Source: Buxus sempervirens (taxonomy: Eukaryota > Streptophyta > Magnoliopsida > Buxales > Buxaceae). Taken from it: DNA of 64,000 nt. This document shows positions 1 through 64,000 of this stretch, one piece after another (position 1 is the stretch's first letter; the number at the start of each line of letters is the position of its first letter). The stretch spans positions 45,341,220-45,405,219 of the forward strand of contig OX387186.1 in the NCBI GenBank assembly GCA_947561395.2. Direction: 5' to 3'. The position numbers were made by a program, and so were the translations under genes. The notes below the pieces were generated by a model that ran no database searches, was not told where the DNA came from, and saw nothing but the letters and a program-made list of their open reading frames with translations.

Positions 1-96
1 TGTATATGTATATATGTTTGGTTTGGTTTTTAGGTTAAAGTGATCAGCTCTCAATTTGGTTTGGTTCGGTTCGGTTCAGCTTGGGTTGACGGTCAC
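1..96. repeat. Left piece of a GGTTTGGTT/GGTTCGGTT repeat, split by an LTR insertion
   Basis: This sequence matches 20031-20107 almost base for base, including the stretch about a shift at GTGATCAGCTC and the TTGGGTTGACGG segment. The match resumes at 8673 after the 97-8672 insertion. It is therefore the left part of a repeat copy that is uninterrupted at 20 kb. Confidence 0.75.
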
Positions 97-778
97 TGTA
101 ACGCCCCGAACCCGGGTCTATGCAAAACAAGCACCAAACCTGAATCCGAAGTGCTACTGGGCCCAAAGCAACTAATTACCAGTCATTTAAAATTTGAATA
201 ATTCCACTGAATATGAGAGTGCGAAAAATAAAACATCGAATTCACCAATAAGCGTGGCTTAGTGTAAACATCAAACTATCTCATCAATATAAAATAATAA
301 GTCTAGTGAATGGGTTTTCTAACATACTTTCTCTCATAATCAATTAGATCATAGAGTATCCATAAAAATAACATCTATATCAACCTCTAAATAGAAATCT
401 AATCAAGATAAGAATAATGCTCAGCACAGTAATCAGCAACTCCCCTTGTGCCAACCCCAATAACACTCTCACGAGGATTAGCTGAAAACAAAACAAAATA
501 AAACACGGATGAGATACGAATATCCCAGTAAGTAACACTATGCATTAATAAACAGTTTATATATAAAGAAAATAATCATGCTTTCATGCTCGATAAGGTA
601 AACGAATAATCACGATACAAATTGAACAATAAATCGTGCCCGAAATAAAGTCAGTTCATCATATAACTATCATTTCTGATCTGAAGATATTACCGGCCAT
701 CGAAATCACCGTAATCATCCAAAAAATAGAGTACTCCGCAAACAAACCAGATAAATTACTGTAGTTGAAAAGTCAACA

Positions 779-799
779 ATATATATATATATATATATA

Positions 800-846
<47 letters not shown>
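779..846. repeat. Compound (AT)n-(CT)n microsatellite
   Basis: About ten AT units are followed by about two dozen CT units with one short interruption. It lies inside the family I solo LTR. Confidence 0.95.
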
Positions 847-848
<2 letters not shown>

Positions 849-1199
849 TGTATAACCAAAACCCATAACTCATACCATAACATTAATTCTAGGACTCTTG
901 AGGAAAAGTAAGCCTTTTAAAGTTACTCATTGTTTACTACAACAACATGCGACTTATTTCACAAGAACTCCCAAAACATTAAACAAGTTGACGATACAAT
1001 ATAAATCAATTCTACAAGTTTCCCAAACAACACATATAGTCTTTTCCCTGATCAATGCATTCAGGTTAATCATATCATTTTAATATTTCCTTTCAAAACT
1101 ATTCTTATCAAGACATGGCTAAACCAATCAATCAATCTCTTTCCTTTTTAAATAAAATCATGTCATTCATATTTAATAAATAAATCTCACCATCCGATA

Positions 1200-1890
1200 G
1201 TAACATACCTCTACTGCAGGATGTAAATACATAGTACCTATATTTCCCCCATAGGAAATAGCTTATCTCACCCTCAGGTAGCAATTCATACACTCATCTT
1301 CCATGTAGGATGCAATCATGTAGTAATCACATCTCCCCCACATGTGGTATCTCCCCTGTAGGATGTAGTCCCATCGGAACTACATCTCTCACACAGGAGG
1401 TAACTCATCTCACCCTCAAGTGGCAATTCACATACTCATCTCCCATGTAAGATGCAATCACGTAATAATCACATCTCCCCCACATAAGGTACCCCTATAG
1501 GATGTAGTCCCATCGGAACTACATCTCCTCCACAGAAGATAACACATCTCTCTCGCAGAAGGTAATCACATATCTCCCCTGTGAGATGCAATCCAATCAA
1601 AACTACATCTCCCCCAACAGGAGGTCACATCTCACCCGTAGGTGGTAATCACATATCTCTCCTGTGCGATGCAATCCAATCTTGACTACATCTCCTCCAA
1701 CAGGAGGTCACATCTCACCCGCAGGTGGTAATCACATATCTCTCCTGTGGGATGCAATCCAATCTTGACTACATCTCCTCCAACAGGAGGTCACATCTCA
1801 CCCTCAAGTGGTAATCACATATCTCTCCTGTGGGATACAATCCAATCTTGACTACATCTCCTCCAACAGGAGGTCACATACCCTCAGGTG
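1200..1890. repeat. Degenerate ~80 bp tandem repeats inside the family I LTR
   Basis: Units built on ATCTCYCCTGTGGGATGCAA, ACTACATCTCC and AACAGGAGGTCACATCTC recur. The last three units (about 1636, 1716 and 1796) are nearly identical. The array continues at 7219-7330 on the far side of the nested LTR, so the nested element inserted into the array. Confidence 0.85.
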
Positions 1891-4800
1891 TGTGAGACAT
1901 GGAAAAATCACCGGGATGATTCCCCCTCCGTCATCACACGGGCTCAACGAAATATGGGAGAGTCACCACCATTCAGTTTTAAAGGTGTGAATGGGCACCA
2001 AAAGATTCAAAAATAAGCAAAAAGAGCTAAAAGGCCAATACTAGAATAAAAATAACCCTACTCGAAAATCAAATCTAGAGATGGGTAAGGGGATTAGATT
2101 ATGAACGAGGGAAGGTGTTAGGCACCCCCATCCACCCACACAAGGTGGTTGCCAAGTGTTGTTCATGCTAAAAAAATAAGAAAGCTTGCTAAATCATAAA
2201 AAACCTTGAAAAAGGATTAAACAAATATGTGATATTTTCACATGAGAAATCCAAATGAATTCCAGATCCTCTTTTATGTCAATATCACTTCTGGAATATC
2301 ACCAATAGATGGAAATCAAAGCAAAAATTGCACAAAACCCAAGTTGAGTCAAATCTGGAAAATTCGGTAAAAGATAATGCCATTTGTCTTGAAATCCTTC
2401 AAATCCAATTTAAATTGAATCAGACCAAATTCATTTGAAAGATTATGATAAATAGAAGACTCATGCAAATTTGCAATTAAATCCGGTTAAAAACCTAAGA
2501 GTTATCCTCCTTTAAAAATGCTGTTGGAGATAGTTAAAAGTGACAAGTGGGCAAGTTCGGAAAATTATTCAGAAAAATCGGCTCCATATAAATCTATGAA
2601 ATTTGGTGTGAATGAAGTCTGTATGGCCATCTTTCAAATGAAACTAGCCTCATAAAAAAATTCATTCGGATGTGCCTTGGGTGATCTCCCGAACAGGCCC
2701 CGAGGATTACAGGTTTGCCCAGAAAAGTGTTGTTGAGCAGTTCTGAGTAAATCTGCTACCCATGACACAAATGGAGTCAAACAATTATGAAACCAACTGG
2801 ATTTGAAATTAGACTCCCAAAGGAAAACACAGAAACAAGAATCACTCGAATCGAACTTAAAATGAACACATGGCGCTCAGTCGAAGTGACAGGTTCCATA
2901 ATCAGACCTGAATTGACCTATCAACTTCGACAGAGAGGTGTCAAAAATCCACATGATAGAAATTAATGAAATTTTACAGACATAAACTATACAGCCTTAC
3001 CTTTCCCATGGCTCTAGAATCACTCCAAAATTCATCCGGACGATAAAAGTTACGAGTGTCCGAAATTGGGGTACAGATGCTGTCCCGTTTTGCCACTTTT
3101 GAGTAAAATCAATTTAAAACAGTGATCAAGTGTGCTTGTTCCGTACAAGATGAATCAAAATCACTTGAAAAAGTGTTGAAGAACCTCTAAGAAAAATAGG
3201 GCACAAGCTTGGCTCACCATTCTCTCCGATTGGAGAGAATATGCCAAAAAGACCCCATATTGAGCAAAATTGCCCAAAACCGAGAGGTTGGACCTAGAGG
3301 CCTTCAATACTCAACAAAACTTTCTTGAAATCAATTTGAAAACCAACAAGAAATATCCCAGAATTATTTGAGGCTATTTATTCCAGATCTATCACAATGA
3401 ATGCAATAAATTCGAAATATAAGCCGAATCCGACAAAAAAGTGCTGTGTGCATGTGTAAAAATCCATTCTTCAATAATATAACAACATATACCTGTGAGA
3501 CATGGGAGAAATCACCGGAGATGATCATCCCTCCGTCAGCACACGAGGCTCAACGTAAAATAGGAGAGTCGCCACCATTCAGAATTTTGGGGTGTGAATG
3601 GACACCAAAAAGTTCAAAAATAATCAAAAATAGCTAAAAGGCAAATTCTAGAGTAAAAATAACTCTTCTTGAAAATCAAATCCAGAGATGGGTAAGGGGA
3701 TTAGATTATGAACGGGGGAAGGTGTTAGGCACCCCCATTCACCCACACAAGGTGGTTGCCAAGTGTTTGTTCATGCAAAAAAGATAAGAAAGCTTGCTAA
3801 AAATCATTAAAAACATTGGAAAAGAATTAAGTCAATGTGTGATATTTTCACATGAGGAATCCAAATGGATTCTAGATCCTCTTTTATGTCAATATCACTT
3901 CTGGAATATCAACAAAAATGGAAATCCAAAGTAAAAGTTGCACAAAACCAAGTTGAGTTAAATCCGGAAAATTCGGTGAAAAGTAATGTCATTTGTCTTG
4001 AAATCATTCAAAATCAATTTTAAATTGAATCAAACCAAATCCATTTGAAAGATCATGGTAAATAAGAGACTCATGCAAATTTTCAAGTAAATCCGGTTGA
4101 AATCCTAGGAGTTATGCTCCTTTAAAGTTGCTGCTGGGGAAAATCAAAAATGGAAAGTGGGCAACTTTGGAAAATTATTTAGAAAAATCCACTTGATAAA
4201 AATCCACGACATTTGGTGTGATTGAAGTCTGTATGGCCATCTTTCCAAAGAAACTAGCCTCATACAAAAATTCCTTCGGATGTGCCTTGGGTGGTCTCCC
4301 GAACAGGCCGCGAAGATCACATATTTACCCAGAAAAGTACTGATGAATAGTTCTGAGTAAATCCGTTACCAATAATTCAAATGGAGTCAAAAAATTATGA
4401 AACCAATTGGATTTGAAAATAAACTCATAAAGGAGTGCCCAGAAAAGAAAATCATTCGAATCGGACTTAAAACAAACACATGGCGCTCCGTCGAAGTGAC
4501 AAGTTCCGTATTTAAACCTGAACTGTCCAATCAACTTCGACAGAGAGGTGTCAAAAATCTGCTTGATAGAAATTAATGAAATTTGGTGGACATAAACTAG
4601 ACAGCCTCACCTTTCCCATGGTTCTAGAATCGCTCCAAAATTCATCCGGACGATGAAGTTATGAGCGTCCGAAGTAAGGGTACAGTTGCTGTCAAGCTAA
4701 GCCATTTTGAGTAAAACCAATGCAAAACTGTGACCAAGTGTGTGTAATTCGTGCAAAATGAACACAAAACCTTTAAAACTCATTTAAAAACATTCCAGAA

Positions 4801-5410
4801 TTGATTGAGGCCATTTATTTGTGATTTATCACAATGAATGTAATAAATCCCCAAATGTGAGCCTATCCCGCCAAAATAGTGCTATGTATGTGCAAGTGTG
4901 AAAAATCATACAAGATCAATATAACAATATAGCATGCATACATATTCATCAAAATAAGGTTCTAAAACAACCTAGGGTTCCGTTCCATTATCGTTTCCCT
5001 TTGTTCTCTCTCCCCGTTAAACACAGTTCTTCAAGATAATCATGGGGTACTTTGAATATGAAACGATTTTCAATCATTCAAAAAGGCTTTATGCTACATA
5101 GGTTCTAGCACTAAGGTCAATCCCCAGTCTCGTTTCTCCTAGATCCTGCCTTCACGTTTTACGGCTAGGGGGAATCTCGAGATACTTTGAGCCGGGGAAG
5201 GGTTTTCACACACATAGAAAGGCCTTATTCTACAGAAAGGTAGAAGAAGAGATCTAGATCTAGGAATGTAAAAACAAAATTTAAAAAGAGGTTTGAGGCT
5301 TACCTGGATTCTGGAAGCACTTCCGCAGCGGTTTCCCTCTTCTCTTGGAGCTCTTCTTGGCAAGAATTATTGGCAAGAGAGTTAATGGCCATTTGCTTAA
5401 GGAGGAGCCT

Positions 5411-5422
5411 CCTATTTATAGG
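5411..5422 (-). promoter_or_regulatory. Probable TATA box of solo LTR copy B
   Basis: The minus strand reads CCTATAAATAGG, about 410 bp from the LTR start. The equivalent site in copy A is identical. Confidence 0.6.
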
Positions 5423-5585
5423 CAAAGGCTAGGGTTAGGGTTTGCATGATGGTAGACACAACCTAATGTCTAGAGCCCACCAACCTTAACCCTAAGGCCA
5501 TTTCCGAGATTTCCTCTCATTTAATGAGGGATATGATGGTAAAAAGTGAAATCTCTCGGAAAACCCTAATTTTGAGCAAAACTTA

Positions 5586-5729
5586 TGTATCCGGCATATC
5601 AGGCCGGATACACAAGGGCCTTAATGTATCCGGCATATGATGCCGGATACACTGAAGTCTGCTTGTATCCGGCATGTTCCATCGGATACGAAGAAAAACA
5701 CTTGTATCCGGCCTGAGTTGCTGGATACA
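5586..5729. repeat. Four palindromes at an exact 39 bp period (copy B)
   Basis: Four 27-nt imperfect palindromes start at 5586, 5625, 5664 and 5703. Each has arms TGTATCCGGC / GCCGGATACA or a variant. The spacing is exactly 39 bp, and the array lies 100-245 bp from the LTR start (minus orientation), upstream of the TATA box. Confidence 0.9.
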
Positions 5730-6320
5730 AGGAAAAAACTCATTTTCTCAAATTCTGTGTTGGCCTTCAAGGAGATAATGATTTTTTATGATTATTGATC
5801 ATTTTGACAGTGCAATTTGGGGTGTCTACAATACCATGCATTCATATCAATCAAATAGGGTTCTAAAACAACCTAGGGTTCCGTTCCATTATCGCTTCCC
5901 TTAGTTCTCTCTCCCCATATAATGGTTCTTCGAGATAATCTTGGGGTACTTTGAATATGAAACGGTTTTCATAGAATCAAAAGGCTTATTCCAACAAGGT
6001 TCTAACACTAGGATCAATCCTCAGTCTCGTTTCCCCTAGATCCCACCTTCACGTTTTACGGCTAGGGGGAGTCTCGAGGTACTTTGAGTAGAGGAAGGGT
6101 TTTCACACACATAGAATAGGCCTTATTCTACAGAAAGGTAGAAGAAGAGAGCTAGACCTAGAATGTAAGAACAGAAAAATAAAGAGAGGTTTGAGGCTTA
6201 CCTGGGCTTCTGGAAGCACTACTGCAGCATTTCCCTTCTTCATTCGGAGCTCTTTGATCTCCAACTTCTTGGCAAAAGTTCTTTGCAAAAGTTATTGGCC
6301 ATTTGCTTGAGGAGGAGCCT

Positions 6321-6332
6321 CCTATTTATAGG
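6321..6332 (-). promoter_or_regulatory. Probable TATA box of solo LTR copy A
   Basis: It has the same CCTATAAATAGG minus-strand motif and the same flanks as in copy B. Confidence 0.6.
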
Positions 6333-6495
6333 CAAAGGCTAGGGTTAGGGTTTGCATGATGGTAGACACAAAATAATGTCTAGAGTCCACCAACCTTAAC
6401 CCTAAGGCTATTTCCGAGATTTCCACTCCTTTAATGAAGGATATGATGGTAAAAAGTGAAAACTCTCGGAAAACCCTAATTTTGAGCAAAAAGCT

Positions 6496-6639
6496 TGTAT
6501 CCGTCATGTCAGATCGGATACAAGCAATTCTCTTTGTATCTGACATTATCTGTCGGATACATCAAAGGTCCTTTGTATCCGACATTATCTGTCGGATACA
6601 ATAAAGATGTTTTGTGTCCAGCATTATCTGTCGGATACA
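6496..6639. repeat. Four palindromes at an exact 39 bp period (copy A)
   Basis: Units start at 6496, 6535, 6574 and 6613. They show TGTATCCGAC / GTCGGATACA arms with a TTATCT-type centre. The period is the same as in copy B, but many arm positions differ. Confidence 0.88.
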
Positions 6640-6659
6640 AAAAAAAGAAGCTTTTATCC

Positions 6660-6790
6660 GAATTTTAACAGAGGCAATACTTATTTACATGTAATATCGT
6701 TTAAGTAAATGTCCTCGTATTTTTTAATCTCCATTTACTTAAGATATTACATGTAAATAAGCAAACACCCCCCCCCCCCCCCCCATTTGA
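6660..6790. repeat. Inverted repeat plus a poly-C run in solo LTR copy A
   Basis: CTTATTTACATGTAATATC and its near complement GATATTACATGTAAATAAG flank a short spacer containing GTAAATGTCC. A run of about 17 C follows. A related block with CTTAAGTAAATGTCC and CATGTAAATAAGG occurs at about 25345-25415 in the other LTR family. Confidence 0.7.
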
Positions 6791-7790
6791 ATCCATTAAA
6801 AATAGTTCCAGACCCAAATTCCAAGTGAATAAAAAGTCAACTTTCCAGTTCCAGGCTAAATTCCAGTTTTTCAGGTCCGGTAAAAAGATTCAACATGTTA
6901 AAACCAAGGTATTCGTCTAGATTTAAAATCTCAAAAAATTCTTTTATGCAATAACATGGCTAAAACCTAATTACTGGGAAAAATTATCTTGAAATCTTAC
7001 TTTAAAAAATATTTCATTTTCTGGGGTCAAAAGTCAACAAAATTCAACCGGAAAAAGTTTGACTTTGCACAAAAGATTGAATTCGGGCCTTTTCCTTTGC
7101 GGTTTTGGATTCAAATGGGTTAAGGATCTCAAACCCAATGCAAAGAATTGAAAATTCCAATAAAATATTTCTCTCCTTCAAGATTTATCAAAAATCGTGC
7201 AATTTTGAAGTGTCTACAAGGTGGTAATCACATATCTCCCATGTGGGATGCAATCCAATCTGGACTACATCTCCACTACATCTCACACACAAGTGGTAAT
7301 CACATATCTCATCCGCAGATGGTAAACAATTCTCCCATTGTCATCATGGCATTTAATCTATTCTTTGGTTCACGAAAGAGTATAAATTCACAATCCAAAT
7401 CTCATATATAAAACAGTTTGTTCATGATCAATCTATAATCCAAAATCTATTGGCAATACTCTTTATATTTCAAAACATGGGCTCGATGTACACAGGTCTA
7501 TTATAAAAGCATTTTTATGAATTTCAGGACTTGAATCAAACCTAAAATAATGTGTTACATGTGTATAAGACAACCAAATCAATTTTAAACTGATTCTAGA
7601 GCAAGAGTTTTCCTTTCAAACCAAATTAAGACCTATTCTTATAGAGCGTACACAAATTATTTTGAATCAAACAATCAGTGGAAACAGTTCTTAAATACTT
7701 AATATTAGTTGGTTCAAATATTTAATAATATTAAAAGTCATTTTATATTGAAATTTCTCTCAAAATTCAGAAAAATGAGAATCTGTGATG

Positions 7791-8030
7791 GTCGCTCGAC
7801 CCAGGCGCTTAGGCGATCTGGTTGGGCATCCTCACATTAAATAAATCAGAAAACAACAACAGGCGCTCAACGTGGGCGCTTAAGCGATCAAATAGGCGAC
7901 TTAAATAATTTTCCAGATTTGAACTATCGCTCGACCCTGGTCGCTTAAGCGATCGGTTGGGCGACTATTCAACAAAGATTTATGGGCGAGTCACTAGACA
8001 GGATCGCTCAGGCGATCGTGTCGAGCGCTT
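7791..8030. repeat. Four compound palindromes in the family I LTR
   Basis: Units near 7791, 7861, 7926 and 7984 each combine an inner palindrome (CGCTTAAGCGATC type) with outer arms (TCGCTCGACCC ... GGTTGGGCGA). The segment is much richer in GC than its surroundings. The equivalent region of the 23.4-26.7 kb copy carries GATTAATCGC-type palindromes instead. Confidence 0.75.
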
Positions 8031-8672
8031 TTACAATAGCGGCTAAATCCAACTTCCGAAATAGGTTTTTACGCAATATACTACATTTTGTACATATAAA
8101 TCAACTCTAAAGTATTCATAAACATATATTCAACACTTCCAAATCATGCTAGACGATCAAACCTAAGTAAAACACAATATCGACTAAACGAGTGTGCTAC
8201 CTACCGCTCGATCGATCGAGGAATACTGTCTCTCCTCTTCTTCTTCTGTTTCCCTTTTTTTTTAACCCAATCTCTCTTCTTCAGAAAAACAGAACTCCTT
8301 CAAGCATCCAAATCTCCAGCCAGCAACTCTCCTTCTGTCGTTCTTCCTTCTCCTTTCTCAGCCGCCAGAGACAAAATAACACATACGATAGGGTATACGA
8401 TTCCTTAAGAGAGAAAACCGTATTTTAATAGGAGTTATCCCATGCATCCCATTTCTACCACTCACCATACATCTACCCAATAAGACTTGAAATAACTCTT
8501 TAAACTATACTCATCCTTATATCTCAAGATCCAACGGTCAGATCTGCTTCATATTCTGGATCTCCTTCTTCCATCTGATCATCTATATAACCCAATCATA
8601 GATTTAGCACAATCACATTAAATTTTAAGTTATTTAATTAATTAATAATTCCAGAAATTTCGGGGTCCTACA

Positions 8673-8810
8673 GTCGTAAACCTTTTGGTTTTACGTTGAT
8701 GTAAACCTAGACCAAATCGAACCGTGTTGTACCCCTCATGTTAGCAAGTGTATGAATGGGATCCCATCTACAATATAAGGATAAAGAGATAGGACAAAGA
8801 TAGAAAGTTG
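8673..8810. repeat. Right piece of the split repeat (matches 20107-20255)
   Basis: GTCGTAAACCTTTTGG through the GATAAAGAGATAGG segment is nearly identical to 20107-20255. It completes the copy that starts at position 1. Nothing recognisable was seen between 8811 and 9369. Confidence 0.8.
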
Positions 8811-9369
8811 GGAAATATGATTATTATGCATCTGCATCTCACCAACCTACTCGCATAATTTGGAATATCTTATTTAGTCTCCAAAGGTTGCTAATGTGTC
8901 ATCCTTTTCTCTATCTTTTCTAGCCTTACATTTTAGGTCCTAATGGCCTTATGTGCCCTGCATCCTTTGCAGCAAAAAATTCTCCCTTTTTGGGTAGGGA
9001 TAGGTTGATCCATTAATATAAAAAAATTAATTTAAACATCCAGTGTATAAAGTTGTTTGGATTTTTTAATTTGAATAGACCAATGAAAACCGTGTTGGTA
9101 TTTTCATGAAACAACTCAAACAAGGGATGAAGATCAAAGGAAGATCATCAATGATTTATGACTTCCATAGTTTTTAAAGTAACTGTTAGACTGAATGATT
9201 TATTGGTTGAAAAACAATTATTTCCTTCCTTATCTATGTCTTTATAAAATCCATACTAATTAGTATGGCTATATCTTAATCTCCCTTTAAATTTATTTAT
9301 ATATATATATATATATTTATAATTTTAAAATTATTGATAGCCTACTAAGCTAATTGTAAAATTTTTTAA

Positions 9370-9770
9370 GGTAAATTACACTTACCTCCCTTGAGGTATG
9401 ACATAATTACACTTACCTCCCTTGGGGTTTCTGATATAACACTGTCACCCCTTGACATTTATGTGTGGGTCACACTAACACCCCCTCACTACATTTTTCG
9501 TATTAAAAAATAAATAACTTTTGAATATATGACTAAAAATTAATTTTCTAAATTAATTTTTAGTCATACATTCACAAGTTATTTATTTTTTAAAATTAAT
9601 TTTTAGTCATACATTCAAAAGTTATTTATTTTTTAATACCGAAAATGTAGTGAGGGGGGTGTTAGTGTGACCCACACATAAACGTCAAGGGGGGACAGTG
9701 TTATATCAGAAACCCCAAGGGAGTAAGTGTAATTATGTCATACCTCAAGGGAGGTAAGTGTAATTTGCCC
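9370..9770. mobile_element. 401 bp Mutator-like foldback MITE
   Basis: The two halves are inverted copies of each other almost from end to end. Termini are GGTAAATTACACTTACC and GGTAAGTGTAATTTGCCC. The 10 bp direct repeat AATTTTTTAA flanks both ends (9360-9369 and 9771-9780), fitting a 9-10 bp Mutator-type target duplication. It has no coding capacity. Confidence 0.9.
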
Positions 9771-10207
9771 AATTTTTTAACATTGTTCCCTTTGAATAGT
9801 TGTTATTTTATATAAGCATGCGCGGTGGGCCTGACGTGTCGCGGGCCTGGCGGGCCCAATACCCCAGCCCGGCGGGCCAAACCGTTTAAATTAAAAAAAA
9901 AAACTTTAAAAAATCCCAAAAAATTTCTGTAAAATACTTTTATTATTCACAAAATTGTCTTACACATATTGGGATAAATTTTGCTCAAAAAAATATAAAT
10001 TCATTAATTATCACAAGTATACTTACAACTTTGCAAAAATTACATAATTACTTGAACAAATAATACTGCATCACTATAGTATAAACACATCCCAACTAGG
10101 TTGGCACCCACTCATCTATCTATCATTTGCAGTTTAAAAGGAAAAAAAAAAAAGAAAGAAAGTACAATTCCTATACTTTGATTACAAAAATTATAACAAA
10201 ACTTAGA

Positions 10208-12304
10208 CTACTCTGGTTGACTAAAATCAATATTCAAATCATCAAAGTCTCCAGCAAGTTGATCATCTTCATATTCTTGTTCTCTCAGTTCTGCCCTTAA
10301 CCAATCTGTAAGACTTACACATGCTTGCACCATTTCCGGCATTAATCTGCTCCTGTAATCATCAACGGTTCGTCCACCTGCACTAAAAGCTGATTCCGAT
10401 GCAACTGCGGACACCGGAACCGTTAGTAGATCACGTGCCATGACGGAAAGCACAGGATAATTAACCTGATTTTGCTTCCACCATATCAAAATGTTAAAAG
10501 CATTATGCTCTTCTATAGTATTGAAACTCATTGGGGGGCTTTCTAAAAAAATCATTAATTCAGATGATCCCCCACTGCTAGATGCTGGTTGTTTTCCCTT
10601 TCTTCTCCCACTTAAAAATTTCCAAGGGGAATTATCTGGTAGTGTTTGTTGGGTTTACGTATGACCTTGTATGCTACTACTAGTATCGTATTCACAAAAA
10701 AAGTCTTTCTAATAGATTTCTTATTTTACTTATATCTATTTAAAAAGTAGAATTCATATTCTCATTCATTCCATCTATTAAGTCTTCAACTCCTAATTTA
10801 ACCCTAGGGTCTATTGTAGTAGCTAAACAATATAAATTAGGCATCTCTTGCCAATATTTTAAAATTTTAGTTTCCATTGCAGGGTAATTTCCTTAGCAAT
10901 GGGTACATTTCTATATTGTTTAAAACAAATACTTATTTGATATAAACAAGTTATAATACTTGAAGATGTTGGGTAATAAACCACTGATAAATATCTTGTT
11001 GCATCATAAAAAACTTTTAAAAAATCTCTTAAAATTTCGGCTATTTGCCAATCAAGATCCTCTAATTCACTTTCAGGCATTTTAGTTTTATAAAATATTG
11101 CAATTTCTTGTTTTAATCCTAGTGCAGCTTCTAGCATTAAATATGTTGCGTTCCACCTATGTTCAACATCTAGGGTAATTTTTTTATATTTCTTTCCTAA
11201 AGTTTCACAATAATATTTAAATTCTCTAGCGGTTGTGCTAGATTGTTTTATATATCTTACTGTATCTCTAATATTTATTAAATGATATTGAACAATTTTT
11301 AATCCATCTTGTACAACTAAATTAAGGATATGACAAGCACACTTAACATGAAATAAACTTCCATCTATATTTAAGTTTAATTGTTGTCTTAATATTCCTA
11401 CTGTAACATTATTTGCACTTGCATTATCAAATGCTAGAGCCATTATTTTATTGTGTATTTTATAATTTCTTAGATTTCTACTTATAGCATTTGATATATT
11501 TAGTCCAGTATGGCTAGCATCTAATGGTTCAAAAGTTATTATTCTTTTTTCCATATTCCAATTTTCATCAATATAATGTGCAGTTATAACTAAATAACTT
11601 ATTTGTTGTCTACTTGTCCAAATATCTGAGGTTAAAGCTATCTTAAAGGTATTGTTTGACAAAGTTTCTATTAATGCAGTTTTCATTTTTCCATATAATT
11701 TTATAGCATCCTTTCTTAAAGTGTGGCGTGAAAAAGGTTTAAATTCTATTGCTAAATATTTAGTTATTAAACGGTGAAATCTTTTAGAATCTATTAATCT
11801 AAAGGGTAATTCTTCTTGAATTACCCACTTTACTATTTCAAGCCTAGTTTCTTCTTAATTAAAAACAAAATTACTCATAGCAACACTACTAGTAGAAATT
11901 TGGGTTTGCCTACGGTCAATTTGGATATGTTTTGGAAGGCATTTCTGCAAATGCCAATTCAAGTGGCCTGTACCACCTTTGCCTTTACAATTAAAATTTT
12001 TTTTGCAATGGTTACACACTGCCCTCTCTTCACTCCCTACACTTTCAATTGTAAAATTGAGCCAAACACCGGAGGTTCTACTCCTCTTGGTGCTCCTAGG
12101 TGGTAGGGAAGACGATCCCATATCTTGTGAAGGTAATTCTGTTTCAAGATCTTGGATGGGAGAGTCATTATATTGGGGTTGGGTTATATCATCAGAAAAT
12201 GTTAGGTCAGAAAGGGGTCTAAGATATTCCCTTTCTTCAGTGTCAAAAAACATAGGATACCTAGGGTCTATTATCAAATTTTTGGAAAAAAAACTTCTTA
12301 ACAA
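10208..12304 (-). pseudogene. hAT transposase (zinc-finger BED, RICESLEEPER-like), broken
   Basis: Three adjacent minus-strand open segments follow the usual hAT order. First is a BED zinc finger (12304-11855: CNHCKKNF ... HLNWHLQKC). Next is the catalytic and insertion region (11686-10859: LTSDIWTS, AFDNASANN, HVKCACHILNLVVQDGL, HRWNATYLML). Last is the hATC dimerisation domain (10555-10208: WWKQNQVNYPVLSVMARDLL, VPVSAVASESAFSAGGR). A TAA interrupts the frame at about 11857, a frame change occurs near 10880, and more stops lie in 10560-10800. A TATAAATA box on the minus strand at about 12630-12640 suggests the old promoter. The protein cannot be made intact, so any mobility would depend on another copy. 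Confidence 0.9.
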
Positions 12305-12787
12305 ATAATATTATAATAAATATTTGGTGATACTAATTTATAAGAAAGGTAGAAGGAGAGACTTACTTATAATAATAATATTTATACTAATTTTAAAATC
12401 ATAAAATTAAATAGAAGAATACCTCTTTAGAATGAATCTTGAACTTTGCAATTGAAGCCTTCAACCTCCAGAGTCCAATTTCCCACTTTTGATGCTTGAA
12501 CAATTAGAAGAGATCGAGTATCACCAATTTCCAATTACAACAATTAGAGCAAAGAAACTATTTGATAATCAATTAGAAGAGAGTAGGAGATTGTAGAAGT
12601 GGTGTGGTTTGGAGTGGGAAAGGGAGTGGCTATTTATAGAAAATTAAAAGTGGCTTTTTAACACCTCTACCCTTCAATATGACTGTTATTTTGCAGTTGG
12701 AAGGGTAAAAAAGGTCTTTTAATCATCAATTACAACTATAGCCCCCAAATATAGCTGTTATATGGCTGTTGGGGGGGTAAAATGGGC

Positions 12788-12812
12788 ATAAAAGTGGCTT
12801 AAAGCCACTTTT
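12788..12812. repeat. Short palindrome at the inner edge of the hAT right end
   Basis: AAAAGTGGCTT and AAGCCACTTTT are separated by one base. It sits just inside the GC-rich terminal region of the hAT element. Confidence 0.7.
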
Positions 12813-13049
12813 ATGGAGGGAAAAGAGAGCTGGCTAGCTCTCTGGCGGGCCGGCCCACATGCCCAACGGGCCCGCTCGCCTGGGCACGAGCGCGCCCGCG
12901 CCGCGCCCCGCGCCGCGCGCGCGCCCGAGATGGCACGCGGCCCGCGTGCCCTGGCGGGCCGTGCCCCCAGGGCCCTAGGCCCGGCACGGCACGGCACAGG
13001 CATGTTGGGCCGCCCAGTACTCATCCCTAATTTTATACATTTTAATTAA

Positions 13050-13380
13050 ATATAGGTAACGTTTAAAATAAAACAAAAACAATCAACACCTCAATGACAA
13101 GCTAATGTTTTAACAAGAAAACAATGGAAGAACGGATCATCTTTAAGGCATGACTATGGATATGGATTATATCATTTACTTGTATGGTTGAGTAGTTTAT
13201 ATCATTTACTTTAATGGATATGGTTTTCATTTAAAAAGCTCTCTAGTGTTAATTTCAAAATCTATTTTACCCATTATGTTTTTGCAAAATGGGTAAAATA
13301 AATTTTGAAATTAAATTAAAAACTTGGGTGAAGATAGAAATATTCATATACGAAGGAGAGCATGTAACTCTATATCTATT
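13050..13380. repeat. Duplicated segment (matches 20340-20720) with a hairpin
   Basis: It shares CTAATGTTTTAACAAGAAAACAAT, TATCATTTACTTTAATGG and AAAACTTGGGTGAAGATAG with 20340-20720. A hairpin near 13249-13316 (arms TTAATTTCAAAATCTATTTT / inverse) corresponds to the hairpin at 20606-20670. Confidence 0.8.
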
Positions 13381-13434
13381 TGAAAACTTTATATGCAAGT
13401 AGCAAAAAGAGTGGCAGAGGAGAAAAAAACCTTT

Positions 13435-13900
13435 TTAAGATGTTCATATGATCTAGTGGACGCTCATGCATGATTTTACTACAATTGCTGATTTATGAGA
13501 CTTCTCATGCTGTGCCGTGCACATAGAGATTTAGAGTCTTGCAATTAATCCATAAAAAAGCTTATTAAAGTTGAAGTTAAAGCATCCCTTTTAAATGAAG
13601 CATATATATGAAAACGTTACCCAATTAATGAATGAATTTAATATTCTTTGTGTGAGAACTTCGTAACCCCATGGAAACCCATCTCTTATAATGAATGAAT
13701 TTAATATTCCTTCTACTAGATGGAAGAGTATTTGAGAGAATAATATTCTACACTTCTGTCATGTCTCCTGATTTCATCAGATAATAAAATGTTTTAATTT
13801 CTAGGGTATATTTATATAAAAAACAAGAATAATGTTTCTTCACACATATCTATTGAACTCCAAATCTCTAAGGGGTTTGACTCAAGAAATAGGGATTTCC
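13435..13900 (+). pseudogene. Hollow paralogue of the prolamin-like gene (coding region deleted)
   Basis: 13435-13689 aligns with 17350-17606, the promoter of the intact gene at 17674, including the CCCATGGAAACCCATCTCTTATA segment. From about 13700 it matches the 3' region of that gene (18165-18330: ...AGAGTATTTG, GAGAATAATATTCTACAC, then a polyadenylation-like AATAAA). The TATA-proximal leader and all 158 codons are missing. AATGAATGAATTTAATATTC occurs on both sides of the junction (about 13628 and 13690). Nothing of the protein remains. Confidence 0.85.
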
Positions 13901-14619
13901 TGTCCCTAAAGAGCAAGCTTAATAATTCCATTGTTTTATTGAAGTTAGAAAAGTTTGGAAAGTTATGAGGAATTAACACCCTATATCCTCAAAAAATTTT
14001 TGCCACTCAACAGCTAATTCCCTTGTCTCATTGAAAATTATTGTCATCACTAAACTTATCTGTGGACATCATCAAGTGTGATATCAAAAGAAAAAAAAAT
14101 GGAAAAGATGATATTGTAACATCATGAGAGATTGCAGTTCTCAGTTTCTACAATGAATTGTTAGTATGTTCTTCAGTGTCTATAACAAGTCATTACGAAG
14201 AAGCAGTGTTTATGGTTTAGCTTTGATTTCCCATTCATATCTTGATGTCCTAAGAACACAGACAAAAGACTACATGGCCTCAAATTAAGTTGGCCAATGA
14301 TTGAGTTTATAGAGCGGCAGTTTGGATACAACAATCCCCAATATAGTTCAATGTATAAGTACAACCACAAGTATCTTTACAGTTCTCTAGTTGCATCCTC
14401 CCTTAGATATTGCCTATACCTTTAAGTGAGAGACAAGGATTTCAGACAGCCATTGAAGGAATCAGATCATCTATATGACACAAGACGAGAAAGAGAAGAT
14501 TCAACTTACTTTTTGAATACATGAGATCACTATTTTAGTATAAGCGTATATATATAACAAAGATGAAAATACACATAATAACTGATCCTGGCTCATGCCA
14601 TGGTAGAGGTTTCATTAGT
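13901..14619. other. Intergenic, downstream of the cysteine protease
   Basis: No gene, element or structured repeat was recognised here. The segment next to 14620 is the 3' flank of the minus-strand protease. Confidence 0.5.
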
Positions 14620-15886
14620 TCATGGAGTTGGGTATGAAGCATCCATGGCAATACCACAGAGGCCTTCCTTTGTAGTAACATCTCTTTGCATCCTTATGTA
14701 TCCAGCCTCCCCCCAACTGGTTCCCCATGAATTTTTCACTAACCAATACTTGGTTCCATTGTTGCTTGCCCCATAACCAACCGCGGCGACACCATGGTCG
14801 AGTTCAGTTCCACATGGTCCATTGAAGACTCCGCTCGAATAGAACTGGAAGTCAGTTCCACTAGCATCAATGGCAACAGAAATAGGTTGGTTGGCAACAG
14901 CCTTTAGTAGTGCTTTCTCATTGTTAACAGGAACATCTTCATGACCAGTGATGTTTGCAGCATGAGAAGCTTCTTTCTTTTTGTTGCAACTTCCATCAGC
15001 CCCTTTGTAAGGGTAGTTAGCTTCAGTGGTGAGGCCATGGTTCTGTTGGATGAATTCAAAGGCACTGTCCATGAGGCCACCTTCACAACCTTGATCCTCT
15101 TTCCTATCGCAGTCCACCAACTCTTGCTCCGACAAAGATATTAACTTACCAGTACTGAGTTTTGTAATTCCTTCCGTGGCTGCAACTGCTGAAAATGCCC
15201 AACAAGATCCTATATTTGCATACAACAGGTAAGAGGTCCAAACATTCAAGCTAAATGTAAATTGATTGGCAACACAAATATTAAAAAGAGTCTTGGTTTG
15301 CCATCCCAATGTATTAAACAGCAAATCTTCAGTAAGGTCATGTGTATTCAAATTATCTCTAACAAAATGCAACTTGGACCTTTTGTTACATATATAAACA
15401 ATAATAAGTTTACAGAGGAGAAAATTCTTCTTTCTTACCACATTGGCCTTGGTTCTTTATGGGGGTTACAGCTCGTTTCTTTCTCCAATCCATACTAGCC
15501 GGCACTGCAGTCATGTATTCATATCTGAATGATTTTGCTTCTGAACCAGGCCTCAGCTTTGATGTTGCCCTCTTCATATACCCATTACGCGAGGCTATGA
15601 ACTCTTCATTTGTTTGGTCTACAAATTCATTGACACTTAGCCTATATGGTTTGTCACCACGGTTATTGTGAGATTCTATATGTTCAACATTTTTCTTGAA
15701 TATCTCGAAGCGCCTCTCCTTCTCGGATGCATCATCATAAATGCGGCCATAGTGTGCTATCCATTGCTCGTACCTCTCAGACATGGATATGTCTTGGAAA
15801 GTTCGAGACATGGTTGGAGTCGCCCACATTCCCAAAATAAAGAGCAATACCAAACAGGTGCATTGAAATTTGTTCGTAAAAGCCAT
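14620..15886 (-). CDS. Papain-like cysteine protease (SAG39/vignain-type), two exons
   Basis: Exon 1 is 15886-15439 and exon 2 is 15209-14620. The 229 bp intron has GT-AG borders and joins in frame at QGQC|GSCWAF, giving 345 residues, the usual size of the family. Residues 1-27 form a hydrophobic signal peptide. About 36-95 is the I29 propeptide with the ERFNIN-type helix and the [11 protein letters not shown] segment. The mature enzyme starts near V128. The catalytic triad is C152 (GSCWAF), H288 (LDHGV) and N309 (VKNSWG), with the oxyanion glutamine in NQGQC. There is no granulin domain or KDEL tail. Possible N-glycosylation sites lie at NIT and NGT. Such enzymes degrade protein in the vacuole or secretory pathway during senescence, immunity or tapetal death. 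The frame is clean and all key residues are present, so it is probably functional. The exact subgroup is inferred. Confidence 0.95.
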
Positions 15887-15957
15887 GAATTTAGCAAGTG
15901 GCTTTGAAGACAGAATCGAATGAGTGATTGGAATGCATGAACCATTTGGTTGCTTAT

Positions 15958-15967
15958 GTTTATATAG
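15958..15967 (-). promoter_or_regulatory. TATA box of the cysteine protease
   Basis: The minus strand reads CTATATAAA, about 75 bp upstream of the ATG at 15886. This leaves room for a leader of about 45 nt. Confidence 0.7.
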
Positions 15968-16003
15968 AAAAACTTTTCCTCTTGTGATCTGTTGATATCC
16001 ATT

Positions 16004-17340
16004 TGATCATTGAATTGTACTCTTCTCTGTTGTGCCGTTAAAGTCGTTGTGATTCAAATGAGATAACCCATTTCCGTGGAGTAACATTCTTCCATGTTGT
16101 CACAATCAACAAAATTTTGATTTTGGGGAAGTTGCTCCCATATGTTGTAGATTCATAACATGTCTGTAATGTGTATTCTATAATATTTTGGCCCCTTAAA
16201 TTAATACCAATAGTTTATTAACAATTACGTGCTTTATTTGCATTTTAAAATGCTGTCATCATCCCATCTAACTCTTTCAAATTAAGGGTCTTTCACAAAC
16301 TCATATCTTTGTATGTAAACTCATTATATTTTATATATTCTTGCCCCTATTTTATTAACAAGTTTGTTCTGTTCTTTGTGTTTCTTGGATTCAATATATA
16401 AAACATTCAAATTAATGGTCTTCTTTGACTATAGTTATGCCCAAAGAATAATTATAACAATTTAAACCACTAGATGATGCCAAAATGAATCAGAATAAAA
16501 TACCTTGCACAATCATTTGGGTTAAGTGGTTATATCTTCTGAATCATTATATCTTACAGATTATTCAAATACTGCAACCCCATTGAAACACAGGGAAGGA
16601 TAATGAGTTGTATCAATTTCACTTCACTACCCTAGAACACACTTGGGCAGAACCCAGAAAACAGAACTACAAATGATACATTTAAAAGAATAATCATATA
16701 TTTGCATAAAACACTTCTTTGTAATGATATGATAAATCAGAGCATATGACAATCTAGTGCACGTGAGATAATCAAGAATATGACTTTAAGGGGGAAAATG
16801 AACTGGTTAAATCTCTTCTAATGTCATTCATCAATGCTTTTTTAAGGCAAAAAACCTGAGAAAATTTAGTGGGTAATATGGTACAAGAAGAAAATCCTTT
16901 GGACTAAGTAAACAAAAAGTGTATGGTTTAACCAGATTTCAGAAATGGATGAAACTGTGATGTATGCCTGATCTATCTTGAGTTGGATTTTTTTCATTTT
17001 AATGACCTTGCATTTGCGGAACTTGGAACAAACACAAACTTTGGATCCATGTTTAGTATAAGAAATTATAGTTTGTTATGGATTAGGTCAAATAACTCTG
17101 ATGAGTAAATATGCATTACTGATAATTAATAAGGTACAGTGGTCACTGGACCACTTCTAATACCTCAAGCAAAAAATTTCCTCATCAAAGATTTGCTCTA
17201 CATAGGATCTGTACATCCGCAAGTCTTGTCAAGACTGAACTTATACGCACAGCACTTCCACTAGCAAAGAGATTCAACTTCATGCTAATATTAACAAACA
17301 GTGATGACCCACAAATATTCAATTAATCTTCACCTTAGCT
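16004..17340. other. Intergenic between the protease and the prolamin-like gene
   Basis: This AT-rich segment includes the upstream region of the protease. No coding segment, repeat termini or RNA gene was recognised. Confidence 0.5.
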
Positions 17341-17601
17341 TTGCAACTTTTTAAGATGTTCCTATGATCCAGTAGACGCTCATGCATCATTTTCCTACAA
17401 TTGCTGATTTATGAGACTTCTCATGCTGTGCCGTGCACATAGAGATTTAGAGCCTTGCAATTAATCCATAAGAAACAAGCTTATTAAAGTTGAAGTTAAA
17501 GCATCCATTTTAAATGAAGCATATGCAAACGTTACCTAATTAATTAATGAATTTAATATTGTGTGTGTGAGAACTTCGTAACCCCATGGAAACCCATCTC
17601 T

Positions 17602-17607
17602 TATAAA
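17602..17607 (+). promoter_or_regulatory. TATA box of the prolamin-like gene
   Basis: TATAAA lies 67 bp before the ATG at 17674. The deleted paralogue at 13.4 kb is conserved up to this point and then loses the sequence. Confidence 0.7.
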
Positions 17608-17673
17608 TTCCTCATCTCTCCACCAACACAATCCATCCTTTGTTAGCAACAGCAGCAAAGACAAAGCTCAAGC

Positions 17674-18150
17674 ATGGCGACGTACTTTGGTTTCTCAATG
17701 GTGGTGATGCTGTTTGTAGCCTGTGGTGCAGTTTTGACTGCCCAAAGAGTTGCATCCGATGAAGACGGGGTTGCACCTTTTTCCAGCAACTTCGACGTTG
17801 CAGCGTCTCCCGTAGGTGACCAGCTGCCAGCACTGTCCCCGAATGAGCAGCTACCACCAGAGCAAGCACCGGGATATTACAAATTTCTGGCGTCATGCAC
17901 GACAGCGTTGACAGAGAAATGTGGGAAAGAAATCTTCTCAGCTCTATCTGAGAAGAAACCGGTTAATGGACCTTGCTGCTACAGGCTTGTGAAAAAGACT
18001 GGAAGACATTGCCATGATGAGTTATCAAAGGAGCTCACTAGAATTCCCGCTTACAAGCCTTACGAGCGCTTAATAATCCAGAGGAGTGATTTCATTTGGA
18101 ATTACTGTGTTAAGCAAATAGGAGATGTGCCACCCTCTCCCTCTTTTTAG
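17674..18150 (+). CDS. Secreted prolamin-like (ECA1/DUF1278-type) cysteine-rich protein
   Basis: This is a single exon of 158 residues. Residues 1-24 are a signal peptide (hydrophobic core VVMLFVACGAVLTA). About 25-66 is an acidic, proline-rich linker. About 68-148 is the prolamin-like domain, with six cysteines at 75, 83, 101, 102, 113 and 145. The CC pair and the C-x7-C start match the family (PF05617). Members are secreted, often from reproductive tissue; egg-cell EC1 proteins that activate sperm are one branch. This one could be EC1-like or a general ECA1 gametogenesis-related protein. The start is the first ATG after the TATA box and gives the signal peptide. A hollow copy lies at 13.4 kb. 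The family assignment is firm; the role is not shown by the sequence. Confidence 0.92.
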   Translation: MATYFGFSMVVMLFVACGAVLTAQRVASDEDGVAPFSSNFDVAASPVGDQLPALSPNEQLPPEQAPGYYKFLASCTTALTEKCGKEIFSALSEKKPVNGPCCYRLVKKTGRHCHDELSKELTRIPAYKPYERLIIQRSDFIWNYCVKQIGDVPPSPSF

Positions 18151-18237
18151 TTTTTCAGCTCAGCAAGAATAATATACCCTCCTTTATACTAGAGGGAAGA
18201 GTATTTGGGAGAATAATATTCTACACTCCTCTCATCT

Positions 18238-18246
18238 GATAATAAA
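18238..18246 (+). terminator. Polyadenylation signal of the prolamin-like gene
   Basis: ATAATAAAG lies about 90 bp after the stop codon. The hollow paralogue has the equivalent ATAATAAAA. Confidence 0.6.
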
Positions 18247-18330
18247 GCATTTTGTTGGATATTTTTGAACAACAGACACACACATATTTATGAACTCCAA
18301 ATTTCTATTGGGGCGTGAATAAATCAAGAA

Positions 18331-19371
18331 ATCCCACTTGTCTGGTACACCTGATTGTAGGTCCATGTGAGATTGCTGGTTTGTGGTTTAGAAGAAAAAT
18401 AAAGAATTTTGTCTATATTTATATGGAAACTTGAATAACTCAGTGTGTTGGCAGAACATTAATTCATGAATTTACTACTTCTTTGCTTTCCCTTTTTCCT
18501 TTTGTTTTTATTTTCATTTTTAAAAAATGAAAGGATAAACCATCTAGGCCTTCTTTGATAAATGTTCAGAATCCATTTACCACTATAGTGTATCTCATTT
18601 CTACCACCACAAGATTTATGTTTACAGTGGCAGTAAACAGGGGGAAATGCTTTCCAAAATTAAAAATGTTACTCATGTATGTTTCTATAAAAGTTTAACC
18701 AACGGAATAATTACTAGCAAATAGACATATAAAAGCGGATTATAAATGTAATTTTTGTAATGAAAATTTATTTAGGCAATGCATATTTTCGAAACATGTT
18801 TGGTTATTATGTAATTAAATTCTCTTTCATAATTAAACAAGAAAATAAGGACATTCAGGCATTGATTAAAGAAGCTGCAAGAAAAAGTTTTAATATTCTT
18901 GAGAAGTTCCTGTACATATGTGGGGGTAATATGGATAGCTTGAAAGAAAATGTGGTTTGAAAATTGAAAAGTGTACCCAAGAAACCTTGTAGAATTCGCA
19001 GCAAAAAATTTAGTAATGTTTTATATGCATGTAGCAAAAAGAGTGGCAGAGGAGAGAAACAACTTATGACTTTATTCGAAAGTTTGGAAATAGCATGTAA
19101 TTTAGGAATCTAAAACATCATCATACAGGGAGATGCATTGCAGGTGGGAGAAGGAATCAAGGGGTCGGCTGGTATTCCATGGCAAGTGAAATCAATTATG
19201 AGAAATCAAATCAAGTGGTAGATTTTTTTGGCTAGATTAGGTTATGGTAAAGAGAATAAACTCTTTTAGGGACTGTTTTTTTTTAACCCCAATTCAGGAA
19301 GATTGTATGTGGAACAATTGATTAAATCAAACCAAACCGAACTAAAACCCGCTTGAAAATGTGTTATAATA
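18331..19371. other. Intergenic, few landmarks
   Basis: No gene was recognised. 19019-19056 (TATATGCATGTAGC, AAAAAGAGTGGCAGAGGAG) repeats 13396-13430 next to the hollow paralogue. From 19316 a segment with AACCAAACCGAAC is the inverse of the GGTTCGGTT repeat at 20.06 kb. Confidence 0.5.
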
Positions 19372-19932
19372 AGAGGCTATTTGGTATAACTTTTCAGAAG
19401 TAATCTTTCATAAGTCAAAAATAGGTTTTAAAAAGTAACTTTTAATAATAAATTTTCTACTTTTTTAAGTAAAAAATTTATTTGATAACAAGAAGTCAAA
19501 ATCTACTTATAAGTTACAAAGTTGATATAAATGATTGAGATGGTGATGATGTTGCTAGTAGGCATGGTGGTGAAGGAGGAGAAATAGATGGCGGCAGTGA
19601 CGGTGGTAATGGTTGTGGTGATGGTGGAGGTCATGTTGGTGGTGGTGGTAGTGGTGGTAGTGGTAATGATGATGGTGGTGGAGGAGGAGGTGGCAATGAT
19701 AGTGGTTGTGTTGGAGGTGATGGTGGAGGGAGAAATAAAAACGATAAGTTGCTTTTCAACCTTTGAAAAAAAAAAAATTTTCCAATTTTCAAAAATTTTA
19801 AAAATGACTTTTTAACTTTTTGAAAAGTTATTTTTTAAATGAGGTTGCTAAATTGACATTCTAGAAATTTATTAAGTTTTCTATTTTGAAAAATTAGAAA
19901 ACAACTTTGAAAAGTTATACCAAACAGCCTCT
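19372..19932. mobile_element. Non-autonomous TIR element (MITE) of ~560 bp
   Basis: The ends are inverted: AGAGGCTATTTGGTATAAC at the left and the complement of AGAGGCTGTTTGGTATAAC at the right, continuing imperfectly inward. It carries a GGTGGT/GATGGT minisatellite at about 19545-19730, which yields a valine-rich open frame with no meaning. It sits inside the AACCGAACC/GGTTCGGTT repeat unit. No clear target duplication was found. Confidence 0.75.
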
Positions 19933-19947
19933 AAACTGAATCAAAAT

Positions 19948-19950
<3 letters not shown>

Positions 19951-20028
<78 letters not shown>
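19951..20028. repeat. (AT)39 microsatellite
   Basis: An uninterrupted alternating AT run of 78 bp. Confidence 0.98.
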
Positions 20029-20030
<2 letters not shown>

Positions 20031-20031
<1 letters not shown>

Positions 20032-20260
20032 CAGTTTGGTTTTTAGGTTAAAGTGATCAGCTCTCAATTTGGTTTGGTTTGGTTTGGTTCGGTTCGGCTT
20101 GGGTTGACGGTCGTAAACCTTTTGGTTTTATGTTGATGTCAACCCGAACCAAATCGAAATGTGTTGTACCCCTCTTGTTAGCAGGTGTATGAATGGGATC
20201 CCATCTACAATATAAGGATAAAGAGATAGGACAAAGATAGAAAGTTGGGAAATATAAGGC
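20031..20260. repeat. Uninterrupted copy of the GGTTTGGTT-type repeat
   Basis: This copy matches 1-96 plus 8673-8810. Across the LTR insertion point it reads GACGGTCGTAAACC without a break. It therefore serves as the empty site for the 97-8672 solo LTR. Confidence 0.85.
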
Positions 20261-20339
20261 TCCATATTTTTCCATAACCAAACACACAAATTTCATTAGA
20301 AACTTCTGTCCCTTTTCTTTTCTATGAATTCCATCAAAA

Positions 20340-20720
20340 GAAATACGCCCTCAATCACATGCTAATGTTTTAACAAGAAAACAATAGAACAACTGATAAT
20401 CTTTAACGCATGACTATCGACCAATGGGTCCTAATTTTTTTTTTTTCAGTGACCATTAATTGTAAGAAATAAATAAATTCTCACTATTTTTATTCTTCAT
20501 GACAATTAATTATAAGAAATAAATACATTAATATAATTTACTTGTATGGTTCACTAGTTTATATCATTTACTTTAATGGGTATGGTTTTCATTTAAGAAG
20601 ATAAGGTTAATTTCAAAATCTACTTTACCCCTTATGCAACATAAGGGGTAAAGTAGATTTTGAAATTAACATTAAAAACTTGGGTGAAGATAGAAATATT
20701 GATATATGAAGGAGATCTTG
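20340..20720. repeat. Duplicated segment (matches 13050-13380)
   Basis: It has the same landmarks in the same order as 13050-13380. It also contains a short local duplication around TAAGAAATAAATA (about 20465 and 20513). Confidence 0.8.
20606..20670. repeat. Perfect 31 bp hairpin with a 3-nt loop
   Basis: 20606-20636 (GTTAATTTCAAAATC ... CCCCTTATG) is followed by CAA and then its exact complement to 20670. The copy at 13.25 kb keeps the stem with paired changes. Confidence 0.9.
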
Positions 20721-21039
20721 TAATTATAAATGTATTGAAAATGTTCTTTATACTTTGGGTCATAAAATTGTGAAAAGCTTTTTAAGGTCATATCACTCTT
20801 ATTTGAACAAATGTTTCATGACAACACAACAATATAACCAATTTCACTCTTTCTGCATGATTATTTTCAATATATACTGATTAAATTTTAGATAATACTT
20901 AAATGTAAAATGGGTTGAACTCTTATATACCAGTTCAATATTTCTGTTCCATTTCTTTCCAAAATTGAAGATAGCAATGAGTTGTTGGAGGATAATAAAT
21001 GATCAAAACACAATGCTATTGTTTACACCCTATACAAAC

Positions 21040-22100
21040 CAACGAATAAGATAAGGCCACGTGGTATCTATATGGCCTACTTAGGCCATGTCATAAACAC
21101 ACGTAGGCTTTTTGCAGTCAGATAAGCCATGTCAGCGTACACATAGACCAGGAGTTCAGTTAAGGCCACGCAAGCCCATATGACGAACCATACTCATGAC
21201 TATCAAAAGATCGTATCATCGGTCGTTTGAGAATAACCAATTTAAGATCGTGGCCGGGCGGTTATCTTTCAGGAGCAGAAGACTGCGGATGACCAACCTC
21301 CATGAAGATCGTGCAAGAGTGGGACGTTAAGCAACCGTCAAAGATTGGCTATAAAAGGCACAAACTCGAAGAGCTCGAGGACACAATCCATCCAACCGCT
21401 ACCGGTTATAATATTATTTTGATCATCCGTGATTTTTATCCCCTCTCCTACACTGTAGCCAGAAGGATAAACTAGGACTTCTCTCACTGCTTCTAGTTGT
21501 AGTGACACCTTGGACCCCTCTTTACTCCGATCAACACCAAAATCCTGCCACCGAAGAGTAAGTTGAGGCCGCCCTTGACTGCCAGTTCTGTACCCCTAAC
21601 AAGGCTCCAGAATCCCGAGCAGCCAGTCCCGAGACTCACTTTGATCAAGCCAGGTGACTTGTGTATTTTCGGTTAAATAGCAATCCAAGGTGAACCCCCC
21701 GAATTGGCTTTGTTAGCAACCGCCCCTTCCTCATGCTCTTATACCCTGATTACGGCTATAAGTCCAGGACAGGCCAGTCCTGCAAGCTTTGTCAGTTTTC
21801 TTCTTGCTTTTTGTTTCCTTTTGGGGATTATCTTTTGTAGCTTTCGGCCGTCGGCCGATTTTATAATAAAAGAGTTTTGTGCCATTAGTTGCTTTCGCTT
21901 TCAAACACTTACAAGAACCCAAACAAAGACCGAATCCCTAGTCTTTATATTATCACCTGACCGGTTTTATTACAGGTGACTTGCAGTACGACTGAACCGA
22001 CACCCCGGTTTAGATTTGGAACAGGTGACCGGGGTCAGGACCCAACCCGAAATCATTGTATCAAATGATACTGGCACGCCCGCGCAAAAACACATCATCA
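21040..22100 (+). mobile_element. Probable Ty3/gypsy LTR remnant with start of internal region
   Basis: It is GC-richer than its surroundings and has a promoter-like GGCTATAAAAGGCAC at about 21348. Near 22050-22090 the sequence GTATCA is followed by ACTGGCACGCCCGCGC, resembling the TGGCACGCCC linker that follows many plant Ty3 LTRs. Neither the left TG end nor a second LTR was found, and no gag-pol follows. The boundaries are approximate. Confidence 0.45.
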
Positions 22101-22629
22101 ACATCGCTACGTGTCCACACCGGCCCAATTTCGGAGGAACAGCTATACAAAACAAAAGGCTGGATATTGATAAAACTTAGGAATGCATAATTATTGTTAT
22201 TTATTATTTCTTATATTACTTTTTATTTTATACAATACTATTCTAAAAAATTATAGTTTTTTAATTAAAAGCAAAATAATTAATCTTTTGAACATATCTT
22301 ATACATACTTCTCTATTTTAAGATAAATACTTCACTACTCATAAGAAAAAAAATAACAAAAACAAAATGATTAATTACAAAATCTTTATAATTTTGTTAC
22401 TATCAAGAAATTGCTTTAGGCTGTAAGTATCCTTTAATTTATTACTACAGTGGTGTTGAAAGTACAATCTATTATGCAATATAGGTAAGAAGAATTTTAT
22501 TTCTCATCTTCCAAACTTAATAGCACCACCCTCCTAGTCATTAGACTCCTAAGTATTTTCTTGAACTCCATTTTTTTCATTATAATACAAAATTTAGTTG
22601 AAACAATTTTTCTTTATTTTATTATATAT
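22101..22629. other. AT-rich intergenic
   Basis: Nothing recognisable was seen before the outer MITE begins. Confidence 0.5.
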
Positions 22630-22906
22630 TATTTTTAGGGCTTTTTACATTCATACCCCTATATTATGATATATATCCTCTTGTTTTTAATATTTATATT
22701 TATACCCATCCATTCAACATAATTGTTGTAGATGTACCCTAATGTCAAATTCCATTAAATTTTGTTATTTATTTTTATTAAATGGTTAAATTAACCTTTT
22801 ATAAGATGAGAAAAAGATTTTAAATAGCCAAATGACTATGGGTCTCGGTGGAATTCCAATGAAAAATTATTAATCAAACAAATTAATATCAATCACTTAA
22901 AGTATA

Positions 22907-23359
22907 GGGAAAATTAATTTTAAGTGATACTTTTTCAATATAATTCAGATTTAGTCAGTAAAGTTTTTAAATTTAATTTTTAGTGAACCTTTATCAACAT
23001 AATTCATTTTTAGTATCTTTTTACAATTACAAATCAACTATTCCAAAAATGCCCTTACATCACTTATCCAAATGACTTGTATAAATCACTCACTCAAGAT
23101 ACAAGTCATTTTATTGACTTGTACAAGCCAATTTATTGACTTGTAGAAGTCTAAACTGGCTTGTATAAGTCAATTTATTGCTTGTATAAGTCCTGGAAGT
23201 GAATTGTATAAGGGCATTTTCGGGAGAATTTATGCGTAGCAGTTAAATGGTACTAAAAATTAATTATTTTGATAAAGGTTCACTAAAAGTTAAAAGACAA
23301 AATGTTACTAACTGAATCTTAATTATGTTGAAAAAGTATCACTAGAAGTTAATTTTCCC
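22907..23359. mobile_element. 453 bp Mutator-like MITE
   Basis: Inverted ends GGGAAAATTAATTTTAAGTG / complement of GGGAAAATTAACTTCTAGTG continue into GATACTTTTTCAAYATAATT. The exact 9 bp duplication TAAAGTATA flanks it (22898-22906 and 23360-23368). It is non-coding, and the centre holds repeats of GACTTGTATAAGTC. Confidence 0.92.
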
Positions 23360-23699
23360 TAAAGTATATACAATCTCTACTATACATAAAGCGAGGCGCC
23401 CTTTTTGGGAAGTGTGCCAAACTAATTTATAACACTTTCCATGTAAAACCCCGACCCGGATTATATCTTAATTATTAAGATTAATTATCTAAAGTGTGAT
23501 TATTAGACTAATTAAGTAATTGTGTTACGAAGATGAGGTAAATGTGGATTATTCTTGAGGATTTAAATAAATCAAATGAACTGTATGAAGGTTATTAAGG
23601 AAAATTTAATCAATGTTATTTCTCAATTCCAATTGTCTAAGATACTTTCCAATTAGCTTAAATGAATTGGAAATCAAATTCTGAAAAATTGGACTTATG

Positions 23700-24430
23700 T
23701 GTACCTAGAGTAATTCCCAAAATATACCCAAGGTACCCTCTCAAATACCACTAAAGTACCTCTTGTATTACCCAAGGTACTCCCATTGTATACCCAAAGT
23801 ACATCCATGTACTACTCAAGGTACCATCTAAGTATACCTAAAGTATCCCCTAATTATACCTAAGATACCTCATTTGTATTGTCTAAGGTATCTCTTTATT
23901 TTAACTAAGGTACCCTACTATTTTACTTGAAGTACCCCTTGTTTAGTTGAGGTACAGCCCCTTATATAGCTAAGGTACCCCCTCTTGTAGCTAAGGTACA
24001 CCCGTCTATAACTCAGGTAACCCTCTTATATTACTAAGGTACACCCCTCATGCTACCAAGGGTACACCTCCTTGTATTTCCTAAAGGTACCCCATGTATA
24101 ACTAAAGTACACCCCTCAATAATCAAGGTACCCCTCCTCAATATAACTGAGGTACACCCTCCTAAGCTTATTCAAAGTTTACCCCTTAGAATAACTAAGG
24201 TAAATCCCTTGGAACATCAAGGTACCTCCTCAAATAACTAAAGTACCCCTCATATAACTGAGGTACCCTTCTGTGTTAACTGAGGTACACCCCCCAAGCA
24301 TTCCTAAAGCATGCCTTTTGAAGTGGCTAAGGCAAACACCCCATTTAACACTAAGGTACCCCACTTAATACCAAGGTACCCCACTTGAATAACACTAAGG
24401 TACCCCTGGTATGCCTTAGGTACACCCTAG
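23700..24430. repeat. Degenerate GGTAC array in the solo LTR U3 region
   Basis: About thirty irregular units of roughly 20-30 bp carry (A)AGGTACMCCCY, often as GGTACC. They lie upstream of the TATA box at 24491. Confidence 0.9.
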
Positions 24431-24490
24431 GGTTTTAGTTGAATAAAAGCCTTGTTTAGGGGCAGATTTGAAAGACCCAAAACTTGGGCA

Positions 24491-24497
24491 TATAAAA
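24491..24497 (+). promoter_or_regulatory. TATA box of the family I solo LTR
   Basis: GGGCATATAAAAGGATG lies just after the GGTAC array and before a purine-rich leader. This gives the element plus orientation. Confidence 0.6.
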
Positions 24498-25049
24498 GGA
24501 TGCCCTAATTTCTAATTAAGGGTTTGAAAACCAATTTCTCTTGTCTTGGACGTATAGATCAAGAGAGGAAGATTGTGAGCTCATATGGAAGCTTGAGCAA
24601 GAAGAAAAAGAAGAAGAAGGAGAGGAGAACTTGAAGAGAAGTTGTGCTTCTCCATTATCAAGTAAGTAGCAAACCCTTCCAAACAAAATGAATTACCAAC
24701 TTTCGTATTCTCTCTCTAGGGTTTGGTTTATTTGATGAAATGATCTTGCATGATGGTTTGGACTTCTAAAATTCGTAGGGTTTTGATTGTATGATGATCT
24801 TGGTTATTTTTCTATTGATTTGCCATGGACTTCCAACTCTATTGATCCTATTTTATATTAGGGTTTGAGATTTGTGTCTTGAATGAGGTTTCATGCGTTT
24901 GATTTGTGTTCATGTGGATTTGAGATGAATCTTTGTTTCAGAAGATGTTTTTAAGTGTGTTGGGATGTTTTGTAATCACCTACTTTGATATTGGAAAGGT
25001 TGTAAAGGATTTAAATGAGTTTTGTGTTGAAATTAGTCAAAATACTTCA

Positions 25050-25310
25050 AAATCCCGACCCCACGATTAATCCTGAAAGTTGGCGATTAATCCTGAGCCA
25101 AACCCCTAAAAACAAGTCTCTGTTATCATTAAATCGCGAAACAGGATTAATCGCCCAGAGCTAATCGCGACCTTAGCGCGCGAACGTAAACCTTCAACGT
25201 GCACGCGCTACCTTTGTTTTAAACCTCAAAGCCCGAACTTTAAAGCTCAACGCCCGAACACTAAAGCTAATCGCCATTGGACGATTAATCCACAACCTAA
25301 TCGTGGACCC
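25050..25310. repeat. GATTAATCGC / AATCGCGA palindrome cluster
   Basis: CGATTAATC, GGATTAATCGCCC, CTAATCGCGACC and CTAATCGTGG recur at intervals over about 250 bp downstream of the TATA box. This occupies the same LTR position as the GCTTAAGC palindromes of the other family I copy. Confidence 0.7.
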
Positions 25311-25845
25311 TGTTTCTTGAGTTCTTAAGCCTTTTTCTCCCCAAGCATTTCTTAAGTAAATGTCCTGTGTATTTATTGCTCCATTTACTTAAGTCTTTAC
25401 ATGTAAATAAGGTTTTACCCCCCATTTGGAACCAATAAAAATACTCTCAAGGCCCAATTCCCAACCAATAAAAAGTCAACTTTCCAGTTTGTGCCTAATT
25501 TTCCAGTTTTCCCGATTTTCATAAAAGGCCACTTTTTGAGTTTGATATCCAAACGAGTGATTCAGAAGCCCAGAAAATTTTAGATGATTTGTATACCCTC
25601 CAACAGACTACAACCAGAATTTGAGCACCAAACTCCTTGTAGATCTGTCTAGAAAAATTCTACACCGAAAAGTCAATGTTTTCATCCAGACTTAGAATAT
25701 TTTCGAGGTCCAAAACTTTTTGTCTCGGAATCCATTGATTTTTGGTAGGATGACTTATTTGAGCATTCTAAGACTACTCCACTCGCCCGAAATGTGTTTG
25801 AGGATTTTATGGTACCTGTTTTGATTGACTTTGGATTTCATGAAC

Positions 25846-26030
25846 CGGGGCAGCGTAGAAGTATTCCACTAGGCCTTGATTCATCGGGCAGCGCAGAAGT
25901 ATTCCACTTGGCTTTGATGCGTCGGCGGTGTAGAAGTACTCCACTTGGCCTTGATTCTGTCGGCAGTGTAGAAGTACTCCACTGGGCCTTGATTCGTCGG
26001 CAGTGTTGAATTACTCCGCTTGGCCTTAAT
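25846..26030. repeat. ~41 bp minisatellite, five copies
   Basis: Units of GGCAGYGTAGAAGTAYTCCAC followed by TTGGCCTTGATTCGTC recur with a few substitutions per copy. Confidence 0.92.
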
Positions 26031-26897
26031 CTTGGACAACGATCATTAATTTGATTTGGACATTTGACTTGGAATGGTTGATTTGATTTCATGAATTACC
26101 CGATTGAGATATTTGACTTGGAATTTCACTTTATATCTGTTTGAGATGTTTTGGTTTACATTTGGTATCTTATACTTGTGAATATTACCATGATATTACG
26201 AAATTGCATAAACTATTTCTCTGCATGCATGTTTGCTGCTTACTGGGACTTTATGTCTCACGCGTGTTTTGTTTTCCCGGATTTGTTTTCAGATCCGCTT
26301 GGTGAGCCGCGTATTGGGGCAGGCATTGAGGGTGAGCTTGAGTAAAGGCTAGAGGGCTACCATTTCTACTCGTAGTAGGGTTCTTATTATGATGATGTAT
26401 TTTGTCTTGGGGATTGTATATGGGATGTAAATAATATTTTTGGACTTATACTCTTGGAAGAATCTTTTGGACATGTCTATATATTTTGGAGAGATCATTG
26501 TAAATGGTTAGTTGCCTTAGTTGTATTTTATTCACATATATATCATGTTTTGGAGATTATAGTACAGATGACTTTTTGATTATATGGAAAATTTTTATTC
26601 CATGCTTCTTTAGTCATGCACTCTGATAATTACATTGTAATTGCCCAGGAAATTGTGTTTATCAGGTTCTATTGGGCCCACAAGTAGGTCTCGGGTACGG
26701 GTTGGTGCTGTGATAGGGCAGACCCGGATCTGGGGCGCTACATTCCACCTTTGCCCACACAAATCAACACCACCGTCACTAAATGTAGGGATATGCAGGG
26801 ATATAATTGGCAAAAAAATTTATCCGCTCTCTGAATCCTAGAATTCAGTTCCGCAACTACCCACCCACGTCCACTGTTCCCTCCCGTCTACCTCGCG

Positions 26898-27182
26898 ATG
26901 AAGACCTCGCCGGATAGCACACAGTCCTCACAGAATCCTCCATTATGCATTATCGTTTCCGCCAAATACCCCTACTTCTTAACATTCGATTCCAACACAA
27001 AAGCCAGACATCTACATCGTAGGCTTATAGAAGGTGTCGCCGGAAAATATCCTCTAACGGATTATACTCGCCCCTTTTATCCTGCTATCATCGGTACCGA
27101 TATTATCCTCATCTCCGACCCACAAAATCGCATTTTATTCTCAAATTACAAGGTACACCTCAGCATCGCCTTTACTTCTTAA
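26898..27182 (+). CDS. Unrecognised exon-like frame near the Helitron 5' end
   Basis: This is an ATG-started open segment of 94 codons. Its body (CIIVSAKYPYFLTF ... FYPAIIGTDIILISD ... ILFSNYK) looks protein-like, and a possible GT donor follows FSNYK (AAG|GTACACC). The remainder up to the stop would then be intron. I do not recognise the family. It could be a captured host exon or a Helitron accessory gene. No continuing exon was secured. Confidence 0.3.
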   Translation: MKTSPDSTQSSQNPPLCIIVSAKYPYFLTFDSNTKARHLHRRLIEGVAGKYPLTDYTRPFYPAIIGTDIILISDPQNRILFSNYKVHLSIAFTS

Positions 27183-27410
27183 TCAGGTTCAATCGTTTTT
27201 CTTCTAATTTTCAAGAGTTCTTATGCTAATTGTCGGCTTTCAATTCTCAAATGTTTGTAAAATAAATTAAGGTTTTGATTTCAAGATTCTCAATATCAAT
27301 CGTCTCAGTGGTTTCCCCCAACTACACCATCAATGTCCTTCTTCGATCAGTTGTCACACTTACATTGCTTCGAAGGATAACGAAGAGACGGCTTTGAGGA
27401 CGACGAATCA

Positions 27411-28118
27411 GGTATGAATATGATAGCCCTTGACAACCCATTCGTTCGTTTTGAGTCGTTTACTTCAAATGCAACAAATTTGAACATTAATTATAATGTA
27501 TGAAAATGGTGTGGACATTTATTGAGAACTTGGTTGGTCTGGATGAATGAAAATGGTGTGGAACGTGATTAAAAACTGATTTCTTAGTCTCTGTTTTCAC
27601 CTCTCCACTTTCATACTCCACTTACTAATTCCTTAGTCTCTGTATTCCTCTCTTTTTTATCACATTTTCATCTCACCAATTTCCCTCTATATTCCTGTTC
27701 ATTTTTGTTTCATTTTTTACCTGGATTCATGTGGTGTTTGTACCCCAACCCATTCTTCCCCGCAGGTATGAATATGACAACCCTTGACTACCCGTCCTTT
27801 CGTTTTGCATCGTTTACTTCAAAAGCAACAAATTTGAACATTAATTATAATGAATGAAAATGGTGTGGAAAGTTATTGAGAACTTGATTAGACTTGATGA
27901 ATGAAAATGGTTTGGAAAGTGGAATAAAAACTGATTTCTCAGACTCTGTTTTCACCTCTCCACTTTCATATTCCACGTACTAATTCCTTAGTCTCCGTAT
28001 TCCTCTCATTTTATCACATTTTCATCTCACCATTTTCCCTCTATATTCCTGTTCATTTTCGTTTCATTTTTTACCTGCCTTCATGTGGTGTTTGTACCCC
28101 AACCCATTCTTCCCCGCC
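27411..28118. repeat. 354 bp tandem duplication in the Helitron
   Basis: 27411-27764 and 27765-28118 both start GGTATGAATATGA and both include AACAAATTTGAACATTAATT, GTCTCYGTATTCCTCTC and ACCCCAACCCATTCTTCCCCGC. They are clearly diverged. 28119-29387 has no recognised feature. Confidence 0.9.
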
Positions 28119-29387
28119 GTTAATTTACATATTACTTTATGCAATTATAGTTGCTTAAAACCTTATTATATGTTTACCTACTGTTTGTTGAAATACCTAA
28201 GATATCATATGTTAAAATATCTGCCACATTCGTTTGCCAGAGTACAGGGAGAATTTCTGGTTTTTAAACTTTTTATAATTCTACACATGGGTCTCGGTCG
28301 CATAGTCCAGTTACCTCACTTGGTTATACCAATCGCCATTCAATGATCTCCCCCAACTCTACCATCACCACCCTTTTTATCTGTCGACAACATTGCACAA
28401 ATTGGTTTATAAACTGAAATTTTTGGGTCTCGGTGTGGTGGTCAAAATGGATTACACACCTGAAATTATTTGGGCACGGTGTTTTCCGCCACTCTTTCAT
28501 TTACCAGGTGCTCAGATTCGTTCCAATCACTATTTTGGTCCTCTTTGTTTATTTTCTGATGTCGCAAGAGGTTTGGCATAAAAAACTTAATAACAACAGC
28601 GAGTAGAGAACTATGGAAACTGAGCATCATTTTCCTCCTCCCATCATCAGATACGTCAATTTCTTTTAAACATCTACATCTTTTCCATTTCGAGCATTTT
28701 TGTGTTTTCTTGCTTATGCATTATATTTGGGTAGTTGGAGGCCATTGAGAAATATGTCAGATTATGCATTATAAGTTTAGAAATATTCCCCATTGGTTGA
28801 TAGAACTATTTTTTCTTTCAAATAGTACACTACCATTTGTGTGTACATAATTTTAGTTATGTAGCCACACAAGCATATCCATATGCTCTCATGCATTATG
28901 GATTTTCAAATTTTTACTTGGTTTCCCATACTTTTTATCTCTCAATTTGCATCAAGTAAATGCATCGTATAGGTCTCCAGTATAATAAGATACACTCAAG
29001 ATAAGGTCTCCAGTATAATAAGATACACTAATATAGTTTCAATCTTACTGGAAAGTAAATGAAAAGATAACTAAGCATGTATCAAGGGAACACGCAACAG
29101 CATATGAGAGAACATGCATAAAATCAAATCTTATTCCTAAGACAAAGTCTGATTACAAATTACTCACATAATAAAGAATATGAGGAAATGAAAGATGGTG
29201 CCAAGAGTGCTCATTTCACCATAAGAAAGTATTGAAATCACTGTTACTGAGTCACTTACTGGGCACACTCAGCAAGTTTTCCAAGGTTTTGATTATCCAA
29301 TATTGCCAAAATCAACTTCTTATTTTCATCAAGGTACTGCAACACACATAAAACAAACAGTCAATGCATAGATTTGTTGACACAATT

Positions 29388-30150
29388 GAATTGAAAATAA
29401 AGTAAGCAGTAACCTTAGTGATCTGATTAACTATGCATGAAAACAGAACTATCTAGGCCTATGTGAAAGTAATAAGAACAAATTAAAAAAATAAAATACG
29501 AACCCAGGAATTCTGGACACAACAACCATTCTATAAATTCTTTTTTATCATGTTTCCAACAGATAATAAATTTCTGGTAACTGGAATGCTTTGAGGAATT
29601 TACTGCAGAAGGTTACTTGATTATAAGCATAATAAAGCCATCTGAATTGAGAATAAAGTAAGCATTAACCTTAGTGATCTGATTAACTATGCATGAAAAC
29701 AGAACTATCTAGGCCTAAGTGAAAGTAATAACAACAAATTAAAAAAAGAAAATACAAACCCAGGAATTCTGGACACAACAACCATTCTACAAATTCTTTT
29801 TTTTCATGTTTCCAACAGATAATAAATTTCTGGTAACTGGAATGCTTTGAGGAATTTACTGCAGAAGGTTACTTGATTATAAGCATTATCAAGCCATTTG
29901 AATTGAAAATAAAGTAAGCAGTAACCTTAGTGATCTGATTAACTATGCATGAAAACAGAACTATCTAGGCCTAAGTGAAAGTAATAACAACGAATTAAAA
30001 AAAGAAAATACAAACCCAGTATTTCTGGACACAACAACCATTCTACAAATTCTTTTTTATCATGTTCCCAACAGATAATAAATTTCTGGTAACTTGAATG
30101 CTTTGACGAATGTACTGCAGAAGGTCACTTGATTATAAGCATAATAAATG
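29388..30150. repeat. Three tandem ~256 bp repeats in the Helitron
   Basis: Copies start at 29388, 29644 and 29900. Each runs from GAATTGARAATAAAGTAAGC through TCTGGACACAACAACC to GGTYACTTGATTATAAGC. The differences are mainly substitutions and short A/T length changes. Confidence 0.93.
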
Positions 30151-31565
30151 CATTGTACAGGTAATGGAATTATGCTATGTATCCAAACATCTCATAACTT
30201 TTGTTGGCATGAGATTTTGTTTTAGAAAATACTTAACTAAGGTGCATATGCCCAGCTTCCTCTAAATCTTGGTTACAATGTAAAATTTGAAGACAATTCA
30301 GTGAGCCCATATTATTCAAACTCCTACTTTAATATTTCTAAATAGTTTTCACTACATAACAATAGGGTTGTTCTTATTAATCATGTTTATTGTCTTTGTT
30401 TATTTTCACATTCTCATTCAAGATTTCATTCCCATTATTTTCAGTTCAACGGGATACAATTAACTTCTTCACGTTGGAATAACATGTTTTTCATGATGTA
30501 CTATTGCTTAGTAGTTGAAGGTATCTCTTTAAATTGAATTCACATTCTTTTTTGTAATTTCAGCTCATCTTTTGGTATTCCAAGATGCCGTGCTCAAAGG
30601 AAGTGCATCATATGTGAGCGTGGGACTACTAAGGAAGTACATCAAACACAAGTGACAACCGGTATGCAACTTCCATGCGTCTATTACATGTATTCAATTA
30701 AATATCGTTTGGTTCTATATGTCATGCAACTTTCCTTTAAAATCAATAAATATTTAAATATCGTTTTAAGCATGCTTCCATGGAATAAATATATTCAAGG
30801 TTTCATGTTCCACAAAATTCGGATTCGGAATTGTATGTTACATGCGTATGCAAATATTGATCAATTGCTCATAACACTTGAATATTGGAAAAAAAAAACA
30901 AATACTGAAATTAGCATTACTAATATCATTGTCACTTTTCTTATGAGCTATATTGACAATTCTCATTTCTAGCAAAGTCGATATTGCATAGTCATTATTT
31001 CATGTTTATTTCTTACACGTTAAATTCTGTGGTGTTATGCCAGTAGTATTTTGCATACAGATATTGTGCATAATTTTCAGCTTCTTAATAGTAATATTAT
31101 ATATTTTTTATAGTAACCCTGTTATAAGTTCATTATTTTTCTCATATAGAATCTGATCATCAAGCCACTCATAATTGTATAGACTACCAATACAATTCAT
31201 ATATTAATTAACACTTTCCTAAAATATGCCCATATACAAATATTACATAATCATGAAAAAAGGAAGTTCTCATACTATTACATACCCCAAAGCTTAGCCC
31301 TGCTATGAAGCTTTGGTTATGTTAATTCTTTTCAACTAAATGAAACCATGCATTATTAATTAATGCATATACCACCAAATGGTACGGAATTTATTCCGAT
31401 CCATTGTCCATGCAACTATATCTCCTGAAGTTCCCCCATATAACATGTTAAGAACATTGCTTTTGGGGTGTCACTTCATAAATCCATCTCCCCATCTATG
31501 TTTACTCATTTAAAATCCGTCCTCTTTACTCATGTTTTAACATAGAAAACCAAATTTGTTAGGAA

Positions 31566-34500
31566 ATGGTTCGAAGCCAACATCTTCCAGCTGTCTCGAT
31601 CAACCCCACCACCTTTAACCCTTCGAGCAGAAGATTTACGAATGTGAATCGAGCTAGCCGTCACTCTATATCAATACCTACAACAATCAATACTGGACGT
31701 ATCCTTCGCTTGAGCCATGTAAGACGTCAGGCACGTTCAATTGCACAACAGCCAGATTTTAATTTGGAAGAATCTCACACGTCAACAGAAGGTGGCCCCA
31801 GTCTGCCTATTGAAATACGTAGTGGTACGTTAAAAATATTTCCTCAACGCATATTATCTACTCGCTCACATTAACAATACTTAAATTATGCAACACAGGC
31901 GCTTCTGGTTCCACAGTTCAAGAAACTTCACTCCCCAATGATGTTCCTTTGCAACGTAGACGCCGCCGAACAGTGCAAAACTGTGCAAGGGACTTCATGG
32001 ATAACAACACTTTGCACATTGACATGTTACCTGAAGGAAATGTCTGTGCATATTGTGGCGCTAAGCTATTTAAGTATGAAAAGATGGAGCTATGTTGTGC
32101 AAGTGGAAAGATAAGATTGCCATATGTTCCTGTACCGGCAGAATTATTACATATCTATGCGGATCAAGGCCCCGAAGGTTTAAACTTTCGGAAAAACATT
32201 CGTATCTTGAACCATTTGTTTGCATTCACGTCAATGGGAGTTCAAATAGATGAGAACCTAGCCAACGCTCAACATGGTATTTACACGTTTCGAGCTCATG
32301 GTTCAATATACCATAAAGTTGGAAGTTTATTACCACAACAAGGTTGTAGACCTAGATATCTGCAACTTTATATTTATGACACTGAGCACGAAATGGATCA
32401 TCGAATGTTGGAAAACAACTCCGTGGATATATTGTTGGTCGAAAAGATCCAACACATCCTTAATCGGCACAACCCATTCGTGCATATTTTCCAACAATTG
32501 GGAATGCGTCAAGATTTGCCAGATTGTCGGCTTCTCATTAAGGAGTTGCGCCCTGCACAACACCAATACACAATGCCGAATGCTTCGCAAGTCGCAGCAA
32601 TAATTATTGGAGTCGATAATTTATCTGAATGCGCACAACGGGATATCATCGTACAAACACACGGAGATATGTTGGAAAATGTACCAGATACCACAAGCTA
32701 TTATGATCCATTACAGTATCCACTTCTATTACCTTATGGAAGTTATGGTTGGGATGTAAACACATCGACATACAGTGGCCAAAACATTAGCTGTCGAGCT
32801 TTCTATGCTCATAAGCTTCAGGTACATTATCATCTACTTGCTAACATTTGTGTTTCACACATATTGTTGCATCCATACCACTAATTGCATTAAAAATTTA
32901 CCTAGATACGGAATGGATATGAGTCATTACTATTGCGAAGAGGACGTCTGCTGCAACAATATGTAGTTGACAACTGGGTTAAGATTGAAACCCAGAAGCT
33001 GCGGTATATTCGGGACAATCAAAATACCATACGCGCAGAATTGTATCAAGGCTTACAAGATTCACTGCAAGCTGGTGAAACTATAGCAGGTATATTTAGA
33101 AAATTTTCCTTCAAAAACACTACATGATATTTTAGGCCTTGCATAATTAAATTTCCCTTAGGCAATGTTGGACGACGCATCATTCTTCCTTCTTCTTACA
33201 TTGGGAGTCCAAGGGATAAGTACCATCGTTATCAAGATGCAATGGCTTTAGTCCAGAGATACGGCAACCAGACTTATTCATCACAATGACATGCAATCCA
33301 ACATGGGATGAAATAACGAGAGATCTCCTTCCAGGCCAAACAGCCCAGGATCGTCCTGATTTAACAACAAGGATATTCCGTGCAAAGTGTGAAGAACTCA
33401 AGAAGGACGTTTTAGACAGAAAGGTACTTGGTGTCGTAATTGCACATGTTCACGTCATTGAATTTCAAAAACGAGGCCTTCCTCACGTACACATGCTGAT
33501 CATTATGGCTGAGACTGATAAACTCAATAATCCTGATCTCTACGATGGTGTTGTACGAGCTGAAATTCCTGATGCAAATATCGAACCCAGTTTACATGTT
33601 GCAGTTTCACGACATATGCTTCATGGCCCGTGCGGACAGCTTAATTCAAGGTGCTCATGTATGAGGGATGGCAAGTGTAGCAAAGGTTATCCACATCAAT
33701 TTTCACATTCAACAATGCAAGGCAATGACTCATATCCAATTTACAGAAGACGTGATAACGGATTTTTTGTTACAAGAAATAGCTATCAACTTGACAACAG
33801 ATGGGTTGTACCTTATAATCCTTGGCTCTTGAAGAAGTACAACTGTCACCTCAATGTTGAAATTTGCTCGAGCATCAAATCAGTTAAGTATCTGTACAAG
33901 TACATTCACAAGGGTCCAGATCGTGTAACAATGGCAGTTCGTCCAAGAATCAATTCTTATAATGATGAGATAATGCAGTTCATTGATGCACGTTGGGTTT
34001 GCCCACAGGAGGCCATGTGGAGGATTTTTAAGTTCCCAACCTCAAAGATATATCCTTCTGTTTACGCAATGCAGATTCACCTTCCCAATAGGCAGCAAGT
34101 GACATATTATAGTCATCAGCCTATTGAAGCTGTTTTATCCGATGAGAACTTATCAAGAACGATGCTTACTGAATTTTTCCATAAAAATTCAACAGATGCA
34201 GAAGCTCAATAGTCATTATACCGTGAATTTCCAGAAAAATACCGATGGATGCAAGGACAAAAATGTTGGAGAAGAAGATGTACTACACAACGTGTAGTAG
34301 GAAGGATATATACAGTTTCTCCAGTAGAAGGTGAACGATATTATTTACGCATCCTTCTAAATCATGTTAGAGGACCAACATCATTTGATGATCTCCTAAC
34401 TGTTCATGGGAATATATGTTCGTCATTCAAGCAAGTGGCTGAGCAAATGGGACTGCTAGAAAGTGATCATAGCATTAGAGATTGTTTGCAAGAGGCTTCG

Positions 34501-36221
34501 AGTGTACATATGCCTACGGCACTGCGTAGACTGTTCGCAACAATCTTAGTTTATTGTGAGCCTACAGGTGTGCGTCAACTTTGGGATGAGTTTTATCCCT
34601 ACTTAACTGAAGATTTCGGTTCATCAAGCCGTGGAAACACCGCATCTGTTACAAATCGTCTTCTAAGTGAAATTAATGATGTGTTGCGACAGTATGCAAA
34701 ATCTGTATTTGAATATGACTTACCTACATTTCATGATGATGGTCAAGAAGGAATGACAAATCAGAGAATGATATATGAAGAAGAAGCAATCTCTGTATCC
34801 GAAGAAGATTTGGCTGCTGTGTCTGTATTGAATCGTGGACAAAGATATGCATTTGATAAGATTATCGACGCTGTGCACCAAGCCAATGCCTCGGTATTCT
34901 TTATCGATGGTCCTGGTGGAACAGGAAAAACATTCTTATATCGTGCAGTACTAGCAACTCTTAGAAAAGAGCATAAAATATGTCTCGCAACTGCTACATC
35001 AGGAATTGCTGCAATGATACTTCCAGGAGGTCGTACGGCGCATTCAAGATTTAAGATCCCAATTCGATTAACCAGTGCTTCTTTTTGTACGATAAGCAAA
35101 CAATCTGAATTGGCTGAATTGTTGCGTCGTGCATCTGCTATTATCTGGGATGAAGCTACAATGACACATAGACATGCATTTGAGGCTTTAGATAGGACGC
35201 TTAGAGATCTCATTGGTGTTGACCATCCTTTTGGAGGTAAGATTGTTATTCTGGGCTGAGATTTAAGACAAGTTCTTCCTGTAGTTCCGCGTGGGACACG
35301 TTCAGAAACATTCAATGCATGCATTATTAGGTCACAAATTTGGGCATATGTACAAATCATTCACTTGACCGAAAATATGCGTGCCGTAACTGATCCTCAA
35401 TTTTCAGAGTTCTTATTGAGAATTGGTGAGGGGCTCGAGCCAACTTTGGATGACAACTTCGTCAGAATTCCTGAAGACATGGTAATCCCTTGGAGCGATA
35501 ACGAGGAAATGTCAGCTCTAATTGCTTCCATCTTCCCATCTTTGACTAGCAATGCACAAGATCGTGCGTACATGACAGAAAGGGCTGTATTAGCCCCAAC
35601 AAATGAATGTGTGGAGCGATTTAATGAAGCTGTCATTTCTGTATTTCCAGGAGAAGAAATCGTGTACCACTCATACGACACAGTTGAAGATGATACTCAA
35701 AACCTGTATCAACAAGAGTTTCTTAACTCAATCGCACCAGGTGGATTACCTCCTCATAAACTACGGTTGAAGCTGGGATCGCCAATCATTTTATTGAGAA
35801 ACATTGATCCGAAAATTGGCCTTTGCAATGGGGCAAGGATGCTATGCCGGGGATTCCAGCGAAACCTAATTGATGCAGAAATTGTTACTGGTCATTTTAT
35901 TGGAACACGGGTCTTCCTACCACGAATACCTCTGAGAACATTCAGTTGCCTTTCACCTTAATAAGGAAGCAATTTCCTTTTCGGTTGAGCTTCGCACTTA
36001 CAATTAATAAAGCCCAGGGACAAACCATACCACATGTCGGCGTATATTTTTCTGCTAATGTTTTTAGTCATGGACAACTTTATGTTGCATTGTCCCGTGG
36101 AGTTTCAAAGAATAGTACCAAAGTCATGGTTAAGCAAGGAAAAATAGAACGACAAATTGGAACTTACACAAGGAATGTTGTCTACAAAGAAGTTCTACTC
36201 AATCATATGGAAGGTCACTGA
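31566..36221 (+). pseudogene. Helitron Rep/PIF1-type helicase, four exons, inactivated
   Basis: Exons 31566-31824, 31899-32821, 32906-33089 and 33162-36221 have GT-AG borders and join in phase. Together they span about 1475 codons. An arginine-rich N-terminus is followed by a cysteine cluster (CAYCGAKLFKYEKMELCC) and the Helitron-like N domain. The Rep nuclease carries the HUH motif GLPHVHML (near 33475) and the tyrosine helix KYLYKYIHKG (near 33893). The SF1 helicase has Walker A GPGGTGKT (near 34909) and ends with KAQGQTIPHVGVYF and the LYVALSRG motif. Breaks are a one-base loss near 33267, an in-frame TAG at 34210, an in-frame TGA at 35257 and a frame change near 35930. The enzyme that would nick and unwind for rolling-circle transposition is therefore not made intact. 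Confidence 0.93.
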
Positions 36222-36372
36222 AGGTATGCAACTTTTATCAATTACGGCATGCAGAATGCACGTGTAGTACTACAAATGTAAATGCACATTAATTGAAATG
36301 TACAAACTTTTTAAGTTCATTTTTAGAAATGTATTTTTAGTTACTTACCTGGTTCTTTGACCTTTTAGGACA

Positions 36373-36657
36373 ATGCCAACTAATAAGGATCTAAAGGGAC
36401 AGTGCAAAGCATCATCCAGTTATGCCACGAGGACTCATCGTCGTCCCCCCCACCCTGGGTTCGAGCAGTTGAGGCTATTTTTGGATAAAATGCCTCCAAC
36501 CTTTAGTGGAGCTACGGAAAATGTGCTCACTGTTGATGAATGGATTCGGATTCTTGATCATATTTTGATGCGCATGAGATGTTCGGAGGTTTACAAGACT
36601 ATTTTGGCAAGCATCATGTTACAGGGAGACGCAAGTGAGTGGTGGCGTATAACATAA
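36373..36657 (+). pseudogene. Retrotransposon gag-like fragment inside the Helitron
   Basis: About 95 codons start 150 bp after the helicase stop. The features MPPTFSGATE, VDEWIRILDHIL, MRCSEVYK and MLQGDASEWW resemble the N-terminal part of a plant Ty3 gag (retrotrans_gag). A stop follows WWRIT, but similar coding text seems to go on briefly (WCTFVDMVLQRYG, near 36690-36722). There is no zinc knuckle, protease or RT. It is either a captured fragment or the start of an accessory Helitron gene, and the first seems likelier. Confidence 0.6.
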
Positions 36658-36729
36658 AAAATGATATTGCAGGGCGCGACTCCTCCGTGGTGTACATTTG
36701 TAGATATGGTATTACAACGCTATGGTTCT

Positions 36730-39700
36730 ACAGAGGAAAGTCCTCAACGAACGGGATCCTGGCGTCCTTGGCCATGAGAATAACATGATACATTGTGTAA
36801 GTATGATTTCTCATGATAGTTTTACTACATTTCATCAAAAAAAAATTTGTACTTCTTTATATTGTTGCGTAATTTTCCCCCTATCTTTTATCTATCAGGT
36901 AAAGATGTAAATAATGTAATATATTAGTGTCAGTCCATTTGCTGTACAAGTGCATTTTGTTACATCAGCAATTCGCCCTCATGGCAGTCATATCAACATC
37001 CAATGGTGTGCTACTAATGCTCCTTCAAAATCCAAAACATTCTAGCTCAAAAAGTTTATACCTGCCAGTGTAACCAAGCACAAAGGCCATATTTACAGAT
37101 TCAGGTATCTTAATTATGTAGTCTTCACATTTATGAAATGTATTTTTCATTTCTATTGCATTGAGTAATTTTTTCTTCTTATCAACAAATTCTTTATCCA
37201 TGAAACGGATGTGGTGAAAATTTTAGCTTCTTTATTGTCTTCTTTAGTATCTATTTGCTATATAATTTTCTTCTGCCAACTTTATCATTTCCTTATGATG
37301 GACAATTTGGATTATTCATGGCTTATATTATCATATTATCCAGATTCAGCATGTACTGATATGGTGATTGTACATTTTGTTTGTGCAGATTATGTGTACA
37401 TTGATAAGTATTATGCATTTTGTAGTTTTATGAATTGCTGCATACAGCTTAACAATGTTATGTTGTCACAAAGAAGCACTTCATATCATTAATTGTTACA
37501 TGTAGAAAGCATGTCTGATGAGCATGTACAAGTTACTCAGTAAAATGAGGAAACCAAAAAATCAGATTTATAAGAAAGTGTTATAAATGTCACTGGTAAG
37601 GTGCTCTAGGTACATTGTTCTTCTAATCTATTTTGCATCATCAAGTATCATTGTTTGCTTTATTTGTGACTGATACAAATTTCATGCTTCCATACTTGAT
37701 GAAGCTAAATTATAAGGGCATATTAGCAACCACAGAAACTATAACTCTTTGACTTCATGTTGTTTTGTTTGTGATGATATATTGAACTGTCTTAACTATA
37801 TCCATTGCTTAATTGGCACTAACAATAGATTGTGATTGTATGATGGTAACATATCCTTGAAGCTCTGACTATTGGTGTTTATTAAATTCCAGGTTATTCA
37901 CAAACCATGATGTTTTAGTACCCTGTTTCACCTTTTGGAACTGGCCTATTCAATAAGTGGAAGTATGAAGCTACCATTTAAGTAGTGGAGATGTAGTAAG
38001 CTGGGAATAACAGACAACGTTAACAATTACTATCAACTTTGCAATATTGTATAGTGTATGTTAGATTATTCTTTTTCTGCATACTTTGCACATTTTTCTG
38101 TGGTCCAGTTTGCTATTTTTCAGATGTCGGTGATATTCCAACTATTTGGTTCTGTGAGTTCGTGTAACAAGGCTTATCAAGATACCTGTTAGTGATGAAG
38201 GCAATGCAGTCAAATTTGAGTTTTCCAATGGCAGTTATTTTTTGGAATTTTTCTTTGATTTTGGTTTTGCTCTGTTCGGAATCGAGGTCAGACTGTTGTG
38301 TCCAAAAGCACTATATGCAGGTGCTCCAGGTCGAGGGTATTATGTCGATCTGATATATTAATCCATTTCGTCCAACTACTCATCGAATTAACTTGATCAA
38401 GTTTACAGTTTTGATATATAGAACTTCTGCAATGTTGTTGAGATTTTGCAATGCTGAATGATGCGGCTTTCGATCTTTCAAATGGATAATAACTGTTCCA
38501 AGTAAACAAGATCTCCTCCTTTTCATGTTGGTATTTTTTTTAAGTTACTATTACCATGTTGAAAATGATTTTTTAATAGATTTTTCTCAAGGAGTTTATC
38601 CTCTGAGTGATGCTGCTATTTTCTGTGAACACACCTGTAGAAACCTGTTTACTGTCAAGTCTTTTGTATAACCAAGGTTTCACCGGTGGCCTACCTTTTA
38701 AGTTTTAAACATTGTGTTTTTTGCCCTCATTTTATGACAGTGAGGTTTATCTGCTCATGCTTTCAAATTTCCTTTCTCATACTTCAAGAGTGATTAAATT
38801 GATCTTTGTCAATTAGGTTTTCATGTTCAGCAGAATTATTTTATGCTTATAGACATTTCGATTTTCCTTGGTTTTCTCCAATTACTCATTCTCAGATGCA
38901 TATAAACCACATGCCAGAACAATATGTTGGCATCAGCAGTAAATTGAATGCCCTTTTACAAGGTAGGCATCCTTGCCTAGGAGATTGCCTACTCAATAGA
39001 TTGACATGATTAATGTTCCTATATCAAGTTATCAACTAATGAAGGACGCTGAGTTTATGATCTCTTTTACACAATGACGTTAGTAACATGGTGCTATGGA
39101 CATTCCCAGGTTTCTTCTCTATATCTGTTTCCTTAAGTGCTAAGCAACCTTTTCCTCCCCTTTTTTTTTCCCTATTTGATGAGAAGCAGTTGTGGCGTTT
39201 AAAAGGGTTGAAATAACGTTTTGTTTATTTGATTTTTTTTACTGAGAAGCAGCTGAAAAAATTGATGAATAGAGCTTCAGCTAAGAAGGGTTAGACCACA
39301 TATGAAAATTTACTTGATATATATGGAAATTGCTACAAAGAAATGTTTTGTAGCTGGACGGAGTATTCTTTGTATCCACATTCATTGCTTTTCCTTTTTT
39401 TTTTAAATTAGTGTACTATAAACATGTTTCCAAAAATGGGTACACCTCATTCTACTGGTGCTCTTTCAACAACTCGATTGATTATATACTTTCAAAAATT
39501 GCTATCATGTGATAGGATTCAAGTGTGGTCTCGCTCATTTTTTTCTGTAAGTAGCCCAATTTAGTTTCCAAGGCATTGTGCATTATTGCTTCTAAACAAT
39601 GTTGGGATTTTATTTTACTTATCTTATTTTATTTCTTGCTTTCTCTTTTCTTTTTTGATAAATTTCCCGTAAACAAAAACAACATCAATTTTATATACAA

Positions 39701-39780
39701 TCTCTAAAATAAACTCAATCATAAACTTCTTCCAAGGGAAAAATTAGACACATGGATTTCACCAACTTCCAAATAACATT
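36730..39780. other. Helitron 3' region without a recognised gene
   Basis: This is AT-rich, intron-like sequence with only short open frames. No further helicase, RPA or other Helitron gene was recognised. Degraded captured host sequence is possible. Confidence 0.5.
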
Positions 39781-39796
39781 CGTGCAGTACTGCACG
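39781..39796 (+). repeat. Helitron 3' terminal palindrome
   Basis: CGTGCAGTACTGCACG is a perfect 16 bp palindrome, nine bases before the terminal CTAG at 39806-39809. It is the expected termination hairpin. Confidence 0.9.
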
Positions 39797-40067
39797 TGCA
39801 CTCCGCTAGTAAATATAATAATACAAAGACGTAAGTGAATTTATAAGATAATATAGGAGGATAAATACAATATATTTTTATTTTATAGAAGATTATTTTA
39901 GTCATTTAATAAAATAAACAACAAAATTTAACAAACAGTAATGTTAGGGGTATGATTGTAATGATTATACAAAACGAAAGGGTATAAATACAAATATTAA
40001 AAACAATAGGATATAGATTTAACTATAGTATAATATAAAGACATGGTTGGAAAAAGCCCTATTTTTA

Positions 40068-41220
40068 TTGAGAACTCATCACCATTTTATGCACAACAGC
40101 AATTGTCAGTGAGCTCTGCTCGTCATCTCTTCTAATTAACAATAATCCTTTTGCTTTTTGCTCTTTATCCTGAATCCATCTTCAGCTTTTATATAGTGTG
40201 GAACTTCAATACAATCTGCCAGTTGGTTATTCCATATTAGAGACAATCGGAGCCTCATCTGCGCTCAGCCACCATACTTATAGCTTGACTTTCTTCAAGA
40301 AGGCGGCTACCTGTCAATGCTTCAACAGACTTGTACTCTAATGGCTTCCCGAGATTGACAAACTTAGTATATATCTTACCATTGTTATCTAATCTGTCTT
40401 AGATTCTAATAATTTTAAAGTTAATAAGTTTCATCCAATTTTTCTTCAGCATGGATGCAGGTTGTGGCACTGATGACGGATGATGGATCATCATGTAGCT
40501 TAAAAGTATTTTTCGACGTTAAGTAAAAAGTAATTGTATCAACGATAAGTGAATACGAAAACCTCAACTTAGACTTGAAAAAGGTCTCTTTTTGTCGATA
40601 ATTATGAAAACAATCCATCATAATTATAAATTACAAAACAGGTCGCTTTTTAGAAATAATTAAATTATAGGGTCACTTTTAAAAATAATTAAATTAAAGG
40701 ATCACTTTACACAAACTCTCCAACAAAGTGACACTATTTTTTTAATTTTTATAAAAGTTCTTTAATTTTTATAAAAGTGAAGTGACTATGAGATATTTAT
40801 GGACTTTTTAAACTTGCAAATAAAGGAGTCAAAATTTGTCAAATTTAACTTTTTAATGATTTCTTTAGCTAAGGAACTTAGTTAAAAATACATTTAAAAC
40901 AAAGTGCGCCAACAATAAAGAACAATTATTATAAATACAAATATGAAATCATAATGAAAAAGGTCAATATATGGGATTAAATATATTCTGATATACAGTG
41001 TTTAAGGGTAAAAAGAAAGGGTTTGAAACAGGATTATAAAATGCAAGATCTATAATGAGAACTTTTCCTTGTGCATCCTCAACTTCATTTAGGTGCATCT
41101 TGTAAATATATCTTTAGAATTCAGACCTCGTAACTATCCGTCTATTTATCCCACAAAAGTAGTTTGCAAGTTTTAAACTATTGCTCCTAGATAGTGAGCA
41201 TTTCTTCTAGAGCTAAAATC
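40068..41220. other. AT-rich intergenic
   Basis: No gene or transposon end was recognised. A short local repeat (TAATTAAATTAWAGGRTCACTTT) occurs near 40660-40705. Confidence 0.5.
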
Positions 41221-41244
41221 CGGTGGTTCAGTGAAACCACCGGC
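41221..41244. repeat. Short GC-rich hairpin
   Basis: CCGGTGGTT and AACCACCGG flank a six-base CAGTGA loop, inside a GC-rich patch (41215-41335) that also holds GGAACCACTGAGTGGCTCC. The origin is unknown. Confidence 0.7.
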
Positions 41245-41510
41245 TAGGATGCATTTTGGGGTGTGGGCCCCACTATTGAAAAGGGCCATCCATCCGCACG
41301 CTTCACGCTGGAACCACTGAGTGGCTCCAAATGAAACAGTCTCAGATAGATAAGTTCATAGTACGGTTATGAATGAGAACGTAAGCTCATCATAAACTTC
41401 ACTAAGCGGACCCAGTCGTGTCGAACCCTAGGTTACATATCAATAGCATATATATTGAATTGGAATTTCAAAAACATAAATGGTCATAACATGGAGGTTT
41501 TATTTACCAA

Positions 41511-41760
41511 TGCAGATTAGCAAGTTAATTTTTTATATATATTCATAATTGGTGAAACTTTAAAATGCACTTGTACCTGAAAAAACAAATGCAATATGAA
41601 AAAAACTATCCATGCTAACAGCAAATAGCCACACCAAATGTAATTTAAAAAGAAAAATTTGCCAAAGCCATCCCCAAATATAAAGCCTTTACAAAAAAGA
41701 AGCAAATGTGGATGAATCCCATCAGTCACAAGGAGCTTCTCACTGGATCATTCTCAGAGA
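41511..41760. repeat. Flanking repeat, left copy (matches 44025-44280)
   Basis: It shares TACCAATG, TATTCATAATTGGTGAAAC, CACTTGTACCTGAAAAA, GCACACCAAATGTRATT-like sequence and CCCAAATATAAAGCC with 44025-44280. The two copies bracket the DCD pseudogene in direct orientation. Confidence 0.85.
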
Positions 41761-42454
41761 GCTTCTCACCTGCCTTAGTGACATTTAATAGTCGTAAATC
41801 CTTCTTGAAAATAAGGCCAGTTAACTCTTTACAAAAAGTGAAAGCTAACCCACCCTCTCCGATCTATTAAAATTTGCCCAAACAATGATCAAAATACATC
41901 GGTTCCCCATCCAACAGACTCAAGCGGCGTTTCACCACTTCGGTTAGCAGCTACGTCTAACCTCAAGTGTACGATCCGCTCCAATTCAAAACCAGATATT
42001 GTTGAATCAGATTTCAAAATGCCTTCTATCTAATCCTAGCTAGCAATAATCAGAATCATATTGCTATGCTGGAATCTAAAATGTGAATCCCCATCAAACG
42101 ACCTTGCCCAGACCTCAACTCTATATATTCAATCACTTTTTCATATATCCAGTTTGTACAGCACAAGTTACAGATAATTTTCATTTATTCACGCCAAAAA
42201 CAGAGAACCATACTTGTCGACATCAATACATGGACAAACTTGTATTCTTGTGTCAATATAAAATGGTGTTCATGCGTTCTGTCCAACTAAAACCTCATTA
42301 AAGCCAGAGGGGCTCCTTGCGCCTCCCCAATTCTTCAAGCTTTGCAGAACCTACTCCTTTAACTACACTCTCCTCATTTTTCTCTTCCTCTATTTGTATC
42401 ATCTCTTTCTTCACAAGTCTGTACATGACCTTGTACTCCATTATAAAAATTTCT

Positions 42455-44010
42455 TTAATGATTTTGCCCACCAAATATGTCCAAGAGTGCCAGTGCCTGT
42501 ACAGAAAAATAACAGTTCTTAAGAGATTTTAAGAATAAATGACATCAGGGCAACACCAACATGACCATTTCTAAAAGCATTTCATAGTTTAAGCAAAAAT
42601 ACCTCCGGAATGTTTAGTTTAAGCCAGAACTTGGGACCATCATAATGGTGGAGAATTGGCCTGAAAGAATCCTCCTCCAATGGATCACAGATTTTCCTTG
42701 TAATCACCCGGAGTTGTTCGCAACAACCAGTCACGGATTAGATTCTTCAAACCTTTAACTTGATTTTTCTTTCTGCAATTCAGATAAGATCAATGGAAAT
42801 TTCATCTCCCAAATGAAAACATGAATCAAAAACAATTTTACCTGAGCAGGGAAGCGTGATTCACTGGAGCATTTTTTATCCTCCCAAGCAGTCGAATCAA
42901 TGTTCGTTCCTCCAAAGCTCGCAGCCTTAACAAACAAGAACCAAAAAGCTGCTATTAGAATTTATCAAATGATGATCCAACAGAGAGTGAAGTCTGAATG
43001 GTTAATCCACTTTTGGATAAAATTAAATTAAAATTATAAAAAAAAAATTCACAAACCTCAAAAATTCTATGGCATTGGTGGGTGGAGTAGTTGTAGAGGA
43101 AGAGAGGCAACCCTGGAGTTATTGCCCTTACTGAATCTTGGTAGCGTGGAGGAAGTCCTGAAATTTTAAAAATCACAGAAATTTTTTTTTTTTTTTTTTA
43201 ATACAAGATTGTTCAACAAAATACTCCAAAACATCAAATAAATAGAAAGGACAAGAAACCAGAATCAGAATAGTAAGACCTACCAAAGAAATTATTGCCC
43301 TAACTAAGAGTAATATTGTTCATTATTATTATTATTAAAAATCAAATTTTGAATTATTCAGCTTACAAGAATTTACAAGGATCTCATACTACAAACAAGA
43401 TACTCTGATATTTCTACAAGATCATTGAAACATAATCAAGTTGCAGAGAGAAAAAATAAACAAATAAATAAAATCAGACGAAAAAGAAGAGATTTTACAT
43501 ACCGAAAAAGCTGCCTCTTGAGGTTCTGTTGCATGGTATCGTTGTTGCAGACAAAAATATAGCCACAAATAGTTTCGTTATGGGGCAGGGATTCCGATGG
43601 AGGAAGCATCTTGAATCTCTTATCAGGTGCTGCTCTTTCTATTGTTGTTTCTGTTATTGAGTTAATAGAATTGTTCTTATTCTTCTTCCCTCATTTGTTA
43701 TCGCGACCATCTTCGCCCTTTCTACTGTTATCGTTGTAGTTCTTGTTGATTTTGCCATTGAAGTTGTTATTGTCGTCGTCGTTGTTGTTGTTGTTGTTGT
43801 TGAGGAATACTCCTGGCTTGGAATAAACCCCCTTGTTGAAAACCCCATTAACACAAACATTCTTGTGGTGTTATTTCTCCGACGATACTCCCAATCTTCC
43901 ACACCCCCCCGTTAAACAAATTGCAATCAGATCCCTTCTGCAGAACACTACTATTAGATGAATTCCTCTTGCCCCCAACCCTGATGTCGAAATTCCGTCT
44001 CTCCTTAAGC
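42455..44010 (-). pseudogene. DCD-domain (asparagine-rich NRP/B2-like) pseudogene with introns
   Basis: Segments on the minus strand follow the DCD family in order. A degenerate asparagine-rich N-terminal part (to 43503) contains a CAA/AAC run coding poly-N and ends YIFVCNNDTM...KRQLF. Then come 43157-43057 (LPPRYQDSVRAITPGLPLFLY), 42925-42842 (AASFGGTNIDSTAWEDKK), about 42710-42603 (RVITRKICDPLEEDSFRPIL) and 42496-42455 (ALALLDIFGGQNH, stop). DCD proteins of this type act in ER-stress and cell-death signalling. Defects are frame changes and stops in the N-terminal exon, an extra base at its donor and no clear acceptor before RVITRK. The N-terminus is lost where the flanking repeat begins. 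Retained introns mean it arose by DNA duplication, not retroposition. Confidence 0.85.
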
Positions 44011-44024
44011 CTTTTTGGAGGGTT

Positions 44025-45360
44025 TATCTACCAATGTAGCTTATCAAGTAAATTTTTTATAGATATTCATAATTGGTGAAACTTTCAAGTGCACTTGTAC
44101 CTGAAAAATCAAATGCAATATAAGAAAAATATTATTGATGTTAACAAAAAAATAGGCACACCAAATGTGATTAAAAAATAACTGCCAAAGCCGTTCCCAA
44201 ATATAAAGCCTTTACAAGAAATAAGGCTGGTGTACATAGCTTCTTGTTTGTTGATCACGACTAACTTTATTGTTAAAAAGATAAAGGCAATTGAAATATA
44301 TATGTCACAACTCTAATTTCTTTTGTTATATATCTAGCTCATATACTTTGTAAAGAATAAGGATAAACGCATTGATTTCCAGAGGCGACCAATATAATAG
44401 AAACAATATATATATCCTTCCCAATGCTAACGGCTTAATATACTTGGGATTACTGACCTATTCATAAAATTCAAAGGAAAGCTTGTTGCCCTTAAATCAC
44501 TTGTTATTGTGGACTTTAATTGAATGAACGAAGATTTAATAAGGGGAAATGAAAGTAGATGAGAAACACAGACTAGAAAAGAATGTCAAGAAATAAAAGC
44601 ATAATCAAGGTTACAATAGTAGATGAGAAACTCTGGATAAAAAAGAATGTCAAGAAATAAAAGCATAATTGAGGTAACAGCAAAATTAGCACACCAATGC
44701 AACTAAATACTTAATTGGACTATGTTTGGCTTAACAAAACAATGCATGTAACCTATTTCCTTCAGATTTTTACCTTCCAAATATTACAAATATAAAATAA
44801 TTGATAAAAATGAGGTCCATGACAATAGCTTCTCATTTTTTGAGTAGTTACAAATTTGTTGTTAAACGCAACAAATACATCACTGGATCATTTTCTAACT
44901 TCCCTTCCTATAACTCTAGCTTATATAGACGTAGAGAATAATGCATTAATTTTCCATAGGTGTCGAATGACTCAAGTAAAATTCTCCCATAGGCTACTAA
45001 CGTCATATATATTGGATCACCCACCTATTCATAAAAAGGTGAAAGGAAGGCTTATTGGTTTTCATAGAAGAGCCCTTTTTATTGTTAACTTGCATTGGAT
45101 GGCCACATACCCACAAGTAAAAATGATTAGAGACTCGGGCTAGAAAAGAACCATCAAGAAATAAAAGCATAAGTGAGCCACCAAAGAAGTTAATGAACAT
45201 AAATAACTAATTTTCAGATTGAACAATTAACTTTATGAAATATTTTTGGCATTAATTTAAGAGATTACTTCTGGAGTTCATAATCTCTTAGCCAAAATAG
45301 AAGTTAATTGCAGTATTAATTATAATGAATGAACAAGAAATCAAATTGTCAAGTACAAGC
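44025..45360. repeat. Complex repeat block, copy 1 (matches 48200-49290 in part)
   Basis: 44025-44280 repeats 41511-41760. From 44281 the block aligns with 48200-49290 in order: ATAGAAACAATATA, CCATTCATAAA-type, GCAAGAAATAAAAGCATAA-type and TTGGATCACCCA segments. The AAGAAATAAAAGCATAA motif recurs at about 44590, 44650 and 45155, so the block is itself internally repeated. It contains no gene. Confidence 0.75.
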
Positions 45361-45387
45361 TTTTTTTTTTTTTTTCAGTAATAGTGG

Positions 45388-46420
45388 CATGGTTCAAAGT
45401 ATCGTATCGACGTGCCGTATCGGACGATCCAAAATTGGAAACGTATTGAGGATACGCACGGATACACACTAAAATGGTGGATACGCATAAAAGATGGTGG
45501 ATACATAAAACAAAACATATCTAGATAGAAAGATAAGTAAAAAATATGACAAATAAACATGTTTCTAACATCATAGGTCTACACAAATATATTATGTATT
45601 ATGAAAACAACATATATGCAAAAAGACTTTAGGAAATTTAATAAAAATAAATAAAAGCCATAATATGCTAAATAAACAAATAAATAGAGTAAGAAAGGTT
45701 ATTGTGCATACCAATTTAAAATTTAATATTAGAGTAATAATTATGATATATTATTATTAATAATTTCAAGAAATATATTATTAATAATAAATGTATATAT
45801 ACGTGTTTGTAAATAATAAAAAAATATTTTTTACAATTATGTATGTAGATTAAATATAATTATCTAATACTATATTATATATGTGTGCACATAAGAATAA
45901 AATTTTTATAACTTTTTACCATTCAAATATTTTTTTGTATGTAAAATATAATTTTCTAATATTATATATATATAAATACATATTTATAATTTTTCAATTA
46001 TTTTATGTATATTTATAATTAATTTTATCGCATTTATCTGTCTTTATATTCTATTTATTATATTTATATAATAATTATAAAAGAAAACTCTTTTTTTCTT
46101 TTATATATATATAAAAGCAATCCTTTTGTATATAAAATATAACATTTAATGTTCCCTGAAATGTTCCCCTGAAATGTTCAAATCGTCTGTAATGTTCCCT
46201 TGAAATGTCCCCTGAAATGTTCATTCCATTTTATAACATTTCTTCAATTCAAGTCGACTTCAACTCAAGCAATTCAAGTCGACTTCAACTCAAGGAAGAA
46301 GAGGCGACTTCGACTCGAGGAGAAATAGGAGGCGGCGACGGCAAAAACAAGTTACGCCACCCACCCCTCTACTCTCTCTCTCTCTCCCTCTTCCGCTACT
46401 CTCTCTCGCTCTGTGTCATT

Positions 46421-46496
<76 letters not shown>

Positions 46497-46765
46497 CCCT
46501 TTCTCTCACTCTCTGTCTCTCGCTCTTTCTCTCTCTATCTCTCTCTGTCTCTCGCTCTTTCTCGTTCTCTTTCCCTCTCGCACTCTTTCCCTCGCTCTCT
46601 CTCGTTCTCTTTCCCTCTCGCACTCTTTCCCTCGCTCTCTCGCGCTCTCTCTCTCGTTATTCTCTGTTTTTAACGACTGTATCGCGAAACTGTATGGTGT
46701 ATCATGCCGTTAGGCACGAAACACGAAACATATTGCGCGATACGGCACGATAATTTTGAACCATG
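45388..46765. mobile_element. Non-autonomous TIR element, 1378 bp, 8 bp TSD
   Basis: It starts CATGGTTCAAAGTATCG and ends with the inverse (CGATAATTTTGAACCATG), with GTGCCGTATCG repeated inverted just inside. The exact duplication AATAGTGG flanks it (45380-45387 and 46766-46773). The 8 bp duplication fits hAT, though the terminus is unusual. Apart from a CT-rich microsatellite it is AT-rich, and it interrupts the 44-49 kb repeat block. It has no transposase. Confidence 0.88.
46370..46660. repeat. Long (CT)n and CTCGCTCTTTC-type low-complexity tract
   Basis: An uninterrupted CT run (about 46424-46494) is followed by degenerate CTCTCTCGYTCT units. Serine/leucine and glutamate/arginine open frames here are artefacts of the repeat. 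Confidence 0.95.
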
Positions 46766-46773
46766 AATAGTGG

Positions 46774-47960
46774 GGGTTACATTAAATCAAAAAAAATGAT
46801 GCAAGTCTAGAAAAAGAAATATATATACACCAAGAGTTTACAGGAAGTCAAATTGTCATGTATAAACTTAGTATATAAATAATGGCTCTCAGAAAACAAA
46901 TTAACAGTAGAAAGTCTGGAATGGAGCCTATATTACTACTAATGATCGTATCAGAATCCTGACCTCTCATTCTAAAGTTCCCTAATAATATATGCTTCTA
47001 GGATGAGAGCAGATGAAAGGGCTTATTGTGACTAATATTTTAAGGTTTTAGTGGCATTTTATAAAGTTGCAAGTTCCCCATTTCCAATTTTTAAGACCTA
47101 AAACAAAGGTTTTCTGATTGTTTTCTCCCATTATGTGTTTTTGTTGTTGACAATATAGCAACATTTATTGAGGGAGAAATTTTCTTTTTATGAAATTACT
47201 ATTGTATCAATAAGGATAGATATAATGTACAACAAAAACCAAAAAACTAACAAACAAAAAACAAAAACCAACAGCTTGTGGGGGTCATAGCCAATCAAAT
47301 TAAGTAATCATCTACACTGCTACCAACCCAAGATAACATACGGGAGTCTCCTTCAACTTTGAAGTCTTTAAACCCTTTTAGTTTGGCCACTTTTAACCCT
47401 AAGAATGAGCACCTCTAACTCTTGGCAATCTCGATAGGTCTTGAGAAAGCACACATCACCCTTTCTTGGACATCTCTAAAATTTCCCCATATACTGGTAA
47501 GTCTAGGACTAACAATGCTAGTACTGTGGAACTTTCAACTCCACCTATCCATGAAGATTTCACTGTCCCAAACTCAGTAAAATTAAGAAGCTGCCCAAAA
47601 ATCCAAAATGCAATAATATTTTCAGACAAGACGTTGAGGAAAGGGAAAAATAAAATACCTCCCAAGTTTATTTCTCGCAAATAAACGCTCTTTTGCTTAT
47701 GAACAACACCCACATTTGTTCTACTCTATACTTCATAATAAACATGTATGAGATTCAACAAACCCAACTATCTAGTAGTTCTAAGATAATATTAGGCAAA
47801 GAATGTTACGGCCAAGTAAAATAAATCAGTTATGACAAATTATCAAATAGCCTTATTTACCTAAAGATACACTTCAAATTATACATTTAAAAAGGTAAAG
47901 TAAATCAAGTATAAATAACCTTCTTAGAATTTGAAAGGACAAAGAGATGTGTAGAGAAAG
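46774..47960. other. Intergenic; tail of the interrupted repeat, then unassigned sequence
   Basis: 46840-46900 (TCAAATTGTCATGTATAAA, AAATAATGGC) continues the repeat block interrupted by the TIR element. A minus-strand open segment of 85 codons at 47456-47713 was not recognised. Confidence 0.4.
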
Positions 47961-47967
47961 ATTATAC

Positions 47968-48052
47968 CTGCTTCCTAAATGAGCTCGAAGGTGATCTATC
48001 ATATTCTCCCCATTATTATGAAAGTTACCATGTTTCAACCCCGCATAAGGCA
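47968..48052 (-). other. Exon-like minus-strand segment, unknown
   Basis: The frame AGLKHGNFHNNG ... MIDHLRAHLGS ends at a GT donor (AGCAG|GTATAATC). It is too short to assign. It may be one more gene fragment in this region. Confidence 0.25.
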
Positions 48053-48199
48053 GTTAGTTCATCTATGCCTGAAAATTTTACCACATCTAAACACTAAGTA
48101 GGTGAGAATATGTTTAATAAAATTGATAGTTGAATTCACGTTGCCTCAATTGGTAATTTACTATATTGAAAATAGTAATCAAGAGACTAACGACATATT

Positions 48200-49290
48200 G
48201 AAAAGTTATGTATTCATATTCCCCGAAATTTCATTACGTCTAGCCTTATATACTTGTAAAGAAATGAACACATTAAATTCAAAGATGTGAACAATAATAG
48301 AAACAATATACATTTTTAGGCCAATGGCATAATACAGTTAGGATAACCGACCCATTCATAAAGCAAGGAAGGCTTGTTGCCTCATAACCCTTTTTATTGA
48401 GAATTAACATTGGGTGGCCAAAGGCCAATAAGGGAAAAAATGGAAGTATAAGAGAAACTCAGGCAAAAAAGGAACCATCAAGAAATAAAAGCATAATTGA
48501 CCCTACAGCAAAACAGGCACACAAAAGGGAATAAATACTTATATCCAAATCCACTGCTAATACTGGACCATTTTTAGCTTGGCAGAGCCATGCATGTAAC
48601 CATGCTTCAGATTTTTTTTTTTTTTTTTTAATCTTGCAAAGACCACAAAGATAAAACAGTTGATGAAAATAAGGTTGTGACTATAGCTTCACATTTGCTG
48701 ACGACTCCTTAATTCCTCATTAAAGGCAAAAGATACATTTCTGCATCATTCTCTAATTTTTGTTGCTATACCTTTAGCTGATATACCCATAGAGAATAAT
48801 GCATAAGTTTCCCAAAGATTTTGAATAACTGAAGTAATTATTTCCCTCGAACTATCAACTTAATAGACATTGGATCACCCAAATATTCATGAAAAAGGTC
48901 AAAGGAAGTGTAATTAGTTTTTTTATAGAAGAGCCATTGTTGTTGTTAACTTACATTCGACGACCACATACCTAAAAGAGAGAAAAACAATGTAGATAAA
49001 AGACTTAGGCTAGAAGAGAACCATCAATAAATAAAAGCGTAAGAGAAACAAAAAAGAAAAATTTATGAACACAATCATATGATTTTCAAATTGAACAACT
49101 TATGTTGTAAAAGATTTTTGGCATTATCTTAAGAGGTTAGTGCTGTCCTCCATGATGAACAACATATTGTTAGGTGCCAAAATAACAGTTAGTTTCAGGA
49201 TTAATGCATTGATTTCTATTATAATGAATGAGCTGAAAATCAAATTATCATGTATAAAATTTGGCCATAAATAATGGCACTGAAGGAACT
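48200..49290. repeat. Complex repeat block, copy 2
   Basis: It is the diverged counterpart of 44281-45340, with the same order of landmarks, and is not interrupted by the TIR element. No coding content was seen. 49430-49580 contains inverted GGAATGTATCCCATTC-type segments that may be another small element. Confidence 0.75.
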
Positions 49291-49901
49291 AATGAATGGT
49301 AGATCTATCTCAATTGTGTACCTACAAGCCATGTAGGTATAGAAAGGAGTCAACATTTGGTAAATTAACTTGCCAATAGTCAAGCAAAATTAGCATGTTT
49401 GGAAAGGTGGAAATCAACCCTGGGCACATCCTGTTGGGGAATGTATCCCATTCTTATGTATCACTTTCTTGGGACATAAGAATGGTATACATTCATAAGA
49501 CAGAGCACAACCTGTTGGGGAATTTATCCCATGTATATTCATAAGAATGTATCCCATTCCTATGTATCCCATTACAAAGGCCCTTATGTCTCAATTCTCC
49601 TTTCTAGAAAAACCATTCGAAAGGCTACTTTAATTCTCATAAATTCTGATTCAGTTTATACATATATGAAGTACTTTTATAGAAAGGAGTCAACCTTAAA
49701 ACTCTAAAAAAATGGAGTTTTGGGGTTATCCTGCCAAGAACTAAGAAGTCTACAAATTAAGACACCGCAATGTAAGCGATTGCATTCTGAAATCATTACC
49801 GAAAACATCAAAACTATAAAGATAGTAAAATTTTGAAAACTTGTTTCTGCCAATCAAACAATAATGTTCTCTTGAGTATCAAAATTAGTACAGGAACTAA
49901 C

Positions 49902-50013
49902 CTTTTCCCAAACATGGGCACTTTCAAGGATGGGACCCTGACGTAACAAATTCTTCTAGCATGTCCATAGTTCAAGTAGACGAACCTGTGCTGATGCCTC
50001 TTGTTTTGCTAAT
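49902..50013 (-). pseudogene. Exon-like fragment with one stop, family unknown
   Basis: It has an AG acceptor (TGTGCAG|A) and a GT donor (GAAAAG|GTTAG). One frame reads LAKQEASAQVRLLELWTC, a stop, then KNLLRQGPILESAHVWEK. The protein-like text on both sides of the stop and the splice borders suggest a decayed exon. I do not recognise the family. Confidence 0.4.
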
Positions 50014-50159
50014 CTGCACATTGAAATATAGTTATAAGTAATTACTGAAGGCCAAAATGCCAGAGAGCAGTTAAAGCAGGAATAGTTGGATAAAGCGTAT
50101 AATCAAACTAATGGCTGTAAAAAGTCCAACAACTAAGCCTCAGGATAACTTATGCTTAC

Positions 50160-50242
50160 TGAGATGATGCTCAAATTCCATTGTTTCACAATCATTGCAG
50201 ACTCAACACTGTCATCTTCAAATCTAATATAGAACCGAATGA
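50160..50242 (-). other. Exon-like fragment, family unknown
   Basis: The frame IRFYIRFEDDSVES ... MIVKQWNLSIIS lies between TTTTGCAG and GTAAGC. It is next upstream of the 49902-50013 fragment and may belong to the same lost gene, though the phases do not match exactly. Confidence 0.35.
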
Positions 50243-51552
50243 CTGCAAAATATTCAACACACATTTGCTGTCATATATTGTTTCCCTTGATACTTGAATG
50301 AACTCGGTTACTCTAGGCATGGAAGGTACCTGGCCAAAATATATATATGTATATGGGTGAAGAGGGTCAGCCTTGGTGCAACAGTAAGGTTGCTCCATTG
50401 CAGTGGCTGGAGCCTTGTGCACTGGGCTTGGCCCCTTATATATATATGGGCGAACTCAATTCACAGATGCTCACCATAATAAAAATTAAAAGTAACAGTT
50501 CAAGGATCATAATATTGTTGACCTGGTTACATTTTGAAAAACTGAGAACACATGAGCTCACCATTTAAACAATTACTTCCAACTCATACATTTCTAAAAG
50601 AAACATGAACATAATCGGAAAAAACATGTATCAAAACGACCAAACAGATATACTTGTTTTCTATTATTAAGTCTTAATAAAATATTAAGATTTTATTGAA
50701 CATAATAGATTCAAGTTGAGCCTTCTCACAGGACTCCCATGGTATTAGTATGTCTGTAGGGCATACTAATACTAAGCATATAAAAATGTACCCTAAATGA
50801 AGATAATACAGTTATTCTGTATTAATGTTTGAATTGGCTACTTCATTTCTCTCAACTATACAATCAAGTTTTTTTTTACAATGAACAATTTCATGCTGGT
50901 CATTTTAATAAAAAGGTTTCATCACTTCAACCAAAAAAAAAACTAAACCTTCATAAAACATAGTACATCAATAAATCTATGAAAAGCTGTTTATATGCTT
51001 AATAAATATTAAAATATACTTAATAATTCCAATTTTAATACTAAAGCACTCAAATCACCACCAAAAGATCAATATCTGTTCGGTATGATGATACGGAACA
51101 ATGCACGTAGCATATAAATATCAAAAAATCTTTGAAAATTACACGTAGCATATAAACATCAATAAATCTATGAAAATTACAGTATTTTTTCTCTTTCAAT
51201 GTCATTTTAATAAAAAGGTTTCATCACTTCCAGTTGCAATATTTTTTTTTTTATGTGAAAAATTTTTACTTCTCTATTTTGAAGGTTCAAAATTTTTAAA
51301 AAATAATTTAAAGGTTCAAAATTTTAAAAAAATAATAATTTTAATTAAAGATCAATATCTGTTCTCCGCGAATTCAAAATTTCTTTCAATTTAAATAATT
51401 TTCACCTTTAAATTATTGAAAAAATAATTTTAAATAAAGATCAAATGTAAAATAACAATAAATAAAAAAATTAAAGAGATACACAAACCATAAACAATGT
51501 GGTAATGCTCATGATGTTGATGATAATGGCAAAAAGAATCAATTATTAACAC

Positions 51553-51623
51553 ATTCAGAATGGATGTGTGAACAGTAAACTTGATGGCATCAGCTGCAGC
51601 ACGTGACCGTAGATAAGACATCC
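51553..51623 (-). pseudogene. Ribonucleotide reductase large-subunit exon fragment
   Basis: After AAAACAG the minus strand reads GMSYLRSRAAADAIKFTV. This corresponds to the strongly conserved C-terminal GMYYLRTRAAADAIKFTVDT segment of the eukaryotic class I large subunit (RNR1), which makes deoxyribonucleotides. Only about 24 codons are present and no neighbouring RNR1 exon was found. It is an isolated fragment, probably copied here with other gene pieces. Confidence 0.75.
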
Positions 51624-52017
51624 CTGTTTTCAGACCCTAGTGTATCCAGAAATATTATTTCATTGGGAATTAAACATATAAACCCCACCCAAAAAACGGT
51701 ATTTAAGAGAGGAAAGGCCACTCAAAAATCTATGCCCAGAAACAGAGAAAGTTGGCTACTATTTTATTGATCAATCAGAAGTATAATGGGCCGTTTCTTC
51801 TTGAGCATTAATGCCTCAAATCAATAAAACAGTTAGATAATCTACACTTCCTCCAAGATGAAATTGTGATTTAGAAATCAATACCTTGGACCAAGCATGG
51901 AAGTGCATGCATGTGCAGGCGCAACAGTCAGCCATACAGTTTTTTAGAGCACATTAATAGAAAAAAATATATAGTAATTATAGGTACATGCCAAAAGAAA
52001 AGGAAATATTAAGGATT

Positions 52018-52174
52018 ACTGCATCTCTTTCTCATGAGCTATGATAGGATGTTGTGGTGAGTTTAATTCCAAGTCCCAAATCATCAATTGGTGACCATCC
52101 CCATTTGGCACAAGTAAATTTTCATGTTTCTAATGCCATGGTACATCATAAACCAAAACCACTTTGTTGTGAAC
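52018..52174 (-). pseudogene. WD40 fragment of an MSI/RBBP4-type histone-binding protein
   Basis: The frame reads VVLVYDVPWH, a stop, KHENLLVPNGDG, HQLMIWDLELNSPQHPIIAHEKE. It follows the MSI family pattern (VVEDV-WH-KHE-LFGS-GDD-QLMIWDLR ... H-VVAHEKE) of chromatin-assembly and Polycomb WD40 proteins. One internal stop, several damaged residues and the lack of other blades mark it as a fragment. Confidence 0.65.
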
Positions 52175-52179
52175 CTATA

Positions 52180-53790
52180 ACCATGTATAATATAAAAAAA
52201 TCTACAAATAGGGCATTCATAAATTAAAAAATCCAAATTCAAAGATTAATTACCAAATCATATCACATGCATGCTTGATCTATGACCGTAGGTGGGATCT
52301 GCAGCTGATCTTCACCCCATACAAGCAATTTTAGTACATAATCCAAAGAACCTCCACAAGTAGCTGAATAAAGGCAATTGAATTAGTATATCTATAGTAG
52401 TCCAATTGCAAAATAAAAAAATAATAATTTGCACAAAAAACCAAAAAAAAAAAAGGAAAAGAAAATACAGAGATAGTAGAAGAAGGAGATTCAAACCCTA
52501 AAGAAAAATTTGCTTGCTCAAAATTTCCACAGTTGCCAACTTTATGCCAACTTTGTACCCTCGAATTAGTGCAAATCCAACTTATTCAACTGTGGCCTAA
52601 ACAAGCCTTAACTCAACCAATGTCCCTACCATCCACAGCAGGGCCTAGCCATGGCAAGCCTTTATAGTTTCCACATAGAGCTGCCCGTGTGCTAGGAACA
52701 TTTGGTACTTGCACAAAACCTGAATATTCCATTAATTATGTTTGAAATATAATACGGCAATCTCCTTTTCTATGATATATATTCCATTAGAACATAAGTT
52801 TGAAAGAGGATTTTGACCTTGTAATGGAGAGGAGACTAATGCTTTACTAATGTAGCTTACATCTTTTGCATGTATGATTATCATTCTCCTTGGACTGCAT
52901 TTATAATTCGGTAACTGTCTTTCATATACGCATATACACAGATGTACATACACACACCAACAAATGCATGTATGTATGTATGTGCATCTATGTATAAGAA
53001 TACAAAAAAAAAAATCAAAGGTACATGAATATATAAGAAAGTTAAATCAATATAAAGTTTCAAAGTTAAGGCATTGCAAGAGGAATGAAAAACTTGTGCA
53101 GATCTCTGTTCCAGTCACTCTTATCCTTTTTGATGGATTTCTAATATATATCAGTTATATAATATCTAGAAAAGCTACTACCATAATCCTTTTTTTTTTT
53201 TTTTTGCCACTTGTGTACATATTAGTCAAAAATTCCCATCGCCTATGCTCTGCTTAGATGACTTGAATTGACGGGTACTATTTTGTAGCAAAAGCATACA
53301 AAAGCAAGTAATAAATAAATAACTATGTTTCTTGAGCTTCAACCCATGTTGGGCAGAAGCGACTGTAAGCAGGAAAATCAATGAAAAACTATCTTTGAAG
53401 TATCAAAATTCACTTCTCAATATCAATTAAGAACAGTTTCTAAAGTCCCCAATGTATTTCACCATCTAAGCTAACTCAATCTTCAGTAGATATGCAAAGA
53501 AATGATAAACAAGCCTATTCCATAATGGAAAGCAAATTAAGAATATCCCCAAAATAAGAAAAGACAGCATAAAAATTAAACAAAACAAAAATCAGAAAGC
53601 AGCCATATATAATTCTCACATATGCTCATCATGTGTTAATCGAATACAAAATCCATATAAACACAAAATTACAGCAAAACACATGCACCCCCATCAACAT
53701 TGGCAGGTATTTGAGAAATAGATCACCATCAATTCATACAATGGAAGATATCAAAGAATCAATTTAACCAATAAAACGTAGATAAGGCAC
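52180..53790. other. AT-rich, intron-like or intergenic
   Basis: No gene was recognised. Short microsatellite-like CATGTATGTATGTATGTGC lies near 52965, with poly-A/T tracts at 52435 and 53190. Confidence 0.4.
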
Positions 53791-53795
53791 TCAAC

Positions 53796-55238
53796 CTGAG
53801 TTTTCCTCAAGTCAGATTCAAGGTCTACCTCATAATCCACATGCTTCAAAGGCTGTCTCTGCACTGGAGGACCTTTTGCTGCATATAAATTAGTGAAATT
53901 AATACTTTAGACAAAATTTTAACCTCCACAGTTAAAACTTTACATTTGGCTTAAAAAGAAAACCCAAAATAAACGAAGAATAGAAAAAACAAAGAACATG
54001 GACGGTCATGGAGTTACATTTGGATTTGAAGCGGCTATCCTCCTAAATCACAATGAAGAAATGACGACCAGCAAGTAGTGGGAAAGAGAGAAAAAGAAAA
54101 AAAGATCTGATCTAAACATTCAAAATTAGTAGAAAATCACTCTCGTCAATCATAGATTTCTATAATCAAACTTGTTCCTCCCGCTCACAGACTCGTTCTA
54201 AATACTCTCCTCAACTGAATTTCCTTCGGAAAGTACTGTCAACTCCAAACCACCTATTTTATATACATGACAATGCAATGGTTTTCCATCTCTTCATACA
54301 CAAGAACCATAATACAATCTTGAACTCACATCACCAGGTTGAGACATCTCTTTGAAAACCTGATCGAGTCGACTTTCAACTCGAACAAGTAAAAGGATTG
54401 GTGATCACCACTCAGAAAACTATGAGATATAAAACACCAGCATTTCTTCAACAATATATACTGTAAGAGAAAAGGGATAAGAAAAATCAAATACTCTCTT
54501 CAATGGAGAATTGAAAATCAAATAAAGCGAAGCTCAAAAATTAATAGATCTTTCTCATATGATCAAAATCAACTTAAGCAAATCCATATCGGGAGATAAA
54601 ACTGACATGTCTCTTCAGTCTAATCCCTATGCTTGTTCAGAGAGAGACAAAACACATTTCAATCAATAAAGGTAATGATGTTGAAGTACCAAACTTTTGT
54701 TAGCCAGAAGCTGTTAAAAAACTGCCAATGGAGCTACTTCAAATTCATCCAAATTCTCCCATAAAATGTACTAACTTAATTTGTTACTTGTCAAAACAAT
54801 CAAATTTTATATTCTTTTCTATTCCCAAATTTTTAATTTTATTTTTTAAATAAAAAGATCGGGTGAGTAATTTCAACGCCTTCCATATAATTGAACCATT
54901 TAGTCATTATTTACCAACAAAGCAAACAAATAATGAAAATTTGGGCTTCAATTCTAGCAGGTGTATTAGCATGTGTTCCACACTGTTAGGTGCAGAATAC
55001 AATCAGGCATCAAACTTAGTGTACCTGCACCATTGATGATGCTAAATGCTTCACAATGTTTCACGTATGGTTCCCAATGTGTATATAAACATATAAATAA
55101 ATTCCAAATCATAAAGAGACAGACCTTGTTATTGGAGTGATTCTTGGAGCAATAATTGATTGAGGTGCTTGAACTTTCAGATGGGAAAATTCTATTGCCA
55201 CGAAGTATGGACTTAGCGCAGCTGATTGAAGAAGCCAT
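53796..55238 (-). CDS. Possible small organelle-targeted protein, two candidate exons
   Basis: Candidate exon 1 (55238-55125) encodes 38 residues, MASSISCAKSILRG onward. It is rich in S, N and basic residues with no acidic run, like a transit peptide, and ends AACAAG|GTCTG. Candidate exon 2 (53878-53796) reads KGPPVQRQPLKHVDYEVDLE plus SDLRKTQ, between GCAG and CTCAG|GTTGA. The phases do not fit directly (0 versus one extra base), so a further exon between them, or different borders, is needed. No terminal exon with a stop was found. The family is not recognised. The second exon is clearly protein-like. Confidence 0.45.
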
Positions 55239-55916
55239 GAATTATTTTGACGAGTGTGTGTCAATATCTACATTTGATCATTCGGATTTCTCATCACTGG
55301 AGGATCCACTACAGAATTTATCAAAGATGAGATAGAGAGAGAGAAAGAGAGGCGCGTACCTTATGATGGATCAGTATTGACCTGAGAAGTAGGGCTACCA
55401 GCTGTAGAACTTGGGGAAGAAGAGACTTTTCCTAGAGGAAGGGCAAAGAAAAAGACACCCCTGCAAACCCTGTGAATATATGGGGAAAGGAAGGGCTAAC
55501 CGGTCGGTTCGAAGAGTCGGACGAAAACGGGGAAAGTGTTCCTTTTAAGTACAGGTTTGTAAAAAGGCTAAAAAGTGACCCTTCTTCATAATTTTCCTTG
55601 TCATGGAAATTGTAAAAAAATGTAATCCTTGTAGATGGAAATTGTAAAAAAAATTGATAATTTTTTGTAGTTGAGTTATAATTTGACTTACCGTTTGCTT
55701 CTACTGACCTAATTTTCTCTGGCTCAACCCTAGTTCGGCAAATATTTCGAAATTTTCATTTCATTTCCCTTCATAACCAAATCAAACAAAAAATCAAGAA
55801 TCAAATGACAAGATTTTGTCAATGTAAAGAGTATTAAATTACCCATTACCACAAATGTTACAAAGCCCTCAAATAAATTCAAGTAACAGCTCAAGCAACA
55901 CCAATCCCAGTTCAGC

Positions 55917-57101
55917 TTAACCACTCCTAGTCTCTGCTTTCAAATTCTCAATTACAGTTGCCACTGATAAAGACAACCTTGCTGCTGAAGCTAAAGACTT
56001 CACCACCGTCTCCAATGATCTCAGTTCTTCATGGAACTCAGGGTGTAAGACCAATGACGAGAACTGCTCATCAAGAACCAATCCAAGACACCTGACAACA
56101 GATTCAAGGGAAGGGACCCATTCACAGGCTTTCAATCCCAAAACTGATGCCCCTTTAGAACATGGAACTGCTTGAGGAAACCTCTCATACTTCCTCAACC
56201 ACTTTCCCAAATACCCAATCAAACTCAACATCTCCGAACCAGTTAATCGCCTGATTGAAGTCGAAAACGCTAGATCATCCAGGTTTGGAGAAGCAAACAG
56301 ATAATGCAGACAGAGTTCCGGCGACGAGAACCCATCATGAGCAACCATGAGCAGAACTGAAGCTTGCTTTGCCAACTGGGATTTCTTCTCTGGGAGGCTT
56401 TTAGAGGTGGCCTTCTCTATAGCTAAGAGTGCTTGACTTTCCCATTCCTTCCTCACATTCATCATAGTCGTGTATGAATCTTGAGAAGGGGAAAGGAAGT
56501 ACTTCAGGATGCAGAGAAGGTCCGATTGCCGAATATCAGAAACGTGTTTGATACAAAGACAAAGCAAATCCGATCTATTCTTCTCGATCAGACGATTCAC
56601 CAAGCTCGAAGACGAATGGGGAACAAGTCCCTGGATTATCATGGCTTCCAACAGCTCCCAAAGCTTCAGAACCACACAAGCCTCCAGAATCAAAACTGCA
56701 ACATCACGAGCAATCAAAAACCCCACCTTTTCAATCAATACACGGGTGTAATCAGAATCAGTATGATCGACCCCAACTGAAATTCCAATCTTTTGCTGGT
56801 TTTTTTCTAGGAACGAATTCAGAAGACCTAGAAATTCCTCCCGGTTGAATGATTTAGGGTTCTTGAGCTTCCGTTTCAATTTTTTAGTGATGCGAGTTCC
56901 CAAATCGATGATTTCCAGATCAGTTTCCGAAATCCTCCATCCTCCGAAACGCTTGATCTGAGCGGCGTCATTCGCAGCTTCGTTCTCGGGCTTCAAATCG
57001 CGCAAAACCTCATCGGCATTCAGAATAATGGGATATTTCGATTGGGAAGCGAAGGCCTGGGAATCGACCGCAGCTTTGGTAATGGTTTCTAGCAACGACA
57101 T
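55917..57101 (-). CDS. Conserved plant protein of unknown function, single exon, 394 aa
   Basis: I take the ATG at 57101 (MSLLETITKAAVDSQAFASQ). The frame is open 63 codons further upstream, but that part is phenylalanine/leucine-rich and looks like leader sequence. The protein is almost wholly helical. A basic stretch lies at about residues 70-85 (TRITKKLKRKLKNPKSFNRE). Leucine-rich helices follow (LILEACVVLKLWELLEAMI, RSDLLCLCIKHVSDI, SDLLCILKYFLSPSQ). There is a hydrophobic-charged C-terminal half and no signal peptide or membrane span. The arrangement reminds me of helical C-terminal regions of ribosome-biogenesis factors such as Utp8/NOL11, but that is a guess. The frame is clean over 1.2 kb, in contrast to the neighbouring debris, which supports a real gene. 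Confidence 0.8.
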   Translation of the reverse strand: MSLLETITKAAVDSQAFASQSKYPIILNADEVLRDLKPENEAANDAAQIKRFGGWRISETDLEIIDLGTRITKKLKRKLKNPKSFNREEFLGLLNSFLEKNQQKIGISVGVDHTDSDYTRVLIEKVGFLIARDVAVLILEACVVLKLWELLEAMIIQGLVPHSSSSLVNRLIEKNRSDLLCLCIKHVSDIRQSDLLCILKYFLSPSQDSYTTMMNVRKEWESQALLAIEKATSKSLPEKKSQLAKQASVLLMVAHDGFSSPELCLHYLFASPNLDDLAFSTSIRRLTGSEMLSLIGYLGKWLRKYERFPQAVPCSKGASVLGLKACEWVPSLESVVRCLGLVLDEQFSSLVLHPEFHEELRSLETVVKSLASAARLSLSVATVIENLKAETRSG

Positions 57102-57640
57102 GAGAACCCCTCTGAATCTAACTCGAAATTGTTCGGAGAATAAAAGTAAATTCGAATCGGACAGTGAAAACAAAAAGGCGCGTTTAGGGTTTTGAAGAGT
57201 TTCAAATCGATTCGCGTACTTAAAGGACCTTAGAGTTGTAAGCAAGGTCGGGTGGGCGAAATGTAAAAAATCTAAACAACCAGAAAACAATCAGAGGGTT
57301 CAGATGGGATTTCACTTCTTCTCTCTAATCTCGGTTTTCTCTCTTCTCAGAAAAAGAGATGAAAGCAAGCAAAAGAGGGTTTCACGAATTCAAAAGAGGG
57401 AGAAGAGAGCTGCTGAGATTTCAAAGAAAGGGTTTTCAGATCTCATATATTAGACCTGTTCCCAATGAAAAGAAGAAGATAATAGAATGAGAGATCAAAA
57501 TGAAGAGAAGCTGTTTTCGCAGAGAGCAAAACTAGGGTTCGTCCCTTTCTCTTCTCACGTTTTTTCAGATTTTCTAAAAACTGATTCTCAATAAAGCAAT
57601 AACCCAATTAAATAGTTGAACCGGGCGAACCAGATGGCTG
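57102..57640 (-). promoter_or_regulatory. Leader and promoter region of the 394-residue gene
   Basis: This is purine/pyrimidine-biased sequence with repeated TTCTCTCTTCTC-type and AGAAGAGAG patches, typical of plant 5' regions. No clear TATA box was located. Confidence 0.4.
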
Positions 57641-57741
57641 GTTTGTCGGTTCAGTTACAACCAAATCAGAAGTTAAATAACGTTTTATGAACTCGGGCTG
57701 GTTTGGCCCAAATTAAATTCAACAAATTTTAATTAAAAACA

Positions 57742-58258
57742 GGACCTTTTGCATCAATATCCTTAAATCATAATATATTTGCAAATTTGTACCCTCTTGT
57801 TTTAGTATTTGTATTTATATCTCTTCATTCAGCATAAATGTTACGGTCATATCCCTAACATTAAATTCCATTAATTTTTATTGTTTATGTTTATTAAATG
57901 ACTAATTAACTTGTAAAATAAAAAATTTGTCGCATTTATCTTCCTACATTATCTTATATTTTCATTTACATTATTATATTTATTTCATTTATATCTTAAG
58001 TTATTTAATTTACTCAATTAATAATTATTCATTGAAACTTAGCATGGTCATATAATCATTTGACTATGTAATAATTTTTATCTTATAAAAAGTTACTTTG
58101 GTCATTAATAAAAAAAACCACAAAAGTTCATTGAATTTAAAATAAGGGGTACAGCTATAATAATTATGCAAAATAGAAAGATATAAACATAAATACTAAA
58201 AACAAGAGGATATATATGCAAATATATTATAATATAGGGGTATGGATGCAAAAGGCCC
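57742..58258. mobile_element. Foldback MITE, uninterrupted relative of the 22.6/40.1 kb element
   Basis: The left end GGACCTTTTGCATC and right end GATGCAAAAGGCCC are inverted, with about 190 bp arms (CCTCTTGTTTTTARTATTTR and so on) around an AT-rich centre. In reverse orientation it aligns with the joined arms 22638-22906 and 39810-40059. A target duplication was not evident. Confidence 0.8.
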
Positions 58259-60710
58259 AAAAAAATCTACGTAATGTAAGGTTTAATAATTATTTCTTCA
58301 AAGTTATATTGAAAATATGTAGCTTCATGGTTGAATATTGTTTTCACATTGTAAAGCAAAGTGAGATTGTTATGACTAGTTTTCACACATTTTATATTTT
58401 GAATGATCTTAACAAATTATGTATGTGAATGAAACTTATAAATATATTACTTAAGATAATTGCTACTTCCACAACATTCACCACCACTATTCCATAGATA
58501 TCAATTTATATTCCTCTCTAATATGCATTTAATTAATGACACAGGTAAATCTATTATCATCAATAAGTAAATAAAATTTTTTAAGAGTTATATTTACTCT
58601 ATCTCAATCTAATTCTTATTAATTTTGCTTTCCCTTAATGAATTAGTCTAACTTATTTAATTTTGTTTGATTCTTGTTTGCCTTTTACACATAACTTGGC
58701 TGAGATATTGGAGCAAACTGAATGTTCAATAATTGTAAGGTAAATAATTTATTTTATTATTTTTTATTTATAGGGTAATAGAGAAATTAGCGATAATATT
58801 AATACTAATCATCTTAACTCATGGTTATTTTTATATTCAATAGATTAATACCTATCAAATGTACCATACACATTTGTTTTAACAATCAATATGCATATAT
58901 CTTGTACATAGTATTTGTTAAAAAATAAAATGTCGATAGTATATTCATCTTTTAATCTCATAATTTATTATGTAAATTGATAATAAATTGCTCTCAAGTT
59001 GTCATACCATGGTAATAATCACTAATAATAATAATCAAATATTGGGAATTAAATTGAAATTCTACTCTATTGGAACACGTGTTCACACGAACACACATCT
59101 GCACATTTGCACACACACACACATATACATATATATGTGTGTGCAAGCAAGTACACACACATATGTTTGTATTAATTTATCAATCCATTTATTGTGTATG
59201 AATACTTAAAATATTTTAATTCATTTTAATTAATATATTTAAATTATATTTTATTGTTTTTATAATTTATTTCTTCTAACTTATTTTTCAAATTTAGCAT
59301 TATGTAAGGAATACTAAAATAAATCTTTTTAGTAGACTTATAGTTCTTATGTTGGAGATATATATGTTAACTAATATGTCAAAATCATTATACTCAATTA
59401 CTTCCTGAGATTTATTTTTATCATCTTAAAAGAATTTATATTATGAGAGGATTTTAAATTGGAAATTATTTTGTAAAAGAATTATGGAGTTTAATATGTT
59501 TTTCGGTTATTTTTTTAGAAAATATTAAGAGCGTTTCTTATTACCAAAACAAAACAAAAAAGTTTGTTTCTTACTACTTTTCGATCCCTTTTTTTCCTGG
59601 ATAACTATTAGTTAAGGCCCATTTTAATTGCTTAGGATTTGGAATAAACATATGATTATGCTGTAGTATGTTGTAATAAATAAAAATTTTGATAAATATT
59701 ATAAATTTTTTAGAAAATAAAAAAGTTGTTTTATCACAATAATACTTTTTTTTCCCTTTCTTTAAGCTTTGCTTAAGTTGAAACTCTAAATATGATAAGG
59801 ATGTTGGAAATTAGAATCTTTAAAATGTACATTTTGGACTCGTGAAAATTTGTGAAAATAAAAACGCTTAAAATAATTCATGCTATAGATATATTATTAT
59901 AATTAAAATAATAATAAAATAATTTTACTAATATAGTATTATAATGTATTAATGTAACATAATTAATATATAATATTAGTATATCAATTATTTTGTTAAT
60001 AATTGTCAAAATACTTATTTATTAAATAAATATATTAATTATTAACTTAACATGAGACTTAAAGCCATAAAATAGATCTGTATGAAAGATGTAGCTTTGA
60101 TATATTAGTTAAACAATGAAATTGTTATTGTAAATAGCTGAATATTGCTTTCCCATTTTAGAAAATGGTGAGAATCGTGATATTAATTGTTAGGAATAGT
60201 ATTTTACACATTTTATATTTTGAATGATCCTGATAAGTTATATAAATGATTCAGACTATGAATATATTACTCAAGATAATTGCTACTCCTACAATATTCA
60301 TCAAGATAGCTTCATCGTCAGTATCCCAAAAACTCAAATTCAATTTCTGAATCTTGAAAACTCAAATCTCATTATTTCCCATATGTGCCAAGGTTTCAGA
60401 CAGAAAGGAAATAGTATATTTATTTGAATACCATCTATTAACCAGTTTTTCGGAATTTCTGTTTCTGATAATCGAACACCATTATAGGTGCATTTAACAT
60501 GTATTTTTCTACTCCAATTCTTTAAATCTTTGGACCACTCGGGCAATTGAAATAATAATATACGGCTGATATTTTTAGCAATACAATATATTTTCTAAGA
60601 ATCGATTGGATTACTAACATGGAACCCCTTATTACTTGAGCACAAAGAATGCTATACCAGGTTTCTGCAGAAAAAGGTTTGACAGTTTGCTGTCTTGATG
60701 CTAAACTCAA
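58259..60710. other. AT-rich intergenic with one diverged direct repeat
   Basis: 58310-58490 and 60120-60310 share ACATTTTATATTTTGAATGATC, ATATATTACTYAAGATAATTGC and flanks, as a diverged direct duplication about 1.8 kb apart. A CACACA/ATATAT/GTGTGT microsatellite lies at 59095-59160. No gene was recognised. Confidence 0.6.
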
Positions 60711-60717
60711 ATTCTTA

Positions 60718-63700
60718 CAGCTGCAGATCCCGCTGCTGATCCATTTTTTCTGCAAAGTGGTGACACTCCAGGTATGAATTTGGTTTCCAAGATTCTGACA
60801 AGAGACAACTATCATGTCTGGAATAGATCAATTACTGTAGCCCTTAACGCTAAGAACAAACTCAGCTTCATCGATGGATCTATTTCTCAGCCATCTGTTG
60901 ATGATCCAACTTAGAAATTGTGGAAGCGTGGTAATGACATGGTAACTTCATGGATCTTGAACTCTCTTTCTGGAGACATTTCTTCAAGTGTGTTGTATAT
61001 GAAATCAGCCAGGGATATGTGGCTTGATCTTGAGGATAGGTTTTCTCAAACCAATGCTCCACGCATTTTTCAATTGAAACAATCCATCTCCAACCTCACA
61101 CAGGAGCAAAACCCTGTTAGTGGCTACTTCACCCAACTCAAAACCTTGTGGGATGAGCTAATGAATTACCATCCCATACCTGAGATGCTGCTAATGCACA
61201 TAAGATTCTCTTAGAATATTAGAATGAATGAAGATTACGTGATGAAATTCTTGATGGGACTCAATGATTCTTTTGGACACATAAGGGGGCAGATTCTGTT
61301 AATTCATCCACTACCACCTATAAACAAGGTTTTCTCACTTATCATTCAAGAGGAAAGACACGAGAAATAGTTTATTTTCCACCTGTGTCTCCGGATGCAA
61401 TTGCTATGTTGAGTAAGAACACTGGAAGGCCACCTGCCAAACAAAATTTTCGTAGAAAGGAGAGGCCTCTGTGTTCCCATTGTGGAATGTTGGGACACAT
61501 TGCAGACAAATGTTACAAACTCCATGGTTACCCTACTGGATACAAATCCAAGCCAAGAAGCCAACCTATTGCTGTCTCAGTGAATCAAATGGCTGTAGCA
61601 ACCAATGTTAACCGGCCAGGGGAGGTTCTGGAGCTTCCTTTCTCACAGGAGCAATTCAAACAGCTTTTGACTATCATGCAACCACCTCAGCCCACAGCTG
61701 GACAGGTTAAAGGTCCTAAAACTAAGGATCATTTATTCACCAATATGGCAGGTATATCAACATGCTCATCTGCTTCATTTGAAAATGATAAAACTGAGAT
61801 TACATGGATTATTGATACGGGTGCCATTGACCACATGGTAAACTCGGTGGAATGTCTTTCCACCATTACTTCTAGAATTAACACATCAGTCAAACTTCCT
61901 AATGGTATGTCAAACCCTGTCACCCACATTGGTACCATTCAGATTACACCTAATCTAGTTCGAACGGATGTTTTGGTGGTACCTTCATTTGCCTTCAATT
62001 TAATCTCTGCCAGCAAGCTATTGCAGTCCCTTGATTGTCGTTTTATTTTCTTTGGCCACCATTGTTTTATTCAGGACCTACAAACTTAGAGGACGATTGG
62101 ATTGGGTGAGGAAAAGGCAGGTCTCTATCATTTGCTAAAGAAACCTAAAGCCCTCAATGCTGTTCAATCATCAACTGCGCAAAGCTGTCAACAATCCTTT
62201 GATAAATGGCACTACAGGCTTGGCCACTTGTCAACTTCTAGATTGAATCTCCTTAGTAAAAGCATTCCTGATGTAAAAACTAATCATTTTGGTCCTTGTT
62301 TAGTCTGTCCTCTTGCCAAACAGCAGAAGTTACCTTTTCAAGTTTCACAAACCCAATCTGTAAAACCTTTTGAACTAATACATAGCGATATTTGAGGCCC
62401 TTTTTCAATCAAGTCTCTTACGGGTGCCCACTATTTTCTCACAATTATAGATGATCATTCTCGATGTACTTGGACTTACTTGATGCAATCTAAGTCTCAA
62501 GTTAGGCATTACCTTGAATTTTTCTTTGCCTTAGTTGAAACCCAATTTCATGTTAAGATTTAGTGTATTAGGACTGATAATGGAGCCGAATTTGACATGC
62601 CACAATTTTATCATTCAAAAAGAGTTCTACACCAGAAAAGTTGCATCTATACACCTCAACAAAATGATGTGGTTGAAAGAAAACACCAACATTTGCTAAG
62701 TGTTGCAAGGGCACTTCGTTTTCAAGCATCTTTACCTTTAAAGTTTTGGGGGGTGTGTGTTGACTGCCACACACATCATTAACAGACTTCCCAGTCCGAA
62801 TCTTGGAGAAAAAAGTCCTTTCGAACTGTTATACAACAAGCCTCCAACCTATTCCCACTTGAAAGTTTTTGGATGCCTTTGTTATGCTTCAACCATTTCT
62901 CATGGAAGGTCAAAATTTGCCCCTCTTGCCATTCCTTGTATCTTCATTGATTATACTTGTGGTGTGAAGGGTTTTAAACTCTACAACTTAGAAACTCAAG
63001 AAACATTGGTCTCTAGAAATGTTGTTTCCATGAACTGTTTTTCCCTTTCAAAAATCCACTGATATGCCTCTTGCACCAGTTCATGCCACTTCAGCTCTTT
63101 TATCACAAACTGTTCTACCAATTTCTTCTTCAGATGATGGTTCTACTTTTCCCCCCTGTTATATCTCAGCCAAGGACAGACACTACTGGTCCTAATTCTT
63201 CTAGTGACCATGCTCATTTATCTCCCAATGATCATGGTGATTTCCCTACTCAAACAACTTCTGTTTCTCCTGTTGTTGAGCTTAGGAGATCCACCAGATC
63301 AGTTAAACAACCCTCCTACCTTAAAGATTACCAATGTTCACTGCTTCGTCCCTCACACCAATCCATCACCTCCTCCGTGACAAGTTCAGGTAAAGCCTAT
63401 GATATTTCACCTTATTTGTCCATTTCAAATTTATCTCCTGCACACCAAGCCTTTACTTCCTCCATTTCATCACTTAATGAACCAAAAGGCTTTGCTGAAG
63501 CAGTCACACAGCCTGAGTGGTAAGAAGCCATGCTTGCCGAGATTAAAGCCTTGGAGGACAATGGGACTTGGACACTCACTCAATTACCCCCTGGCAAGAC
63601 AGCAATAGACAACAAATGGGTATACAAAATTAAGTATAACTCTGATGGCAGTATAAAGAGAAGGAAGGCATGCTTGGTTGCCAAAGGTTTCACTCAGCAA

Positions 63701-64000
63701 GAAGGGTTGGATTACACAGAAACATTTGCACCCGTGGCCAAGTTGGTGAGTATGAGGTGTTTATTAGCTATAGCTACTATCAAAGGATGGCACCTTCATC
63801 AGCTGGATGTGAACAATGCCTTTTTGCATGGTGATTTGGAGGAAGAAGTGTACATGAAGGTGCCTCCCGGGTTTGATAGCAAGGGGGAGAAAGTGGTATG
63901 TAAATTGAATAAGTCACTTTATGGCCTCAAGCAAGCTTCTTGTCAATGGTATTCAAAATTTTCCACTTCTTTGCTTAATTTTGGATACACACAATCCTTG
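60718..64000 (+). pseudogene. Ty1/copia retrotransposon gag-pol, decayed and truncated by the window
   Basis: Domains follow the copia order. Gag comes first (KILTRDNYHVWNRSI near 60790; TNAPRIFQLKQSI near 61050), then a CCHC knuckle (CSHCGMLGHIADKC near 61473) and protease (WIIDTGAIDHM near 61806). Integrase follows with HYRLGHLS (near 62211), a C-x2-C at CLVCP and the core (IIDDHSRCTW, RTDNGAEFD). Reverse transcriptase has [36 protein letters not shown] and LYGLKQA, running to the edge. The reading frame is broken by many stops and shifts, for example TAG at 60912, in the gag end near 61213, after HSDI at 62394 and after FHVKI near 62562. No 5' LTR or primer-binding site was found upstream, and any 3' LTR is outside the window. 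Confidence 0.93.

What the first reader, a model, noticed from the sequence alone, without database searches (positions are those of the whole stretch)
22630..40067. Four-level nested insertion resolved by target duplications and an empty-site relative
A foldback MITE with TSD TATTTTTA at 22630 and 40060 encloses a 453 bp MITE (TSD TAAAGTATA) and a Helitron, and the Helitron encloses a solo LTR (TSD TTCCA). The MITE arms separated by 17 kb align in order with the intact relative at 57742-58258, whose sequence passes through the Helitron A|T insertion point. This fixes the insertion order: outer MITE, then inner MITE and Helitron, then LTR.
Basis: seen in the sequence. Interest (0 to 1): 0.7.

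Follow-up and report, generated by a model that had tools for sequence, protein, structure and literature searches.

The report
Nested plant transposons, insertion order resolved
A small inverted-repeat transposon in what looks like a plant genome was split by a large rolling-circle transposon and a second small element, and a retrotransposon remnant then landed in the large one; this layering is common in plant genomes and the parts are of known kinds.

Summary
The MITE halves at 22638-22906 (plus 23369-23373) and 39810-40059 join into one 524 bp element. It aligns end to end with the reverse complement of 57742-58258: 395 of 501 aligned columns identical, score 483 against a maximum of 104 in 200 shuffles. 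Its TSD is TATTTTTA. Inside lie a 453 bp foldback MITE (22907-23359, TSD TAAAGTATA) and a Helitron (23374-39809, 16,436 bp). The Helitron has 5' TCTCTACTA, a 3' palindrome, CTAG, an A|T insertion point, and a decayed RepHel gene whose five pieces match Helraiser (PDB 7LCC) in order. Inside the Helitron lies a solo LTR (23442-26742, 3301 bp, TSD TTCCA).

Three corrections. There are four elements but three nesting levels. A 5 bp strip of the outer MITE (TACAA) separates the inner MITE's TSD from the Helitron. The order of inner MITE and Helitron is not resolved, nor that of inner MITE and LTR.

57742-58258 is a paralogous copy (a related empty site), not the empty allele. No age was obtained. 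The genome search did not complete (13 tries), so no further copies were checked. This is a well-resolved but ordinary nest; a 15-nt repeat of the left junction is unexplained.

The parts
22630..22637 (.). left TSD TATTTTTA of the outer MITE
   Evidence: exact copy at 40060-40067
22638..22906 (+). left part of the outer foldback MITE (its last 9 bases, TAAAGTATA, are the target of the inner MITE)
   Evidence: co-linear alignment to the reverse complement of 57742-58258
22907..23359 (.). inner foldback MITE, 453 bp, ends GGGAAAATTAA; complementary to itself along its whole length
   Evidence: TSD TAAAGTATA at 22898-22906 and 23360-23368; self-inverted over positions 1-453, 75% over 470 aligned columns
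23360..23368 (.). second copy of the inner MITE TSD TAAAGTATA
23369..23373 (+). 5 bp strip TACAA of the outer MITE between the inner MITE and the Helitron
   Evidence: read in sequence; included in the alignment
23374..39809 (+). Helitron, 16,436 bp (13,130 bp without the LTR and one TSD copy); 5' TCTCTACTA, 3' CTAG, inserted between A and T
   Evidence: ATCTCTACTA occurs once in the window on both strands together; 16 bp palindrome 9 nt before CTAG; hairpin fold; RepHel inside
23437..23441 (.). left TSD TTCCA of the solo LTR
23442..26742 (+). solo LTR, 3301 bp, TGTAAAACCCC...GGGGCGCTACA, TATAAAA at 24491
   Evidence: TG...CA ends with exact 5 bp duplication
26743..26747 (.). right TSD TTCCA of the solo LTR
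31823..36218 (+). decayed RepHel gene of the Helitron (pieces 31823-32881, 33220-34209, 34213-35256, 35260-35958, 35874-36218)
   Evidence: Pieces match Helraiser 7LCC at 125-389, 519-831, 836-1177, 1179-1401 and 1404-1495; Helitron_like_N 2.7e-31, PIF1 2.6e-54 (the first piece has no Pfam match there); in-frame stops at 34210 and 35257 and different frames for the first and last pieces, more stops in 32882-33240
39781..39796 (+). 16 bp perfect palindrome CGTGCAGTACTGCACG near the Helitron 3' end
39810..40059 (+). right part of the outer foldback MITE
40060..40067 (.). right TSD TATTTTTA of the outer MITE
57742..58258 (-). uninterrupted relative of the outer MITE (related empty site); its own TSD is not clean
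   Evidence: within 6 bases of its ends only one 7 bp pair with one mismatch, A-rich

Best explanation
Successive, independent transposon insertions at one locus of what I take to be a plant genome. A foldback MITE with an 8 bp TSD inserted first. A second foldback MITE (9 bp TSD, Mutator-like by that measure) and a RepHel-encoding Helitron each then inserted into it, 5 bp apart, in unknown order; the Helitron went between A and T, by rolling-circle transposition. Later an LTR retrotransposon inserted 68 bp inside the Helitron's 5' end with a 5 bp TSD, and recombination between its LTRs left a solo LTR. The RepHel reading frame has since decayed, so this copy can no longer code for its own transposase. 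Shown: the element ends, TSDs, co-linearity and the RepHel homology. Inferred: rolling-circle insertion, loss of the retrotransposon interior by LTR recombination, and the plant host.
For: Co-linear alignment of the joined halves with 57742-58258, far beyond 200 shuffles; three exact TSDs at element ends; Helitron 5' and 3' termini, palindrome and A|T site; five RepHel pieces on the strand expected from the ends, matching the solved Helraiser protein in order at residues 125-389 (9.5e-20), 519-831 (1.9e-88), 836-1177 (4.3e-60), 1179-1401 (3.8e-35) and 1404-1495 (2.8e-18); Helitron_like_N and PIF1 domains; the HUH histidines and both tyrosines (Helraiser H593, H595, Y727, Y731, named in PMC4778049) kept in the alignment, by my count of residues; no N in the window.
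Against: No second copy of the Helitron, inner MITE or LTR was available to confirm their ends: the genome search did not complete in 13 tries. The relative at 57742-58258 lacks a clean TSD of its own. The alignment alone leaves the junction uncertain by a few bases. The 3' hairpin is only moderately better than shuffles (z -2.0, 9 of 200 as good). No RPA-like domain appeared among the ORFs scanned (26 of the 62 listed outside RepHel), although putative autonomous plant Helitrons carry one (PMC3288121, passages).
Confidence: 0.95

Rival explanations
1. The two flanking MITE halves are two separate truncated MITE copies, or a recombination product, rather than one element split by insertion.
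For: The halves also resemble each other in inverted orientation, as foldback elements do.
Against: The halves continue each other on the relative, leaving only about 20 bases between the two hits and aligning through in one piece, and an exact 8 bp duplication stands at the two outer ends.
Confidence: 0.02
2. Order differs within the second level: the Helitron entered the outer MITE first and the inner MITE landed beside its 5' end afterwards.
For: The inner MITE's 9 bp target (22898-22906) lies wholly in outer-MITE sequence, so both orders leave the same present sequence. This is a choice within the best explanation, not against it.
Against: None; the structure does not discriminate.
Confidence: 0.45
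3. The join is an assembly artefact bringing unrelated repeats together.
For: Repeats are where assemblies fail; reads were not available.
Against: Exact TSDs or Helitron termini at every join, which an artefact would not make; no N.
Confidence: 0.02

Closest known systems
Plant RepHel Helitrons (maize ZmhelA1, 14,632 bp; ZmhelB1 and ZmhelB2 in PMC3288121)
   Same: 5' TC, 3' palindrome and CTRR end, A|T insertion, Rep plus helicase gene, similar size; some reported as interrupted by other transposons (passages and section 12 seen)
   Different: RepHel broken by stops and frame changes; no RPA domain found in the ORFs scanned; 3.3 kb solo LTR near its 5' end
Helraiser / Helibat1 (PDB 7LCC; PMC4778049)
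   Same: RepHel homologous in five pieces from residue 125 to 1495, with catalytic His and Tyr aligned (residues named); TC/CTAG ends and A-T target (passages)
   Different: bat element, reconstructed and active; this copy is decayed
Mutator-like MITEs with 9 bp TSD (e.g. MuTAnT, PMC4486113)
   Same: inner MITE: G-rich ends, 9 bp TSD, terminal inverted repeats; paralogous related-empty-site argument used the same way (passages)
   Different: no transposase or family match could be made; the outer MITE has an 8 bp TSD
Nested transposon clusters whose order is read from nesting (REANNOTATE, PMC2672092; maize 22 Mb region, PMC2773423)
   Same: same logic and same kind of structure (abstract and section 23; passages)
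   Different: the maize stacks are described mainly as nested LTR retrotransposons; here MITEs, a Helitron and a solo LTR

Membership tests
Helitron | 5' TC and 3' CTRR termini | tested here: met
   TCTCTACTA at 23374, CTAG at 39806-39809
Helitron | short palindrome about 10-12 nt before the 3' end | tested here: met
   16 bp perfect palindrome ending 13 nt before the end, 9 nt before CTAG; fold -6.7 kcal/mol, z -2.0, 9 of 200 shuffles as good
Helitron | insertion between A and T without TSD | tested here: met
   ...ACAA|TC...CTAG|TAAA; the relative runs through the point
Helitron | Rep (HUH, two Tyr) plus PIF1-like helicase | tested here: met
   as a decayed gene
Helitron | further copies with the same ends elsewhere in the genome | not tested
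   genome search not answered in 13 tries
Solo LTR of an LTR retrotransposon | TG...CA ends, 5 bp TSD, no internal region or second LTR | tested here: met
   the only other match in the window is a 173-column, 75% resemblance of 25352-25510 to 6701-6870
Solo LTR of an LTR retrotransposon | homology to LTRs of an intact element | not tested
   no plant repeat library at hand and the genome search did not complete
Mutator-like MITE (inner element) | long TIRs and 9 bp TSD | tested here: met
Mutator-like MITE (inner element) | TIRs shared with an autonomous transposase-encoding element | not tested
   no such element available
Mutator-like or hAT MITE (outer element) | TSD length and TIR sequence diagnostic of one superfamily | tested here: inconclusive
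   8 bp TSD, GGGC ends fit more than one superfamily (superfamily rules recalled)

The most novel reading that the evidence does not exclude
The 15-nt repeat TATATACAATCTCTA, which spans the left Helitron junction (9 nt of target plus 6 nt of the 5' end, 23365-23379) and recurs at 39692-39706, 103 bp before the Helitron's 3' end, reflects homology between target and element that helped choose or resolve this Helitron insertion, or a hidden second 5' terminus.
Probability: 0.04. Interest if true: 0.45.

Novelty: new member of a known kind. Interest (0 to 1): 0.17.

Why it matters
It gives a clean, checkable stratigraphy of four insertions at one locus, with the Helitron junction readable against a related uninterrupted copy. 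That is useful for annotating this genome and for defining the ends of these element families, but it does not change what is known of how such elements behave.

Tried and rejected
Four nesting levels: rejected, since inner MITE and Helitron sit side by side in the outer MITE. Helitron starting directly after the inner MITE TSD: rejected, the 5' end TCTCTACTA starts 5 bp later. Captured host genes or RPA in the Helitron: one batch of 28 ORFs (26 of the 62 ORFs of 45 aa or more listed for the two stretches beside RepHel, counted, plus two RepHel pieces) gave no family I find credible beyond the helicase ones; weak listings such as DUF7622 (0.0031) and fn2 (0.011) look like chance. The other 36 ORFs and the LTR were not scanned. 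A gag-like look of the ORF 36361-36654, noticed by eye, had no Pfam match at 0.01 and no gag family appeared at E up to 1, so it is not claimed. Relatives in viral contigs: none for the MITE end pattern and none confirmed for one helicase piece. A second CTAGT with a weaker upstream hairpin exists on the minus strand at 7997 and was not followed.

Literature: five searches. No paper in the held library holds both 'Helitron' and 'inserted into a MITE'; that phrase search is narrow and is no evidence of novelty.

The 15-nt repeat of the left junction: the longest match in 300 shuffles was 13 nt. In real sequence, a first control gave 69 of 600 interior 40-mers with a match of 15 nt or more, but it included the tandem repeats; with those blocks left out it was 5 of 1000, and 0 of 2000 for 40-mers from outside. 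It was noticed by eye before testing, so these figures are post hoc.
Full report
Check of the observation. The window is 64,000 bases, 35% G+C, without N. TATTTTTA stands at 22630 and 40060 and TAAAGTATA at 22898 and 23360. With the 5 bases 23369-23373 added the count is 395 of 501, score 483; 200 dinucleotide shuffles of the joined sequence have mean 70, sd 10.6 and maximum 104. A self-comparison of the window finds the two halves separately: 22632-22886 against 58005-58264 and 39810-40067 against 57734-57982, both reversed and in order. A scan over a limited range of alternative junctions puts the best score (486) at a slightly different pair of ends and the proposed pair at 483, so the alignment fixes the junction only to within a few bases; the exact ends rest on the TSDs and the Helitron termini.

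Outer MITE. Joined, it is 524 bp, 77% A+T, with self-complementary arms and ends GGGCTTTTT on both sides when read inwards. Its TSD is 8 bp. That length and the GGGC ends fit more than one superfamily (recalled rule), so I leave it unassigned. The relative at 57742-58258 is a second, paralogous copy without a clean TSD of its own: a related empty site in the sense used in PMC4486113 (passages), not the empty allele of this locus.

Inner MITE. 22907-23359 is 453 bp, complementary to itself end to end, with ends GGGAAAATTAA and a 9 bp TSD. A 9 bp TSD is typical of Mutator-like elements (stated in PMC4486113, passages).

Helitron. Five bases (TACAA) after the second TSD copy of the inner MITE, TCTCTACTA begins at 23374; ATCTCTACTA occurs once in the window, both strands counted. 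The other end, 39809, is CTAG, preceded by the 16 bp perfect palindrome CGTGCAGTACTGCACG and 9 further bases. The 3' end folds as a single-stranded DNA hairpin, moderately better than shuffles (-6.7 kcal/mol, z -2.0, 9 of 200 as good). The flanks read ...ACAA|TC...CTAG|TAAA..., an A|T insertion. These are the terminal features given for Helitrons in PMC3288121 (passages) and PMC4778049 (passages). The element is 16,436 bp.

RepHel. On the strand that the ends predict, 31823-36218 holds five stop-free pieces of a RepHel gene. Each matches the solved bat Helraiser protein 7LCC, in order: 31823-32881 at residues 125-389 (9.5e-20), 33220-34209 at 519-831 (1.9e-88), 34213-35256 at 836-1177 (4.3e-60), 35260-35958 at 1179-1401 (3.8e-35) and 35874-36218 at 1404-1495 (2.8e-18). 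Pfam gives Helitron_like_N 2.7e-31 in the second piece, PIF1 2.6e-54 in the third and 1.1e-11 in the fourth, and the Pif1 2B domain 3.1e-19 in the fourth; the first piece has no Pfam match at 0.1 and the last only helicase matches below their cut-offs. In the printed alignment the residues numbered H593, H595, Y727 and Y731 in Helraiser (PMC4778049, passages) are matched by histidines and tyrosines; the numbering is my count along the printed chain. The gene is broken: in-frame stops at 34210 and 35257, the first and last pieces lie in other frames than the middle three, and there are more stops in 32882-33240. No RPA-like domain appeared among the ORFs scanned outside RepHel, 26 of 62 listed.

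Solo LTR. Within the Helitron, 68 bp from its 5' end, TTCCA at 23437 and 26743 flank a 3301 bp stretch beginning TGTAAAACCCCGACCCGG and ending CCGGATCTGGGGCGCTACA, with TATAAAA at 24491. No second full copy is in the window; 25352-25510 resembles 6701-6870 (75% over 173 columns). It is a solo LTR by structure. Its family was not tested; the end sequences resemble plant Ty3/gypsy LTRs, from recall only.

Order. The outer MITE precedes both the inner MITE and the Helitron because both interrupt it; the Helitron precedes the LTR because the LTR interrupts it. Inner MITE and Helitron lie side by side, and the inner MITE's target lies wholly in outer-MITE sequence, so either order would leave the present sequence. 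The same holds for inner MITE and LTR. The nest has four elements and three levels.

Mechanism. Shown: ends, duplications, co-linearity, homology of the coding pieces. Inferred from known biology of the classes: insertion of the MITEs by transposases supplied elsewhere; rolling-circle insertion of the Helitron at an AT dinucleotide; integration of an LTR element with a 5 bp TSD followed by recombination between its LTRs. The host is taken to be a plant from the Ty1/copia pieces, the prolamin-like and papain-like genes and the Helitron type; this was not tested.

Against known systems. Nested transposons ordered by nesting are standard: REANNOTATE automates the inference (PMC2672092, abstract and section 23), and a 22 Mb maize region is described as transposons mostly nested within each other (PMC2773423, passages). 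RepHel Helitrons of 12-15 kb are described in maize, and earlier ones interrupted by other transposons are mentioned there (PMC3288121, passages and section 12). I therefore rate it a new instance of a known kind.

Unexplained. TATATACAATCTCTA spans the left Helitron junction (23365-23379) and recurs at 39692-39706, 103 bp before the 3' end. The longest such match in 300 shuffles was 13 nt. In real sequence 69 of 600 interior 40-mers had a match of 15 nt or more when tandem repeats were left in, 5 of 1000 when they were left out, and 0 of 2000 40-mers from outside. It was noticed by eye first, so chance remains the likeliest reading.

Limits. The window's own genome could not be searched in 13 attempts, so no other copies of the Helitron, inner MITE or LTR confirm the ends, and no ages are given.

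Noticed in passing
23365-23379 and 39692-39706: 15-nt exact repeat TATATACAATCTCTA: the left Helitron junction (target plus 5' end) recurs 103 bp before the Helitron 3' end; not reached in 300 shuffles, but noticed post hoc.
   Followed up: partly
29387-30154 and 27409-28122: Tandem repeats inside the Helitron: three 256 bp copies (94-96% alike) and two copies of about 354 bp (about 91%).
   Followed up: no
38896-38962: By eye an exon-like stretch bounded by AG and GT in the Helitron's 3' part, possibly a captured gene fragment; the ORF around it had no Pfam match at 0.01.
   Followed up: partly
1891-3154 and 3494-4762; 4929-5738 and 5831-6646: Direct duplications of 1.27 kb (86% alike) and 0.8 kb (83%) close together.
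   Followed up: no
9370-9769: A 400 bp foldback, 90% self-complementary: another MITE candidate.
   Followed up: no
14623-16006: Papain-like cysteine protease pieces on the minus strand (Inhibitor_I29 and Peptidase_C1).
   Followed up: partly
61268-64000: Ty1/copia pieces on the plus strand (Pol_BBD, RVT_2), running off the window end.
   Followed up: partly
10211-12310: Long minus-strand ORFs that look by eye like a hAT transposase; only the 331 aa piece was scanned and it had no Pfam match at 0.01.
   Followed up: partly
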